This document shows positions 1 through 64,000 of a stretch of DNA of 64,000 nt, in pieces; positions within the stretch are counted from its first letter, which is position 1; every line of letters starts with the position of its first letter. Below the pieces are notes generated by a model that was given only the letters and a program-made list of their open reading frames with translations, had not been told where the DNA came from and made no database searches. Source of the stretch: Gimesia aquarii (GTDB taxonomy: Bacteria > Planctomycetota > Planctomycetia > Planctomycetales > Planctomycetaceae); NCBI RefSeq assembly GCF_007748175.1, contig NZ_CP037422.1, positions 6,903,952 through 6,967,951 of the forward strand, given 5' to 3'. The position numbers were made by a program, and so were the translations under genes.

Positions 1-1434
1 GACAGCAACCCCTCCTCCGGTAAACTCATACATTTTCGGTTTTCGGTTTGGTTGTTCCGCGCTATTGAAATATTCAAAGACGACTCCCGTCTCTGCTGCG
101 ACTTCCTGGAATGTGACTGCAGAATGCTGCGTAACTATAGTGGAATAATCAGCAGGTAAAGACTTTGGTGATCGCGTCGGCAGAGGATACACAGAGAAAT
201 CAATCTCAGATGCCGGGTTTTTTGAATCCAACATGCGTTTACGTGGGATCGTCGCCAGTTCTGGACCAAGCTCATCCAAAGTACTTCGAGCCCATGTTGC
301 CTGGGGTGCAAGCATCAACGCTGCTTTACTCCAGCCAAACGATTCCCAGATCAAACCAAGTTCTTTGCCTAGTTGAACTGCTTTCTTGGCAGCGTTCAAA
401 TCCTGATCGGAAAAAGCCACTTTCACTTCGCTTTCATATGCCTGAAGTTTTGTGGTCTGATCAAGAAATCGATTTGCCTCTTCTGTTTCGCCCTTTTTTA
501 ATAAAAGTTGTCCCAGTTGATAGCAGGCTTGAGAGTTCGTTCCATCAAGCTGAATTGCCTCTCCAAAACATCGAATGGCAGCATCCACATTACCCTGTTC
601 TTGATACCAGTTTCCTCGAATGTTCCAGATCAGGGGATGCTGATTTGCTTGTTCTGGCAATTTATACAGCCAGGCTTTCATCTCCAGTGGATCATTTCGC
701 TGGCGAATCAATTGGCCCGATTTGACATAGGCTTCTATCAACTTCGGATCCAGTTTGATGACTTGCTTTAGTTGTTCTTCCGCTTTTTTAAACTGCTGCT
801 CCTCAATCGATCCCCGTGCCAGACCTAAAAGTACCAGCGGATCATGGGGGGAAGTTTGCGCATATTCCAGGACCGTCTGATAGTTTTCAAACGCACGGTC
901 CCCCATCACAAGTAGATAAAGAATGATGGGAGTAAATCGATTACTGGAAATCAATGACAAGCGTGGGCGTTCTGCTTCCCAACTTTGCGAACTTAAACCA
1001 AGCAGATATGCCAAATGCTCATTGGCGATTGTATTTTGAGGGTCAAGTTCTAAAAGTAGACGATATTCTTTCTCTGCACGAGAGAGAGCTTTTAATTTCA
1101 TTAACAAAAGCTCGCCCGCTTTACCGCGGGCTTTGATTGCGTCTGTTTTTTTTGAATCGGAAACACGGTCGTAGAAGATCACGGCCTGCTCATAATTCCC
1201 TTGTGCCTCTGCCGCTTCCGCGGCAAGCAGTGCGGCCTGATCTGCATATCCCCTCTGACCAAGCAGTGATTCTGCAATTTGCTGTGCGATGGAATATCTT
1301 TTTTGCAGCAGTGCTTCATTTGCTGTTTTTAGTAGTTGGGCAGGAGAATTCTGAGATTTCCCATAGTATACAAGAACTAATAAACAAACACAGAATAAAC
1401 TGAGAGAGATTCCTATCTTGATATTACGCTTCAT
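1..1434 (-). CDS. TPR-repeat protein, 3' part outside window
   Basis: A minus-strand frame opens at an ATG ending at 1434 and stays open to base 1, so only the first 478 codons are visible. The start MKRNIKIGISLSLFCVCLLV is a membrane anchor or signal segment. Residues ~40-400 are helical repeats of TPR type, with motifs such as AYVKSGQLI, WNIRGNWYQEQGNVDAAIRC and ACYQLGQLLLKKGETEEA. The last visible residues (EYFNSAEQPNRKP, then MYEFTGGGVAV) resemble the lead-in to an FG-GAP/ASPIC-UnbV C-terminal region, a common planctomycete architecture, but that part is off the window, so this is inference. Probably an exported or membrane-anchored protein of unknown function. The next gene on this strand starts 1.86 kb upstream and ends at 1633, about 200 bp away. 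Confidence 0.8.
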   Translation of the reverse strand, partial: MKRNIKIGISLSLFCVCLLVLVYYGKSQNSPAQLLKTANEALLQKRYSIAQQIAESLLGQRGYADQAALLAAEAAEAQGNYEQAVIFYDRVSDSKKTDAIKARGKAGELLLMKLKALSRAEKEYRLLLELDPQNTIANEHLAYLLGLSSQSWEAERPRLSLISSNRFTPIILYLLVMGDRAFENYQTVLEYAQTSPHDPLVLLGLARGSIEEQQFKKAEEQLKQVIKLDPKLIEAYVKSGQLIRQRNDPLEMKAWLYKLPEQANQHPLIWNIRGNWYQEQGNVDAAIRCFGEAIQLDGTNSQACYQLGQLLLKKGETEEANRFLDQTTKLQAYESEVKVAFSDQDLNAAKKAVQLGKELGLIWESFGWSKAALMLAPQATWARSTLDELGPELATIPRKRMLDSKNPASEIDFSVYPLPTRSPKSLPADYSTIVTQHSAVTFQEVAAETGVVFEYFNSAEQPNRKPKMYEFTGGGVAV

Positions 1435-1632
1435 AGATCAAGTTTATTATGGTTTAAGATCAAAGTCGAATCAGTTTTTGGCTTCTTTAACGATGACCTG
1501 TATACCTGTGTTACAAGGCTCATAAATTCAAGAGAACCTGAAGTAATCAAATGATAACAGGATTCATAGTAAAATGTTCCGATAGAATATTTCGTGACCA
1601 CTTGATTTTGATCTTTTTTAGAAACGCTCTAG

Positions 1633-3294
1633 CTAATGCCCTAAGCTCGGTTCAGAATCGGATTCTTCTGTCTCTGGTGTAAGGGGCTCGTCTTTGAAAC
1701 CACCGAGGATCAAAAAGGTGACCGCAAACAGTAGATAACCAATGCCAATACCTGTGGCATGATAAGTCACTCCACTCAGATTATCTTCTGTGAATGCGAG
1801 TCGAAAGTGAATGTCGTTCCCCATAATTTCATACGCATTTGTGAGTCCGCTAAATGCAAAGATCGCAGCGATGACTGACCAGATTGCTGCAGAGCGGTAT
1901 TTGCTATCAATCAGACACGCGCAAATGGCAGAAAGAATCATGCAGGTAAAAATAAAGCCTCGCTCCATGACCACCATTCCATGAACCAGAAATCCATTGA
2001 CTTCTGTAAAGAGATTTGCCGACAAAACCTGCTGTAATGTTTTGTTGCCGGCAACGAGGAGTGTTCCCTGCATTATGGTTGCTCCCCAGGCAGCGATAGC
2101 AGGAAAGAGCCCCAGCGCGACAGCAGGCGCATGCCGCTTAGGACAGGCCTGAAAGGCCTGAGCGGTGATGACCATGCCGATCCAAAGCACAATCGCAGCA
2201 CCCGCTTCAAGAGGAATAATCTGACTGATCACTCCCGTGGTTCCCGTGAGACAAATCACTAGAAAGAAGAACCCATTCAGAGTCGAATAACCAGCCCGCG
2301 ATCCCATCTTTTTCCAACCAGGATGACCAATATAAATTGTCGTCGGAAAGCAACTCCCTAAAAGTGATGCAACGATCGTTCCCATACCGTTGGCAATCAT
2401 AGAGGGTCGGGCAGCATAACTGTCTCCGGCGGCTTCTGCAGATTCGATGTTTTGCATGCTACCGATTACGTTAAATAGTCCCATCGGAAAAATTACCGAC
2501 ATATAACCGAGCCATTCGTCTGGTTGTTTCAGTAATTCCCAAAGCGCAGAGCCTGCAAATTGAGGCGGGTACCAGCCCCACTGCCCCCAGGCTGTCTTGA
2601 TGGCTTCAGTACTCATGGCCGATCCCTGCATGAATTGAGGGATGAACTCGGGGAGAACCCAGGCACTAATTGTCCCAACGATAATCGCCAGTAAGCCACC
2701 TGGCATGCGAAAAGGAAGTTTCGTCTGAGAAAACAGCGTTAGCAGTACAACAGCGGCAGGTAACATGCCGATCAAAGGTCTCTGATAGATCTTCAAAACG
2801 AAAGTCATGGAGATAAACCCGATCGCGATACCCGCAAGCGTTGACAAAAGTGCCGCCCGTGGAGTCAGCCTGCGAACCCAATCCGCAATAAAAGCACCTA
2901 AAAATTCAATAATGCCACTACCAAAACAGGCCAGTAAACCCATTTGCCAGGCCGCCTCGGCGCTATCGGTTCGCTGGTAAACGGGAATCATCACAAAAAA
3001 AATGTAAACTAGGATCGAAGGTGTATTCAGACCATAGGGTAGAGCACAAACATCGCTGCGGTTTTCTTTTTTGGCAAGCTGATGAGCCTGCCAGGCATAA
3101 AACAGATTCCCGAACAAAATACTGAGTGCAGCCCCTGGCAGAATGTATCGCAACAACAAATCGGAATCTGCAGAGATTCCACATAGACTACACAAAGCAA
3201 CGATTAAGAGAAGCTGGACGAGGTTATCGATCATTAAGGCGAAAAAGCCGTCCAGATCGCGACGTACAAAGAGAGGGTAGTTGCTATGCTTCAT
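1633..3294 (-). CDS. NCS2-family (xanthine/uracil-type) permease
   Basis: A 553-residue polytopic inner-membrane protein with about 12-14 hydrophobic segments. Segments such as [35 protein letters not shown] and [20 protein letters not shown] match the xanthine/uracil/AzgA-like permease superfamily, which imports nucleobases with a cation. The start lies one base after the stop codon of the adenosine kinase gene, so the two are almost certainly co-transcribed, which points to purine or nucleoside uptake feeding salvage. The C-terminus ([17 protein letters not shown]) is acidic and cytoplasmic-looking. The exact substrate cannot be read from the sequence; a sulfate-permease-like relative is a less likely alternative. 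Confidence 0.8.
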
Positions 3295-3295
3295 T

Positions 3296-4282
3296 TCAAC
3301 TCAGTAGTTCCTGAATTTCGTCCTTTGTAAAAGGACGTTGCAGTCGTGCGCCCAGTTGCGAGACTATGCGAGCCGCTGCATGTGAAGCAAGGTGGCCCGC
3401 TTGGTGCCAGGTTAGTCCGTTCGTAATTCCATACAAAACTCCTGCAGCATACATATCTCCAGCACCGGTAGTATCGATGGCCTCAGTCTCAACACCTTCG
3501 ATCGGAATCACGCGTCCTTCATGCATCAGAATGGAGCCATCAGGCCCCAGTGTTAAAGCAAGATTTGGTACATGCTTGTGAATCACCTGAGCACAATCCA
3601 CCGCGTCCTGTTTTCCTGTCAGGCTACGCGCTTCTTCCAGATTACAAAACAGCAAATCCACGGGGCCTTCGATTAATTGCTGAAATTCTTCTCGAAACAA
3701 GTTGATCAGGAATGGATCGGAAACGGTAAACGCGACTTTCACGTCGTGTTTTTTAGCCAGTTCAATGGCACGGTAGGCGGCTTGTTTCTGTGTTTCCCCT
3801 GTAAACAGATACCCTTCTACATAGACATATTCAGATTGTTTAATATGTTCTTCGTTTAAATCATCCACACTCAAGGTGGCTGATACACCGAGGTTTGTCA
3901 GCATCGTCCTCTGTGCGTCATCGGTAATCAGTACAACGCAGGTTCCAGTGTGTCCTTCAGAAGCGGGAGGAACCTCGATGGTGACACCCAATTTTCGCAT
4001 GTCAGCCAAATCAAACTCCCCCAGCATATCGCTGGCAACTTTGCCTGCGTACGCAGCTTTTCCACCAAAATCGGCGATGCCCAGTATCGTGTTCGCAGCA
4101 GAACCACCGGCACATTGAGAGATGGGGGCTCCATCAAGCGCTCCCAGCACTTTTTGCTGTGCTTCTTCATCAACCAGTGTCATGATACCTTTGGCATATC
4201 CTAATTTTTCCAAAGTGGCATCTGAAACTTGTGCTTGAATATCTACCAACGCGTTTCCAACGCCAAAAACATTATACTGCAT
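3296..4282 (-). CDS. PfkB-family sugar kinase, probable adenosine kinase
   Basis: A 328-residue cytoplasmic kinase of the ribokinase/PfkB family. The N-terminal motif AGGSAANT lies at 58-65 and the anion-hole/catalytic motif DTTGAGD at 270-276, with Asp276 the expected base. The start [15 protein letters not shown] and the segment [13 protein letters not shown] are typical of the adenosine kinase subgroup that is widespread in bacteria. It would phosphorylate adenosine or a related nucleoside to the monophosphate with ATP. It heads a two-gene unit with the NCS2-type permease one base downstream, which supports a salvage role. Length is normal for the family. Substrate specificity (adenosine against another nucleoside or sugar) is inferred. 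Confidence 0.85.
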
Positions 4283-4596
4283 GTCTACCTTAACCTGATG
4301 AATTGAGAATCGCTTGAATTTGATCTTTTTGAGAAAAACAGGGAGTTAAAATCAACTATTTTGAGTATGTGCAGATCATAGCCAATGAATCATTCAATGG
4401 GAAACCACAGAGAGTACCCATCTAATCAGTTTGAAAAAAGCATCAAGGTCACTACTATATAGACGAGAATCTAGAGAGATTTTCCATCAAGTGCAGTTCT
4501 GCCGCTGGTTGTCTCATTAAAACTTTCGAGGTTGGGATTCTTAAACCATAAACATACTCGATCCTCTGCATCAAATATATAAAGGATGCTTCTAGA
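4283..4596. other. Divergent intergenic region between adenosine kinase and thiC
   Basis: This 314-base stretch separates two divergently transcribed genes and so must hold both promoters. I looked for a thiamine pyrophosphate riboswitch ahead of thiC because the gene is often controlled by one. The conserved CTGAGA and ACCTGATC...GGGA pieces are not both present in the right order; an isolated AACCTGATGA at 4291 is the only resemblance. An AAGGA ribosome binding site lies about 11 bases before the thiC ATG. No RNA gene was seen. Confidence 0.6.
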
Positions 4597-6414
4597 ATGA
4601 CTGACTCCTCATCTGCTTATGACCTGATGTACTCCCTACCACCAATTGGAGGAAATCCCTCAACTCATCCGCAACAGACAAATCCAGGAAGTTTTGCGAA
4701 TCCTCCACGGATTGCCCCGGGAGTCGAAGGTGCTTTAACCTTTTCTTCCCCTGATACCCCCGGAATGCCTGGCGTTTCGGAAAATACAGCATGGGATTTC
4801 ATGCCGGAAGGTTGGGAACTAAAAGCTGGTTATGAAAATAATTATGAAACGGCTGAAGCCTGGATTCCTCCCTCTGACTTTTTACCAGTCACACAACTGG
4901 AATTTGCACGCTGTGGAACGATCACTCCGGAAATGGAACGAGTCGCCGAGAGGGAGCCACATTTAACTGCCGAACAAATTCGCGATGAAGTTGCCTCCGG
5001 CCGCATGATAATCCCTGCCAACAAGGTCCACTTGGGATACCAATTGGACCCGATGGCGATTGGGCGTGCGTCAAAAACTAAAGTGAACGCTAATATGGGA
5101 GCCTCGCCGGTCTCATCGGGAACAGAGGAAGAAATTGAAAAATTAGAATGGGCAACGCGCTGGGGCGCAGATACCGTGATGGACCTTTCTACTGGGGGAG
5201 ACATCGACGGTTGTCGTCAGGCGATTATCCAGAACAGTACGGTTCCCATAGGAACAGTCCCCATTTATTCGATGATTATTGCCCGTCGCCTGGAAGATCT
5301 GGATCACGCCAGTATTTTACAAATGCTGAAACATCAGGCAAAACAGGGAGTAGACTACTTCACTATACATGCCGGAGTGTTGCAGGAGCACTTATCATTA
5401 GTCACACAGCGGCTGATTGGAATCGTCAGTCGTGGTGGATCGCTATTGGCAAAGTGGATGCTGCATAACCAAAGTCAAAACCCGATGTATGAGCTTTGGG
5501 ATGAGATCTGTGAAATCATGCGAGAGTATGATGTTAGCTTTTCGATTGGTGATGGTTTGCGGCCTGGCGGTCTGGCTGATGGTTCCGACCGCGCTCAATT
5601 GGCAGAACTCTGTGTGCTTGGCGAGTTGACTGAACGGGCCTGGAAAAATGGGGTGCAGGTCATGATTGAAGGTCCGGGGCATATTTCATTCGATCAAATT
5701 GAATTCAACATGAAAGTTCAGCGAAAACTCTGCCATGGCGCCCCGTTCTACGTATTGGGGCCTCTCGTTACGGATATCTTTCCCGGTTATGACCATATCA
5801 CAAGTTGTATTGGTGCGACCGCGGCTGGTTACCATGGTGCCAGTATGCTCTGTTACGTAACACCCAAAGAACATCTCGGTTTGCCCAAAAAAGATGACGT
5901 GAAACAAGGTTGTATCGCTTATAAAATTGCGGCACATGCTGCTGACGTGGCATTGGGAATTCCTGGTACACGCAATCGAGATGATGACTTAACAGAAGCA
6001 CGCGCTGCATTAAACTGGGAAAAACACTTTGAGTTGAGCTTTGATCCTGATACTGCACGCGCCTTACATGATGAAGATTTAGACGTGGATACTGATTTCT
6101 GCGCGATGTGCGGCCATGACTGGTGCAGTGTTCGCATCTCGAAAGAAATACAGGAATTCATGTCCGGTAAATCGGAAGACTATGCGTGGGACAAAGCCAA
6201 GAAAACTTTACCGCTGACAGCAGAACAACAGGAAATTCTGGAGAAGCGAGGCGTACTCAGCCCAGATCAGATCCATAAACTGGCTTCCAAAGTCAAACAG
6301 GAAATGACCGGAGATCAGGATAAAGCATCTTGCCATAGTGATTACGTGGCGCCCGAAGAAGCACAAGAGATGCAAACCTCCAAGCAACTACCTGTGTTAA
6401 ACCAAAAACTATAG
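4597..6414 (+). CDS. thiC: Phosphomethylpyrimidine synthase ThiC
   Basis: ThiC is the radical-SAM-like enzyme that rearranges aminoimidazole ribotide into hydroxymethylpyrimidine phosphate in thiamine synthesis. The 605-residue product carries the [4Fe-4S] motif CAMCGHDWC at 502-510, the central barrel with [12 protein letters not shown] (164-175), [13 protein letters not shown] (191-203), [12 protein letters not shown] (357-368) and [20 protein letters not shown] (388-407). The short N-terminal ThiC-associated segment (1-~90) and the tail with [15 protein letters not shown] are seen in many full-length homologues. It stands alone, with no other thiamine gene adjacent, and ends in a strong intrinsic terminator. 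No TPP riboswitch was recognised upstream. Confidence 0.97.
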
Positions 6415-6448
6415 AAAGCAATTTCTGTTAGCTTAGGTTATTAAGAAG

Positions 6449-6479
6449 CGCTCTGTTCGACAAAAGGGCGTTTTTTTTT
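6449..6479 (+). terminator. Intrinsic terminator after thiC
   Basis: The arms CGCTCT (6449-6454) and AGGGCG (6465-6470) pair with one G-U and enclose a ten-base loop. A run of nine T follows directly (6471-6479). It lies 35 bases after the thiC stop codon and just before the convergent SHD1 gene ends. Confidence 0.8.
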
Positions 6480-6486
6480 GATCAAA

Positions 6487-8571
6487 TTAACCACGAAGTT
6501 TCATAGCACCGGCAATAAAGCCAATGAACAAGAAGATCAAACCACAAATTTTACCGATGGCTCTGCCTGATCGGTAAGCAGACGATCCGGATCGCACTGA
6601 TGAACCTGCATCATTTGAGTTAGAACTGCCTCCAGATCCATTACTCATGAACGGATTGGCATTGTTGGAAGCAACTCGATTTTGTTTGTTCTCATTACAA
6701 TATGGGCATGGTGCTGTGATGCCCTGGCCTTCTGCAGTAAATTTTCGGAAACATCTTGAGCAAGAGTAAATTTTATCATTCGCATTCACTCCACAATGAG
6801 GACACCGCTCGAATGTTGATGATTGAGTAGTATGTCTTTTATTACAAACAGGGCAGATAAAAGTCGTATTGCGTGGCCCGTTCATGTTCTGGGGCGTAGC
6901 ATTCTGATTATTAAAAGGGTTATTTCCCGGTATTGACCCCGGCATCGCTCCTCGGAATCTGCCCCTGCCAGTCATGCCACGGTTCATTCCGCCGGGTATC
7001 CTACCTGGAAAGCCTCCCACATTGGTATTATTATTCATCGCCAGTTGATCTGTTTGTTTTTGTTTAGGAGGTTTGAGCAGACTCAAATCCTGGTCACTGA
7101 AAAATTCCGTGATAAACAACTCCTCTTTTTCACCAGTATTAATCACGGCCACAGAATCACCATACGCCAACCGTACAAACTTACCTTTAATCTGGCGTTT
7201 ATTTCTGTCGGTCCACACCCGGAATTCTTTTTCTCGCTCTTCCAGAGTTAATACCGTATCGGTACCATCGGGGAAAAATTGGCCAGGAATTTCTTTTTTG
7301 AGACGTTCCTGAACATACTCTTGATCTTCAGGGCTGAAATTCAGATAAGGAAATTCCTGTAGCATTGAAGTTTTCGTAATATTCAGAAAGACTTTTCCGT
7401 CTTCCATTTTTACATAGGATGCACCCGTAGAATTTCCGGAAAGATCAGTCCATTTTCGGTGATTGTTAACCCTGATCAACTGCTTCAATTTAGTAGGCGA
7501 GAGATTGGGATCAAGAGGCTCGCGATAAACGAGAGGCATTTCCTCGAAACGTCCATGCATTTTCAGTGCATCGCGGAGTAATTGAAGATCTTCTTCAATG
7601 AGGGTGCCAATAGGAACTTGTAAGAAACCCGCAGTGCGAGTCGTAAATATAATCTCACGGCCATTAATTCTGCTGAAGCGTGCTTCCGACTTCTGGCCCT
7701 TCTTATCTGACCATACCCGATATTCACTTAGTGCAGCAACGAGCGCAGGGTCGATTTCCGTATTCGCTTTAATCACATTCGGATCGTCCTGAACTCCATG
7801 AGTTGTCATATTGGCTTTGGCTTCAGCCGCCAACTCTTCTGTTTTGGACTTTTGCTCTTTGAGCTTCTCAGCCATCTCTTTGGGAAGATTGGGGACGAGA
7901 GAAGTAGTAGGTTGACCGGGTGTGCCCCGCTTCTGATACTCCACCGGTAACAGGGTGAGCAAGTTATTCCTGCGATGATATTCTATAATCCAACTCAAAT
8001 CTTTTTCACTAAGCTGATCAAGAGAAAACTTCAACGATCCCCCCGATTTTTTGGAAAGCATTACATTTTGCTTAGAGACAAATAAAAACTTAGCCTGGTG
8101 TTTACTACCATCTTGAAGTGTCCATTCACGAGTTGTGGACACTTTATATGATTCCTCATCCCTGGATTTAGCAGAAGACATATTCTTTTCAGGCTGTGCT
8201 CTCTTTGGTTCCGTCTCTGCTGGTTTTGTATTGTCTAGCTTTGGCTCCTCTTTTACTTTCTGTTTTCTTCGATACTGAGGGGGCAGGAAACTTAACTGTT
8301 TTTTTCGCTTGTGATATTCATAGAGCCAATTCAAATCCTTGACACTCAATTTCTCCAGCGGCACACGAACTGTCCCCTTTCCATCCAGTTTGAGTGTGGC
8401 AATCGGTCCAGAAACTGTAATGAGCTTTCCTGTTTCCTCAGCACCATCGCGATATGTCCAGGTGCGCACGGTGAAGCGCTCATAGCTTTCTTCTGCCCGA
8501 ATCGAATCTGAAAAGGAAAGCGAAGACAAAATGACAAACAAAATGGCAAGTTGTGTTTTGAAAGAACTCAT
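6487..8571 (-). CDS. Secreted/membrane protein with five SHD1-like repeats and zinc ribbons
   Basis: A 694-residue protein from the ATG at 8571; in-frame starts at 8586 (ATG) and 8622 (GTG) are possible, but none has a clear ribosome binding site, and 8571 gives the cleanest signal peptide (MSSFKTQLAILFVILSSLSF). Five repeats of the SHD1 (Sla1 homology domain 1) type follow at about 34-86, 147-199, 283-335, 371-423 and 449-499. Each has an R-x-W-T/S start and a P/S-x-x-x-L-s-x-x-D-L-x-W/L end. A Gly/Asn/Pro-rich linker leads to four CxxC pairs (573/576, 590/593, 604/607, 622/625), which look like two zinc ribbons. A final hydrophobic helix at ~675-693 ends the protein. SHD1 is frequent in planctomycete exported proteins; its bacterial role is unknown. 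Function unassigned. Confidence 0.8.
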   Translation of the reverse strand: MSSFKTQLAILFVILSSLSFSDSIRAEESYERFTVRTWTYRDGAEETGKLITVSGPIATLKLDGKGTVRVPLEKLSVKDLNWLYEYHKRKKQLSFLPPQYRRKQKVKEEPKLDNTKPAETEPKRAQPEKNMSSAKSRDEESYKVSTTREWTLQDGSKHQAKFLFVSKQNVMLSKKSGGSLKFSLDQLSEKDLSWIIEYHRRNNLLTLLPVEYQKRGTPGQPTTSLVPNLPKEMAEKLKEQKSKTEELAAEAKANMTTHGVQDDPNVIKANTEIDPALVAALSEYRVWSDKKGQKSEARFSRINGREIIFTTRTAGFLQVPIGTLIEEDLQLLRDALKMHGRFEEMPLVYREPLDPNLSPTKLKQLIRVNNHRKWTDLSGNSTGASYVKMEDGKVFLNITKTSMLQEFPYLNFSPEDQEYVQERLKKEIPGQFFPDGTDTVLTLEEREKEFRVWTDRNKRQIKGKFVRLAYGDSVAVINTGEKEELFITEFFSDQDLSLLKPPKQKQTDQLAMNNNTNVGGFPGRIPGGMNRGMTGRGRFRGAMPGSIPGNNPFNNQNATPQNMNGPRNTTFICPVCNKRHTTQSSTFERCPHCGVNANDKIYSCSRCFRKFTAEGQGITAPCPYCNENKQNRVASNNANPFMSNGSGGSSNSNDAGSSVRSGSSAYRSGRAIGKICGLIFLFIGFIAGAMKLRG

Positions 8572-8903
8572 TTTGATCAAAACCATAAAAAAACTGAAAA
8601 AGTGCTTAGATGGAAACAACACTTCGGCGTAACTGTTAGAATAGACGACAAACGTTCAATTTGAAATACTTATTTTTGAAAATTGTCGGCTAATCGAAGA
8701 CAATCGACACTCTGTGGTTTCAAAAGGCAAGATCCGTCTAATCGGCAAATTAGCATGCTGTAAATAAAGGGGCGATTGGCCAGGAAAAATCTAACTCTGT
8801 TTTTTGTGGTTTTGTCCAGATATAATAAAACTTGTGTCATTATTTGTTTTTCAGAAATCCATATTGATCCATTAGACCAAAATATTGGAGTTTGAATTTC
8901 TCT

Positions 8904-9470
8904 ATGTTGAAATCTTTAAAGGGGCATTTTTTAATCGCCTCCCGGAAATTGAATGACCTCAATTTTTATCGATCAGTTGTATTGATTGTGGAACACAATG
9001 AGAAAGGGGCAACCGGGTTAATCGTCAACCGCCCTTCTTCACTCTCAATTACCAATGCACTCTCCAAATATTTTGATCTACCAAAGCTGGAAGACATGGT
9101 ATTCACGGGGGGGCCTGTTGAGCCGAGTGGCATGTTTGTTTTACATAATGCGACTGACCTGGAGCAAACAGAGGAACCAATTGTTCCCGAACTCTACATG
9201 GGTAGTAGCCCGGAAGTATTTGAAAAGGTCGTCTGGCGGATTTCAGAAGGTGACCCCGAATTAGACTTTCGAATTTTTTTTGGATGCGCGGGCTGGGCTC
9301 CCTTACAATTAGAGTCTGAAATTTATCGCATGGACTGGCTTTACACGGAAGCAAAGACTGAAGATATTTTTGCAATTGATCCTTATGAATTGTGGGACGT
9401 TTTACTGGAAAGAGTTATGGCAGAAAAACGCTTTCTCCCACAACAAAGTGTCCATCCAGAGTGGAACTGA
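8904..9470 (+). CDS. YqgE/AlgH family protein (UPF0301)
   Basis: The 188-residue product begins MLKSLKGHFLIASRKLNDL, the standard opening of YqgE/AlgH proteins. It continues with SVVLIVEHNEKGATGLIVNRP, FTGGPVE and FFGCAGWAPLQLESEI, all family hallmarks. The ATG at 8904 was chosen because homologues start there; a TTG four codons upstream at 8892 sits too close to the GGAG at 8886-8889. AlgH was named for an effect on alginate regulation in Pseudomonas, but the molecular role of the family is not settled. The gene has its own upstream region and is followed 65 bases later by the epimerase gene on the same strand. Confidence 0.9.
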   Translation: MLKSLKGHFLIASRKLNDLNFYRSVVLIVEHNEKGATGLIVNRPSSLSITNALSKYFDLPKLEDMVFTGGPVEPSGMFVLHNATDLEQTEEPIVPELYMGSSPEVFEKVVWRISEGDPELDFRIFFGCAGWAPLQLESEIYRMDWLYTEAKTEDIFAIDPYELWDVLLERVMAEKRFLPQQSVHPEWN

Positions 9471-9535
9471 AAATCGAAGACTTTCGAAAAGATTATCCTG
9501 ATTATAATTAACCCGCATGAAAAGTATTCACACGC

Positions 9536-10501
9536 ATGGCGCCTATTAAAATTACAGATTCGGAAACTGGTTCGACCGCGCATATTCTGCCGGAGTTGGG
9601 TTTTAATTGTTATCAATTCCAGGCTATGGTCGACGATCAAAGCATCGATGTTATTGATGCTCATCCTGAATTTCAGTATGGGAAGCAACGCCCCAGTAGC
9701 AGTGGAATTCCTATCCTGTTTCCCTTTCCAAACCGTATCGCTAATGCACGCTTTCAATGGGAAGGCGTCAACTATGAACTTCCCACTGATAAGGTGTATC
9801 ATGATAATAACGGAAATGCAATTCATGGTTTTTGCCTGGACCAACCCTGGCGTGTGATCGCCCAGGAGGAAACATTCGCAATCGGACAATTTCAGCTTAG
9901 CATCGATGGAAAACACCTTTCAAAATATTGGCCCGGCGATATTTTTATTGAAGTCAAATACGAAATACGAGGAGCAATGTTACGCGCCGACTTTCGTATT
10001 GGAAACCCTGGGCAAACCTCCGTTCCCTGGGGATTAGGTACTCACCCCTATTTTAAAGTTCCGCTATCGGAACAAGGAAGTCTGCAAAACTGTCTGATCG
10101 AGGCGCCCGCTACTGAAGAATGGGTTCTGGAAAACAGTCTGCCCACTGGAGAAAAGCAAGCCGTTCAAAAACCGCATGATCTCAGAGAAGGAGCTTGGCT
10201 CGATCAATTGAAAGCAGATCATGTACTCAGCGGCCTTCCAGAAGAGACCGACCAGTATGAATGTCTGGTGATGGATGAACAAGGCGGGCTTGTGATTTCA
10301 CAGGACTATGATTCCCTCTTTTCGGAGTTGGTCGTTTTCACACCTCCCAACCGAAACTGTGTTTGTCTGGAACCTTATACATGCGTGACCAATGCCATCA
10401 ACCTGACAAGAAAAGATGTCGAAACCGGGCTACGTGTATTGCCACCAGGATCAGAAATCAAAACCTGGATTGAAATCCGAGCCGGTAAAGTCATTGTCTG
10501 A
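9536..10501 (+). CDS. Aldose 1-epimerase family protein
   Basis: The 321-residue protein has the galactose mutarotase fold signature. His97 lies in IHGF, His170 in GTHPYFK, and Glu279 in CLEPYTC is the expected catalytic base. RIANARFQWEGVNYEL (67-82) also fits. These enzymes interconvert alpha and beta anomers of aldoses in the cytoplasm. The sequence is closest in feel to the subgroup that includes plain aldose epimerases rather than glucose-6-phosphate epimerases, but the sugar cannot be named. The stop codon overlaps an in-frame ATG of the following HEAT/TPR gene by one base, so the two probably share a transcript. Confidence 0.87.
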   Translation: MAPIKITDSETGSTAHILPELGFNCYQFQAMVDDQSIDVIDAHPEFQYGKQRPSSSGIPILFPFPNRIANARFQWEGVNYELPTDKVYHDNNGNAIHGFCLDQPWRVIAQEETFAIGQFQLSIDGKHLSKYWPGDIFIEVKYEIRGAMLRADFRIGNPGQTSVPWGLGTHPYFKVPLSEQGSLQNCLIEAPATEEWVLENSLPTGEKQAVQKPHDLREGAWLDQLKADHVLSGLPEETDQYECLVMDEQGGLVISQDYDSLFSELVVFTPPNRNCVCLEPYTCVTNAINLTRKDVETGLRVLPPGSEIKTWIEIRAGKVIV

Positions 10502-10521
10502 TGAATATTTGGAGAAACAGG

Positions 10522-13500
10522 ATGCGATCTCAAAATGGTTCTTTTTTGATCACAACGTTTTTTTTTACGACTTTTGCACTGTCAACGCAGAGTGTGATTG
10601 CTCAGTCTAAGACAATAAAGCCAAATTCTCCCGACCAACCAATTTCTAATCAAGAAACCCAGAACCAATTGATGGATATTGAAAACCGGTTGCAGGTACT
10701 AAAGAAATTACCCGCGCACCGACCTGCTGTTTCAAAAGAATCTGAGGCTTTCATGGTCATCAAAAACTCCATGAAAGGAGTCACATCGAATCAGGTTCTC
10801 AAAGGGTTTTTCTTAACGCGGTTAGTTCTTGTCAATCAAAGTCGACAACCTCTCAAACTGTCGCGTGACCAAATCCATTTTAAAGTCGATGGCCAACCTC
10901 ATTCTAAGACGGGTTTCCCTGAACACATCCCCAACAAAATTGTCCTGGTAGGAAAAAACAAACAAAGCTTGAATGCTTTGAAATTCGAACAAGAAGTCAA
11001 GGTGCTACCAGGCAAACAGGGTAGTATGTGGCTTGCGCTCTCAGACTTACCCGATGGTACTCATGTCCCAGAAATTGAGATTCAGGCGACAGTTAACGGG
11101 AAACTCTTAAATTTGCATGTCAATCGGTTTGAGTTGGGTAATTTACAACATACGGTGAGCTTGATGGGACCCAATCAATGCCTGGCAAAGCTGACAGTAT
11201 CGGGAGCACTCAACAGTATCAATCTAGCAAGTCTGATGAATGAAGTAGATCTACTGACGACACAGAAAAATGTCAGACGATTTGTGATCCATTTTCCAAA
11301 TCAAAACTCATTTATAGAACAAAGTGTATTTGATTGGCTACCACGCGCAGCGCAACAAATTGGTATGAATTCAATCGTACAATCGCAGTTTCCTCTTTTT
11401 CCGACAATGATCAGTGAGCTTCATCTTTCCGGTGTCGTTTTTAAAAATCACAGACCTCGCTACTTCGGATTTGGGTTAAGAACGCATACCACAGTGACAC
11501 ACACTACGGAAGAGGCAGCCATACATGCTGCACTAGACAGTGCCATGAGTGTGCTCTCGCGAGAAAAGATTGCTGAGCAAATCCATACCGGCTCATCAGC
11601 AGTCAAGGTGGCAGCACTGATGAGTGGCGGACGGCAATTAACGAACGAAGAGCTACCTCTGGTTTTAAAACTGAGTTCAGATCATAATCAGATTGTTCAG
11701 GAAGCTGCCTTGTATGCACTTCGCTATTTCGGAGACCCTCGTGCATTTGAACGCCTTATCCAAGTCGCAAATTCACCACCTGGTACAAAGTTTGAAATGG
11801 CGGTGGCAAGTCTTGCAGAATCCCGTTTCGCGGAAGGTCAGCAACGACTGCTTCAGCTGTTAAAACAGCAGCCGCCCGCAGCTCAGAAAACAATTATAGG
11901 TATCATTGCACAAAGTCCCCGACCACAGTGGGGAAACGCGATCTATGAATTTCTTTCCAGTGAAAACCTGGAGCTTCGTAAAGCCGCCATTAATGCCTTA
12001 GTCCTAAATGGACACCCTCAACTCTATGAAGTACTGACTGATGCATTAAATTCCTCTCAATCTGAATTAAGAAAAGTCGCCTTTCAGGAACTGATTAAAA
12101 GGAACGACAGCAAAAGTGAAACGTTAGCGATGAATTATGTTCTGTCACAATTAGAACATACGGTTCCATCACAACAAATGTTGACGTTTATAAATCGATT
12201 GAAAGATCCTCGAACAATCCCCCTATTAGCTCGCCATTTAAAAGATCTAAAACTCGATCCGGGAACGCGAACTGCGATTCTCAAATCTTTAACAGCAATT
12301 GGAGACCAGTCTGTCGATGTCGAATTCCTGAAAATTTATCCTCAGGCTTCAGCTGCTGAGAAATTATTAATCCTGACATCGCTCCAGAGACTGGGGTCGC
12401 CACACTATTTCAATTTAGCCCAGAAAGCAATACAGGATAGTAACCTGTCGATCGCAAATGGAGCAGCCTCCAGCTTGGCTGCCTCAGCGTCTGGCAAATC
12501 ACTCGCAATATTAAAACACGCGCTTCAAAAGGCAAATGAATCATCAAGGTGGAATTCGATTTACTCAGCATTAGTTTCCTTAGGGACACCTGAAGCACGA
12601 CAAACTATTATGCAAGCCCGTTATGATGGTAAGATCGACGAGAAAAAAAATGACGCACATAAGGCTTTAACAAGAATTTATCAGCGTTCACCGGGAAACC
12701 ATTACTACCAAAAAGGACTGCAAGCACAAACCAGAAAAAATTTGAAAGCCGCGATTGAAGAATATCATACAGCAATCAGTATCGATGAACTATTGATCCC
12801 TGTCTATATCGGACTGGTGGATGTGAACAATTCGCTTCAGAAGTTTGAGGAAGCATTAAAATATGCAGAGCAGGGCCTGAAAATCGATAAGATGAATCCC
12901 CGGCTCTATGTAGCAAAAGGACTCGTTTTTAGCAATCAGTCCAACCCGACAGAAGCCCTGAAACAATTCAATAAAGCCATTGAGCTTTCTCCTTTAGACA
13001 TATTTCCTTATCGAGTCGTTGCTTCACATCATGTAAGACTAAAACAATATCAAGAGGCTATCGCCGCTTATGATGCGATTATCCAGATCAAACCAGATGA
13101 CCTACAGCCGTATCTATTCAAAGCACAAATCTTAAGTGAAATTCGCAATTGGGATGAAGCCTTAAAGGTCTATGATCAGATCATTCGTAAAAATGACCGC
13201 TATGTGAGCGCCTATACGGGACGAGGCCATACGAATTTACAAAAAACCGACTGGAAGGCAGCACAGCAAGATTTTCAAAAAGCATATGAGCTGAATAAAA
13301 AAAGTTCACAAGCCATTACAGGGTTAGCAATCTGCATGGTTTATAACCACGAGGAAGACAAAGCGATTCCATTTGTCGAAGGGTTTTTGAAGCAGTTCGA
13401 AAACGATGGATTATTCAGTTATAACGTAGCCTGTGTTTTCGGCCGTGCCTTAATCAACTTAAAGGACCAAACGAAGACTCCCGATGTCGAGAGCAAAATG

Positions 13501-13695
13501 AAAGCGTATCGGGAAAAAGCGATTTTTCACCTCACAAACGCATCCAAAACCGGGTTTGATGATGTGGAATGGATGCAAAAAGATCCCGACCTCAATGAGC
13601 TACATGCATTACCCTCCTTTAAGTCGTTGGTACAATCGCTCGATAAAAAACGCGAGATATCCAATTTGAAATCGACTCCTGACGCTAAAAAATAA
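10522..13695 (+). CDS. Exported HEAT- and TPR-repeat protein
   Basis: A 1057-residue protein. The start at 10522 is preferred over the ATG at 10501, because GGAG at 10511-10514 lies seven bases before it and the product then opens with a compact signal peptide (MRSQNGSFLITTFFF, ending near VIAQ). Residues ~360-700 form HEAT-like helical pairs, for example IVQEAALYALRYFGDPRAFE and LRKAAINALVLNGHPQL. Residues ~730-980 are TPRs (LKAAIEEYHTAISIDELLIP, EALKYAEQGLKIDKMNPRLY, EALKQFNKAIELSP). The C-terminus (GFDDVEWMQKDPDLNELH) is a common end of planctomycete TPR proteins. Likely a periplasmic scaffold; no catalytic domain seen. Probably co-transcribed with the epimerase. Confidence 0.85.
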   Translation: MRSQNGSFLITTFFFTTFALSTQSVIAQSKTIKPNSPDQPISNQETQNQLMDIENRLQVLKKLPAHRPAVSKESEAFMVIKNSMKGVTSNQVLKGFFLTRLVLVNQSRQPLKLSRDQIHFKVDGQPHSKTGFPEHIPNKIVLVGKNKQSLNALKFEQEVKVLPGKQGSMWLALSDLPDGTHVPEIEIQATVNGKLLNLHVNRFELGNLQHTVSLMGPNQCLAKLTVSGALNSINLASLMNEVDLLTTQKNVRRFVIHFPNQNSFIEQSVFDWLPRAAQQIGMNSIVQSQFPLFPTMISELHLSGVVFKNHRPRYFGFGLRTHTTVTHTTEEAAIHAALDSAMSVLSREKIAEQIHTGSSAVKVAALMSGGRQLTNEELPLVLKLSSDHNQIVQEAALYALRYFGDPRAFERLIQVANSPPGTKFEMAVASLAESRFAEGQQRLLQLLKQQPPAAQKTIIGIIAQSPRPQWGNAIYEFLSSENLELRKAAINALVLNGHPQLYEVLTDALNSSQSELRKVAFQELIKRNDSKSETLAMNYVLSQLEHTVPSQQMLTFINRLKDPRTIPLLARHLKDLKLDPGTRTAILKSLTAIGDQSVDVEFLKIYPQASAAEKLLILTSLQRLGSPHYFNLAQKAIQDSNLSIANGAASSLAASASGKSLAILKHALQKANESSRWNSIYSALVSLGTPEARQTIMQARYDGKIDEKKNDAHKALTRIYQRSPGNHYYQKGLQAQTRKNLKAAIEEYHTAISIDELLIPVYIGLVDVNNSLQKFEEALKYAEQGLKIDKMNPRLYVAKGLVFSNQSNPTEALKQFNKAIELSPLDIFPYRVVASHHVRLKQYQEAIAAYDAIIQIKPDDLQPYLFKAQILSEIRNWDEALKVYDQIIRKNDRYVSAYTGRGHTNLQKTDWKAAQQDFQKAYELNKKSSQAITGLAICMVYNHEEDKAIPFVEGFLKQFENDGLFSYNVACVFGRALINLKDQTKTPDVESKMKAYREKAIFHLTNASKTGFDDVEWMQKDPDLNELHALPSFKSLVQSLDKKREISNLKSTPDAKK

Positions 13696-13904
13696 CGAAA
13701 GCAAATTTTTCTAACTGACTGATCCATTTGAGCTTATCAATGACTCCTGAAATTCCTGCTCAATCATAATTTGTCAACAAAAATTGCCGTTTTCTTAGTT
13801 TTGCCTTTCTGCTAAGGTTCTGAAGTTCTCTAGCGATTCCCTTCTTGAGATTTCGTTCTCTTACGAAATCCAATTCATCCACCCATTTCACAGTGAGTCT
13901 AGCG

Positions 13905-15101
13905 ATGCATCGTCATCCCTATTTGGTTTATTATCTGATTTTATTCGTCCTGATCGGCAACCAGCGGCTTCACGCAGATGAACCGTCTCCCCCAGAACAA
14001 CGCGCAAAAACCACTTCTGGAATATCCGATGGTCATTTGACCGACAGTGACATTTCGCTCAATTCACAAAAAATCGCTCCCGAGAAAATATTAACGCAAT
14101 GGTCTGCAGCCTCCCAATTGCTATCGACAGTGGCTCCCTCGTCAAAAATAGACGAACTCAAAAAAGAAAACCAAGCCTATTTTTCCGGACATGAACTCAC
14201 GCTGATCTCCGAATTTCAACAACCAGTGACCACGCAAGATTTATTAGCAAACTATGATTGGCAAGTTGTGAGACAAACAAAAAAAAATATTATCCTGCGC
14301 GGTCAACCAAAGGATACGTTAACCCGTCGTCTCTGTCGCCCATTCGAACTTCAGATTAATTCGCAGACAATGTTACCAGAGTCACTAAAATTCCTGGCAC
14401 TCGCTTCAAAACCAAACATTGGTTTTGCTTCCATTGAATTGACGGCTTACAAATTGACACAAACGACTGAACCTGAAATATCAAAATCCACACCACAGAT
14501 CGTATTACGCAAAGTTGCGAAAGCCGTATTCCCAGAAGCAGAAAATAACCAGAACTCTACTTCGACAACGGGTTCTATTAAACGCATTTCGTTTGCAACT
14601 TCCCATTCTGAGAATCAGGATCAGGCAGAAATAATAGAAATTGAAAAAATGGTTTTACGCTGGATTGCTGAAACTCAGCGTATTGAATCTATCGAATTAG
14701 GTAATGGCGTTACGATCTCCAAACTTGGGAATCAACGTGATAGGGCCGTTCCCAAAAACTCGAATTTAAAGCCTAATGGAACATTCGTCACCGGTAACTC
14801 AGCTTTCCAAAACTCACTTCAACCCTGGTTGATTGACGTCGAGAAAAATGCATTCATCATCGAATCATTTGCGACAGAACGATCGACAAACGAAAATGGC
14901 TCTTCGGCACCACGATTCATCACATTAAATATGAAACCGAACCCCGCCTTTCCACCCAGTTCTCACCCAGGAACCAAATGGGATGCCGTCGAAATTGTCT
15001 TCAGCAGCGACCAACCCCTGCCGATCAAGATCAGCAAAACTCGACTTCACTTTGTACAACAGTTCCTGCTATCAGATCTGAAAATTCAATACGCAGAGTA
15101 A
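13905..15101 (+). CDS. Secreted protein of unknown function
   Basis: I do not recognise this protein. From the ATG at 13905 it has 398 residues and a clear signal peptide (MHRHPYLVYYLILFVLIG, cleavage near LHADEP). An in-frame TTG at 13845 would add 20 residues that do not improve the signal, so the ATG was chosen. The middle has LANYDWQVVRQTKKNIILRGQPKD followed by a segment ending in QTMLPESLKFLA. That pattern loosely recalls proteins which compare substituted terms after an outer-membrane-lipoprotein-type beta sheet, but the match is too weak to name. Ser, Gln and Lys are frequent. Its stop is 12 bases from the end of the convergent exonuclease gene. Confidence 0.7.
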   Translation: MHRHPYLVYYLILFVLIGNQRLHADEPSPPEQRAKTTSGISDGHLTDSDISLNSQKIAPEKILTQWSAASQLLSTVAPSSKIDELKKENQAYFSGHELTLISEFQQPVTTQDLLANYDWQVVRQTKKNIILRGQPKDTLTRRLCRPFELQINSQTMLPESLKFLALASKPNIGFASIELTAYKLTQTTEPEISKSTPQIVLRKVAKAVFPEAENNQNSTSTTGSIKRISFATSHSENQDQAEIIEIEKMVLRWIAETQRIESIELGNGVTISKLGNQRDRAVPKNSNLKPNGTFVTGNSAFQNSLQPWLIDVEKNAFIIESFATERSTNENGSSAPRFITLNMKPNPAFPPSSHPGTKWDAVEIVFSSDQPLPIKISKTRLHFVQQFLLSDLKIQYAE

Positions 15102-15112
15102 AAGCCGAAACG

Positions 15113-15928
15113 TTACTCTTCAGGTGCTACCCAGTCACCCCAATGCTCCAGGTAATGTTGATAGGCAGGATTCCCTGCTGATTCGCGCTCCAGGAACTGA
15201 TAGGCTTCGGTTACAACTTCCTGCTCATCATCAATACTGAGTTGTCCTGTAAGGACTCGTGATCTGAGAAACACGAAGTACGTATCCAGTACATCACAGC
15301 GGCAGTAATCGTTAATTTCCTGCACTTTCCCTGTATCATACATTGATTGTACCTTGGAGCCATCGATGCCGGTTTTACCCGGTTTACCAATGAGATTCGC
15401 CAATAAGTTTAAGCCACCAGTCATACGACTCGCACCGAAGTTGGAAAATACGTCCATTAAATCTATGTGAGCTGAAGTGTTATAACGATTGCGAGATTGC
15501 TCATAACTGCGGGCCTCGAGATTGAACCACTCTGGTAAAGCAATACCATAGCGATAAGCCGCTAATTCCAATACAGGCAAATCGTAACCACGGCCATTGA
15601 ACGTCACAAACGCCGGCTGACCGTAGTGTACCCAACCTTGCCAGAATTTCTGTGTGATCACATATGGACGAAATTTCGGAGCATCGAGTACCGTTAAGTC
15701 TTGCATACGGTAATCAGCAGTGATTTTGGCAATGGCCACTGATACCGGCAACATGTAGGTCGCCGGGAGGAAGTCACTGCCTGTCGACTCAATTTGTTCT
15801 GCCTGATATTTGGCAATCGCCTCTTCAGGAGCCAATTCTTCGCCGGGATAACGAACCCGCGAAATCAAATCTCCATCGGCCACCGCTTCCACGTCAAAAA
15901 CGAGATAGGCTACTTGGGACTGGGACAC
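15113..15928 (-). CDS. Predicted 3'-5' exonuclease, PolB-like
   Basis: The 271-residue product fits the DnaQ-like family of predicted 3'-5' exonucleases related to the PolB proofreading domain. Visible are YLVFDVEAV (first metal-binding Asp-x-Glu), [15 protein letters not shown] (second motif, Asp) and [12 protein letters not shown] (late Asp). The GTG at 15928 was chosen because GAGAG lies 5-9 bases before it and homologues begin near the FDVEAV strand. An ATG at 16021 would add 31 residues with no family resemblance. It would act in the cytoplasm on DNA or RNA ends. The gene stands alone between a convergent and a divergent neighbour. Confidence 0.82.
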
Positions 15929-16121
15929 GTTTCTCTCGCTTTCTATTTTGCAAGTTGTGATGATATTAACACTTAACGCCTTCACTGACGAACAGGATTG
16001 ATACGAAAAATAGAACTTCATGCCGTGACACGGCTTACAGCCCCTTCCATTCGGTTCTGTTGATAAGTATAAACAATAGTGAGAATTTATTGTAGTTTGC
16101 GATTTTCTTGATAAGGCTGTT

Positions 16122-17201
16122 GTGGATATGAGCGACCAAGATGATCAACTGATGATTCAGGAAGATGATGAAGCACAACGAGATCTGGAGGCACAAGCCA
16201 TCCGCGGTCTCGCAAATGCCTACTTGTTGATGCGCGACGAGATCGGCAAAGTGATTATTGGCCAGACTGAAGTGGTAGACGAAATTCTGATTTCACTATT
16301 CAGTCGCGGTCATTGTCTGCTGGTGGGCGTCCCTGGTCTGGCAAAGACGTTACTCGTGAGTACAATTGCCAAAATTCTACATCTCTCTTTCCGCAGAATT
16401 CAGTTTACCCCCGACTTAATGCCGTCAGATATTACCGGAACAGATGTTTTGCAAGATGATCCTGAAACAGGACATCGTACCTTTCAGTTCATGCAGGGAC
16501 CGCTCTTTACAAATGTGTTACTGGCAGACGAAATCAATCGAACGCCTCCGAAAACTCAGGCCGCTTTATTGGAGGCGATGCAAGAACGACACGTGACTGT
16601 CGGCACAAATACCTATCGTCTCTCAGAACCATTTTTTGTATTAGCGACACAGAATCCGATCGAGCAGGAAGGAACTTATCCACTTCCTGAAGCACAGCTA
16701 GACCGATTCATGTTCAATATTGTCGTTAATTATCCTTCTGCTGCAGAAGAATTGATGATCCTGAAACAGACAACCAGCAGTCAGCAACCCCACCTGGAAG
16801 CTGCCTTGACTGGTCGGCAGATCCTGGCGCTGCAGGAAGTTGTTCGCAAAGTACCTGTCGCTGAACATGTCTTTGTCTATGCCCGCGACCTGGTAAGAGC
16901 AACTCGCCCTGCAGAAGGAACTGCGCCGAAGTTTGTCAAAGAATATTTATCCTGGGGAGCAGGTCCGCGGGCTGGTCAGTTCTTAATTCTGGGCGCCAAA
17001 GCCAGAGCGATTCTGGAAGGACGATTCCATGTTTCCACAGAAGATGTGAAGTCGGTCGCACATGCCGTCCTCAGACATCGAATTGTGACAACATTTCAGG
17101 CGGACAGTAAAGGACTCACTCAGGATGATATTATAGATATGCTGATTGAACATGTTCCCAATCAGCTCAAAGCGCAGGCGCAAGAAGCCGTCAAAGGATA
17201 A
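16122..17201 (+). CDS. MoxR-family AAA+ ATPase
   Basis: The 359-residue ATPase has Walker A GVPGLAKT (69-76), Walker B LLADEINR (133-140), sensor ATQNP (175-179) and the LDRF arginine (193-196), all typical of MoxR/RavA-type AAA+ proteins. The GTG at 16122 sits five bases after AAGG; the ATG at 16128 is the alternative. MoxR proteins act as chaperone-like partners in maturing protein complexes and are usually followed by a DUF58 (von Willebrand-like) gene. Here the next gene is a cysteine desulfurase 48 bases downstream, and no DUF58 gene is present within the window, so its client is unknown. Confidence 0.93.
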
Positions 17202-17249
17202 CTCTCACAGCCTTCGAATTTAAAGGCGATCATGAAATACTGATGTGTC

Positions 17250-18395
17250 ATGTCGATTCCCGCTTCACAACGAATCTTTCTGGATAACAATTCTACAACG
17301 CGGCCCTTGGATGAAGTCGTGGAATTAGTGGCAGAGTATTCTCAAACACATTACGCTAATCCGGGGAGTGCTCACGCCGAGGGACGCCAGGCACGCCGCG
17401 TGCTGGAGGATGCGCGTGAGTCGATCGCTTCACTCCTCGGAGCCAAGCCACAAGAAATCATTTTCACGAGTGGCGGTACCGAAGCGATTAATCTTGCCAT
17501 ACATGGCTTCTTAGCTGGTTCGCCCAGTGAAATTGCTTTAACGGCAGGGGAACACCCGGCGACCGTCAATACGATTCGCCGACTGTCTTCACGAGGAATC
17601 AGACAAACGTTACTTCCTCTCAACACTGATGGCAGAATCAATCAAGATCAGCTACAACTGCAGAACTGGGACAAAATTCAGCTGGTTTCAGTCATTCTGG
17701 CTCATAATGAAACGGGAGTGATTCAGGATATTGACCCTCTTGCATCACTTTGCGCAGAAAATTCTATTCCCCTGCACCTGGATTGTGTGCAGGCAATTGG
17801 CAAAATTCCGGTACATTTTAACGATTCTGGGGCAACCGCCATCAGCTTGGCGGCCCATAAATTTCATGGGCCCCGTGGTGTTGGTGCACTAATTGTCAAA
17901 GAAGGTGCCCGACTACATCCCCAAATTGCTGGAGGCCATCAGGAACGAGGCAAACGCGCCGGAACCGAACCAGTGGCACTTGCTGCAGGAATGGCCCGGG
18001 CATTGGAATGCTGGATGCGCGACAGAGAACAACGTTCTCAGAAGGTCAACGAACTGCGTAATCGCTTGCAAAGAGGTCTCGGCGAACAATGCGCGCCAAT
18101 CGTTGTAAATGGTTCCCAACAACATCGGGTTCCCAACACGCTTAACATCTCATTTCCAGGTCTGGACGGGGAAGCACTACTCGTTTCTCTGGATCTGGCC
18201 GGAATCTCCTGCTCTCTGGGAAGCGCCTGCGCCAGCGGTTCGCGAGACCCGGCTCCCGTGTTGCTGGCAATGGGCTGCCCCGAAAACGTTTATCGCTCTG
18301 CTGTCCGTCTAAGCCTGTCGTTTCTCAATACGAGTGAAGAAATCAAAGAAGCGATTCGTCGAATCAGCAGAGTTGTCAACCAACTGCGATCCTGA
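17250..18395 (+). CDS. Cysteine desulfurase (NifS/IscS-type)
   Basis: A pyridoxal-phosphate enzyme of 381 residues that removes sulfur from cysteine to give alanine and a protein persulfide. The N-terminal LDNNSTTRPL and ANPGSAH segments, His102 in AGEHPATV, the PLP lysine Lys204 in AAHKFHGPRG, GGHQERGKRAGTEP (228-241) and the active-site Cys327 in SLGSACASGS are all present. Such enzymes feed iron-sulfur cluster assembly or tRNA thiolation. No iscU, mnmA or suf gene adjoins, so the particular pathway cannot be told. It follows the MoxR gene by 48 bases on the same strand. Confidence 0.95.
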   Translation: MSIPASQRIFLDNNSTTRPLDEVVELVAEYSQTHYANPGSAHAEGRQARRVLEDARESIASLLGAKPQEIIFTSGGTEAINLAIHGFLAGSPSEIALTAGEHPATVNTIRRLSSRGIRQTLLPLNTDGRINQDQLQLQNWDKIQLVSVILAHNETGVIQDIDPLASLCAENSIPLHLDCVQAIGKIPVHFNDSGATAISLAAHKFHGPRGVGALIVKEGARLHPQIAGGHQERGKRAGTEPVALAAGMARALECWMRDREQRSQKVNELRNRLQRGLGEQCAPIVVNGSQQHRVPNTLNISFPGLDGEALLVSLDLAGISCSLGSACASGSRDPAPVLLAMGCPENVYRSAVRLSLSFLNTSEEIKEAIRRISRVVNQLRS

Positions 18396-18485
18396 ATTTC
18401 AGTATTTATTGAACAGAGAGACATGACGACCCCTAGATGGTCAGAGATCATGCTATTCAATAAAGTATGAAATAGATCGAGTGTC

Positions 18486-18764
18486 CTACTCTCCCGGTGC
18501 GTCAAAGATAGAGAATTGAGTCATCGGAAGGGGCAGATCCGATTTTCCAAGTTCTTTCAGTTGATTTTCAATCATCTGGATACGGCTGGCGATTAGCTCG
18601 CGGCGGTGCATCCATTTCTTTTCCCAATTTCGAAACATGGTCTCAGGCGTTTCTGATTCTATTGTTGATGTCTGACGTGTCTTTTGAATTTTAACAAGTG
18701 ATCTTCCTAATCGAGCGTGGGCTTCCTTTACCATATGACTAGTGTGTTTGGGACACAAAGGCAT
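18486..18764 (-). CDS. Small conserved-looking protein of unknown function
   Basis: A 92-residue protein beginning MPLCPKHTSHMVKEAHARLG. A ribosome binding site (GGGAG, reading the minus strand at 18774-18779) precedes its ATG by about nine bases, which supports a real gene. The start has a C-x2-H pair and several basic residues. Residues 44-74 are a Trp/Arg-rich amphipathic helix (FRNWEKKWMHRRELIASRI), followed by IENQLKELG. There is no signal peptide. I cannot assign a function. It is convergent with the cysteine desulfurase gene. Confidence 0.6.
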   Translation of the reverse strand: MPLCPKHTSHMVKEAHARLGRSLVKIQKTRQTSTIESETPETMFRNWEKKWMHRRELIASRIQMIENQLKELGKSDLPLPMTQFSIFDAPGE

Positions 18765-19998
18765 GCGATGCTGCTCCCTAAGGTATGCGATTCGTTAAAG
18801 TGGTCTTCTTAGGATGAAATACATCTTGAAAAGTGAGTTAGATCAAAGCAGGTGTAATATGATCTTTTTAAAATAGTCCATCAACCGATCCGACATCATT
18901 TGTCAGTTTATTCAATCACCTGTTGTCATACATTCGCTTTTGGCAAGATATGGAAAATGAATCGTCAATGACAATCAGAGATCTTGAGAAGTAAGCGATG
19001 ACTTTTCGTGTGAAAATAGAGAGAGTTGTGAAACTCTAAGTTCATTTGATACGACCAGCATTCATCAGAACAATTGTTATTAATCCTCATAACCCACATC
19101 GCTGCAAAAGCAGGTATAAAAAGCATATGAAGGTTCAACTCTGGGAATGTCATGATTCCTTTAATGCAACGACTCTGGATCTGCTATCACGAATCCATCA
19201 TCAGAGTGATTCCGTATGATACTGAAACACGGCTCAATGCAAATCACATTCTCGTCCCGAACACCTGGTCCTGTTAGCATCAGCTATAGAACAACCAATT
19301 TAAACCATGGCGACTTTAAAGCGATGATACGAAGTCCAAATAGTCCTGGAGACACTAAAATAAACCTGGAAACAGCCTGAAATCTGGATCCCATCACAAA
19401 TGTTTTTTTACTCTCTGAGACGTATCAGTAATCTGTTTATGCAGCATGTTAAATAGGACCAATTAAAACGATTCTCCGAGTCTAGAAATCCAGGTAAGGT
19501 CCGGTTAGGCAAACAATAACGATCGTGCTGGCCGATTTAATGTTCATATCACTTTGCGTGTCACGATCCGACATTTCCTCTCTTATAACATGAGAGTCAC
19601 AACCGACACTTTGTTGAAGGACAGGATAATAGTCATGACTAGTCTTTACCTGTTTGCGATGACAGAGAGATCGGTTTATTTTCAAAAAAACAACTAAGAC
19701 ACCTAATTTACCCAAAGTATCATTCCGATATGAAAGAGGCGTGATTGCGCGGTTTCCCTCTGTGCTCTCATTGCATCATCTGAATCTGGAATGGTTTTGT
19801 TATGGAAAGATAAGCCACATCAGTTCGAAAAATCCTGTCAAAATGTACTGTTTTAATTGACATTTTTGGATTTGACAGGGACGAAAACTAATGTTTACGA
19901 GTGGTTTCAGCATCACTCGGGTACTTAAATCATAATGTAGCTCTAACCCAGTAAATCCCTTGGGAAGCTTTAAATACTAGTGAGAAAGGCTATTTGCC
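18765..19998. other. 1.2-kb gene-free stretch upstream of flagellin
   Basis: No convincing coding frame, RNA gene or repeat was found here. The short frames at 18965-19153 and 19482-19715 on the minus strand lack ribosome binding sites and family-like composition. The stretch is unusually long for this window. It must contain the flagellin promoter; a sigma-28-like box at 19704-19730 is the best candidate. A second possibility is TTGACA at 19858 or 19874 with a poor -10 element. Confidence 0.5.
19704..19731 (+). promoter_or_regulatory. Possible sigma-28-type promoter of flagellin
   Basis: TAATTTAC (19704-19711), a 12-base spacer and TCCGATAT (19724-19731) resemble the flagellar sigma-28 consensus TAAAGTTT-N11/12-GCCGATAA. 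It lies 268 bases before the flagellin start, which implies a long leader. The fliD gene carries a similar CCGATAT box, but a six-base match is common by chance. Confidence 0.3.
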
Positions 19999-21807
19999 AT
20001 GACACGAATTAATACTAACGTTGCCTCGATCAGAGGTTTACGTAGTTTAAATAAATCTACGAGTCTTTTAGACCAGTCTTTGACACGATTGTCAACTGGT
20101 TTGAAAATTAACTCTGGTAAAGACAATCCATCAGGTTTGATCGCCAGTGAAACACTGCGATCTCAGGTGTCTGCGATTGAGCAATCAATCAAAAACAGTA
20201 ACCGTGCCAGTAACGTGATCGCGACTGCTGACTCGGCTCTGGGTGAAGTCACCAACCTGTTGAACCAGGTTCGAGGTTTGGTTCAAGAAGGTTTGAACGA
20301 AGGTGCTCTGTCATCAGATGAAATTGCAGCGAATCAGCTTCAAATTGATACTGCTTTATCTGCAATTAACCGAATTTCAGCAAATACATCATTCGCCGGT
20401 GACAAACTGATCGACGGTAGTAAAGCATTCCGAACACAAGCCTCAGCAGTCGACTCTGCCAAACTCTCTGACTTCCAGGTCAACGAAGCCGTATTTGGAT
20501 CCAGCAGCACAATTACACTCGATGCCACAATCGTAACTGCTGCGACGCAAGCCAGCTTGGACTATAGTGCTGTTTCTGGTGGCCTGGCGTCTGCAACCAC
20601 TATTGAAGTAGGTGGAGCCAGTGGTAGTCAGGTGCTGTTCCTGGGTGCTTCCAGTTCGCTGGATAACGTTCGTGACGCTGTAAACGGTGTGACTGATATT
20701 ACCGGTGTGACGGCAACCAAAACCAATAAAGTAGCCAGTAACCTGTCATTCAACAATGCTGCGACAAACTCTGGCTTAACATTCACTGATGCCCGTACAT
20801 CAGACAGCATCTTGGGTGATACAGGACAAAACATCCGAGTTGAGTTTGCTGCTGCGAATGGTCCCAACAGTGTTGCAGGTATTACGTTCAATAATTCGAA
20901 CACCGATATTAATATCATTGTGCAAGTCGCTTCTGATGCTAACAATGCAATTACCTCAACAGCGACCTCAATCAAAGCTTTGTTGGATGGTAATGCCGAC
21001 ACCAATGCGTTGATCACAACTGCTCAGGAAGGTGATGGTACCGGAGTCGTCGAAGTTGAAGCTGCTGCTGCCTTATCTGGTGGTACTAGCGCTTACTTGA
21101 CTTTCAGTGCTTCTAACTATGGCTCTGACGAGTTTGTTGACGTTAACGTGTTGTCTGGAACCTTTGATACTGTCGACAATGTGACAGATGCCAATGCTCT
21201 CTCACGAGATATCGGCTCGGATATTGTCGCCCGAATTAACGGACAGGTCGCTCAAGGATCCGGTCTACAGGCCAACCTGCGATCTCAACAGCTTGATGCA
21301 TCGTTCTCCTTCACTGCTGCCGCTAACACAGCCTCAAATACCGCCAGTTTAACAATTACCGGTGGTGGTTCACTGTTCCAGATTGGACAGGATGTGTCAG
21401 CCGCCGGTCAGGTGGGCATTGGAATTGAAGCTGTGAATACAGCCCGATTGGGTGGTGTTTCCGGTAAATTGTTCGAACTGGGATCAGGTGGTGGTAAGAG
21501 TCTGCTGGATGTGGGACCTGCCGTTCCTGGTGCTGACCTGGTGAATATCATCGAAGAGGCAGTCAACCGTGTTTCCACCCTTCGTGGTCGATTGGGTGCG
21601 ATTCAGAAAAACGTGATTGAGACCAACGTCTCCTCGCTGGGGGTTGCTTTGGAAAACATTTCTGAAGCTCGAAGTCAGATCGTGGACACCGACTTTGCTG
21701 TCGAAACCGCGAATTTGACAAAAGCTCAGATTTTGAACCAGGCTGGTATTTCGGTTCTTTCGATTGCCAACCAGAACCCACAGCAGGTATTGAGTCTCTT
21801 AGGATAA
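19999..21807 (+). CDS. fliC: Flagellin
   Basis: The 602-residue filament subunit has both conserved flagellin ends. The D0/D1 N-terminus begins MTRINTNVASIRGLRSLNKS and runs through LDQSLTRLSTGLKINSGKDNPSGLIASE to about residue 145. The C-terminus runs from ~505 (INRVSTLRGRLGAIQKN-like, in EEAVNRVSTLRGRLGAIQ) to QILNQAGISVLSIANQNPQQVLSLLG. The middle, ~150-500, is a variable Ala/Ser/Thr/Asn/Asp-rich domain exposed on the filament surface and rich in potential O-glycosylation sites. It is followed by a strong terminator and then by a glycosyltransferase/methyltransferase cassette that ends at fliD-fliS. AAAGG precedes the ATG by about 11 bases. Confidence 0.97.
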   Translation: MTRINTNVASIRGLRSLNKSTSLLDQSLTRLSTGLKINSGKDNPSGLIASETLRSQVSAIEQSIKNSNRASNVIATADSALGEVTNLLNQVRGLVQEGLNEGALSSDEIAANQLQIDTALSAINRISANTSFAGDKLIDGSKAFRTQASAVDSAKLSDFQVNEAVFGSSSTITLDATIVTAATQASLDYSAVSGGLASATTIEVGGASGSQVLFLGASSSLDNVRDAVNGVTDITGVTATKTNKVASNLSFNNAATNSGLTFTDARTSDSILGDTGQNIRVEFAAANGPNSVAGITFNNSNTDINIIVQVASDANNAITSTATSIKALLDGNADTNALITTAQEGDGTGVVEVEAAAALSGGTSAYLTFSASNYGSDEFVDVNVLSGTFDTVDNVTDANALSRDIGSDIVARINGQVAQGSGLQANLRSQQLDASFSFTAAANTASNTASLTITGGGSLFQIGQDVSAAGQVGIGIEAVNTARLGGVSGKLFELGSGGGKSLLDVGPAVPGADLVNIIEEAVNRVSTLRGRLGAIQKNVIETNVSSLGVALENISEARSQIVDTDFAVETANLTKAQILNQAGISVLSIANQNPQQVLSLLG

Positions 21808-21857
21808 TAATCCTCTGAGAAGTCGATTACCGACTGAAAAATAAGTTCAGAAACGAA

Positions 21858-21895
21858 AACACTACTCATCATACGATGGGTAGTGTTTTTTGTTT
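21858..21895 (+). terminator. Intrinsic terminator after flagellin
   Basis: Arms AACACTACTCATC (21858-21870) and GATGGGTAGTGTT (21875-21887) pair with one G-U around the loop ATAC. A T-rich tail follows. It lies 50 bases after the flagellin stop and separates high-level flagellin transcription from the modification genes. Confidence 0.92.
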
Positions 21896-22113
21896 ATACC
21901 CACTGTTCATCCTATTTCCCCAAACAGCTTGCAGTAATAAACCTTGTTTGAACCTGATTTCAGACTGACTAAAGAAACGGCTTATCTCTCTCCGCGCCTC
22001 AGCCGATACAAACAGAATAACCGGAATAGTCTAGCTGGTGATCGAACCTGACCAGGTTTCAACAGCTCGCATTGCAAAAAATACAATTCGTACTGTGACT
22101 CAAAGAAGATTCT

Positions 22114-25100
22114 ATGCCTTCACCTCAGGAACTATTGGCAACGGCGGTTCAACAGCATCAAGCTGGAAATCTTCCACTTGCGGAAGAACTCTATCGTGAA
22201 GTACTCAAACACGATCCAAGCCAAGCGGATGCCTTGCACTTACTAGGCGTAGTCTATTTACATTTAAAACAGTACAAAAAATCAATTGATTTTATCACAC
22301 GTGCTATTTGCCAGAATGATGGTATTGGATCTTTCTTTTCAAATCGTGGAGCTGCCTGTAAAGGCTTAGGTCATTTTCAGGATGCAGTTTCCAATTACGA
22401 ACGCGCCATCGAGCTGGAGCCTGACAACCCGTCATTTCACTATAATCTCGGAATCACGCTCGCTTCATCCGGAAAAAAAGAAAAAGCGCGTGATGCGTAT
22501 CGCAAAGCAATTCAGCTGAAATCGAATTATGTTGATGCGTTAATTAATCTCGGCAATCTACTACTGGAAGAAGATGATGACCTTGAAGAAGCGATCACCC
22601 TTTGCAGGCAAGTTGTCAAGCTAGCACCTAATATTCATACTGCGCATTTTAATTTAGCAAATGCTTACGCAAAATCAGAAGCTCCTGAAGCTGCTGAAGA
22701 ATCTTATCAACAAGCTCTCAAGTTGGTTCCTAACCATATTGATACTTTGAAAAATTATTCCGTCTTTCTGTCAAGACAACAGAAATGCGAAGCTGCAATC
22801 AAGATTCTCAGAAAAGCGGCAGTGCTACAACCAGCTAATTGGGAGATTTTAAATAATCTGGGTATCCTTTATGCAGAGCAACAAGACTTTGCATTTGCCA
22901 TCAAATGTTTTCGAGCTGCATTAAAATTGGAACCTGAGAATTGTGATATTTTATTTCACCTAGGCAAGGCATTAGAAGAATCAAAAGAGATCCCCGAAGC
23001 AACGTTCACTTTTCGAGAAGTATTGCAAAAGCACCCTAATCACCCGGGTGCGGCATTTCACCTGGGATCTCTGGTGGCTTCACTGGGTGACCTGGAATAT
23101 GCTTATGAAATTTTCCAAAGTCTTTATCAGAGTGACCATACAAATACAGCGTCACTGTTTGGAATGGGGTCAATCCGATTAAAGCAAAAAAAAGTCGGTT
23201 CTGCTGTTGGCTATTTCGAATTGCTGGTGGAGTTGGAACCTGATCATTTACAGTCTCGTTTAAAACTGATCGAACTTTATTCATCACAACTGCGCAACGA
23301 AGAAGCTGAAGAACAGGTAGAGCAAGCGATCAAAGAACATCCCGACAGCGCCATCCTCTGGAACTATCGCGGGCACTTCGTTAATCAGAAGAGGAAGACT
23401 AAGAAAGCACTTAAATATTATTTACGTGCGCTGGAATTAGACGATACCTGTGTGTCCGCTTATCTAAATCTGGCAACCATCTATCAGGGGATGGGCCAGT
23501 TTGAAGACGCAAAATCGGCATTGAAGAAAGCATTTGAACTGCAGCCTCTGCCAGAATATCGCCTCGCAATTGCCAGCTTGCTGCCAGCGATTCCTGCATC
23601 CATGGATGCCATTCAGGAAGTACGACAATCGTTTATACAAAAAATCGAAGATATGCACGAAGATCGTGTGCTAATCGATGCTTCGATCAAACTGACGCCC
23701 GGCACCTTTTATCTGGCCTACCAGGGATATAATGACCGTCCGATTATCGAACGCATGGCAGAACTCTATCAGATCAAAAACACGCTCAGCTGGAATCCGC
23801 AAGAACCTACAATAGAGCGTGATGGACACATCCGCATCGGATTTATCTCCAGCCTGTTCTATAAACATACCATCGGATCGCTAATGAAAGGGATCATCAA
23901 GAATATTGATCGAGATAAGTTTCATGTGATCACGATTTCGCCAGCGAAATACAATGATGAAGTTGCTCAGGAGATCCGAAAAAATTCAGACGAATACGTT
24001 TTTCTGGGAATCGATCTACAACGTGCCAATCAGGTTCTGGAAAGCTTGGAACTAGATGTTCTGTTTTATGCTGACATTGGTATGGACCCGTTCATCTTCT
24101 CATTGGCGACCACTCGGCATGCGCCCGTACAATGTGTCACCTGGGGGCATCCGATTACGACCGGATTGAAGACCATTGATTACTTTATCTCCAGTAAACT
24201 AATCGAACCAGAAAACGCCGATGATCATTACTCAGAGCAACTGGTTCAACTTGATGCACTACCATCCTATTACTATCGTCCCACCTTACCTGCGAAGATC
24301 AAAAATCGGGCCGCGTTCGGACTTTCTGATGAGCAACATGTTTATGCCTGTCCCCAGACACTCTTTAAAATTCATCCAGAATTTGATCAGATTCTGGCAG
24401 GAATTCTAAGAAAAGATCCGAAAGCACGTATCGTTATGATTCGTGACCAAAATTCCAAATGGAAGGATTTACTAGTCGAACGATTTAATAAGTCTTTTTC
24501 TGATGTCATTGATCGAATTCACTGGTTACGAGGAATGTCGACGTATGACTTTCTGAACCTGATTTATATTTCCGATGTCATGCTGGATCCGATGCACTTC
24601 GGAGGCGGTAATACTTCCTATCAGTCGATGGCCATTGGAACGCCTGTTGTGACATTGCCGGCAAAATATATGCGTGGTCGCGGTATGCTGGCTGTCTATA
24701 AAAAGATGGGGATTATGGACTGCGTTGTTTCGTCTATCGACGAATACATTGATCTCGCCTGTCGCATTGGTGAAGATGAAAATTTCCGCGATCAACTCCG
24801 TCTGAAAATTCTTTCCAAAAGTCATCTTGTTTTTGAAGATATGAACACTGTTCGAGAACTGGAAGCATTTTTCGAATCTGCTTTTCACGAATTAGAAACA
24901 CAAAAAAAAACTCATCAACCTCATACGAACCTGATAAGCTCTGCCTCAAATAAGGATGAAAGCATGGATGCTTCATTAAACAACACACAAAGTCAAGATC
25001 ACTCCCATATCCTTAATTCTGCCATGCAGAATTATACATGTCCCGCTTGTGGATACCATATTGCGGTCCAGTTTTATGATGGTGGATTGCTCCCCTTGAC

Positions 25101-26319
25101 GACGTTGGCGTGGCCACAAACTTGCGAAGAAGCACAGACGATGGAACGTTTGCCACATGATTTTATGCGATGTGTGGATTGCGGACACATTTCGAATGCC
25201 GCGTTCGACTATGCGAAGGTTCCTTATTCAGATAAACCAAACTTAATGTTCAACAAAGGTGCAATCTGGTCTGAACACTTGCAAAAAGTCTGCGACCTGA
25301 TTTCAGAGCATCTTCCTGAAAATCCAACCGTTGTGGAAATCGGTTGTGGAGAAGGCCATCTATTGCGTTCACTGGCAAAGAAAATTCCCACAGGGAAATT
25401 CATTGGCTTTGATCCAAATGCAGAAATCGAGACCGAAGGCGCCTTGATTGATGCTCGGGCGATGTTGTTTGAACCGGGAACACATCTGGCAGAACTGCAG
25501 CCTGATCTGATCATCAGCCGACATGTGTTTGAACATTTGATGAATCCCCTGGGTTTTGCACAAGAAGTCGCATTTGCGGCGAACGTCGCTGAGTGTGCGA
25601 CCAAACTGTTTATTGAAGTCCCCTGTATTGACGGCGTACTGGCGGCAGGTCGCACGGTTGACTTCTTCTACGAACACAATTCTCATTTTACGACCCAATC
25701 GCTGGAAAGACTGTTAACCCGCTGTGCCACTAACACTGATTTGATTGAAACCAGCTACAACGGCGAAGTGATTTACGGACTGGCCAGCTTCCAGCCGCAA
25801 AAGCACCAGGTCGAATTAGCACGTCAGGCAGTGATGTTTCAGGAAAAGGCATTGCAGTCTGCGGCTCAACTGGCGCAGCAGTTTGATGATCTGGCGAGCA
25901 CCGGAAAACGCGTGGCAATCTGGGGTGGTACTGGAAAAGCGGCTGCGTTTATCAACCAGAACCAGCTTGATCAAAATCGCTTTCCGGTTGTAATCGACTC
26001 AGATCAGAATAAAGTCGGCACTTTTGTACCTGGAACGGGTCAGGAAATTCTCTTCCGAGATCATTTGATCCAAGAACCGGTCGAAGTCATTCTGATTGCC
26101 ACTCAATGGCGAGCCGCCGATATTGTACTTGAAATTGAACGCAATCAAATTCCCTTCAAGACAATCTTGATCGAATATCAGGGGCGATTGATCGATTATT
26201 TCAAAGATCAACACCCTTACCGTGGGGAACACGACCAATCTGAATCACAGGTCCCAAGGCCTCAGTTCCTTTCACAGAAAAACAGACAGCGTGATTCAAT
26301 CGACAGCGATATCATATAA
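22114..26319 (+). CDS. TPR / GT41 (OGT-like) glycosyltransferase / C-methyltransferase fusion
   Basis: One uninterrupted 1401-residue protein with three parts. Residues ~1-490 are about twelve TPRs (AEELYREVLKHDPSQADALH, YERAIELEPDNPSFHYNLG). Residues ~572-928 match the catalytic half of SPINDLY/OGT-type glycosyltransferases, with HIRIGFISS (572), WGHPITTG (His679) and LDPMHFGGGNTS (824-835). After a linker comes a C-methyltransferase set. CPACG (976-980) and CVDCG (1020-1024) form a zinc-binding module; VVEIGCGEGHLL (from 1073) is the SAM site; VAIWGGTGKAAAF (1267-1279) begins the C-terminal domain that accompanies TylC3/NovU-type sugar C-methyltransferases. The likely role is to attach a sugar to Ser/Thr of flagellin and methylate it or its precursor; the position directly after flagellin supports this, but it is inference. 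Confidence 0.87.
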   Translation: MPSPQELLATAVQQHQAGNLPLAEELYREVLKHDPSQADALHLLGVVYLHLKQYKKSIDFITRAICQNDGIGSFFSNRGAACKGLGHFQDAVSNYERAIELEPDNPSFHYNLGITLASSGKKEKARDAYRKAIQLKSNYVDALINLGNLLLEEDDDLEEAITLCRQVVKLAPNIHTAHFNLANAYAKSEAPEAAEESYQQALKLVPNHIDTLKNYSVFLSRQQKCEAAIKILRKAAVLQPANWEILNNLGILYAEQQDFAFAIKCFRAALKLEPENCDILFHLGKALEESKEIPEATFTFREVLQKHPNHPGAAFHLGSLVASLGDLEYAYEIFQSLYQSDHTNTASLFGMGSIRLKQKKVGSAVGYFELLVELEPDHLQSRLKLIELYSSQLRNEEAEEQVEQAIKEHPDSAILWNYRGHFVNQKRKTKKALKYYLRALELDDTCVSAYLNLATIYQGMGQFEDAKSALKKAFELQPLPEYRLAIASLLPAIPASMDAIQEVRQSFIQKIEDMHEDRVLIDASIKLTPGTFYLAYQGYNDRPIIERMAELYQIKNTLSWNPQEPTIERDGHIRIGFISSLFYKHTIGSLMKGIIKNIDRDKFHVITISPAKYNDEVAQEIRKNSDEYVFLGIDLQRANQVLESLELDVLFYADIGMDPFIFSLATTRHAPVQCVTWGHPITTGLKTIDYFISSKLIEPENADDHYSEQLVQLDALPSYYYRPTLPAKIKNRAAFGLSDEQHVYACPQTLFKIHPEFDQILAGILRKDPKARIVMIRDQNSKWKDLLVERFNKSFSDVIDRIHWLRGMSTYDFLNLIYISDVMLDPMHFGGGNTSYQSMAIGTPVVTLPAKYMRGRGMLAVYKKMGIMDCVVSSIDEYIDLACRIGEDENFRDQLRLKILSKSHLVFEDMNTVRELEAFFESAFHELETQKKTHQPHTNLISSASNKDESMDASLNNTQSQDHSHILNSAMQNYTCPACGYHIAVQFYDGGLLPLTTLAWPQTCEEAQTMERLPHDFMRCVDCGHISNAAFDYAKVPYSDKPNLMFNKGAIWSEHLQKVCDLISEHLPENPTVVEIGCGEGHLLRSLAKKIPTGKFIGFDPNAEIETEGALIDARAMLFEPGTHLAELQPDLIISRHVFEHLMNPLGFAQEVAFAANVAECATKLFIEVPCIDGVLAAGRTVDFFYEHNSHFTTQSLERLLTRCATNTDLIETSYNGEVIYGLASFQPQKHQVELARQAVMFQEKALQSAAQLAQQFDDLASTGKRVAIWGGTGKAAAFINQNQLDQNRFPVVIDSDQNKVGTFVPGTGQEILFRDHLIQEPVEVILIATQWRAADIVLEIERNQIPFKTILIEYQGRLIDYFKDQHPYRGEHDQSESQVPRPQFLSQKNRQRDSIDSDII

Positions 26320-26388
26320 ACGTAGACGGAATCAGCGTTCGATATATGAATGCTTCCACAAAGACCACGATTTCAGACAGGATAAAAT

Positions 26389-27090
26389 ATGATCATCTTT
26401 AATTTCGGAATTCCCAATTCAGGAACCGACTGGTCACAGGAAGTCTTTAAGAAGATCTGGGAAAAACAAAACTATACCTTCCAGGTCGAAGAGCCAGAGT
26501 CATTGGAGGAACTGAATCATCTGATTGGAACGATGAATGTAAATGAGCGGATGATTATCCGATTTCATTTGCTGACCGAAGAGGCTATTGAAGCCGCTCA
26601 ACAGGATGCCGTACGCCCTTTTTATCATTATCGTGACCCTCGTGACGTGGTTTGCTCCGAAATGGAAAACAGCGACATCAATTTCTCAACCGCCGTCGAC
26701 CAGACAGTGAGTGCTTATCAGGAAATACACCATGCACTTTGTCTACCGGGAATCATGGTCATTCCTTATGAACACATCGTAGAAAATGCTGAAGCTTTGA
26801 TTTTTCAGATGGCGACCAAATTAGGAGTTTTACTAAAACTGAACGTTGCCTCAGAAATTGCTGCCGAAATTCGTGAATTAATGGCACAACCCGAGTGCGC
26901 GGTTGCTTCCACAGCCACCGACTCGCTCCCGGCACAAGCATTACGACTTGATGAAGAGCACACGTCAGATTCGCCCCTTGTTCAACCTTTGATGATTGGC
27001 AAGTGGCGCGACCAGTTGTCTCAGTCTGAAAGATCAATGGTCAACCGTTTTTTTAAACCTTTAGTCGATCAATTTGGATACGAACAATAA
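26389..27090 (+). CDS. Sulfotransferase-like protein
   Basis: A 233-residue cytoplasmic protein with the PAPS-dependent sulfotransferase signatures. PNSGTDW (9-15) is the 5'-phosphosulfate loop, YRDPRDVVCS (81-90) the 3'-phosphate motif, IPYEHI (125-130) is typical of the family, and GKWRDQLSQSE (204-214) corresponds to the late GxWR motif. It could sulfate a sugar or small acceptor. It lies 69 bases after the glycosyltransferase fusion and 34 bases before the PhyH-like gene on the same strand, inside the fliC-fliD interval, which suggests a filament glycan as target. That target is inferred. Confidence 0.8.
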   Translation: MIIFNFGIPNSGTDWSQEVFKKIWEKQNYTFQVEEPESLEELNHLIGTMNVNERMIIRFHLLTEEAIEAAQQDAVRPFYHYRDPRDVVCSEMENSDINFSTAVDQTVSAYQEIHHALCLPGIMVIPYEHIVENAEALIFQMATKLGVLLKLNVASEIAAEIRELMAQPECAVASTATDSLPAQALRLDEEHTSDSPLVQPLMIGKWRDQLSQSERSMVNRFFKPLVDQFGYEQ

Positions 27091-27124
27091 ACACACGGCT
27101 CATCAAAATGACCAGGGACGGTGA

Positions 27125-27979
27125 ATGATGCTTCCTATAAACCAATTATGTACCTTGAACTGTCAGACAGAAGATGTTGAACTTTCAAATGAGCACCTGG
27201 ATCAATATGCAGAAGAAGGGGTTCTGCTGGTCAAAAATCTGTTTGATCCTGCGGACTTCCTATCGATTCGAAACGACCTTTCAGGGCGTCTCACTCTCCT
27301 GGAACGACACAACGGTTGTGAAGTCTTTGAAAACGAAAATGAGATCAAACAAATCAGCGATCGATTGATCAGGCTGGAAGAGCAGGTTCCCGGTACACAG
27401 AGCATTCTTTATGATGCAATGAATTTTGCTCCATCCCTGCATGCGATGGGAGCACATTCGAAATTAATGGCGATTCTCGAAAAACTGCTCTCGCCTGAAA
27501 TTTCCATTCATGATCGCTATATCATTCTCATGAGTATGCCTCAGGGAGAATGGCATCTTGCGTCGTGGCATCAGGACTGGTATTACAATGAAGGTCCCTA
27601 TTCAACAATTACGCTTTATGCACCTCTACAGAAAACAGATCAACAGAATGGTAGTCTGACGTTCGCATTAGGTGAGCATCAAAAACCACCGGTGCCACAC
27701 GACGAACATAATCATGGAATAGTCACAAAATGGCATTCACTTCCTCCCGAAGAGGTGAACCAATACGACCGCGTTGTACCAACGGCGCTGGATGTGGGAG
27801 ATGTGCTGTTATTTCACAGTCTGACACCGCACACTCCTTCAAAAAATCAATCCGATCACGTCCGATTCGTATTGAATTTGCGGTATCGGGATCTAAGAGA
27901 TCCTCAATTCTTGAACGAAGGCTGGCGCATTCAAGAAATTACACGTGCCAGAAACGCAATGCAGAGATCGGCATCCTGA
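27125..27979 (+). CDS. Phytanoyl-CoA dioxygenase (PhyH)-like oxygenase
   Basis: The 284-residue protein fits the PhyH branch of iron/2-oxoglutarate-dependent oxygenases. The iron triad is visible as His149-x-Asp151 in SWHQDW and His236 in LTPHTPS, and Arg247 in HVRFVLNLRY is placed to bind 2-oxoglutarate. AGGGACGGTGA just before the ATG gives a usable ribosome binding site. PhyH-family enzymes in glycan or natural-product clusters hydroxylate or desaturate small molecules. With a sulfotransferase before it and a TylF methyltransferase after it, it may modify the flagellar sugar or its lipid or amino acid substituent. The substrate is unknown. Confidence 0.82.
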   Translation: MMLPINQLCTLNCQTEDVELSNEHLDQYAEEGVLLVKNLFDPADFLSIRNDLSGRLTLLERHNGCEVFENENEIKQISDRLIRLEEQVPGTQSILYDAMNFAPSLHAMGAHSKLMAILEKLLSPEISIHDRYIILMSMPQGEWHLASWHQDWYYNEGPYSTITLYAPLQKTDQQNGSLTFALGEHQKPPVPHDEHNHGIVTKWHSLPPEEVNQYDRVVPTALDVGDVLLFHSLTPHTPSKNQSDHVRFVLNLRYRDLRDPQFLNEGWRIQEITRARNAMQRSAS

Positions 27980-28023
27980 AACCAAATTGATTCACGAAAC
28001 ACTTCAGAAAAAGCTAATTTGAC

Positions 28024-28806
28024 ATGGCAGAAAAAAAAGGGTTACTACGAGGCAACGTGGGAGAATCGCAGAATCAGTCTGCGAGCGACTTGAATGCATT
28101 GAATGCGGTCGAAGAATATTGGGAATCGAGTGTCGGCACAAACTTAAACAAATTAGATGCATTTACCAAATACGTTTCCCGGCAATCGATTACTAAATTA
28201 CTGGCTCGTTATGAAATTTTCAAACAACAGTTAGATGTTAACGGATCAGTTGTCGAACTCGGCGTGCACCGGGGCGCCAGCTTAATGGCCTGGGCGCAAT
28301 TCAGTGCGATTTTAGAGCCTGTTAATTATCTACGAAAAATTATCGGCTTTGATACTTTCGAAGGCTTTCCCTCATTGAGCGAAAAAGACACAACGGGAAC
28401 CAGCGAACATCTTGAAGTAGGCGGTTTCAAGTCAGAAGAAAACGCAATGGAAGACATCGAACGAGCGACACAGGTTTATGATTCCACCCGTTATCTGAAT
28501 CACATTCCGAAAGTGGAATTAGTGAAAGGGGATATTGGTATCACGCTGCCAGAATATCTCGAAAAAAATCAGCATCTGGTCGTTTCGTTGTTACATCTCG
28601 ATGCAGATTTATACGAACCAACAAAAATCGCATTGGAGCAGTTGATTCCACGAATGCCCAAAGGGGCAATCATCGCCTTTGATGAGTTAAATATGAATTT
28701 ATTCCCAGGAGAAACTCTCGCAGCAATGGAAACGATCGGGCTACCAAAGTTACGACTGAAACGATTTCCCTTTGCAACTTCACTTTCCTATGCTGTGATC
28801 GAATAG
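28024..28806 (+). CDS. TylF/MycF-type O-methyltransferase
   Basis: A 260-residue SAM-dependent methyltransferase of the macrocin O-methyltransferase (TylF) family. VVELGVHRGAS (76-86) binds SAM, FDTFEGFP (109-116) and HLDADLYEPT (191-200) carry the metal- and acceptor-binding acidic residues, and FDELN (219-223) follows. Relatives methylate sugar hydroxyls in macrolides, polysaccharides and flagellar glycans. It closes the four-gene modification block between flagellin and fliD, 44 bases after the PhyH gene. Methylation of a filament sugar hydroxyl is a reasonable inference, which would complement the C-methyltransferase part of the upstream fusion. Confidence 0.85.
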   Translation: MAEKKGLLRGNVGESQNQSASDLNALNAVEEYWESSVGTNLNKLDAFTKYVSRQSITKLLARYEIFKQQLDVNGSVVELGVHRGASLMAWAQFSAILEPVNYLRKIIGFDTFEGFPSLSEKDTTGTSEHLEVGGFKSEENAMEDIERATQVYDSTRYLNHIPKVELVKGDIGITLPEYLEKNQHLVVSLLHLDADLYEPTKIALEQLIPRMPKGAIIAFDELNMNLFPGETLAAMETIGLPKLRLKRFPFATSLSYAVIE

Positions 28807-28887
28807 CATCATGGCCCGAAAATTCGTCATAATTACTAAATTCTATTAAAAACACGCTTTACAGAGCAGATCTTGGAACACTCGCTT

Positions 28888-28915
28888 CAAGCAGCAACCT
28901 TTCACTAACCGATAT
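28888..28915 (+). promoter_or_regulatory. Possible sigma-28-type promoter of fliD
   Basis: ACCGATAT at 28908-28915 resembles the sigma-28 -10 element GCCGATAA. The upstream half (CAAGCAGC, 28888-28895) is a poor match to TAAAGTTT. The fliD start is 135 bases downstream. The flagellin gene has a comparable TCCGATAT box, which is the main reason to mention this one. Confidence 0.25.
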
Positions 28916-29050
28916 AAATTTAGATGCAGTAGTCCGTCGTGCGCAGTCAGTTATTAAGGACTAGGCATCAAAAGATGATTTCGATTCAGAATTTGGCCAT
29001 TCAATGTAAGAGGAGCAGTCGCTCAATTACCCTAAGACAGGCTTGGTAAG

Positions 29051-31786
29051 ATGTCAGGCATTAGTTCCGGTGTCGGTTTGGCAACCGGGTTGAACATTAC
29101 GGAAATTGTGGACGCCCTGATCGGTGTCCAGCGAAATGCGCTTGTCCGTCTGGCGGATCGTGCCTCAGGATTTGAGGCAGTCGAAGGGGGTATCAAAACC
29201 CTCGAAGCTAACCTGCTTTCGCTTAATTCCACAGTTCAAACACTGGGCCTGGAAAGCACTTTTGAGACGCTGCAGGCCACAAGCTCCGACACGAGTCAAT
29301 TCAGCGTTGCCGCCAACAGCACCGCCACCGCAGCCACCTATCAATTACAGGGCTTGCGTACCTCATCGAACCATCAAGTCATTTCAAAAGGATTCGCTGA
29401 TTCCGATACAACACAAATTGGAACAGCTACCACCATTACCCTTTCAAATGGAGGTAAGCTGGATCAGCCCAAACTTTTGGAAGAATTGAATAATGGTTTA
29501 GGCGTTCAACGTGGGAGTATTCGCATTACCGACCGTGATGGTCAGACGGAAGTCATTGACCTGACCAAGACAATTGATATCGATGATGTGATCGACACCA
29601 TCAATAAGTCAGCCACAACGATTGTCGCCAGTATTGAAGACGATCACCTCGTTATTACCGATACCGGCTCAGGTGTGGGAACTCTTTCTGTCACGGAAGT
29701 GGGCGGCGGTCAAACAGCAGCTGATTTGGGAATTTTGAAGTCAGTGGCTGGCTCGTCGTTTAATGGTGACTCCGTCTATCGAGTGACTACTGATTTTAAC
29801 TTGTCACAAATTAACGATGGAAATGGGATTACGACAGTCGCAGGTTCCGATGACTTTCAAATCACGGCCGCGGATGCATCAACCATCGACGTTAATTTAG
29901 ATACCGCGCAGACGATTGGAGACGTCGTCGATTTAATCAATAATGATGTTTCTAATGCAGGCAAAGTGACCGCCTCTATTGACAGTAATGGGAAATTAAG
30001 CCTGGTAGATAATACCGTCGGCGGTTCTACCTTTGCAGTCACTGCCTTGAATAGTTCATTAGCAGCACGCGAGTTGGGAATTCAGCAGTCAGCCCCCGGT
30101 GGAACCATTCTGGGCACTATTTCCGGAGGTTTGAATTCTGTATTACTCAGAAGCCTGAATGGTGGAGTTTCGTCAACGGGAACCGTACTAAACGCAGGTC
30201 AGATTTCCATTACTGATGGTGCAGCAGGAAATGCAACCATCGATTTTTCCTCAGCAGAAACGCTAGATGATGTAATCGATCTGATCAATGCGAATGGCGC
30301 AATTCAAATTGAAGCCAGCTTGAACGAAACAAAAACAGGGATTCAAATCAAAGATCTCTCGGCTCCTTCGGGAACATCTATTGAAATACAAGATGTCACC
30401 GGGAATTTAGCCAGCTTCCTCAAAATCGATACAACACTTGCTGAAACAAAACATACCGTTGATTCCGGTTCATTGGATTTGCGTTATGTTAATGAAGAGA
30501 CATCCTTATCGACTTATGGAAAAAATGGTACGGCGGTCTCAACGGGTAGCATTCGCATTACAGACCGTGATGGAGTCAGCTTTAACGTCGACTTGTCAGA
30601 CGCAACAACCACTAAAACAATCGGGGATGTGCTCACAAAAATTAATGATGCTGCCACCACAGCCAGTGCGCAAATCAATGCCCGTCTGAATGATGCTGGA
30701 GATGGTTTTATTATCGAAAGTACAGGTGGAAGCTCATTCGATGTCAAAGTCGAGGAAGTCTCCAGCGGAACCGTGGCAGCGGACTTGGGAATTTTAGGCT
30801 CGGGAACAACCAGCGTCGAAAGTAATCAGACGACAGTGATCACGGTTGAGGCAACAGATACGCTTGATGACATTGCAGAAAAAATTAATGCCACAGGCGT
30901 TGCAAGTGCATCGATTATTGATGATGGTACGGCATTTAATTCTTCTCGACTCTCTTTGACTTCTGTACGAAGCGGTGGTGCAGGGGAAATGATTCTGGAA
31001 AGTTCATTCGATTTTGGATTTACTACTTCTGTTGATGCTGAGGACGCATTAATTCGTATCGGTAGTAACCCGCAAACCTCATTTTTATTGACCTCGTCCA
31101 CCAACAGTTTTGACAATGCCATTACAGGACTGGAAATCGACTTACTTTCAACAGGTACTTCACCAGCCACAATTTCTGTTGCCCGTGATACCGCAGGCAT
31201 TAAATCTTCGATCAATAATTTTATCACTGCATATAATGCCTTCGTCGACGCCAAAGATTCACTCACCAGTTTTAACTCTGAAACGAATGAACGAGGTGTG
31301 CTCAATGGAAATGGTGTTGTATTGACAACGGTTTCCCGTTTGGAAGGATTACTGACAAAAAAGCTTTCTGTCAGTAACAACTCGATTAAGAGCATGTCTG
31401 AATTAGGAGTTCAGTTTAGTAGTAATGGGAAATTACAGCTCAACGAATCTTTTTTTGATCAGGTATTGATCGACGATCCCAGTGCCGTTACGGAGTTTTT
31501 CCAGCAGGAAAATACGGGATTTGCTGTTGTCATGGATGAAGTGATTACCGCGATGACAGATCCGTTTACGGGAACATTCAAGGCCCAAACGGACTCACTA
31601 CAGGCATCCGCACTGGCCTTGAACACTCGTGTCGATGAACTGAATTCAATTTTGGAAGACCGTCGCGAACGACTGATTCGCCAATTTACGCTACAGGAAA
31701 CGATCGTCAATCAATTGAACTCACAACAGTCTGCATTAGAACGACTGCAACTTCTGAGTACAAACAATTCCAACAACAAGAAATAA
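29051..31786 (+). CDS. fliD: Flagellar filament cap protein FliD (HAP2)
   Basis: The 911-residue protein has the FliD N-terminus (MSGISSGVGLATGLNITEIV, then DALIGVQRNALVRLADRASG) and the helical C-terminus (TRVDELNSILEDRRERLIRQ, TLQETIVNQLNSQQSALERL). FliD caps the growing filament and folds arriving flagellin. Enteric FliD is roughly half this length. The extra bulk is an internal array of flagellin-IN-like repeats. The motif G-S-I-R-I-T-D-R-D-G occurs near residues 155 and 498, each followed by a T-I-x-D-V-x-x-x-I-N stretch and later an AADLGIL block. It precedes fliS by 49 bases on the same strand. Confidence 0.93.
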   Translation: MSGISSGVGLATGLNITEIVDALIGVQRNALVRLADRASGFEAVEGGIKTLEANLLSLNSTVQTLGLESTFETLQATSSDTSQFSVAANSTATAATYQLQGLRTSSNHQVISKGFADSDTTQIGTATTITLSNGGKLDQPKLLEELNNGLGVQRGSIRITDRDGQTEVIDLTKTIDIDDVIDTINKSATTIVASIEDDHLVITDTGSGVGTLSVTEVGGGQTAADLGILKSVAGSSFNGDSVYRVTTDFNLSQINDGNGITTVAGSDDFQITAADASTIDVNLDTAQTIGDVVDLINNDVSNAGKVTASIDSNGKLSLVDNTVGGSTFAVTALNSSLAARELGIQQSAPGGTILGTISGGLNSVLLRSLNGGVSSTGTVLNAGQISITDGAAGNATIDFSSAETLDDVIDLINANGAIQIEASLNETKTGIQIKDLSAPSGTSIEIQDVTGNLASFLKIDTTLAETKHTVDSGSLDLRYVNEETSLSTYGKNGTAVSTGSIRITDRDGVSFNVDLSDATTTKTIGDVLTKINDAATTASAQINARLNDAGDGFIIESTGGSSFDVKVEEVSSGTVAADLGILGSGTTSVESNQTTVITVEATDTLDDIAEKINATGVASASIIDDGTAFNSSRLSLTSVRSGGAGEMILESSFDFGFTTSVDAEDALIRIGSNPQTSFLLTSSTNSFDNAITGLEIDLLSTGTSPATISVARDTAGIKSSINNFITAYNAFVDAKDSLTSFNSETNERGVLNGNGVVLTTVSRLEGLLTKKLSVSNNSIKSMSELGVQFSSNGKLQLNESFFDQVLIDDPSAVTEFFQQENTGFAVVMDEVITAMTDPFTGTFKAQTDSLQASALALNTRVDELNSILEDRRERLIRQFTLQETIVNQLNSQQSALERLQLLSTNNSNNKK

Positions 31787-31835
31787 TTTCTACTCAATCG
31801 AGTCAATCAAACTATATAGAGGGGCCATCAAGGAG

Positions 31836-32309
31836 ATGAACGGAAGCGATTATATTGAAAACCAGGTTCTAACAGCACAACCACATCAGTTGCATCTCAT
31901 GGTGGTTGATGGCGCATTACGTTTTGCCCGAAAAGCAGCACAGGCAGCAGAAGCGCAAAATTTTGAGCAGACTCACTTTGCGTTAGACAAAAGCCGCGAA
32001 CTCGTTGCCGAACTGATAGGCGGATTGAATCCTGAGCAGCAACCGGAAATGATTGAACAACTGAAAGCACTGTTTGTGTTTGTTTATGAAAACCTAAACC
32101 ATGCAGATGTCAAACAGGATCCGAAATACATTCATGATGCCATAAAGGTTCTGGAAATCCATCGAGAGTCCTGGTGTGAGCTTATCGAACTCCTGCAGAC
32201 TGAAACCGTCGAGGAAAAAAAAACGATCCACGCTCCGGAATCACTGAAAGCCCCTCATCATGTTGAGCAACCGGAGCAAGTACACCAAAGCCGCTCCTGG
32301 TTGACTTGA
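31836..32309 (+). CDS. fliS: Flagellin export chaperone FliS
   Basis: The 157-residue helical protein opens with MNGSDYIENQVLTAQPHQLH, then LMVVDGALRFARKA, the classic FliS pattern of a Y-x-x-x-x-V-x-T-A-x-P-x-x-L segment. FliS binds the C-terminus of flagellin in the cytoplasm and prevents premature polymerisation. The C-terminal ~40 residues (KAPHHVEQPEQVHQSRSWLT) form a polar tail longer than usual. AAGGAG directly abuts the ATG and a second purine run (GAGGGG) lies 12 bases upstream; the latter is the more plausible ribosome binding site. It follows fliD, as in most flagellar operons. Confidence 0.92.
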   Translation: MNGSDYIENQVLTAQPHQLHLMVVDGALRFARKAAQAAEAQNFEQTHFALDKSRELVAELIGGLNPEQQPEMIEQLKALFVFVYENLNHADVKQDPKYIHDAIKVLEIHRESWCELIELLQTETVEEKKTIHAPESLKAPHHVEQPEQVHQSRSWLT

Positions 32310-32331
32310 TAACAAATCATCGTGCTGCGCA

Positions 32332-32368
32332 TAAAAAACACCCTCATCATGTGAAATGATAAGGGTGT
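32332..32368 (-). terminator. Intrinsic terminator of the pilin-like genes (minus strand)
   Basis: Arms AGGGTGT/ACACCCT (32362-32368 and 32338-32344) are perfect, with an inner CATCAT...ATGAT extension. Read on the minus strand the hairpin is followed by TTTTTTAT, so it ends the pilin-like transcription unit. It lies just beyond the fliS stop and may also slow readthrough from that side. Confidence 0.75.
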
Positions 32369-32449
32369 CTGAGGTGGAGACCTCCGCCTCGATGCAAGCC
32401 TGCTTCCTATGCGGGAAACGTCATCTATTTCGCAGTCATAATCAATCGC

Positions 32450-32770
32450 TTAGTTGTTGTAACCTCGTCCTTCGCGAACAGGGCCACGGTCACAAACGAT
32501 GTCGTTTTGACTGTCACAGAAATCAACCCGATCATTGAAATCACTTCCAAACGTATAGCCCTTGTGGCCTGAGGCACCGGAAACATAGAAGCTCTGGTTG
32601 ACCCGACCAAATGCACTACCCACATCTTCCAGTTCCTGGTTAATGTTGTGAGCGACTTCACTCAGCCCTACTATCATCGCCAATACGGCAATTGTTGAAA
32701 CGAGCACTAGCTCGGAAGAGATAATAAATCCGGCCTCGTCGTTCATCAGTTGAATCAACACGGTTTTCAT
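32450..32770 (-). CDS. Small pilin-like membrane protein (paralogue 1)
   Basis: A 106-residue protein with one hydrophobic helix near the N-terminus: MKTVLIQLMNDEAGFIISSE followed by LVLVSTIAVLAMIVGLSEV. The short polar leader, then DEAG, a Glu six residues after the glycine, and a hydrophobic stretch recall Flp/TadE-type prepilins. Canonical Flp prepilins have Glu at +5, so the fit is imperfect. The soluble part (HNINQELEDVGSAFGRVNQS, then SGASGHKGYTFGSDF) has a Cys pair near the end (FCDSQNDIVC). GGAGA precedes the ATG by eight bases. It follows a close paralogue 139 bases upstream, so the pair is a tandem duplication. Such proteins sometimes carry misleading enzyme names in databases. Confidence 0.78.
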   Translation of the reverse strand: MKTVLIQLMNDEAGFIISSELVLVSTIAVLAMIVGLSEVAHNINQELEDVGSAFGRVNQSFYVSGASGHKGYTFGSDFNDRVDFCDSQNDIVCDRGPVREGRGYNN

Positions 32771-32909
32771 GGTGATAGTCTCCAGTTCATAAAGTGGGTA
32801 TTGGGTTTGTTTTGGGTTTTAAAATCTGCAGGGTTGGTGAAGCCCTGCTGACAGTCTTCAGGAAAGAAAGGACGTTTCGGAGGTTGTCATTCGGTTTTTC
32901 AGGGAACGA

Positions 32910-33188
32910 TTATTCAACGTCCCACTGACCAGCACAGAAGTCAGTCGAATCGTAAAAGCTGCTTGATTCGGTGCACGCTTTGTGACCGTGTGCATTTTTG
33001 AGTTTGAAAGACTGATCGATGCAGGAGAAGGCACTGCCCACATCTTCGAGTTCATTGTTGACGTTTAAAGCGACTTCAGACAGTCCGACGATCATTGCCA
33101 GAACGGCGATACTGGAAATCAAAACAAGCTCGGCAGAAACAATGAATCCGGCTTCGTCGTTCATCAGTTGAGTGAAGATGTTTTTCAT
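32910..33188 (-). CDS. Small pilin-like membrane protein (paralogue 2)
   Basis: A 92-residue relative of the downstream protein: MKNIFTQLMNDEAGFIVSAE, then LVLISSIAVLAMIVGLSEVA, then NVNNELEDVGSAFSCIDQS. The first ~55 residues are nearly identical between the two, while the tails diverge. This copy keeps GHKACTES and FCAGQW cysteines. GGGAGA lies about nine bases before the ATG. The single membrane helix after DEAG suggests processing by a prepilin peptidase and assembly into, or anchoring at, a Tad/Flp-like surface structure, but no peptidase or Tad gene is in the window. It is the first gene of the two-gene minus-strand unit. Confidence 0.78.
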   Translation of the reverse strand: MKNIFTQLMNDEAGFIVSAELVLISSIAVLAMIVGLSEVALNVNNELEDVGSAFSCIDQSFKLKNAHGHKACTESSSFYDSTDFCAGQWDVE

Positions 33189-33678
33189 GGTGTGGGTCTC
33201 CCTGGTGTTAAATATGAATGCTTTGCATCGAGTTTTGTGTTTTCAAGTTGATACAGGGATGTAAAGCAAGCTGAATACCAAAAGGGGCTCCGCGCTAAAA
33301 ACTTTTTACAATCTGTTCAAAAACAGAACTGTAAGTCGTTAAGAGATGGTCAGATAGAAAAAACACATTGCGGACATTTTTTTCGGCACATGACAAACCG
33401 AGACCAAAACAGAATGAGGCGAATTCACACCGCTTAGAACGGTGAAAGAGGGTTTAAACACGTAAACCATTTATAGACAAGCAGTTATTGCCATGTAGCC
33501 TTAAAACAGCATGATGCGAAAAATCAACATGAGAGAAAGGTAACTGAAATGTCTCTGAAAATCAGGGGGGAGGTGTGCCGAAGTACAAAATGCTCTTCAC
33601 ATACAAGCCATTTCCTGTTATGAACCGCAACAGATTTTAAGGGGGTGTTATTATGGGATGAAAGGGAAAGGAATCCCT
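33189..33678. other. Intergenic region upstream of pilin-like and lipoprotein genes
   Basis: About 490 bases without a supported gene between divergent units. It should contain the promoter of the pilin-like pair and that of the small lipoprotein. A five-base inverted repeat, CACCG...CGGTG, sits near 33429. A 24-codon frame starting at 33549 has AAAGG ahead of it but no recognisable product, so I did not call it. Confidence 0.45.
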
Positions 33679-33876
33679 ATGCGTAAACAGTTACACCTTA
33701 CAATCTTCTGTTCCATGCTCTGTGTGCTGCCTATGACGGGTTGTCAAATGGCAGGCGGTGATGGGCCAATCACCAGCACACTCGGTTTTCGTGATGTTCC
33801 CAAACAGAGCGAACCTCCCGTTCAGTCTGAAGAAGAGATCGAAAGTGAAATGGCTGAGTCGATTACGGACGAATAG
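33679..33876 (+). CDS. Small lipoprotein
   Basis: The 65-residue product from the ATG at 33679 is MRKQLHLTIFCSMLCVLPM followed by TGC. It is a lipoprotein signal with Cys21 or close as the acylated residue. AAAGG ends eight bases before this ATG; an in-frame ATG at 33658 lacks such a site. The mature part is short, acidic and Pro/Glu-rich (QSEPPVQSEEEIESEMAES). It probably sits on a membrane facing the periplasm. No family was recognised. Confidence 0.65.
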   Translation: MRKQLHLTIFCSMLCVLPMTGCQMAGGDGPITSTLGFRDVPKQSEPPVQSEEEIESEMAESITDE

Positions 33877-34111
33877 ATCAGTAATCTATTGGGGATAAAC
33901 GGCTTCAAAACAAAAAATTTCAAAGGGATCCCTCCATCTACTAAAATTGAGCAAACTGACAGATTCAGTTAGTCGATGACGAAAAGGGATTCGTTCCTAA
34001 CAGTGAAAAGAGAATCGTCACTAAGCATCGTTGATACAGTATCAATTCTAATGTGACAGCAAAGTAAATTAAGAGTGATTTGACTTAGACAAGGATGGAA
34101 TAAGTCGACAA

Positions 34112-34507
34112 ATGAATGGGCTGCGACTAATTTGGGTTCTTAGTATTACGACCCTCCTGATTGGTACACAATCAGGGTGCCAGGGCATTGCTAATAAAAT
34201 GTTCCGGATGGACAGTGATGGCCGGTCTCCTTTTTTCGGTTTGGAATTTTATACCAAAAAAGAAAAACCCACTTCCATTCAAAATGTGTCTCAACAACAA
34301 CCAGTTGAACTGGAACCGGCAATTTTACAGACGAAATTAGAAGAACCTTCGCATTTCTCGAAGCTCCCCAAATGGTTAAACCCCATGTCGAAGAAATCCT
34401 CAAAGGGTGAGCGAATTCCATTGCCTCGTACTGATTTGGCGGATAAGGAAGTCATCCTGGAAGAACCAACAGTGGGTGACCTGGGTTCTTCACTTGAACA
34501 CTTCTAA
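34112..34507 (+). CDS. Small lipoprotein-like secreted protein
   Basis: A 131-residue protein with an N-terminal hydrophobic segment (MNGLRLIWVLSITTLLIG) ending in TQSGCQ. The Cys is placed like an acylation site, although Gln at -3 is unusual for a lipobox. The rest is Lys/Glu/Pro-rich and probably flexible (HFSKLPKWLNPMSKKSSKGE). No ribosome binding site at good distance was seen. It is on the same strand as the smaller lipoprotein 235 bases upstream and convergent with the cysteine-motif protein downstream. Function unknown. Confidence 0.65.
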   Translation: MNGLRLIWVLSITTLLIGTQSGCQGIANKMFRMDSDGRSPFFGLEFYTKKEKPTSIQNVSQQQPVELEPAILQTKLEEPSHFSKLPKWLNPMSKKSSKGERIPLPRTDLADKEVILEEPTVGDLGSSLEHF

Positions 34508-34543
34508 TGGAAACGCATTCGTTTTTTGATTCAAAGAACCGAA

Positions 34544-35308
34544 TTACTGGCTCGATTTCTTCTTGCGGCGTGCGTCTGCTTTTTTCTTCGCCTCCGCAAT
34601 GAACGTTTCAGGATCTTCCTCAAAAGCCTGTTTACATCCACTGCAACAAACATAATAGTTTTTGCCCTGATAGCTCACTTGAATCGTACCAGCGCCACCA
34701 GTCACAATACATTCCGGGCCACCACTCCCTGATTCTGCCAATCGGGTGCCAGCTCTTGTATAACCAACCTCTGCCAAGCGGTAATAAAACGACTGCCCCT
34801 GATTCCGTTTCTGAAACAGTACCAATGTCCGTTTTTCATTAAGACGTCTAATGGAGATGCGATAGACCGTTCCCGCTTTATCAGGCACTGATTCTAAGAC
34901 CAACGTGTCCTTATCCAATGTACCCCTATAGTCCCGCGTTTTTCCATCAGGCAAGACGGCAGACAAAAGATAGGTTTTCTTTTGAGGATCATATGTCAGT
35001 AATGCCGACTTCAGAAATTTGCCATCCGTGATCTGATAAGCGATCCCAGTAGAGTTTGGGGCGAATTTCCAAACCCACTCTGCCTTTTCCGACCAGGCTC
35101 CTTTACGCGAATTTCGCTTGATCATCCCCACGCCACGCCAGCCACCAATCAACGAGTTGAATTCGGAGAGTGCTTGTTTCACGACTTTCAGATCGGTCTT
35201 CTCTGTAGCAGCCGAAACCGCTGCAGATTGCTCCTCTGCACCCAGTGACAAAAGTAAAGCACTGACACATAAGCAACAAACAATTGTTCGGTTTAAGATT
35301 TGCATCAA
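34544..35308 (-). CDS. Exported protein with C-terminal YHS/TRASH-like cysteine domain
   Basis: A 254-residue protein with signal peptide (MMQILNRTIVCCLCVSALLL, cleavage near LGAEEQ). The central ~100 residues are a beta-rich domain with GGWRGVGMIKRNSRKG and DGKTRDYRGTLDKDTLVLES, as in planctomycete heme-binding-like or lipocalin-like exported proteins. The end has Cys200, Cys221, Cys222 and Cys225 in GGPECIVTGGAG and YYVCCSGCKQAFEEDPETF, a clear YHS/TRASH-type metal-binding motif. The tail is very basic (KKKADARRKKKSSQ). A periplasmic metal-sensing or metal-handling function is possible but unproven. Confidence 0.8.
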   Translation of the reverse strand: MMQILNRTIVCCLCVSALLLSLGAEEQSAAVSAATEKTDLKVVKQALSEFNSLIGGWRGVGMIKRNSRKGAWSEKAEWVWKFAPNSTGIAYQITDGKFLKSALLTYDPQKKTYLLSAVLPDGKTRDYRGTLDKDTLVLESVPDKAGTVYRISIRRLNEKRTLVLFQKRNQGQSFYYRLAEVGYTRAGTRLAESGSGGPECIVTGGAGTIQVSYQGKNYYVCCSGCKQAFEEDPETFIAEAKKKADARRKKKSSQ

Positions 35309-36008
35309 AAAGATCCCAACTGGACAGACAATTTACGGTTCCGCTGAAAGAATAAACACATGAAGCCAGCAAACCGATCGCGCCGATTCACGTTTTCCCA
35401 TCCTAACACACAAATCGGCTGATGCAACGAAAGTTCACCGGGTATTCATCTCCGCATTTGAGTTGACATCAGATATAGTGGATTCTGGATCTAATCAATG
35501 CGAGCCTTTGAAATCAAGCAATTGAGCTATGCAACGGACAAACGATAGTCGTATTTTACAGTTGAATTTCTCATTTCAGAATTTACATCAATATAAAAGA
35601 GCGACTCGTTACCGTAAAAAACATTGATCAGCGAGGACGAGTCAAGAGGTGACTAAACGTCAACAACGATTGAAAGGGAAGTCAAATGAAATGAGATCGA
35701 CGTGAAGTGCGTGTGAAACGGTTTGATAATAACCTCAGGAAACTGTGTATTTAGAATTAGTTCACACTGTTCCTATCAGAATATTGAAAAACAAAGCGGT
35801 TTTTGTAGTGATGAAATCAACAGTGAGGAAAAGAGCACACTAAAAAAGTTTTTCCACGCGCGCGACGCAGATCGCGCAGTTTCGTGATCCGCATGTGAGT
35901 GTCAAGATAAAAATAATGACCCAAGTGCAAAGTGTGCGTATGAAAGGATTCCCGAAAATGTCAATCCCATTTTTTGTTCAACCGAAACGAATCATATCGC
36001 CGGGGAAG
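35309..36008. other. 700-base intergenic stretch
   Basis: No gene was recognised. The only notable structure is a perfect hairpin, GCGCGA (35860-35865), loop CGCAGA, TCGCGC (35872-35877), in a locally G+C-rich patch between AT-rich flanks. There is no T-run after it. It could be a protein-binding site, an RNA hairpin or chance. The promoter of the cysteine-motif protein should lie near 35309-35450. Confidence 0.4.
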
Positions 36009-36866
36009 TTACTCGCGTGTGAGTTGTTTAAACTGTTCGTTTAAATCTTTGGTAATCGGGCCTGGTTTTCCATCACCAATGACACGACCGTCGAGGGCGA
36101 CAACGGGAATTACTTCGGCAGCTGAACCGGTCAGGAAACATTCATCGGCGATGAAAATATCGTGCCGAGTGAAGGGTAACTGCTCTACAGTAATACCCGA
36201 TTTTTCTGCCAGCTTGATCACAGCGTTTCTGGTGATACCTTCCAGGATACCTGCTTCGACGGGAGGCGTTTTGACGACTCCATCTTTAATAATGAAAATA
36301 TTATCGCCCGTGCATTCTGCGACTTCGCCTTTATGATTCAACATCAAGGCTTCAATGGAACCTGCGTCTGTGCCTTCAATCTTTGCCAGAATGTTATTGA
36401 GGTAATTTAATGATTTCACACGCGAGGATAGTGCCGCCGGATGATTTCGGATCGTCGAAGCCGTCACAATCTTCAGACCGTCGATATAAAGTTGTGGATC
36501 ATATAACGAAATATTATCGGCAATGATAATCACTTGAGGGTTACTCGTGCGGCGAATGTCCAGACCCAACGAGCCCGCGCCACGCGTAATCACTAACCGC
36601 ACATAACCATCTTCGATTTTATTAGCAGCAACCGTTTCGTTAACAACTTGAATCATTTCGGATTTTGTGAGGGGAATTTCCAAACGAATTGCCAAAGCAC
36701 TCTCATAGAGTCGATCGATGTGCTCCTGCATCAGAAACACTTTTTTATTGTAGACTCGAATGCCTTCAAACACGCCATCACCATAGAGCAAGCCGTGATC
36801 GAATACACTGATTTTCGCTTCTTCTTTGGGAAGCAGCGTTCCGTCAATATACACTAAAATCGACAT
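36009..36866 (-). CDS. ilvE: Branched-chain amino acid aminotransferase (class IV)
   Basis: The 285-residue protein is a fold-type IV PLP aminotransferase. Lys151 in SRVKSLNYLNNILAK is the PLP lysine, Glu184 lies in AECTGDNIFI, GILEGITR (207-214) and TGSAAEV (247-253) bind the phosphate. FDHGLLYGDGVFEGIRVY (22-39) is the usual N-terminal signature. It transaminates Val, Leu or Ile with 2-oxoglutarate. D-amino acid aminotransferases and aminodeoxychorismate lyase share the fold; the RGAGSLGLDI segment and the LNYLNN motif favour IlvE. It lies 185 bases downstream of lolD on the same strand, without sign of coupling. Confidence 0.9.
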   Translation of the reverse strand: MSILVYIDGTLLPKEEAKISVFDHGLLYGDGVFEGIRVYNKKVFLMQEHIDRLYESALAIRLEIPLTKSEMIQVVNETVAANKIEDGYVRLVITRGAGSLGLDIRRTSNPQVIIIADNISLYDPQLYIDGLKIVTASTIRNHPAALSSRVKSLNYLNNILAKIEGTDAGSIEALMLNHKGEVAECTGDNIFIIKDGVVKTPPVEAGILEGITRNAVIKLAEKSGITVEQLPFTRHDIFIADECFLTGSAAEVIPVVALDGRVIGDGKPGPITKDLNEQFKQLTRE

Positions 36867-37051
36867 CAGATTTTGTTACCATTCTCAAATTAGGCCAAGA
36901 CGGGGCTGGCTGGTTCGGTTGGAATTTCCATACTGTTTTGAATTCAGTGAAATCCATTTCAGACAGCACAATCAGATGCAGCGGTTCTTCCATCGACACA
37001 ACACAGGCAGAACTGGTTCGTCTACAAAACAAGGCCTCTGATCGTTTGTTA

Positions 37052-37798
37052 CTAAGCAGGTACCGAAGCACTTTGATGCTTGCCTAGTAATTCGAACTGA
37101 CCTTCTCGCAAACGAACGGTTCGATGTGCCTGCGATGCAATCAAATCATCGTGCGTAACCATGATGATAGTCAGCTGCTCCTGCTCATTCAAGTTGGTCA
37201 GCAGTTCCATAATCTCTTTACCGGTACTACTATCCAGATTTCCGGTCGGTTCGTCAGCCAACAGAATCTGCGGCTTGGCAATTAATGCCCGGGCGATGGC
37301 GGCACGTTGCATTTCACCACCAGACAATTCCGCGGGACGATGTTTGATACGGTGAGATAAGCCTACCTTTTCAATAATCTCCATTGCATCCTGTTTGAAC
37401 TGTTTTTTCTTTTTCCAGTATTCCCAGGTTGAATAACGGATCATCAAAGGAGATAGCACATTTTCCAGTAAGTTCAATTCAGGTAATAAATGATAGAACT
37501 GGAAGATGAATCCAAAGACGCGGTTACGAATTTGGTCACGGGCATGCTCGGGTAAGTCGTCAATCTGTTGACCTTCCAGATGAATCTCTCCCACATCGGG
37601 AGTATCCAGCAACCCAAACAGATGCATTAAGGTGCTCTTTCCTGATCCTGACTGACCGACGATCGACAGAAACTCGCCCTTATTCACTTCAACATCGATT
37701 CCACGTAATACGGGGACCTTGTGCTTATCTTTTCGGTAAGCCTTTTCGACGGCAATCGCCGCTAACTGTGGATGAGGCATTGATATGGTCTCGGTCAT
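37052..37798 (-). CDS. lolD: ABC transporter ATP-binding protein, LolD-type
   Basis: The 248-residue ATPase shows Walker A GQSGSGKST (48-56), Q-loop at Gln100, signature LSGGEMQR (158-165), Walker B ILLADEP (178-184) and switch His216. The sequence FQFYHLLPELNLLENVLSPL is typical of the LolD/MacB class that works with FtsX-fold permeases. It begins 68 bases after the LolC/E-like permease on the same strand, so the two form a transporter. In Gram-negative bacteria LolCDE releases lipoproteins from the inner membrane; in planctomycetes that role is inferred. An insertion with YWKKKKQFKQ (127-136) is a local oddity. Confidence 0.9.
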   Translation of the reverse strand: MTETISMPHPQLAAIAVEKAYRKDKHKVPVLRGIDVEVNKGEFLSIVGQSGSGKSTLMHLFGLLDTPDVGEIHLEGQQIDDLPEHARDQIRNRVFGFIFQFYHLLPELNLLENVLSPLMIRYSTWEYWKKKKQFKQDAMEIIEKVGLSHRIKHRPAELSGGEMQRAAIARALIAKPQILLADEPTGNLDSSTGKEIMELLTNLNEQEQLTIIMVTHDDLIASQAHRTVRLREGQFELLGKHQSASVPA

Positions 37799-37866
37799 GA
37801 ATTCATACTCGACATAAACGGGAAAACAACAATCGCAACTAGTTCTTGATCTAAAACACGCTCATA

Positions 37867-39459
37867 CTACTCGTATCGCAATGATTCGACAGGATGAAAA
37901 CGTGCTGCTTTTCGTGCAGGTAGAATACTGGCCAGCACGGCAATAATCATGGCGCCGATGGCAACCCAGAAGACCATCATCGGTTCTACATGCGTGGCAA
38001 TTTCCGGAAAATAATAAATCCGCTGATCGAACACTTTCCGACCTGTGATAAAGGTAATGAATTTCTCGATCTCATTAATATATCTCACGAACAGCAATCC
38101 GACAGCAACACCAACACCGCTTCCCACGAGTCCTAATGCCAGGCCGTAAGACAGAAAGATCGACATGATTCCATTCGAACTCGCGCCCAGTGCTTTCAGG
38201 ACTCCGATATCACGCGTCTTTTCGATGGTAATCATGAAAAAGATCGCTAAGATGCCAAAACCGGCAACGGCGATGATCAGAAACAGTAATACATTCAAGA
38301 TTGCAGATTCGACTTCGACGGCTGCTAACAATGGACCTTGTTTGTCTTCCCAGGTTCGAACACGAAACAAGCCGGCAGGTAATGCTTCCTCCAACTTGCT
38401 CACGACCATGGCGGCATCTTCCGGATTTTTCAGCTTAAGCTGAATCGATGTGATCGGTTTAGCACCGCTCTCCGGATCAAGCACCATTCCACGAACTTCC
38501 TGTAAATATTCCAGATTACAGAACACCAAATTTCCATCGTGTTCGCTCATGTCGCTTTTGAATAAATCGACTACAGTTGCATTAAAGTGGGTCGGTTCTG
38601 GAGGATGCCCGGCCGTCACAGTGCTGATCTTAATATCATCGCCCGGCTTGACGATTTGAAACATTTTGATTTCGCCGGTTTCGGGATCTTCATAAGGAAA
38701 ACTGACCAACCCATAACCGACATAAACACGTCCCTGCAAAGGGCTACCAGGATCACGATTTTCTTGTTTTTCAAAAGCGGATCCTTTTAAGTTTTCCTTG
38801 AAAGGATTAGTGACCGCATCTGCTTTGTCTGCTACCTGTGGTTCAGAATCAAATACCTGATCGGAGGGTGTCTTAGAATCGAATTGAGGAGGAGGTAGTG
38901 GCTTGTTCGATTCAGGTTCCTCAACAGGTGCAGTCTGATCATCCAGAGGTGGTGGATTATGATTCCAGCGATCAACCATCCATTGTGCGCGGGTAGTCCA
39001 CTCTTTGCGATAGGCCATCGCTTCCGGCGACAGTTCCCAATCAGGTACTGAATTGATATCTGTATTTACCAGATATTCAGCCAGTGGTCCGACAGTTGCT
39101 TTGGTACCTGGATCGATACCGATCAAAGTGACGGGCTTGCTTTGCCATTGAGAGCCATACTGCACACTGAGCATTGCATAGATTTCAACGGTTGTCGTCA
39201 TGCCCTCAATGTGGTCGCCGACAGCACGATTAATGCTGTCTTTCATATCCTGCGAGATAGCAACGCCATCGAGAGAATTGGTTTCTACGATCACATCCGC
39301 CAGAATGCCACGCAGTCGGGTTCGCATATCAGTGCTGAAACCGTCCATCACGCTGTTGACGACAATCATCGTCGCCACGCCGAGAGTCATACTGATAATG
39401 CTGGCAAGCGCAATATAACGCGTTCGCAAGTATCGTAAGCAAAGCAATGTTTTGTACAT
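37867..39459 (-). CDS. LolC/LolE-type ABC transporter permease (FtsX fold)
   Basis: From the ATG at 39459 the protein has 530 residues; AAGGA lies eight bases before it, while the longer frame would start on a TTG at 39495. It has the MacB/LolC layout. One helix lies near residues 18-38 (LASIISMTLGVATMIVVNSV), then a large periplasmic domain, then three helices after ~388. A Pro/Asp/Glu-rich insertion (~141-238, including PPPLDDQTAPVEEPESNKPL) is longer than in Escherichia coli LolC/E. The motif MITIEKTRDIGVLKALGASS is the diagnostic coupling helix. It pairs with LolD downstream and follows lysS by 68 bases. Confidence 0.88.
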   Translation of the reverse strand: MYKTLLCLRYLRTRYIALASIISMTLGVATMIVVNSVMDGFSTDMRTRLRGILADVIVETNSLDGVAISQDMKDSINRAVGDHIEGMTTTVEIYAMLSVQYGSQWQSKPVTLIGIDPGTKATVGPLAEYLVNTDINSVPDWELSPEAMAYRKEWTTRAQWMVDRWNHNPPPLDDQTAPVEEPESNKPLPPPQFDSKTPSDQVFDSEPQVADKADAVTNPFKENLKGSAFEKQENRDPGSPLQGRVYVGYGLVSFPYEDPETGEIKMFQIVKPGDDIKISTVTAGHPPEPTHFNATVVDLFKSDMSEHDGNLVFCNLEYLQEVRGMVLDPESGAKPITSIQLKLKNPEDAAMVVSKLEEALPAGLFRVRTWEDKQGPLLAAVEVESAILNVLLFLIIAVAGFGILAIFFMITIEKTRDIGVLKALGASSNGIMSIFLSYGLALGLVGSGVGVAVGLLFVRYINEIEKFITFITGRKVFDQRIYYFPEIATHVEPMMVFWVAIGAMIIAVLASILPARKAARFHPVESLRYE

Positions 39460-39527
39460 ACGGCCAATCCTTTGGCTGATTTTTCCTACCGGCAATCATC
39501 ACTCATATTGCCAGTTACATCCCTGGT

Positions 39528-41009
39528 TTATTCTTTGACAGCTGGTTGACCTTCTGGCCTGAGTAGTGGGAAATAAATCACGTCACGAATGCTGTGACTA
39601 TTGGTCAACAACATCACAAGACGATCAATGCCGATTCCCAGGCCTCCTGCCGGTGGCATACCAACCTTTAACGCTTTTACAAAATCCGTATCCATTTTCG
39701 CCATCGAATCTTCTTCCGACAGCCCTGATAATTGTGTGCGAAATAATTCTTCCTGGAGCAGTGGATCATTCAATTCCGTGTAGGCATTTGCCAATTCCAT
39801 CCCCTGCACGAACAACTCAAATCGTTCTGCAATTTTAGGATCATCCTGCTTTCGCTTGGTCAACGGGCAGATAGACGCCGGATAATCAATCACGAAAACG
39901 GGACCCGACAGATGTACTTCGCAGGTGGCTTCAAAGACTTCATTCAGAATCACATCTGGATGAACGTTATCTGTATCAATACCATGCTGCTTAGCGACTT
40001 CTGCTACGGCAGCCGGGTCATGTGGATCGCAGCCTGCGTGCTCTCTGACCAGATCATAATACTTTTTGCGTTCCCAAGGTCCACTGAAGTCGATTGTCTG
40101 ATCTTCACCCCAGGGAAGCTGCATCGTGTCACTAATGGCTTTAACGGCATCGGTGACAATCGCTTCTGTCAAATCCATCATGGTTTCATAATTACCGTAC
40201 GCCTGATAGATTTCGATCATCGTAAATTCAGGGTTATGAGTTGCGTCAATTCCCTCATTTCGAAAGACGCGACCGATCTCATATACACGTTCGATCCCCC
40301 CGACCATCAACCGCTTCAGATGCAACTCTAATGCAATCCGCATATAGAGTTCCATTTCCAGCGTATTATGATGGGTAATAAAGGGCTTCGCTGCCGCACC
40401 ACCGGCGACTGCATGCAAGACTGGTGTCTCGACTTCTGCAAATTTATGGTTTCGCAAGGTCTGCCGTACAGAATCAATAATCTGACTCCGTGTGAGCATC
40501 TTATCTAAAACACCTTCTGTATAAATCAGATCAAGTGAACGCTGTCTCAACAACAGTTCGACATCTTTTACACTATGGTGTTTTTCTGGAGGTTGCGCGA
40601 GAGATTTACATAATACTGTCAACTCTTTTACGAACACCGAAATTTCACCGGTTTCCGTACGTTTCAGACAACCATCAATTCCAATCAGGTCGCCCAGATC
40701 CAACGTACCCATTAACTCCCATTGCGTTTCACTCAAATCGCCGCGGGAGAAGAGTAACTGAATTTTGCCCGTCCAGTCTTTGATATCATAAAAGCGAAGT
40801 TTACCCGCCTTTCGACGCAGCATGATTCGACCAGCGATGCGCACCTCTTCGCCATCGACGCCAGATTCTTCAGGAGCCTGGGTGCGTGCTTCAGAAATGG
40901 GAATATGACCATCAAATCGCTGTCCCCAGGGATCGAATCCCAGGGATTGAATTTTCTCTAACTTTTTAATCCGCTCTGCTTCGAAACGGTTGGGCTTAAC
41001 TTTGGACAT
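39528..41009 (-). CDS. lysS: Lysyl-tRNA synthetase, class II
   Basis: The 493-residue enzyme charges tRNA-Lys. The N-terminal OB-fold anticodon-binding domain spans ~55-135 ([20 protein letters not shown]). Class II motif 2 is [20 protein letters not shown] (246-265) with Arg250, and motif 3 is [14 protein letters not shown] (456-469) with Arg463. [14 protein letters not shown] and [20 protein letters not shown] are lysine-specific. Length is normal. It is transcribed toward the LolC/E-type permease, 68 bases apart, so it may lead that transcription unit. Confidence 0.97.
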
Positions 41010-41226
41010 TGAAATCGATTACGTCTTGTGAGCTATTTACTTGAGGTTCACGACATACAAAAACACAAACGGTTCGGACTGTATGTCAAAAAGGAGAATT
41101 TAAACTACTGAGAGAGGGGGGATAATGGCGAAATCTGCCGATCAGGTCAATGGCAACCGGCTGAGAATATACATAGAGACACATTAATTGGCTTAAAATC
41201 TTGAATTCTTACTCCAGCGCTGAAGA

Positions 41227-42045
41227 TTATTCACCGTCACAATCCCATTGCAGTGGGTCTGTTTCGTTTTGACTGGCCCAGACTTTCAGTTTTGGAAACT
41301 GTATTTGTAACAATTCTGCCATCTTCTCCATCGCCGGTCGCTCTGTGGCATAATGACCAGGTAATACTAGCCCCATGCCTAACGACCTTGCTTCCAGGCA
41401 CGCATGAAACCGCGCCTCACCTGTTAAGAGAACCTGACAGTCGTGACGGTGTGCGTCGTTCAAAAATTCTGCTGCCGCCCCACAGGCTATGCCCATACGC
41501 TCCACGCGGAGATCAGGGTCACCCACGAATTGGAGAGAAGAAATACGAAGTGCCTGCTTGATTAATTGATTCAGTTGCGCCAGTGTCAACTCAGCGGGCA
41601 ATAAACCAAATCGACCTGCCCCGCTCTCCTCGTTCTCTGCTTGTTCTGCTGGAGAATTAACAGGCCTTAGAATTCCAATCTCTTCTAAACCCAGAAGTTT
41701 AGCCAACTGCCAGTTGATCCCACGTTCGGCACTATCATAAGAAGTGTGGGGACTATAGACTGAGATTTTTGCCTGGATCAAGTCCAGCAGAAGTTTACCT
41801 TCGACAGACATAGATGTTATCTGCTGTACAGGCCGAAAGAGAATCGGGTGATGGGTGATAATCAAATCCACTCCCTCTGAAATTGCTTCTTCTGCGACGT
41901 CTGGTGTCAACGTTAAGCAAGTCAGAACCTGATCGACATTCTGTGCAGGGTCCCCCGTCAATAAACCCACATTATCCCAGTTCTCGGCCAGATCGGGAGG
42001 TGCGAGACTCACCAGAAAATCCTGAATATCAGCGATGCTCGACAT
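41227..42045 (-). CDS. Nif3-like dinuclear metal center protein
   Basis: A 272-residue Nif3/YbgI (DUF34) family protein. Metal ligands are visible as His65-His66 in LIITHHPILF, His100 and Asp104 in SPHTSYD, and His231 and Glu235 in PGHYATERP. These proteins form hexameric toroids with a two-metal site; a GTP cyclohydrolase-type name is common in databases, but the physiological reaction is not settled. NWDNVGLLTGDP (22-33) is the diagnostic N-terminal motif. It stands alone, 217 bases upstream of lysS on the same strand. Confidence 0.92.
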   Translation of the reverse strand: MSSIADIQDFLVSLAPPDLAENWDNVGLLTGDPAQNVDQVLTCLTLTPDVAEEAISEGVDLIITHHPILFRPVQQITSMSVEGKLLLDLIQAKISVYSPHTSYDSAERGINWQLAKLLGLEEIGILRPVNSPAEQAENEESGAGRFGLLPAELTLAQLNQLIKQALRISSLQFVGDPDLRVERMGIACGAAAEFLNDAHRHDCQVLLTGEARFHACLEARSLGMGLVLPGHYATERPAMEKMAELLQIQFPKLKVWASQNETDPLQWDCDGE

Positions 42046-42220
42046 ACCTTTGCACTCCTGTTGCCTGGGGAAGAATACAATAAATGATCTCTTTGGAAAT
42101 CAATTAAGTTCGTGGTTTTGATTCATGAATATCAATTGATCAATGTATCATACAGCACTATACTTTCCGTAACCAAAGAATATAGGATTCATTTCTTAGA
42201 AATAATACAAGGTCAAGACC

Positions 42221-42412
42221 ATGAGTCTAAAAGCACGTTTGATTGCTCTATTTGTCATCGCCTTCGGTGCCTGTATCGCTGTGAACGGTCCGGATATTCT
42301 AGTTTATCTGGTAGCTCAAGCCGCTATTTCAGGAACGTTTATCACGATGTGCCTGAAAAAAGAACGTGAAATCACCGAGAAACAAAATCAAATGGATGCA
42401 GGTGCGGAATAG
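42221..42412 (+). CDS. Small membrane protein
   Basis: A 63-residue protein with two hydrophobic stretches (MSLKARLIALFVIAFGACIA and ILVYLVAQAAISGTFITMCL) and a charged C-terminus (KKEREITEKQNQMDAGAE). AAGG precedes the ATG by about eight bases. No family was recognised. A second frame over the same bases (from 42112) has worse composition and was not called. The gene lies upstream of the DUF1559 set by 148 bases. Confidence 0.55.
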   Translation: MSLKARLIALFVIAFGACIAVNGPDILVYLVAQAAISGTFITMCLKKEREITEKQNQMDAGAE

Positions 42413-42560
42413 TCTGCTTCTCGCTAAACTTTGAAAAAAGTTTATATCCCCCGCTTGAAGACTGCTCTCAGGCAAGACATTCCTGGTATGACTTCGTTAG
42501 AATATTGAGAACTGTTTTTTAGTTCCAACTATTCTCTGTATACCTAGAAAAGCCGCAAGA

Positions 42561-43475
42561 ATGTCTTTTTTCAGCCCACCTTCCCTTTCTTCCCAAACAA
42601 ATCGAAGTTCTTCAAAGACCGTAAGAAAAAACGGTTTTACATTAATTGAGTTACTGGTGGTCATTGCCATCATTGCTGTATTGGTTGCTTTGCTTTTACC
42701 GGCTGTTCAACAAGCTCGCGAAGCTGCGCGCATGGCACAATGCAAGAATAACCTCAGACAAATCGTTCTCGCCTGCCATATGTATGCCGACTCCAACGGA
42801 GGGTTTTGGCCACGGGCTGCCGCCGACCAACATGTCGGCTTCGGTGGAAAGAAACGCTGGCACGGCGAACGAGTTACAGCAGATCCCACCAGCAAATTCC
42901 AACCGCACCTTGGACCATTGGCTCCCTTCCTGGAACAAAACGCGGAAATAAAAAAGTGCCCTTCATTTGGTAACTTCGCCGCACATGGAACGGTTCCAAA
43001 TGCCTTTGAAGGAGGTGCCGGTGGCTATGGTTATAATCAGGCGTATCTTGGAGGGACTGGCTGGAAAAATCCGTTTCCTCTTAGTAATCAAGTGGCAACC
43101 AACATGCGAGAAATCGGAAGTCTGGCTCGTACCGTGGCTTTTGCAGATGCTGCTTTAGCTCAGGGCCTTCCTGATCTGCATATTATCGAATACAGCTTTA
43201 TCGAACCACCTTTTTTTATTGATAACTGGACGCCAACCTATCAGGAATCAACCTTTCGCCCTGATCCCTCAATTCATTTTCGTCATACGGGAACAGTTGC
43301 AAATATTGGTTGGGCGGACGGGAGAGTGACCACAGCGCCCATCTCAGGTACCGGAACTTCAGCATATGGTGGAGATCCCAAGGCGTTTCAAATTGGTTGG
43401 TTCGGCCCGATGGATTCCAACATCCTGTTTACCAACAAAGACAAACTGGAATCAGACATGGGAGGCGTTAACTAA
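42561..43475 (+). CDS. DUF1559 prepilin-like protein
   Basis: A 304-residue protein with a prepilin N-terminus: a basic leader, then [20 protein letters not shown]. The peptidase would cut after Gly25, leaving methylated Phe with Glu at +5. The conserved [21 protein letters not shown] follows. The C-terminal half ([20 protein letters not shown]) matches DUF1559, a family expanded in planctomycetes and presumably assembled into extracellular pseudopilus-like structures. Its stop codon overlaps the next ATG by one base, so it heads the four-gene unit ending at 46165. The leader is longer (25 residues) than in the other three DUF1559 proteins here. Confidence 0.9.
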
Positions 43476-43816
43476 TGAACGACTCTGTTCAAAATGGAAT
43501 CGCTCAATTTTATCTCGTAGTTTGCTTCGCCATTTTGCAGGGATGTTCAGAAGAAAGGCCTTTCGTACCCCAGCCTTCTGCGGAATATGTCGTGATTGTG
43601 GATGAGCAGGGAGAACCGGCAAATATCTTACTCGATCAGTTCTTCAAACAGAAAGAACATCCAGACGGAGTGAAAATTGTGATGATCGATAAGAAGACCA
43701 ATACACAAACATTGGTATCACCGGCTGAAGCACTTAAGCATAATCCGAATGCTGGTCCTTATTTAATATTTAAACATGATGATCCGGAACGTCCTTTTGA
43801 TGATATTCCCCATTAG
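43475..43816 (+). CDS. Small lipoprotein next to DUF1559 protein
   Basis: A 113-residue protein whose ATG overlaps the stop of the DUF1559 gene by one base. The N-terminus FYLVVCFAILQGC is a lipoprotein signal with Cys24 as likely acylation site. The mature part has EYVVIVDEQGEPANILLDQF and IVMIDKKTNTQTLVSPAEA, a small beta/alpha module with no family recognised. Pairing of a DUF1559 protein with a small lipoprotein recurs three more times in this window, which suggests a functional pair at the envelope. Confidence 0.72.
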   Translation: MNDSVQNGIAQFYLVVCFAILQGCSEERPFVPQPSAEYVVIVDEQGEPANILLDQFFKQKEHPDGVKIVMIDKKTNTQTLVSPAEALKHNPNAGPYLIFKHDDPERPFDDIPH

Positions 43817-43847
43817 TTCTGGAAAACATGCCATCTGGAATCAAGCC

Positions 43848-44957
43848 ATGCCGCGTATTCTTTCATTTATCATTCTGTTTGTATTGAGTCTGTTCATTTC
43901 ACAAGTTTCTGCGCAAACCGTTTCCACTTTAGCGGGCACTGGAAAACTGGGATACGCCGGCGATGGTGGGGCGGCGGTAAATGCCCTGGTGGGTGAACCG
44001 TATGGTCTCACGCTTGGCCCCGATGGGGCTTTATATGTCTGTGAAATCAAAAGTCATGTGATTCGCCGGATCGACGAAAAAAACGGACGAATTTCAACGG
44101 TCGCCGGTTCTGGAAAAAAAGGATATAGCGGTGACGGCGGCCCGGCTCTTGAAGCAAAACTAAACGAACCTTATGAAATTCGCTTCGACCAGGCAGGCAA
44201 TATGTATTTCGTTGAAATGGTGAATCATATAGTCCGTCGCGTCGATGCTAAAACTGGTAAGATCGAAACGGTTGCGGGTACCGGAAAAAGAGGTTTCTCT
44301 GGTGATGGTGGTCCCGCAACGAAAGCGACTTTCTCGCGACCACATTCGATTGCCCTGGATAAGAATGACAATCTCTATATCTGTGACATAGGCAATCATC
44401 GCATTCGTCGAGTCAATTTAAAAACAGGTATTGTGAATACGTTTTCCGGAACAGGACAACGCAAACCAACGCCTGATGGAGCAACGGTAACAGGAACACC
44501 ACTCAACGGACCACGGGCTTTGGACTTCTTTGATGACGGGTCTGGAACAGGTTCATTGTATCTCGCGTTGCGGGAAGGAAATATGGTGTATCGCATCGAT
44601 TTGGATAATGAGACTTTACATCACGTCGCTGGGACTGGTAAAAAAGGATATACGGGGCATGGTGGACCGGCAAAAGCAGCAACTTTGTCAGGTCCCAAAG
44701 GAATTTCCGTTGCTCCCAACGGAGACATTTATCTGGCCGATACAGAAAGCCACACCATTCGTGTCATTCGAAAAAAGAATGGTTTGATTGAAACGGCTGT
44801 CGGTGATGGCAAAAAAGGAGATGGCCCTGATGGCAACCCGGCAAAGTGCCGCATGGCACGACCGCATGGCGTTTATGTGGGACCTCAGGGAAATGTCTAT
44901 ATTGGTGACAGTGAGACTTACCGCGTTCGCAAGTTAACAACAGGAAAACATCAATGA
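43848..44957 (+). CDS. Exported NHL-repeat beta-propeller protein
   Basis: From the ATG at 43848 the protein has 369 residues with a signal peptide (MPRILSFIILFVLSLFIS, cleavage near VSAQ). GGAA lies seven bases upstream. In-frame ATG 43776 would overlap the preceding gene, so the inner start was preferred. Six propeller blades follow, with a repeating VAGTGKxGYxGDGGPA motif, for example AGTGKLGYAGDGGAA, AGSGKKGYSGDGGPA, AGTGKRGFSGDGGPA and AGTGKKGYTGHGGPA. Such NHL proteins bind ligands or sugars and are common in planctomycete surface gene sets. Its stop codon overlaps the next start by four bases. Confidence 0.85.
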   Translation: MPRILSFIILFVLSLFISQVSAQTVSTLAGTGKLGYAGDGGAAVNALVGEPYGLTLGPDGALYVCEIKSHVIRRIDEKNGRISTVAGSGKKGYSGDGGPALEAKLNEPYEIRFDQAGNMYFVEMVNHIVRRVDAKTGKIETVAGTGKRGFSGDGGPATKATFSRPHSIALDKNDNLYICDIGNHRIRRVNLKTGIVNTFSGTGQRKPTPDGATVTGTPLNGPRALDFFDDGSGTGSLYLALREGNMVYRIDLDNETLHHVAGTGKKGYTGHGGPAKAATLSGPKGISVAPNGDIYLADTESHTIRVIRKKNGLIETAVGDGKKGDGPDGNPAKCRMARPHGVYVGPQGNVYIGDSETYRVRKLTTGKHQ

Positions 44958-46165
44958 AACGAACTCATCCATTTTATCGCTATTTGAGTTTTGCCGCTGT
45001 CACAATTTTATTGTCAGGTTCTTTTGAAGTTTCCGCCGGCGAAAAGTGGCAGCGTCAACAGCTGGACGCCGCCTTCCGTTCGGAAGGTTCCGCCGCAGCC
45101 GACGTAAATAAAGACGGCAAAATGGATGTCATTGCTGGAGATGTCTGGTATGAAGCTCCAGACTGGAAAATGCACGAAGTTCGTAAACCCGGAAAATTTG
45201 TTGCCGGTAAAGGATACAGTGACAGCTTTTGCAACTTTGCCTACGACATCAATCAGAATGGCTGGACCGATTTCATTTATGTCAGCTTTCCCGGAAAAGA
45301 GTTCTACTGGTATGAAAATCCCAAAAATAAATCAGGGCATTGGAAAGAACACCTTATCTGGCACAGCATCTGTAATGAGACTCCCAAGTTTACAGACCTG
45401 ACTGGTGACGGAAAGCCGGAACTCGTTTTTGGGTCACAGCCTGAAAAACAGATGGGATATATGGAGATCCCCCCTCCTGAACAGGCCACCAAAAAATGGA
45501 CCTTCATTCCGATTAGTAAACCCGGCGATCCAATGAAAAACGGTACTTTCAAATATTACCATGGCCTGGGAGTCGCTGACTTCAACCAGGATGGCCGAAA
45601 TGATGTGCTCATTCCTCATGGCTGGTGGGAGGCCCCCGAAACATTGGGCGAAGGTCTCTGGGAATTCCATCCATTCACGCTCAGTGTGAATGGAGCTGAA
45701 CCTCCTGAGAAAATGGCTGACTTGTATGTAGAAGATCTGGACCAGGATGGTGACAGCGATATTATCGGCAGCTCAGCACATGCATTTGGTATCTGGTGGT
45801 TCGAAAATGTGTCTGAACCAGGTAAGCCAAAGTTTAAGGCGCATTTGATTGATAAGAGTTATTCTCAAACTCATGCGATGCATTTTATTGATATGAATGG
45901 TGATGGGCAGCGAGATATAGTAACCGGCAAGCGCTTCTTTGCACACAACGGTAGAGATCCGGGCGGAAAAGACCCCGTCGTCATGTACTGGTATGAAATT
46001 AAAATGGGTAAAAACGCGGCGCCTCAAATTACTCCTCACAAAATCGAAGCAGGAAATGATACCGGTGTGGGCACTCAATTTTCGATGGCCGATATGAACG
46101 GTGATGGTCGCCCTGATATTGTGCTCTCGAACAAAAAAGGCGTGAACGTCCTGATACAGAAATAG
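44954..46165 (+). CDS. Exported FG-GAP/VCBS repeat protein
   Basis: A 403-residue secreted protein with signal peptide (MKRTHPFYRYLSFAAVTILL, cleavage near VSAGEK). It carries calcium-binding D-x-N/D-x-D-G-x-x-D loops of FG-GAP repeats: ADVNKDGKMDVI, YDINQNGWTDFI, TDLTGDGKPELV, ADFNQDGRNDVL, EDLDQDGDSDII, IDMNGDGQRDIV and ADMNGDGRPDIV. The structure would be a beta-propeller. The start overlaps the NHL gene by four bases (ATGA), so the two are translationally coupled. The aldos-2-ulose dehydratase/isomerase-like group has the same repeats, but that cannot be shown here. Confidence 0.86.
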   Translation: MKRTHPFYRYLSFAAVTILLSGSFEVSAGEKWQRQQLDAAFRSEGSAAADVNKDGKMDVIAGDVWYEAPDWKMHEVRKPGKFVAGKGYSDSFCNFAYDINQNGWTDFIYVSFPGKEFYWYENPKNKSGHWKEHLIWHSICNETPKFTDLTGDGKPELVFGSQPEKQMGYMEIPPPEQATKKWTFIPISKPGDPMKNGTFKYYHGLGVADFNQDGRNDVLIPHGWWEAPETLGEGLWEFHPFTLSVNGAEPPEKMADLYVEDLDQDGDSDIIGSSAHAFGIWWFENVSEPGKPKFKAHLIDKSYSQTHAMHFIDMNGDGQRDIVTGKRFFAHNGRDPGGKDPVVMYWYEIKMGKNAAPQITPHKIEAGNDTGVGTQFSMADMNGDGRPDIVLSNKKGVNVLIQK

Positions 46166-46176
46166 GATCTGTTTTG

Positions 46177-47349
46177 TCAGCGTTTGTTTTGCTTTCGTTC
46201 ATCCAATACCCGTTGATAGATCTCGCGTAGTCGACGGGTCATTGTCTCATGCCGGAACTGGTCGGTAAATCGTTCGCGTCCCGTTTGGCCAAAACGATGC
46301 CGTTTTTCAGGATCAGTCGCCAACTCAATTAACGCCTGCGATAATGGTTCTATCGACTCTGATGGTAATAGATAGCCGGTCTCGTTTGGAATGACAACTT
46401 CTCGCGCACCGTCAATATCATAGGAAACCACTGGCTTACCTGCGATCAACCCTTGCGGCAGTACGCGAGCTAATCCTTCCCAGACACTGGTATGCACGAC
46501 AATGTCCATCGCATGAATTAATTCTGGCACTCGTTCAGGAGGCACCAGACCAACAAAGATAAAATAGTCCGACAGTCCCAACTCTGAGATGCGTTGTTCA
46601 AATTCATCTTTTAAAATTCCATCTCCTACCAACAGAAAGCGAACTTGTGGTTGCACCGCGACGACCTCTTTAGCCGCTTCGATCAAATACTTGTGTCCTT
46701 TCAAATGAAATAGCCGCGCCACTTTGCCAATGACAATATGTTGCGGTTCGATACCTAATTCCTGGCGGACATCTGCAGGAGGACGAGTCGGCCTGAGAAA
46801 CGGTTCTACGTCCATCCCACTGTAAACAGTATCACAACGATCTTTAGTTGCAATACCAGCTGCCACATATTGGTCGGTCATTGCATCACACACACTGATG
46901 AGTCGGTCGCAACGGCGCGCGGCCCATTTTTCGGCTGCAATGTAAGCTCGATAATGAAAAGGAGATTGTCCAAAATGAAAGGCAGCACCGTGAATCGTAT
47001 GTACGGCAGGAATCTTTAAGTGGCTGGCGGCAGCTCGTCCCAGAATACCTGCCTTGGAACTATGTGTATGTATTAATTCAGGCTGGAAATCGCGTAGTTC
47101 GCTGATCAGTTCCCGATAGGCGCGCCATTCTTTGAATGGTCTGATGCTACGCGTTAAGTGAGGTATGATTCGCAAATCAAAGCCGCCTTGCTCGGCCCGT
47201 GGGATTAAAGTTCCTTCAGGCCCCGTAGTCGGTCCCGTCATCAACGCAACTTCATCTTGATAGTCCCGATACTGATCTTCGACCGTAAAGAGCGTATTTT
47301 GCTGCGCGCCACCAATAATCATTCGAGTGATAATGTGTGCGACTCTCAC
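46177..47349 (-). CDS. Glycosyltransferase family 4 protein
   Basis: A 390-residue GT-B glycosyltransferase. N-terminal GGAQQNTL (13-20) and HTHSSKAGILGR (94-105) form the acceptor side; VGKVARLFHLKGHKYL-like text begins at 207 and LVGDGILKDEF (240-250) lies in the donor side. The EX7E motif reads WEGLARVLPQGLIAGKPVV. Glu291 is present, but the second acidic residue is Gln299. GT4 enzymes usually have Glu there. It could add a hexose to a lipid, exopolysaccharide or protein. It is a single gene convergent with the FG-GAP gene, 11 bases apart. Confidence 0.88.
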   Translation of the reverse strand: MRVAHIITRMIIGGAQQNTLFTVEDQYRDYQDEVALMTGPTTGPEGTLIPRAEQGGFDLRIIPHLTRSIRPFKEWRAYRELISELRDFQPELIHTHSSKAGILGRAAASHLKIPAVHTIHGAAFHFGQSPFHYRAYIAAEKWAARRCDRLISVCDAMTDQYVAAGIATKDRCDTVYSGMDVEPFLRPTRPPADVRQELGIEPQHIVIGKVARLFHLKGHKYLIEAAKEVVAVQPQVRFLLVGDGILKDEFEQRISELGLSDYFIFVGLVPPERVPELIHAMDIVVHTSVWEGLARVLPQGLIAGKPVVSYDIDGAREVVIPNETGYLLPSESIEPLSQALIELATDPEKRHRFGQTGRERFTDQFRHETMTRRLREIYQRVLDERKQNKR

Positions 47350-47443
47350 GCAGACACCCGCCTTTGCTCATTATGGCAACGGCAATCAACAATCAATTTC
47401 TGTATTACTCTTATCATAATCGAAGATGGAACCAGATGAATTA

Positions 47444-48550
47444 TTAACCCGCTGGTGGAGGCGGTGGTGGTGTAGCCGCTTGAAAGTACCCTGCCAGTTG
47501 TGGTACCTGACCAGCGGGGGTCCAACCCGACAAACTGGCAGACCAGACTTGTGTCGTTCCAGTAATCTGACCGCTGGCAACCCCCTGAGCGATTTGTTCA
47601 ACCGGAAAAGGTCCCTGAGTCTGGCCATTAACTGCAATATGCCAAGCCGCTGGTGGAGGGGGTGGTGCCATCTGACCTGGCACTCCCATTCCCGGAGCTT
47701 GTACCAGGCGATTCGCCATGGCAAAGCCCATCCCCAGTCCCATACCTTCAGCAGCTCCTCCACCTGAAGGATTCTCAGCAGCAGACAGCATGGCCTGCCC
47801 CATCTGATATTGCTGGAACTGATTCATATCGCCAATCACGCCCATACTGGTCTTCGTATCCAAAGCCTTTTCTACACTTTCCGGTAACGAAATATTGACG
47901 ATCAGCAGTTGTGGGGCTTCCAGACCATATTCATCATCGATTCGTTCGTTGACCATTTTTTGCAGCTCATTCGAAATTTCTGTGTATTTGGAAGCGAGAT
48001 CCAAAGCAGCGTATTTCGATTCGCCAATCAGATCAGCAAAGGAGCTGATAATGATCGACCTTAACAACTCAGTAATCTCGTCGGAGTGAAATTCGGAATC
48101 AGTCCCCACCAGTTCTTGAACGAGAATACGGGGATCATTGGCTTTGAGCGAATAATTACCAAACGCCCTCAGTCTAATGGGGCCGAATTCGGGATCGCGG
48201 AGCATAATCGGGTTGGGAGTACCCCACTTGAGGTCAGTAATTTGTGTGGTGTTGACAAAATAAACCTCTGAGCGGAACGGGCTATTAAAACCATGTTTCC
48301 ATCCCTGCAGCGTTCCCAAGATCGGCAAATTGTCTGTCGTAAGTTGATAGTTCCCAGGCTCGAATACATCAGCTACCTGACCGCGATGTACGAAGAGTGC
48401 CATCTGGCCAGGACGCACAATTAACTGTGCCCCATTTTTGATTTCATTTTGATATCGGGGAAATCGCCAGGCAATGACATGCTTTGAATCATCGAGCCAC
48501 TCGATAATATCTATCAGTTCCGCCCGTAATTTATCCATCCAGAATCCCAT
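47444..48550 (-). CDS. SPFH-domain protein with C-terminal GYF-like domain
   Basis: The 368-residue protein resembles YdjI-type SPFH/virion-core proteins. Residues ~25-240 include AWRFPRYQNEIKNGAQLIVR, MALFVHRGQVADVFEPGNYQ, then YFVNTTQITDLKWGTPNPI and a helical region with LLIVNISLPESVEKAL. A Gly/Met-rich linker (260-295) and a poly-Pro stretch (295-300) lead to WHIAVNGQTQGPFPVEQIAQ, a GYF_2-like module at ~302-357. SPFH proteins form ring- or cap-shaped membrane assemblies. The fused GYF-like module suggests binding of a proline-rich partner. Proline-rich tails at both ends of the GYF part may even bind it in cis. No membrane helix was seen. Confidence 0.83.
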   Translation of the reverse strand: MGFWMDKLRAELIDIIEWLDDSKHVIAWRFPRYQNEIKNGAQLIVRPGQMALFVHRGQVADVFEPGNYQLTTDNLPILGTLQGWKHGFNSPFRSEVYFVNTTQITDLKWGTPNPIMLRDPEFGPIRLRAFGNYSLKANDPRILVQELVGTDSEFHSDEITELLRSIIISSFADLIGESKYAALDLASKYTEISNELQKMVNERIDDEYGLEAPQLLIVNISLPESVEKALDTKTSMGVIGDMNQFQQYQMGQAMLSAAENPSGGGAAEGMGLGMGFAMANRLVQAPGMGVPGQMAPPPPPAAWHIAVNGQTQGPFPVEQIAQGVASGQITGTTQVWSASLSGWTPAGQVPQLAGYFQAATPPPPPPAG

Positions 48551-49196
48551 AGTGACTTCCCTTAAATTAATACTGTTTTTTGGCTGCTTCTTGACTATTG
48601 AACATATTCAACCAGAACGGCTCGATCATGAAATGCTGACATTTGAGGTACCATTTGTTTGATTGTACCCCTCTTTAAAGTTCACCTGCAATCAAAGAAA
48701 ACGGGTACCGGCAGATAAATCGCAAATCAAGTTGATTTGTAGCTTTAAAGCCCGACCAGAGAATCTCGTCCGTTTCCTAGTATCAAATATGCGATGTACT
48801 ATCTCTGGGAACGTACCCCAGCCGTTTAAGGATTAAAATATTTAGCAGAACCAACGTCGTGCCACATCAATCCTTCTTTTTAAACTCTCCGGAAATGTCT
48901 AAACGTATACATAACTTGGTCCATAAATTGATGTTGACCTGTTTTCTTGAAAGTTTTACATTCCTGCCGCGCTCTAATGGTAGAGCTTGAGACAAGGAAG
49001 TTTCGTAAATCTTCTGACGACTAAGTTTCAATGTGATTTGAGTTCCGGGATTAACTAATCTCGGTTCAACTCTGGAATGATTTCTCAACGATTCAAGACC
49101 CAAAGGCCCGTTGAGCCCAGCGAAATATTTGGTGGGACAGAAAATCAACAATCACATGATCCGCCCGCGTCGGATACAAAAATGGAGATTTTAGTA
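48551..49196. other. Divergent intergenic region before the parvulin gene
   Basis: Around 650 bases between two divergent genes. A 16-base segment at 48971-48986 (GCTCTAATGGTAGAGC) mimics a tRNA D-arm, but no acceptor, anticodon or T-arm fits around it. CTGGG...CCCAG near 48805 is a short inverted repeat. An in-frame ATG at 49077 could extend the next gene into this stretch. No RNA gene is called. Confidence 0.4.
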
Positions 49197-50297
49197 ATGG
49201 GCGAACCAACCCCAAACCCGCATGCGACCAAATCAAAGACAAACCCGAAACGTAAAATTCTCTTTTTCGCAGCCGGTACAGGACTGGTTCTTTTTGCAGG
49301 CGTGCTCTTGTTTCAGACATTCAACGCTAAAGACGGTTCTGCAGGTGAAGACAAACAAGCTGGTAAAGTGCGAATTTCCGGAGCAAAACCTGCTGTTCGT
49401 AGTCAACCTGTAGCTAAGGTCGGCAATGTAATCATCAGTGAAGATGAACTGGCACGCGAGTGTCTGGCGCTGTTCGGCCCTGATGTTCTGGAAAACGTTG
49501 TCAACCGGGCAATCATCCAACAAGCCTGCCAGAAAGCAGGTGTTGTTGTCGAACAAGCTGAAGTTCATGCTGAAGTCAACCGGATAGCCAAGCGTTTCAA
49601 CCTGGATACCAAGACCTGGTATGATATGTTGCAGGCTGAACGCAAAATGAATCCGAATCAATATCGCCGCAATGTAATCTGGCCTATGCTGGCATTGAGA
49701 AAACTGGCAGGTCAACAAACAAAATTGACTCAGGAACAAGTCCAAAAAGCATTCGTCCGAGATTATGGCCCTCGAGTTAAAGCTCGTATGATCATGCTGG
49801 ACAACTTGGGCCGCGCACAGAAAGTCTGGGACAAGCTGAAAAGTAATCCTGCCGATTTTGAACGCATCGCCCGCGATAACTCAATTGAACCTAATAGCCG
49901 TGCTTTAGGTGGAGCTATCCAACCGATTCCACAATATTCCGACAATGAAAGACTCTGGCAAGCGGCCTTCAAATTGAAAGAGGGAGAAATTTCCGGGATC
50001 ATTCAAATCGGTTTGAGTCGTTATGCCATTTTGAAATGTGAAGGTCGTACAGAACCTGTTGTCACCAGTATTGATGAAGTGAAAGAGCAACTACTGGACC
50101 AGCTCACAGAAGAACAAACTCAGGAAGCCGTTGCCCGAGTGTTTGACAAACTCAAGCGGGAAACTCGCGTCGACAATTACATTACTAATACCTCAACAGG
50201 AGGAGTCTCCAAAACTTCGGGAACCAACTTTTCACCAGGTAGCGTGAATCGAGCGATCCCCAACCCGACACAAGGTTTTAACCGACCTCCTAAATAA
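49197..50297 (+). CDS. Parvulin-type peptidyl-prolyl isomerase / SurA-like foldase
   Basis: From the ATG at 49197 the protein has 366 residues; GGAG lies nine bases before it, whereas an ATG at 49077 lacks a site and would add 40 polar residues. The N-terminus is cytoplasmic and basic (KSKTNPKRK), followed by one membrane helix (ILFFAAGTGLVLFAGVLLFQ). The rest is exported: a SurA-like N-domain begins with VAKVGNVIISEDELARECL, and a PPIase-like domain lies at ~195-300 (ARMIMLDNLGRAQKVWDKLK, ALGGAIQPIPQYSDNERLW). The family helps exported proteins fold at the membrane. A strong terminator follows. Confidence 0.83.
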   Translation: MGEPTPNPHATKSKTNPKRKILFFAAGTGLVLFAGVLLFQTFNAKDGSAGEDKQAGKVRISGAKPAVRSQPVAKVGNVIISEDELARECLALFGPDVLENVVNRAIIQQACQKAGVVVEQAEVHAEVNRIAKRFNLDTKTWYDMLQAERKMNPNQYRRNVIWPMLALRKLAGQQTKLTQEQVQKAFVRDYGPRVKARMIMLDNLGRAQKVWDKLKSNPADFERIARDNSIEPNSRALGGAIQPIPQYSDNERLWQAAFKLKEGEISGIIQIGLSRYAILKCEGRTEPVVTSIDEVKEQLLDQLTEEQTQEAVARVFDKLKRETRVDNYITNTSTGGVSKTSGTNFSPGSVNRAIPNPTQGFNRPPK

Positions 50298-50330
50298 TCA
50301 TTTCTCAAAATAATGAGAACCAGATTACCA

Positions 50331-50370
50331 AAACGTGTGTCAGTCTCAGTTTACTGACACACGTTTTTTT
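50331..50370 (+). terminator. Intrinsic terminator after the parvulin gene
   Basis: Perfect 13-bp arms AAACGTGTGTCAG (50331-50343) and CTGACACACGTTT (50354-50366) with a ten-base loop, followed by T to 50370. It lies 33 bases after the stop codon of the parvulin gene. Confidence 0.95.
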
Positions 50371-50538
50371 ATGTCTTGAAAATCTGAGCGAAATTACCCT
50401 CATTCCGCAGGCGCATTTTTAGGGGCAATCGCGTAAAATAGCGAAAGTCAGGTCAGATTCTTCTATCTAAGACAAACAGTGAAGAATCCTGACAGATAGT
50501 CGACAAACATTCCTAAGTAAAGAGACAGAGTATTCATT

Positions 50539-51774
50539 ATGCGTGGCGAATCGGAAGTCCCTTTTTCAGACGATGGATTTAAAATTCCCGTCGCTGAGAG
50601 AGTAAAACGTCTCCCCCCTTATCTATTCGGGAAAATCAATAAACTGAAATACGAAAAACGCGTCGCGGGAATCGATGTCATTGATCTGGGAATGGGAAAC
50701 CCCACAGACCCGCCCGACCCCCTGATTGTGGAAAAAATGACAGAGGCCGTATCCGATCCTCGGAATCACCGTTATTCCGTCGCTAATGGGATAGCGAACC
50801 TCAGAAAAGAAGTCACAGCGCGATACTGGAAGCGATACGGAGTGCGTCTGGACCCCGATTCAGAAGTTGTGACCTGCATCGGATCGAAGGAAGGTTTCAG
50901 CCACTTATGTCTGGCTCTGATGGGACCAGGAGATACAGCCATTGTTCCCTCTCCCTCTTTTCCCGTTCACGTTTATGCCGTGATGCTGGCCGCGGGAAAT
51001 GTGATTGAACTTGATTGTCGTGAACCTGATCAGTTTCTTTCTAACATCGCTTACACTTGCGAACACCTTTATCCCAAACCACGTGTGGTAGTGGTCAACT
51101 TTCCGCATAATCCCAGTGCGACAGTCATTGAACAGGACTTTTACGTAGAGCTGGTGCGTCTGGCCCGAAAATACTCATTCATGGTCATCAGTGATTTTGC
51201 CTACGCAGATATCTGCTTTGATGGTTACAAGGCTCCCAGCTTTTTGGCAACTCCCGGTGCCACAGAAGTCGGCGTGGAATTCACTACCATGAGCAAAGGC
51301 TATAGTATGGCTGGTTGGCGAATTGGATTTTGCTCTGGCAACTCAGAGATGGTACGCGCCCTCTCTACGATCAAAGGATACTATGATTATGGTTTGTTTC
51401 AGCCGGTTCAGATTGCTGCGATCGTAGCCATGCGGCACTGTGACGCTGCCGTTGATAGTATCGCTGCAGAATACCAGCAAAGGCGAGATGCATTCTGTGG
51501 TGGCCTGGAACGTTTGGGGTGGGAGATTGAACGCCCCAAGGCGGGCATGTTTGTCTGGGCTAAAATCCCCGAACCCTGGTCAGAAATGGGATCCATTGAT
51601 TTTGCGATGAAACTTCTCGATGAAGGCGGTGTTGCCGTCAGTCCTGGTCGAGGGTTTGGTGAAGACGGCGAAGGCTACCTGCGAATGGCCATCGTCGAAA
51701 ACTCACAGCGTCTCAGACAAGCGGTCAAGCAAATCGGCAAATGCCTAAAATCAGAAGAAATCTCGGCTGAATAG
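50539..51774 (+). CDS. Class I/II aminotransferase (AlaC/DapL-like)
   Basis: A 411-residue fold-type I PLP enzyme. The PLP lysine is Lys253 in [24 protein letters not shown] (187-194) and [14 protein letters not shown] (217-230) provide the cofactor Asn, Asp and Tyr. The N-terminal [11 protein letters not shown] (51-61) and [10 protein letters not shown] are typical of the AlaC/LL-diaminopimelate-type subgroup, which includes glutamate-pyruvate transaminases. The substrate pair cannot be told. The gene has its own promoter region after the parvulin terminator and is convergent with the beta-helix gene. Confidence 0.9.
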
Positions 51775-51812
51775 AGAATTTCATACATAATGCAATGCTG
51801 TGAAAGTTTTGG

Positions 51813-53165
51813 TCAGGAATTCTGGGATTTACGTTGATCATCGATCGACTTCATAAAACCCTGAATTTGGTTGTCGGACAACTTAACACTCCCGGCTTCT
51901 GCTCCGATCCGAATGCCTGTTCGTTGCATCGGTTGTTGTCGTTCAAAAATTTTATTACCTGTGATGATAAGATCCGACGTTTTGCCGGTAATATCAATGC
52001 CTACACCATCGTTGGCAACAGTGTTGATAATCTCATTGTCAATTACAGTATTGCGATTCGCCCAGAAGTTTTTCCCTCGCGCATCGTTCCGAAACAAGAT
52101 ACCTACTTTTCCACTATTGGTGATTTTGTTTTTTCGCATCATGTTGTCCGTATCATTATGGCCAATCGAAATACTATAGTTATTTCCATTGAGCTGATTG
52201 TTTTCAGCCAGACCATACTTCACCCCCCAACACCAAAATAGGCCGATGTTGTTATTATCCAAACGGTTATTCAGGATCAAAGGTCGCTGAGAACCAGAGC
52301 CAGGATGTACGCCAAGGTCAGCATTGTCATGACTGTGACAATGTTCGACTTTCACATCATGACAAATCTGAAAACTGATTCCATCACCGTTGTAGTTACG
52401 TGTGGTAACATTTCGAATCGTGTAGTTGCTGCAATCCTGCAGAAAGATACAACCACCATAATTACCGTTCAGATTTGTGTTATTTTTCCGATTTCCATCT
52501 AGCGTCAGATTCTCAATCAATACATTTTTTGTATATTCACTAGTCAACAGTGGGAAGAGAGACGAGACTGTGGGCTTTCCCGAAAGCCAGAGATTTTTAC
52601 GAAGACCATCATTCAGCTTAAATCGATTTCCTGATCGCGCGACGAGTGTGTGTTTAATCGTATCCTGACTACCGGTACTCGGATTTTTTGTGACTAGCAC
52701 TATTCCATCACCAACCTGAAATCCGGCTGCTTTCTTAAGTGTTATCTCCTGATCGTACCAGTCGGAATCTTCAGATAAAGCCACCGTTTCGGAAGCGATT
52801 TTGGTAATGATTGTTTCAGGACCACTACCTTGTAAACGAATTCCAGAAGGAAGGTGTAGTGCATTACGCAAGGTGAACGTTCCTGGCAAAACTTGAACGG
52901 TACCCCCTCCCTTGCGGGCGATGTAGTCGATAGCAGCCTGTAACGCTTTATCAGTACTTCCAACAATATCTCCTGTTTTGGGTCCGACAGTAATCGAGAG
53001 TCGTTCTTCCCAGTCTGGTTCGAACCGCTCATCACCATCAGTGGCACGAGGTTTTCGAACAACAGGAGGCATTCCTGCGAGACTTTGATTTGTGGCAAGA
53101 GATCCAATCCCAGTGACTAAAGCGGCTCCCAAAAATTGTCGACGGGAGAGTGATGATAAATGCAT
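51813..53165 (-). CDS. Tat-exported right-handed beta-helix protein
   Basis: The 450-residue protein begins with a twin-arginine signal, SLSRRQFLGAALVTGIGSLA, so it is exported folded. The body is a parallel beta-helix. GTVQVLPGTFTLRNALHLPS, IRLQGSGPETIITKI and repeated N-x-T/I/G turns (NVLIENLTLDGN, TIRNVTTRNYNGDGI, PLILNNRLDNNNIGLF) match pectate lyase-like and Disaggregatase-like domains. Many such proteins degrade polysaccharides, but the catalytic residues are not identified. A sialidase-like gene lies upstream on the same strand, 161 bases away, which hints at a glycan-degrading pair. An inverted repeat lies between them. Confidence 0.84.
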   Translation of the reverse strand: MHLSSLSRRQFLGAALVTGIGSLATNQSLAGMPPVVRKPRATDGDERFEPDWEERLSITVGPKTGDIVGSTDKALQAAIDYIARKGGGTVQVLPGTFTLRNALHLPSGIRLQGSGPETIITKIASETVALSEDSDWYDQEITLKKAAGFQVGDGIVLVTKNPSTGSQDTIKHTLVARSGNRFKLNDGLRKNLWLSGKPTVSSLFPLLTSEYTKNVLIENLTLDGNRKNNTNLNGNYGGCIFLQDCSNYTIRNVTTRNYNGDGISFQICHDVKVEHCHSHDNADLGVHPGSGSQRPLILNNRLDNNNIGLFWCWGVKYGLAENNQLNGNNYSISIGHNDTDNMMRKNKITNSGKVGILFRNDARGKNFWANRNTVIDNEIINTVANDGVGIDITGKTSDLIITGNKIFERQQPMQRTGIRIGAEAGSVKLSDNQIQGFMKSIDDQRKSQNS

Positions 53166-53277
53166 CGTTTGACTCCGATAGATATTTGCGTCTCGATTAA
53201 TTTAACTATCTTTAAATATAAGTCTCCTAAAATATTGCCGGTAATTCAAGCGAATTTTCGAGGAGTCAGTAAAGATG

Positions 53278-53300
53278 GCTTTATTCTGCCAGAATAAAGC
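53278..53300. repeat. Perfect 10-bp inverted repeat between sialidase and beta-helix genes
   Basis: GCTTTATTCT (53278-53287) and AGAATAAAGC (53291-53300) are perfect inverted repeats separated by GCC. It lies 27 bases after the sialidase-like stop and 113 bases before the beta-helix start. No T-run follows on the minus strand, so it is more likely a weak terminator or an operator than a standard intrinsic terminator. Confidence 0.5.
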
Positions 53301-53326
53301 ATATTCCTACCATGGGTTGGGAACTT

Positions 53327-54502
53327 CTATTTCTCATAAAGTACCGACAACGGAACAAAAGTGATTTGTGATTCAGCTAACCCATTGTTTCTGGTACGAT
53401 CGCCTGCACAGTGTCCCAATAGCACACCATCTTTGGTGAATTCGATCGCGGTATAACAGTACCAGCCATTCGGGTTTGTTTCGATATTCTGAGTATGCTG
53501 CCAGGTCTTGCCTTCATCTTTCGAAACAGCGATGGATAAAGGTGTCCGTTTACCACGCAATTGAGGACTAATTCTTTCGTGATTATTCCAAACCAACAAT
53601 AAATCGCCAGTCGCAGGAATGCGTTCAATCGAGGCGGGCGAAACAGGGGCAATCATATTGGATGGCTTGAGTTCAGAAAATGACTTTCCTCCATCGCTAG
53701 AATAGGCGACATACTGACTACCACCATTAGTACGACAGAACCCCATCAACCGCCCGTCTTTTAATTCCACAACTCCAGGTTCCTGCATATAAGGCTGTTT
53801 TTCCCCAACTTGCTTTTGCACAACAACCTCTTCACCGCGCTGCCAGGTTTTCCCGTTGTCATCTGAATAATAACAGAGAAAACGACCATTGAAATTAAAA
53901 CGATCTGAACCAGGTTGATTCCGATGTAAAGCCAGAGGAATTACAAGACGTCCGTTTTTCATTTGAATAACCCGGTCGTTATTCAAGACATAATAGCCAA
54001 TATGTTTTGGGGGAATGATCTCAACTGGTTCACTCCAACTAATGCCTTCATCTTTACTGATGCGCATCACAGGCAGTAAGTCCTGCAGTGAGTTTTTACG
54101 AGTATAAAACAAGGCAATCTCTCCCGATTGCAAACGGAGTAGAGAAACCGACATAATATTCTGATTACCATCATTCTCAATAATCGTCTTATCTTTTTGA
54201 GACCATGTTTTCCCCCCATCCGATGAATAGCGTCCCGCGAGATAAGCGGAGGAATGATCGGCTGCGCCTCCTGTAAAGTGTGTGTAAATAAATAAAAGAC
54301 GGCCGTCCTTGAGTGTGACAAAGTCACCTTCACTATTGCGAGGGTTATTCTCAGATGGTGGTAATTGTAATACTCGTTCTATTTTACCAGAGCCTTGCGC
54401 ATCAATTTCATCCGCTTTACCAGCTATAAGGGATGTACATTGAATTGAAACTATTGTTGCATAGAACAAAAACAAACCATTCCAATTTATCAATGAATAC
54501 AT
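53327..54502 (-). CDS. Sialidase (BNR)-family exported protein
   Basis: A 391-residue protein with an N-terminal signal (LFLFYATIVSIQCTSLIAG). Five Asp-boxes S-x-D-x-G-x-T/S-W/F mark a six-bladed sialidase propeller: SSDGGKTW (93-100), SKDEGISW (149-156), SDDNGKTW (213-220), SSDGGKSF (268-275) and SKDEGKTW (327-334). NPRNSEGDFVTLKDGRLLFI is the conserved first-blade start. In the planctomycete group many such proteins are not true neuraminidases but act on other sugars or have lost activity; the arginine triad was not verified. It probably acts in the periplasm or outside the cell. Confidence 0.86.
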   Translation of the reverse strand: MYSLINWNGLFLFYATIVSIQCTSLIAGKADEIDAQGSGKIERVLQLPPSENNPRNSEGDFVTLKDGRLLFIYTHFTGGAADHSSAYLAGRYSSDGGKTWSQKDKTIIENDGNQNIMSVSLLRLQSGEIALFYTRKNSLQDLLPVMRISKDEGISWSEPVEIIPPKHIGYYVLNNDRVIQMKNGRLVIPLALHRNQPGSDRFNFNGRFLCYYSDDNGKTWQRGEEVVVQKQVGEKQPYMQEPGVVELKDGRLMGFCRTNGGSQYVAYSSDGGKSFSELKPSNMIAPVSPASIERIPATGDLLLVWNNHERISPQLRGKRTPLSIAVSKDEGKTWQHTQNIETNPNGWYCYTAIEFTKDGVLLGHCAGDRTRNNGLAESQITFVPLSVLYEK

Positions 54503-55205
54503 TTCTTTGATCTCCGGATTTCATAACAAAATATTGATTTTCGACAGCAAATCTGATTGCGGCTATTTCAGCATTCTCCCTCAAGACTATGTTGGAAGTT
54601 CAATTCTATTCAACTGAAAGAAGTATGCTTCCACAAGCCGATCAACGGGTGATTCTGTATTGAGATCAAAAACCCTGGCAGTATCGATGCTGGTATGCCA
54701 AGGATAAATGTAAGAAATCGCTGGAAATCTTGATATTAAAACATTCTGATCAAAGCGGGTATTCGTTCAGAATCTGTTTATTTCAGATAGGTTAAGTGAA
54801 TCGAAACTAGATGCATGAGATCACCAAGATCATTGAGGCGCCCATTTATTAGCAACCCTAATTTAGGGTTATTTTTATTTTCACTTGAATTTGTTTGACA
54901 TTTTCATTTTTTTCTTTATAAAATCAATTCCTTAATCATTAGTGCATTAATGAACTCAAAAACATTAATAGATACACTATAAAAATAATGTATCCACCTA
55001 TCTAAATAGCATTAATGATAAACAATTCGATCTATCTAACTGAAATCTAAACAGTTTATATACAAATTCGACATCTCTCGAGATTGCTACAAAATCAGTT
55101 CTAACTAACAACTCCATTGAGTTTCATAATATTTGCCTGCTGTTTTCTGTAGAAATATTTTTATAAATACTCATTTTTTATTTTCTTAAATAAAGGAGAT
55201 GTGAC
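54503..55205. other. AT-rich intergenic region and DUF1559 leader
   Basis: About 700 bases without a gene between divergent units. The right half is very AT-rich and contains the promoter at 54895-54922 followed by a ~280-base leader to the DUF1559 start at 55206. ATTAGTGCATTAATGA (54940-54955) resembles the ATTAATACTAATG segment of the two minus-strand DUF1559 leaders. The ribosome binding site AAAGGAGATG lies just before the ATG. Confidence 0.55.
54895..54922 (+). promoter_or_regulatory. Sigma-70-type promoter of DUF1559 gene at 55206
   Basis: TTGACA (54895-54900), a 16-base spacer and TATAAA (54917-54922). The leader would be about 280 bases. The two other promoters in this island have TTGACT-16-TATACT, the same spacing and near-identical hexamers. 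Confidence 0.65.
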
Positions 55206-56255
55206 ATGAACATGAAACGCTCGCAGAATCGTGGTTTTACATTGATTGAATTACTGGTGGTGATCGCCATCATTGCCATCCTCATTGCACTACTATTACC
55301 CGCCGTGCAGCAGGCACGAGAAGCCGCTCGTCGTAGTACGTGCAAAAACAATTTGAAACAGATTGGTCTGGCACTACATAATTATCACGAAACTCACCGC
55401 GTCTTTCCTATCGGAGCCAATAATATTGGTAGTGGAGACTTTAGAGATGTTTCTGTCCAACCAACTCTCGCATTAAATCACACTGCCTGGCTGATGTTGT
55501 TGCCTTTTATGGACCAAGCACCACTCTACAATCAGTTTAATCTCAACATCGCTACAAATGGTCATTTTGGGCCACCTTCTGGCTCAGTTCCCAATTCGAT
55601 CACTGGAGTCGTAGGCGGATGGCCCAATGCGAATAGTCCTCTGGTACAAACGATTCTTCCTGTTCTGCTCTGCCCTTCCGATGATGGTGAAACGATTGAA
55701 GTCGTCAATGGTAGTGTTGATAACTATATCGCCAATCATGCCAGAACCAATTATCTCTTCTGTGCTGGGGGGCATGGTGTTGGATGGTCTGGAGGGAGAA
55801 TCTGGTCTATCTATCAAACAAGCGCCAGCAATCTGGCTGATGGCCGCACTGGCATTCGGTACCGGGGCATGTTCGGTTATAACGGTGCTGCCAAGATCAA
55901 AGATGTCAAAGATGGAATGAGCAATACGATCGCCGTCTGCGAAGGCGCCATCAATGGTCGTACCAGCGATTCTTATACTCCCATCTGGGGCGGCTATCGT
56001 CGCTTTGGAACATTTGCTGTAAATCATCCCAATATCGACCCCGCTCACGACAATAATAGGCGCTACCATATCAATGGACATCATACAGCCACAAACAGAA
56101 ACCATCATGTGGGAGTCGCTTCCAGCGTCCACGAAGGGGGGATTCATGTTTTACTCGGAGATGGATCTGTTCGTTTTCTGACTGAAAACATGGATAAGAG
56201 TACCTATGCCTTATTGACGCGTATCAACGATGGCCAGGTCTTAGGTGAATTTTAA
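55206..56255 (+). CDS. DUF1559 prepilin-like protein
   Basis: A 349-residue DUF1559 protein. The short leader MNMKRSQNRG is followed by [20 protein letters not shown], so prepilin peptidase would cut after Gly10 with Glu at +5. The invariable [30 protein letters not shown] and the C-terminal GGIHVLLGDGSVRFLTENMD mark a full-length member. It is exported or surface-attached. It is paired with a 52-residue lipoprotein 106 bases downstream and preceded by a long AT-rich leader. Ribosome binding site AAAGGAGATG. Confidence 0.95.
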   Translation: MNMKRSQNRGFTLIELLVVIAIIAILIALLLPAVQQAREAARRSTCKNNLKQIGLALHNYHETHRVFPIGANNIGSGDFRDVSVQPTLALNHTAWLMLLPFMDQAPLYNQFNLNIATNGHFGPPSGSVPNSITGVVGGWPNANSPLVQTILPVLLCPSDDGETIEVVNGSVDNYIANHARTNYLFCAGGHGVGWSGGRIWSIYQTSASNLADGRTGIRYRGMFGYNGAAKIKDVKDGMSNTIAVCEGAINGRTSDSYTPIWGGYRRFGTFAVNHPNIDPAHDNNRRYHINGHHTATNRNHHVGVASSVHEGGIHVLLGDGSVRFLTENMDKSTYALLTRINDGQVLGEF

Positions 56256-56360
56256 TTTGTCTTGGCTCCCTCTCCAGAGAGGGAGCTCTATCTGAAATCT
56301 GATTTATCCCCTCAGAGCCCAGATATCTCTTTATCTGGTGAAAGTATTAAGGAGACCATT

Positions 56361-56519
56361 GTGGAAAAGTTTCGCAAAATACAGTCAGTGCTTTTAAGCA
56401 TCGTTCTACTGTTACCGATTTCAGGGTGTTCTGGAAACTCAAAAGGACCTTCTGATGATAGTGAAACCCCTATAGAAGTAGGAGATGAAGAGTCCCTCAC
56501 TCTTCCACCAAATGGGTGA
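56361..56519 (+). CDS. Small lipoprotein paired with DUF1559 protein
   Basis: The GTG at 56361 follows AAGGAG (56349-56354) by six bases and gives a 52-residue lipoprotein, with signal KFRKIQSVLLSIVLLLPISGC and an acidic tail (SKGPSDDSETPIEVGDEESL). A longer frame from 56262 has no site and adds non-signal residues. Every DUF1559 gene in this window is followed by a small lipoprotein, so this one is likely to be a real partner. A terminator follows the stop codon. Confidence 0.75.
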   Translation: MEKFRKIQSVLLSIVLLLPISGCSGNSKGPSDDSETPIEVGDEESLTLPPNG

Positions 56520-56582
56520 TCAGCAAGCAACATTACAGAATGGACTTGCTCTCTCTTCTGTTTGTTTTAGAATCTTCAACTA

Positions 56583-56618
56583 AACCGGCTACCCTTAATC
56601 AAGGGTTAGCCGGTTTTT
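56583..56618 (+). terminator. Intrinsic terminator after DUF1559-lipoprotein pair
   Basis: Arms AACCGGCTACCCTT (56583-56596) and AAGGGTTAGCCGGTT (56601-56615) pair with a single bulged T around a four-base loop. The second arm ends in a T-run to 56617. It ends the 55206-56519 unit. Confidence 0.93.
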
Positions 56619-56738
56619 GAGTTCTGTCAGAGGATGATAAAGTGAATTGTTGCTGAAATACTAAGCTATTTTATGCACATACCAACGTCACATACAAAAT
56701 TCAACGAAGATTATATGTTCCTTCAAAACGCTATGGCA

Positions 56739-56897
56739 CTATTTTGCTGTTTTCTCCAATTCCGCGGTAGATTCATTTGCTTTTAATCCCGGATCGGGCT
56801 GAGATGATTCAGCATTATTGCTACTGCCGCAAGCGGCAGATAATACGCACAGAAATAATAAGCCTAAACACGCTAATTTACGACTTTCTTTCATCAT
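56739..56897 (-). CDS. Small lipoprotein paired with DUF1559 protein
   Basis: A 52-residue protein reading MMKESRKLACLGLLFLCVLS then AACGSSNN. The LSAAC lipobox puts the acylated Cys at residue 23. AAGGA lies seven to eight bases before the ATG at 56897. It is below the length cut-off of simple gene finders but has the same layout as the other lipoproteins following DUF1559 genes, lying 242 bases downstream of the DUF1559 gene at 57140-58198. The tail is polar (QPDPGLKANESTAELEKTAK). Function unknown. Confidence 0.72.
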   Translation of the reverse strand: MMKESRKLACLGLLFLCVLSAACGSSNNAESSQPDPGLKANESTAELEKTAK

Positions 56898-57139
56898 TAG
56901 TTCTTCCTTCCAATGAAATCGCTTGCTCTGATTTAATAACCGGATCCTCGGGCGGTTAATATTCGATATTCCGAGTATATGTATTGATGACTGTCCCTCT
57001 GCATCATTTACAAGAGAATCTACTTTCCGTATTGAACGTCTTTAAAATAAAACCTGCACTCCATAGGAAAAGAAATGCAGGCCAAACGCAGGCAGACAGA
57101 TTGCTTTGTTTTTAAAAAAGATAGACTTGCAATAGGTAT

Positions 57140-58198
57140 TTAAAATTCACCGACTGACAACCCATCGTTTCGGTGGTGCAATCGCTGATAAATGCCCCAA
57201 TGATTTGCCAGATAAGCTTTATCGTTCCAGCCACCGCCGGGTACTCCCGTTGCACAACCGCCGGGATCATTACTCCACTCGCAGCCACAACCCTGAACAG
57301 CGCAAGTCGAGCCACTTCTTTGCGAAATAATATGGTCGATGTTTTCCGATAGGAATCGTACAGCACCATCTGCCATTAGAAATTGTGCTCCGCCCGCATG
57401 GGGGCTACCAAAACGCCAATTCGGAGATGTCATCCCTGACCTGAGTTCGTTAGTGATGGGGTATAAACCAGCGGCCATGAACCAATCCCAACAGCAGGCA
57501 GTATCATTTCCAGGGCTGGCTGTTGTAAATGTATGATGCTGGACTCCCAACCATGAACCACCGGTCCATACCTGATACGACCTTTCCCCAACAGCAATTG
57601 TGTTTGAAGTTCCATCTTTAAAACCCGACATTTTAGTCGGTCGTGCAGGATCATACGTGAAAAAACCTCCGGAAAGTCCAGCAAAGGTACTATTCGGGTT
57701 CTGAAACCCTCCCGCAGTACCAGCATAACTGGTACTGGGTATTGAACTCATATAATTCGCCGTGCTTGAACCATGAACGCTTCGTGTTGGATTTCGATCG
57801 GAATCACTGGGACATAAAACAGCATCAATACCGCTCAGACCAGTAATCACTGTTTTGTTGGTTCCCTCAAAAATTCCAATATTAAAATTGAGCTGATTAT
57901 ATAAAGGTGCCTGATCCATATAGGGAAGAATCATCGCTCCCCAACTTGCTGCATTTCCCAATTCAACAGTACCGTTAAAACCGCGAATTTGCGCAGGCGG
58001 AAACGAACCAAAGGTTTCGTGATAGTTGTGTAATGCCAGCCCAATTTGCTTTAGGTTGTTTTTACACTCAGTTCGTCGCGCGGCTTCACGAGCCTGCTGT
58101 ACTGCCGGTAATAAAAGAGCAATCAAGATCGCAATGATGGCAATCACGACTAAGAGTTCAATTAAAGTGAAACCACGTCTTCTCACATGATGCTGCAT
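57140..58198 (-). CDS. DUF1559 prepilin-like protein
   Basis: A 352-residue DUF1559 protein. The leader MQHHVRRRG precedes [20 protein letters not shown], and [20 protein letters not shown] then [10 protein letters not shown] follow; Gly9 is the cut site. The C-terminal [20 protein letters not shown] is typical. Compared with the other members it has an extra Cys-rich stretch ([17 protein letters not shown], ~300-316) before the final [31 protein letters not shown] precedes the ATG. A 52-residue lipoprotein gene follows. Confidence 0.95.
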
Positions 58199-58291
58199 TT
58201 TTCACCTCCGGAATAAGTTAGTTAAGAAAATCAGAATAATAATTACAAATTCGCGTTCTGGCTCAAACTAAAGGGAATAACACCATAAGAT

Positions 58292-58356
58292 AAAAGCATT
58301 TATGATGATCAATCGAACGCATGTTCGCCGATTTGTTGATTTAGAATGGAGTTCGA
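58292..58356 (-). repeat. Conserved leader block, copy 1
   Basis: AAAAGCATTTATGATGATCA, then AACGCATGTTCGCCG and TTGTTGATTTAGAATGG, closely match the block at 60761-60820 in the leader of the next DUF1559 gene (ACAGCATTTATCGTGATCAG, AACGTGAATCCGTTGAT and so on). A second common segment is GGCTCAAAC (58260-58268 and 60593-60601). The repeats lie between the promoter and the start codon. Confidence 0.6.
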
Positions 58357-58464
58357 AAATGACAAACTCATCACTCCAAAAAAGTATTCATAAAAACATT
58401 AGTATCCAATACCAACATTTTAAATATATACATTTTATTATTAATATACATTAGTATTAATTTG

Positions 58465-58492
58465 AGTATATAAAATATTGTTTGCTAGTCAA
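58465..58492 (-). promoter_or_regulatory. Sigma-70-type promoter of DUF1559 gene at 57140
   Basis: On the minus strand TTGACT (58492-58487), a 16-base spacer and TATACT (58470-58465). The predicted leader is about 260 bases. The hexamers and the first 40 bases after the -10 element are nearly identical to those of the promoter at 60950-60977. Confidence 0.72.
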
Positions 58493-58540
58493 TCCTTTTC
58501 AACGAATAAAATTTTTGAGTCATCATTATTGAGCTAAGAA

Positions 58541-58672
58541 TCAGGACTCGCTTTCAGACTGCAGAACAAGTGGAATTACAATTCAAAAGTGTGCGCTCAA
58601 GGTAGACGTGAGATGTGCAGAGCAATTGTCAATAAGCAGAGCTGTGTCTTGAATATTGTCAGACAAGCCTGA
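58541..58672 (-). pseudogene. Possible DDE transposase remnant
   Basis: A minus-strand frame reads SGLSDNIQDTALLIDNCSAH, then LTSTLSAHF and a stop. The core LLIDNCSAH resembles the LLLDNCPAH catalytic-Asp motif of DDE endonuclease-type transposases. Stops lie on both sides, no terminal repeats were found and the match is short, so this may be chance. Confidence 0.2.
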
Positions 58673-58892
58673 TTATAAATAAGCGAACGTTGACATCCTT
58701 CAGGGAACAGGCGGTTCCATAGAATGCACACCGCACTATGCTGAGGACAACTAACTGGTCCTGGATCTTCTAGTGAGATATGACGAGCCTTTGAACGTTC
58801 GCAGTATAGTCCAACGTAGATCAGAAATAATTTCTTTACCTCTTACTACTGAAAACAACATTGGAAGCCTGGAACTGAGTCGCAGTCCATCG

Positions 58893-58935
58893 AAAAAACA
58901 AGGGCAGACCTTCTAAGATCTGCCCTTGTTTTATT
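58893..58935 (-). terminator. Bidirectional intrinsic terminator
   Basis: Arms AAGGGCAGA (58900-58908) and TCTGCCCTT (58919-58927) are perfect around a ten-base loop. On the minus strand the stem is followed by GTTTTTTCG, serving the lipoprotein gene at 58960. On the plus strand it is followed by GTTTTATT. Confidence 0.88.
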
Positions 58936-58959
58936 GGGGAACTAGTGCAACCGAGTTTA

Positions 58960-59400
58960 CTATTTTGTCTTCAAATCAAATTTGAAAGGCTCGTTTGATT
59001 TCGTGACTGTAGCTGTCACTGGAGATTGGCCAGGATCATTATATTTCTCAGGAAGTGAATTCTTTGCTTCAACATCTGCTGCCATTTGATCACTTCCAAT
59101 GGGAGTCCCGTCAGCCTTTACCAGACGCGTGAATAACACCCGATACGTTCCTTCAGCAACACCATCACGTTGATCACGATCTTTGAGCGTAAAATTACCA
59201 GTCTCATCCGTGGCTCCAAAACCACCATTACCTTTCGTCGGTTTCTCAGGGAAAAAAGTAACTGAAACATTTGGTAATGCCTCCCCATCAACGGTTACGG
59301 ACCCACTCACAGGGTAGACTTCCAAGGTGTTTTCGCTTGCACCGCCACATCCAACCAGGCAGAAAAATAAACAGCTCAATAATAGTCGATTGTGCAACAT
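58960..59400 (-). CDS. Lipoprotein with transthyretin/carboxypeptidase regulatory-like domain
   Basis: A 146-residue lipoprotein: MLHNRLLLSCLFFCLVGCGG with lipobox LVGC at Cys18. The mature part is a seven-stranded beta-sandwich of the planctomycete carboxypeptidase-regulatory-like or transthyretin type: YPVSGSVTVDGEALPNVSVT, ATDETGNFTLKDRDQRDGVA and EGTYRVLFTR. Such lipoproteins follow many DUF1559 genes. It lies 131 bases downstream of the DUF1559 gene at 59532 on the same strand and ends in a strong terminator. Confidence 0.9.
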   Translation of the reverse strand: MLHNRLLLSCLFFCLVGCGGASENTLEVYPVSGSVTVDGEALPNVSVTFFPEKPTKGNGGFGATDETGNFTLKDRDQRDGVAEGTYRVLFTRLVKADGTPIGSDQMAADVEAKNSLPEKYNDPGQSPVTATVTKSNEPFKFDLKTK

Positions 59401-59531
59401 CTAATTAATATCCTGTCCAATCTGAAAATCAGAAGAATTACTGAGAAAAAGAAGCAGTGGAGAAATGGACCACGGGCGTGCTGGATAGCATCACCCGTGA
59501 TCACATATGATTAATTTACCCAAATGAGAGC

Positions 59532-60536
59532 TTAGAATTCTCCAAGTGGATTTCCATCTGCAATGTAGGCCAGGTTATTTCGTGTGGTAGCATCAATATT
59601 TTCACTGATGAATCTAACCGCACCGTCTCCCAACAATACATGGGCTCCACCGGTGTGTAAGCTACCAACGGTAGACCAGTCGCCAAGCCTTCCTGGTCCT
59701 GTGGGACGTTGAAATGGTGGTGAATCCCAAGAACAGCAGGGCCACCAATTAATTCCACGTGAATAGGTTAAATCGACACCATGACCAACCCACTTCGCAT
59801 GCCCCCATGTAGCCGAGACTCCGTTATAAGTCCAACGAGTGGTTTCTGCCACCGCAACGGTATTACTCATACCATCTTTGACATCACGAACTCGACTACA
59901 CGCATCAAGACCAAACATTCGCCGAGTGGTTCTCGATTCCTGTGACCATATACTTGCTGAACTGGATGTTCGTGTAACACTGAAATCATAGTTTGTATGA
60001 GCAGCGGTTTGAGTTGAGCTTCCGGGAGCAATTGAATAATGAGCGCTAGTCGTTGAAGTATAATGTGTGACATTATCATCTGAAGGGCACATAAATGCGG
60101 GAATAATCCTTGAAATCACCAAGTCATTCGCATTCCCTGGCGATCCAGGCAATAGCCCTCCTGGAACTGGCTTCGCAGAAGGTGCTCCTGTACTTGCCGC
60201 CAGGCTGAAATTGAACTGATTATATAGGGGAGCCTGATCGATATACGGCAATAATAACAACCATCCACGATGGTTAAGCCCAATAGGATGGTTTGCTGAC
60301 CCAGATGTGATACTGTGAGCATGCGAGACAGAGTAAGGAAACACAGAGTGAGCATCGTGGTAGTTGTGTAAAGCAAGTCCAATCTGTTTCAAATTGTTTT
60401 TACAAGTTGAACGACGTGCGGCCTCACGTGCTTGTTGCACTGCTGGCAACAATAGAGCAATTAAGATCGCAATGATGGCAATGACGACTAGGAGTTCAAT
60501 TAAAGTGAACCCACGTTTTCTTACATGCCGTTGCAT
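59532..60536 (-). CDS. DUF1559 prepilin-like protein
   Basis: A 334-residue DUF1559 protein. The leader MQRHVRKRG precedes [20 protein letters not shown], with Gly9 as cut site. [39 protein letters not shown] and the C-terminal [20 protein letters not shown], then NPLGEF are typical. TGGAGGTGAAAA lies just before the ATG. The N-terminal codons and leader are nearly the same as in the gene at 57140-58198, which points to a duplication. It is followed by the transthyretin-like lipoprotein gene. Confidence 0.95.
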
Positions 60537-60760
60537 TTTTCACCTCCAGAATAAAGAAAAAGAAATGAGATAAATTTACGACTTCGTGCATTGGCTCAAA
60601 CAAAAAAACCAAAGGATTGAAATGACTTTAAATGACAAAACAAAGAAGAAGAGATTGATCGTTTAAAGCTCAATTCAAAACACTGTCTAAATTTGTAAGC
60701 GCCTCCACTAGGAATTAATGGATTTCGAAGTAAACACAAACAATGATTTATTTAGACTTA

Positions 60761-60820
60761 ACAGCATTTATCGTGATCAGCAGAACGTGAATCCGTTGAT
60801 CGATTAGAATAAAAATCGAG
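60761..60820 (-). repeat. Conserved leader block, copy 2
   Basis: ACAGCATTTATCGTGATCAG, AACGTGAATCCGTTGATCG and ATTAGAAT match the block at 58292-58356 in order and spacing. The common blocks lie at different distances from the start codon, which argues for a conserved RNA or protein site rather than only recent copying. Confidence 0.6.
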
Positions 60821-60949
60821 ATAGGAGTTTTTTTATTTGTCAGTTTTTAAACTGACAACCACTTTCGTATAATACATATTTTCACCTATTAAATAATGGT
60901 AAACATTAATATACATGAAATTATTAATATACAAAAGTATTAATTCTAG

Positions 60950-60977
60950 AGTATATAAAGTAATGTGACTCAGTCAA
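60950..60977 (-). promoter_or_regulatory. Sigma-70-type promoter of DUF1559 gene at 59532
   Basis: On the minus strand TTGACT (60977-60972), a 16-base spacer and TATACT (60955-60950). The first bases of the transcript (ATTAATACTTTTGTATATTAA) match the ATTAATACTAATGTATATTA of the neighbouring leader. Confidence 0.72.
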
Positions 60978-61236
60978 TATTTTTCAACAATAATATAAAA
61001 TTATTATTAATTAACTTTGCCTTCACCGAGTGCGCGCTTTTAGTTATTGGAAGATTAATTGAAGTGGCTGATCAAATCTCTTTTTGACTATGAGCTGGAA
61101 CGATGAACTCTCTATCGAAATTCCACAAAGTTGATTAATCTGGTAATTACAAAATGCAATACTTCGGCAAGTTTAATTGTCTTGAATAGTGCCATACCTA
61201 CTTCCTGTTTCATGAACTTTCTGGATAAACTCTTTA

Positions 61237-62019
61237 ATGCTGGCTAAACGAATCATTCCATGCCTGGATGTCCATGCAGGCCGTGTTGTCAAGGGTGTAA
61301 ATTTTGTCAATCTTCAAGACGCTGGTGATCCCGTCGAAGTTGCCGCGCGCTATGAAGAACAAGGGGCCGACGAGCTGGTCTTTCTGGATATCACTGCCAG
61401 CCATGAAGAACGTGACATCATTCTTGACATTGTTCGGCGAACGTCTGAAGTCATTTTTATGCCCCTTACCGTTGGGGGTGGCATTCGAACTCTCGATGAC
61501 ATTCGCGCCTTACTGAGTGCGGGTTGTGATAAAGTTTCGATCAACTCTTCTGCCGTAAAGGATCCTGAATTAATCAAGGAAGCTGCACTACGATTTGGTA
61601 GCCAGTGTATCGTTGTAAACATTGATCCCAGACGAGTCCAAAAAGCAGGAAACGAATTTTGGGAAGTTCATGTTAATGGAGGAAGAATTCCTACAGGGCT
61701 CGAAGCAGTCGAATGGGCTCAGAAAGTGGAAGATCTTGGCGCAGGCGAAATTGTTTTGACATCGATGGATGCCGATGGAACCAAAGACGGCTACGATCTA
61801 CCGATGACCAAGGCTGTTGCAGAAGCAGTTACGATCCCTGTTGTTGCCAGTGGTGGTGCCGGTTGTCCTGAACACTTATATCAAATTCTCTCTGAGGGAA
61901 ACGCTAGCGCCGCTCTGGCTGCGAGTATCTTTCATTATGGTACTTACCCAGTTGATGTCACAAAACGCTACCTAGCTGAACGGGGTGTACCAATCCGCTT
62001 TAAAAGCACCGTTTCCTAA
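61237..62019 (+). CDS. hisF: Imidazole glycerol phosphate synthase cyclase subunit HisF
   Basis: The 260-residue (beta/alpha)8 barrel closes the imidazole ring in histidine synthesis using ammonia from HisH. Catalytic Asp11 lies in [15 protein letters not shown] and Asp130 in VVNIDPRRV. Phosphate-binding turns [12 protein letters not shown] (78-89) and [11 protein letters not shown] (204-214) are present. The length is standard. No hisH, hisA or hisI lies next to it, so the histidine genes are scattered here. The start ATG follows a weak Shine-Dalgarno-like region. Confidence 0.96.
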
Positions 62020-62281
62020 ATAAATAAATTGTCGTTTGAACCAGTAAAAGCAACTTATTCGATGGAACAAGAGACATTTTTCTCTTGATCACAGCAAAAG
62101 GGCCTTGAATGTTCTTCCAGACTCTTCAAAATAGTAGTATACGTCGAGTAATCACAGATTAAAGTGGGGAGGCGATGCATCCCTGCTTCTTTGTTTTAGC
62201 GTTTAAATCTGATCTCTGTTTCATTTCGAATTCATCACGAACTCCCAGTCTGAATAGAGCATTTCATAGTGGAGCTGATAC

Positions 62282-63436
62282 ATGGCGACAACCGTTCCTG
62301 CAAAACCAAAAGATATTTCACCCATCACGGGACGCGCAGAAAATGATATTGATAAAGTCTTCCGTCAGTTAATCAAGCATGGCGGTTCTGACTTACACAT
62401 GCAGGTGGGAAAGGCACCGATTCTACGTGTCAAAGGAACCTTGCGTGAATTACAAATGGAGCCCATATCTAAAGATCAGATGATGGCTCTCTTCACCCCC
62501 ATGATGGATGAAAGAAATACAAAAATCTTTCACGACGAAGGGGGGGCTGACTTCTCTTACGTTGTAGAACACGAAGGAGAGCCTTGGCGTTTCCGTGTGA
62601 ACCTATTCATCCAGTTGGGTTTTCCAGGCATGGTATCGCGTAAAATTGAGCGTTCTATTCCGAATTTCGAAGGTCTTCATTTACCCCCCGTCATGGAATC
62701 ACTTTGTAAGTTTGATCAGGGTATGGTTCTGTTGGCAGGGGTGACTGGTAGTGGTAAAAGTACCACGATTGCATCAATGCTGAACTGGGTCAACGATCAT
62801 TATCGCAAACACATTTTAACGATTGAAGACCCGATCGAATTCGTTTACACCCAGAATAAATGTCTCATTAACCAACGTGAAGTCGGGATCGACGTTAAAG
62901 ACTTTGAAATCGCAATGAAACACGCTGTACGTCAAGACCCTGATATTATGCTGGTGGGTGAAATGCGTGACATGGAAACTTTTTCAACCGCGATCCATGC
63001 TGCGGAAACGGGGCACTTGGTGTTCGGTACAATTCACGCATCTAACGCCCCCAGTTGTATCGGCCGTATTCTCGACTTGTTTCCGCAGGATATGCACAAA
63101 GCGCTTAGAGGAAGTCTGGCATTTAACATGCGTGCCATCGTAGCACAAAAACTACTGAAAACGATCGTCGACGCTCCCGGCCGAGTGCCTATTGTGGAAA
63201 TCATGACATTCAATCCAACTGTGCGAAAATTGGTCCTGGAAGAAGAAGACGAGAAGTTGGCATCTGCTATCCGTATCGGTAAAGATGAAGGAATGCAACA
63301 ATTCAACGACAGTCTGAAAGGCTTCATCGATCAGGAATTTATCAGTCGTGCTGATGCATTTGAAATTTCACCGAATGTGGAAGAGTTGAAGATGACGCTG
63401 AAGGGAATCGACGTCAAAGGGGCTGCAATTTTGTAA
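62282..63436 (+). CDS. Type IV pilus retraction ATPase (PilT-type)
   Basis: A 384-residue hexameric secretion/retraction ATPase. Walker A is GVTGSGKST (153-161), the Asp box is TIEDPIEF (180-187), Walker B is DIMLVGEMRD (221-230) and the His box is AAETGHLVFGTIHASNA (240-256). The N-terminal PAS-like domain (SDLHMQVGKAPILRVKGTLR) is typical of PilT/PilU. GGAG precedes the ATG by seven bases. PilT disassembles pili to drive twitching; PilU is the close alternative. DUF1559 prepilin-like proteins nearby give a possible context, though the substrate pilin is not identified. Confidence 0.93.
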   Translation: MATTVPAKPKDISPITGRAENDIDKVFRQLIKHGGSDLHMQVGKAPILRVKGTLRELQMEPISKDQMMALFTPMMDERNTKIFHDEGGADFSYVVEHEGEPWRFRVNLFIQLGFPGMVSRKIERSIPNFEGLHLPPVMESLCKFDQGMVLLAGVTGSGKSTTIASMLNWVNDHYRKHILTIEDPIEFVYTQNKCLINQREVGIDVKDFEIAMKHAVRQDPDIMLVGEMRDMETFSTAIHAAETGHLVFGTIHASNAPSCIGRILDLFPQDMHKALRGSLAFNMRAIVAQKLLKTIVDAPGRVPIVEIMTFNPTVRKLVLEEEDEKLASAIRIGKDEGMQQFNDSLKGFIDQEFISRADAFEISPNVEELKMTLKGIDVKGAAIL

Positions 63437-63460
63437 TCGCGTTTCATAATGTCTAATTCA

Positions 63461-63497
63461 AAACGGGCAATGTAATACCAGTTACATCGCCCGTTTC
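63461..63497. terminator. Bidirectional intrinsic-type terminator
   Basis: AAACGGGC-A-ATGTAA and TTACAT-C-GCCCGTTT pair with one internal mismatch around ~6 bases. It lies between the convergent pilT-type and SMP-30-type genes. T-runs on both sides are short (TTTCG plus, TTTTGAA minus), so it is a moderate terminator. Confidence 0.7.
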
Positions 63498-63512
63498 GAT
63501 TCTAAAATGATT

Positions 63513-64000
63513 TTATGGAAACTGAGCACCTTTAACATCCATTTTCAAACTATAAACTTTATTCGAACACGTGAGAAACAGCGTTTTTCCCTCTTCTCCT
63601 CCAAAGGTCACATTCGAACAAAATTCAGGCACGGGAATCAGTCCTAAAGATTCTCCCTGGGGGCTTGTCACCCAGACCCCACCTCGTCCCGAAAGATACA
63701 GGTTACCCTTATAATCGATTGTCATACCATCAGGAGAATCTTGTCGCTTTGTATCAGGATTGAAAAATACTTTGCCTTCCCCAACGCTTCCATCTGCTTT
63801 GATGGGAAAACTCTTCCAAAGTTTTTCGTGACTATCACCTACGTAAAGCGTCTTGCCATCGTTGGCGGCAATCACTCCGTTGGGAACCGGCATCGTAGTA
63901 ATAATTTTTTTGACCGTTCCATCAGTCGTTCTCACATAAACAGCACTCGTTTTGCGATGCTTAAAATCAGGATCTGTAAAATAAATATTTCCATTCGGAG
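63513..64000 (-). CDS. SMP-30/gluconolactonase-like protein, 5' part outside window
   Basis: The 3' end of a minus-strand gene; the frame is open from 64000 to the stop at 63513, 162 residues. The visible part begins PNGNIYFTDPDFKHRKTSAV and continues with PVPNGVIAANDGKTLYVGDS, SPDGMTIDYKGNLYLSG and EFCSNVTFGGEEGKTLFLTC. These are the metal-binding N, D motifs of the SMP-30/gluconolactonase propeller. Such enzymes hydrolyse sugar lactones, and many planctomycete members are exported, which cannot be checked here. It is convergent with the PilT-type gene. Confidence 0.88.
   Translation of the reverse strand, partial: PNGNIYFTDPDFKHRKTSAVYVRTTDGTVKKIITTMPVPNGVIAANDGKTLYVGDSHEKLWKSFPIKADGSVGEGKVFFNPDTKRQDSPDGMTIDYKGNLYLSGRGGVWVTSPQGESLGLIPVPEFCSNVTFGGEEGKTLFLTCSNKVYSLKMDVKGAQFP

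Follow-up and report, generated by a model that had tools for sequence, protein, structure and literature searches.

Two described systems come closest to the locus presented here. In Caulobacter crescentus, FlmG joins an N-terminal TPR region to a GT-B glycosyltransferase and modifies flagellins in the cytosol, and its genome holds no Maf and, like that of Gimesia, a nonulosonic-acid pathway (accessible part of PMC7591256). The likeness of FlmG to our protein is one of described features and domain layout. The same part of that paper calls substrate choice by cytoplasmic O-glycosylation systems 'poorly understood'. In enterobacteria, fifteen island types were distinguished across 194 strains, with inserts beside fliC and a GT41/SPINDLY-type transferase with a fused methyltransferase (De Maayer and Cowan 2016, PMC4875605, in the part available). 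A literature search for planctomycetes, flagellin and glycosylation or glycosyltransferase gave nothing on planctomycete flagellin glycans among the matches listed, as judged by title or abstract opening.

Here, we describe a locus of Gimesia aquarii within a stretch of 64,000 nucleotides (the window; contig NZ_CP037422.1, positions 6,903,952 to 6,967,951), in which four modification genes lie between fliC and fliD. Gene order, domain homology and the predicted fold of the glycosyltransferase (GT) describe a cassette whose four enzymes most likely make an unusual methylated sugar and attach it to the filament. We consider it probable that this is a flagellin O-glycosylation cassette exchanged as an acceptor and a donor block. 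What is new here is that close species differ by block replacement within the cassette.

Gene order and transcription signals

The ORF check returned seven genes on the + strand (fliC, fusion, sulfotransferase-like, PhyH-like, TylF-like, fliD and fliS; positions 19999-32309), with Flagellin_N/C, FliD and FliS recognized by Pfam at the flagellar genes. This order and single orientation are as the original prediction had put them, and the coordinates are listed in Table 1. With 92 bits to Flagellin_N, fliC stands alone as a strong flagellin in this genome; a second, weaker match (52 bits) lies in a 754-aa frame elsewhere, which is taken to be a putative FlgL. The four modification genes are separated by only 69, 34 and 44 bases. 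Their G+C content is 0.41-0.485, compared with 0.37-0.51 across the window, and Pfam found no mobile genes among the seven ORFs, so that the cassette carries neither the deviant G+C nor the mobile-gene hallmarks of a recent horizontal transfer of a whole island. Sugar-synthesis genes are likewise absent from the seven ORFs; a nonulosonate operon lies elsewhere in the genome.

Table 1. Coordinates of genes, signals and sequence regions at the fliC-fliD locus (positions within the window).
Feature	Position	Strand	Basis or remark
fliC	19999..21807	+	ORF and Pfam
Hypervariable flagellin centre (~residues 240-400)	20716..21198	+	Differs by exchange among close species; putative acceptor region
Intrinsic terminator 3' of fliC	21850..21895	+	z -5.83, 0/200 shuffles
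Promoter-like CCGATA motif upstream of cassette	21990..22012	+	Resembles those upstream of fliC (19725) and fliD (28909)
1401-aa fusion	22114..26319	+	TPRs ~1-520, GT41 521-905, sugar C-methyltransferase-like ~963-1390
Recurrent recombination breakpoint	24361..24426	+	Fusion residues ~750-771, near start of GT C-lobe
Sulfotransferase-like protein	26389..27090	+	P-loop Lys replaced by Asn
PhyH-like Fe(II)/2-oxoglutarate oxygenase	27125..27979	+	Pfam, iron residues
TylF-type sugar O-methyltransferase	28024..28806	+	Nearest solved relative CalS11
Promoter-like motif of fliD, TCAAGC...CTAACCGATA	28887..28918	+	In 16/16 genus stretches
fliD, filament cap	29051..31786	+	ORF and Pfam
fliS, flagellin export chaperone	31836..32309	+	ORF and Pfam

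The stem of the fliC terminator recurs in 14/14 genus stretches read, with a short T-run in 5 of those. CCGATA was found upstream of the fusion in 14/14 genus stretches and upstream of fliC in 12/12, while fliD carries its own version of the motif in all 16. The CCGATA-containing motif, defined post hoc after inspection of the sequence, gave 10 matches where 2.63 were expected, and none of 100 shuffles reached 10; in the window alone, CAAG-N-CCGATA is not above chance (one present in 47/100 shuffles). The motif resembles a flagellar-type promoter, without any sigma factor assigned. With a terminator behind fliC and a promoter-like motif of their own, the four modification genes look like a transcription unit separate from fliC. 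A search of 18000-34000 for RNA elements gave no hit in Rfam, even at E values as high as 1, and the conserved fliC leader folds no better than shuffled sequences (60/200 as well).

Domain content of the modification enzymes

Within the fusion, Pfam recognized TPRs, Glyco_transf_41 (85 bits, cut-off 25), Methyltransf_23 and Methyltransf_14. The GT domain scored highest against TtOGT (111 bits), human OGT (106-110) and SPY (99), lower against HMW1C (84) and NGT (83), and lowest against XcOGT (67-68). Its predicted model (pLDDT 90.2) superposes on the OGT/SPY group, with TM scores by query of 0.78-0.84 to TtOGT, SPY and XcOGT and 0.73-0.77 to animal OGT; the domain is thus predicted to have an OGT/SPINDLY-like GT-B fold, with residues 742-745 as the first strand of the C-lobe in the model. 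If OGT numbering is taken to mark the active-site positions, the Lys matching Lys842 is present in 23/23 aligned sequences and the His matching His498 in 22/23.

The closest solved relatives of the fused methyltransferase are D-mycarose 3-C-methyltransferase (51 bits) and TcaB9 (42 bits). It carries a Cys cluster, a SAM domain, a YEH motif and Methyltransf_14, features of NDP-sugar 3-C-methyltransferases of which we take the Cys cluster and the YEH motif to be the functional hallmarks. The TylF-like protein (44.9 bits, cut-off 23) leads to CalS11, a TDP-rhamnose 3'-O-methyltransferase, with 129 bits. The sugar-methyltransferase homology of both proteins supports the methylated glycan that had been proposed. 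A phage origin of the fusion was rejected, as it matched none of 50,697 phage records. Two matches to the methyltransferase were found in viral_contigs, one of 46% identity adjoining a sugar epimerase/dehydratase-like gene, the other of 36% over 68 residues.

The sulfotransferase-like protein is the weakest of the cassette calls. Sulfotransfer_1 was matched with 30.2 bits (cut-off 22), but no solved structure matched at E 0.1, and the predicted model is poor (pLDDT 40.8). The P-loop Lys is Asn in 14/15 aligned copies, and also in the window's own copy, which stands outside those 15; at the 3'-phosphate motif, the aligned copies show no conserved Ser. The names of these motifs (P-loop Lys/Arg, 3'-phosphate Ser) were applied to the alignment on our assumption that they hold for this family. 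APS kinase was found in 5/5 genomes searched. Judged by these sequence features, the possible sulfation of the glycan is doubtful. A literature search on sulfotransferases beside flagellin gave no mention of a sulfotransferase among the matches listed.

For the PhyH-like protein (53 bits, cut-off 22), weak relatives were found among 2-oxoglutarate hydroxylases. Residues H149, D151, H231 and H236 are invariant in 5 aligned rows, and an HxD...H motif, presumably the iron triad of an Fe(II)/2-oxoglutarate PhyH oxygenase, is visible in 13 rows of a second alignment. Of the hydroxylation proposed originally, the iron site of a candidate oxygenase is borne out by this conservation.

Sugar donor

Away from the cassette lies a nonulosonate operon of the legionaminate type. 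Its NeuC, NeuB, NeuD and LegC exceed their curated cut-offs, whereas LegB narrowly misses its own (460 of 475) and a cytidylyltransferase resembling PseF falls short (152 of 206); the NeuB is called N-acetylneuraminate synthase by its model. The NeuB family was found in 9/9 genomes searched. As an O-antigen-ligase-like and a flippase-like gene are present as well, the nonulosonate may be destined for the envelope and not for flagellin. Maf-like PF01973 is absent from 11/12 genomes, including that of the window, in a search whose positive control genomes were all archaeal. The two methyltransferases would suggest a TDP-deoxysugar as donor, and the analogy with FlmG a CMP-nonulosonate.

Conservation within and beyond the genus

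FliD was found in 16/17 genus genomes, all but the 74% complete G036, and is 76-98% identical to that of the window. Since cassette genes adjoin fliD in all 16, the arrangement is not due to chance. The fusion adjoins fliC in the 14/16 genus stretches whose contig reaches far enough, and the GT domain occurs in 15/17 genus genomes with one copy each at E 1e-5; in G038 the contig ends there. PhyH and TylF are present in 14/16 and are both absent from G027 and G037.

Outside the genus, 90/153 genomes have FliD, and 38 of these 90 stretches were retrieved, many of which end at contig edges. In a genome of another genus (G081), separate genes for GT41 and methyltransferase adjoin fliD-fliS, and fliC is on a different contig. 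A TPR-GT2-methyltransferase fusion adjoins fliD in G115, and two TPR genes, one of them GT9-like, adjoin it on the opposite strand in G086. In L065, L078, L093 and L097, fliC adjoins fliD and no cassette is present; L071 also contains FliD, and 15 further stretches held no glycosyltransferase by Pfam in one nearby ORF each. Three full-length flagellins beside fliD without a cassette contain 22.9, 27.1 and 27.8% Ser and Thr in their middle, so that the Ser/Thr-rich middle domain cited in the original prediction (22.6%, compared with 18.9% in the ends) does not discriminate.

Further fusions of GT41 and methyltransferase occur in G073, G074 and G071, where a contig end truncates the methyltransferase part. 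The two are adjacent in G061 (cut), G081, G095 and G097, the last two with a homologue of the sulfotransferase-like protein (SulT) on the 3' side. No flagellar genes were found in stretches of 7-19 kb around the pairs of G061, G071, G073, G074, G095 and G097, and in the one-contig genome G095, fliC, fliD and GT lie far apart. The neighbourhood search thus showed the predicted linkage to flagellar genes throughout the genus, 16/16 beside fliD, but not in the stretches read from these six other genomes, and their pairs are the main counter-evidence to a role in flagellin modification. A further pair lies on a contig that appears phage-like (L110, with genes for a T7-type RNA polymerase and DNA polymerase A). 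On the three plasmids examined, two from Azospirillum and one from Cereibacter, GT41 homologues have glycosyltransferase, polysaccharide or unrelated genes as neighbours. The GT-MT-SulT order of G095 and G097 and the lack of PhyH and TylF in G027 and G037 agree on a putative core of GT, methyltransferase (MT) and SulT with an optional PhyH-TylF pair.

Block exchange between close species

Across the window, the median identity of G000 and G026 in 128 half-kb bins is 96%; 13 bins fall below 85%, of which 6 lie within fliC and the fusion and 7 elsewhere. Identity drops to 73-84% in the fliC centre and to 66-82% in the TPRs and the N-terminal half of the GT, and returns to 97% at 24501. Within this block, pS is 0.5-0.83, compared with 0.03-0.22 in the rest of the fusion, and amino-acid differences jump together with the synonymous ones. 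As the synonymous differences are raised too, divergent alleles must have been brought in by replacement.

Two further pairs show complementary patterns. Between G027 and G037, the fliC centre, TPRs and GT N-half differ, and the C-half, methyltransferase and SulT are alike. G037 and G029 agree in the former set and differ in the latter, with PhyH-TylF only in G029. A simple deletion of PhyH-TylF in G027 and G037 was rejected, since the fusion C-half and SulT are replaced too; in the FliD and fusion trees, both are nested inside cassette-bearing genomes. The assemblies of G000, G026, G027 and G029 are single contigs, and that of G037 comprises ~50. Break estimates fall at residues 753 (752-756), 759 (756-762) and 769 (768-771; 750 in the global fit), with weaker breaks at 811 and 812. 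We read the exchange as one of two blocks whose common boundary is the lobe junction of the GT.

In GT-B enzymes, the N-lobe mostly faces the acceptor and the C-lobe binds the nucleotide sugar. On this basis, flagellin centre, TPRs and GT N-lobe would form an acceptor block, and GT C-lobe, methyltransferase and SulT, with or without PhyH-TylF, a donor block. That the glycosyltransferase evolves by lobe swapping, its flagellin-facing half moving with the flagellin surface and its sugar-facing half with the tailoring genes, is a possibility to which we give a little less than an even chance. If true, it would generate combinatorial flagellar surface types in planctomycetes. A literature search on mosaic flagellin glycosyltransferases gave nothing relevant among the matches listed.

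Co-variation of flagellin and TPRs

In partial Mantel comparisons over 13 genomes, controlled for FliD, SulT and C-lobe+MT, the flagellin centre co-varied with the TPRs (r=0.63, 0/2000 permutations; on ranks 0.58, 1/2000; without G026 0.71, 0/2000). The GT N-half co-varied with the centre as well (0.45, 13/2000). No correlation was seen between flagellin centre and C-lobe+MT (-0.04) or flagellin C-end and TPRs (-0.16). In a further partial Mantel comparison, SulT followed C-lobe+MT (0.56, 0/2000), and TPRs and C-lobe+MT did not correlate (0.00). The two-block picture did not predict the tendency of the flagellin centre to follow SulT (0.31, 53/2000, with FliD alone as control). When the set was thinned to 10 genomes with one of a close quartet, the correlation of centre and TPRs was 0.35 (57/2000) versus 0.25 for C-lobe+MT, and with 8 genomes, one per close clade, 0.49 (27/2000) versus 0.09. 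Of the nine close pairs compared, two from the closest quartet (G028/G029 and G028/G037) combine diverged flagellin centres with nearly identical TPRs, and in G027/G028 of that quartet centre and TPRs are loosely uncoupled. Because of the thinned controls, the SulT co-variation and these uncoupled pairs, the co-variation is suggestive of an acceptor block and nothing stronger.

Alternative explanations

The cassette might act on a small molecule or on a protein other than flagellin, its place in the fliC-fliD gap being incidental. The GT41-MT modules of six other genomes, which have no flagellar genes in the stretches read, the pair on the phage-like contig and the company of the plasmid homologues would point that way. 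We regard this as unlikely, because the position is kept in every FliD-bearing genus genome, a promoter-like motif is common to cassette, fliC and fliD, and the TPRs co-vary with the flagellin centre, not its ends. These points, together with the OGT/SPINDLY-like fold, support flagellin as the target. In its general form the flagellin-glycan idea is probably correct, and it has clear precedents. A GT that acts instead as a GT41 N-glycosyltransferase, with Asn-linked glucosylation as in HMW1C/NGT, seems improbable. HMW1C and NGT do outscore XcOGT, and NCBIfam NGTferase was matched with 71.6 bits, though its cut-off is 1000; the scores of TtOGT, human OGT and SPY are higher still, the best fold matches of the predicted model are OGT and SPY, and TPRs are present. 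Moreover, the flagellin centre of the window has 3 N-x-S/T sequons against 6.0 expected (congeners 3-8 against 5.0-7.0). Profile scores and sequon counts thus make O-linkage the better reading of the GT.

The block structure itself calls for more caution. General recombination and fast surface evolution, with breaks that track local DNA conservation, could have produced the blocks, and the acceptor and donor assignment would then be over-read; we hold this to be a serious possibility, albeit one we would rather bet against. In a comparison of fifteen 15-codon bins, conservation is highest at codons 745-759, where 67% of the nucleotides are invariant, which would favour crossovers; more than half of the low-identity G000/G026 bins lie outside fliC and the fusion, breaks also occur near residues 811-812, and the thinned co-variation is weak. 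However, the joint jump of synonymous and amino-acid differences indicates replaced alleles, and G037 and G029 combine the same acceptor block with different donor blocks. The exchange of acceptor and donor blocks remains our preferred reading.

Proposed mechanism

We infer substrate, sugar and chemistry of the cassette as follows. If the fusion works like FlmG, its TPR superhelix would bind unexported flagellin in the cytosol, and the GT41 domain would place one deoxy- or nonulosonic-type sugar on Ser/Thr of the surface-exposed flagellin centre. As their families suggest, the fused methyltransferase and the sulfotransferase-like, PhyH and TylF proteins may tailor the sugar or its nucleotide form, with PhyH and TylF acting as an optional pair. 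The decorated flagellin would then be exported and capped by FliD. The close-species pairs, some divergent chiefly in the acceptor half and others chiefly in the donor half, look like natural chimeras, and G027 and G037, lacking PhyH and TylF, offer a further natural comparison.

Comparison with known systems

Unlike the Gimesia fusion, FlmG has 596 residues, no fused methyltransferase is described for it in the part of PMC7591256 consulted, and its donor there is pseudaminate, whereas the Gimesia operon is of the legionaminate type. The enterobacterial islands are variable and carry sugar-synthesis genes and mobile elements (available part of PMC4875605), whereas the Gimesia cassette keeps four genes across the genus, without sugar-synthesis genes. 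The terms 'TylF', 'phytanoyl' and 'sulfotransferase' are absent from the main text of PMC4875605 according to a term search of the part at hand. In its predicted fold and in the Lys at the position of OGT Lys842, the GT resembles TtOGT, XcOGT and SPINDLY, but identity in the structural alignments is only 16-24%, and here the GT is fused to a methyltransferase in a flagellar setting. D-mycarose 3-C-methyltransferase, TcaB9 and CalS11 belong to antibiotic sugar pathways. These are the closest solved relatives of the fused domain and of TylF, respectively, yet the Gimesia homologues sit beside flagellin genes.

Other regions of the window

Within the fliC leader, a 30-base stretch showed no differences across the 13 genus genomes with fliC upstream sequence, and folding of the leader was no better than that of shuffled sequences. 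Behind fliS lie two small pilin-like ORFs that are similar to each other (Table); for the one of the two that was tested, no Pfam match was found. A further stretch of low identity to the close relative G026 (0.72-0.84 per half-kb bin) carries genes that we take to be DUF1559-family-like.

Table. Coordinates of the features discussed
Feature	Position	Strand	Remark
Invariant fliC leader stretch	window 19793-19822		
Two pilin-like ORFs	window 32450-32770 and 32910-33188	-	3' of fliS
Low-identity stretch	window 54501-57500		
GT41 gene	L110:9212-11233		
Methyltransferase gene	L110:11254-12528		
TPR-GT2-methyltransferase fusion	L091:5884-9411		G115

Related transferases in other neighbourhoods

On contig L110, from a Vampirovibrionales metagenome assembly, a GT41 gene adjoins a methyltransferase of the type found in the cassette fusion. 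The same contig encodes a T7-type RNA polymerase and a DNA polymerase A, and it is probably phage. The GT score of a metagenome record titled Bordetella parapertussis (L115) falls with the alphaproteobacterial ones among the matches listed, and this title may be wrong.

In the wider family, 10 of the 15 other genomes with a TylF homologue have it at most about 5 kb from a divergent GT41 gene (L176-L185), and a Pfam scan of one such cluster (L178) placed a DegT aminotransferase between the two. Locus L222, in the window's own genome, holds a nonulosonate operon of the legionaminate type, which includes a KpsF/CBS-like and nucleotidyltransferase fusion together with an O-antigen-ligase-like gene and a MurJ-type gene.

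In genome G115, the TPR-GT2-methyltransferase fusion immediately adjoins fliD. The slot beside fliD is shared with the window cassette, whereas the transferase family differs, being GT2 in G115 and GT41 in the window.
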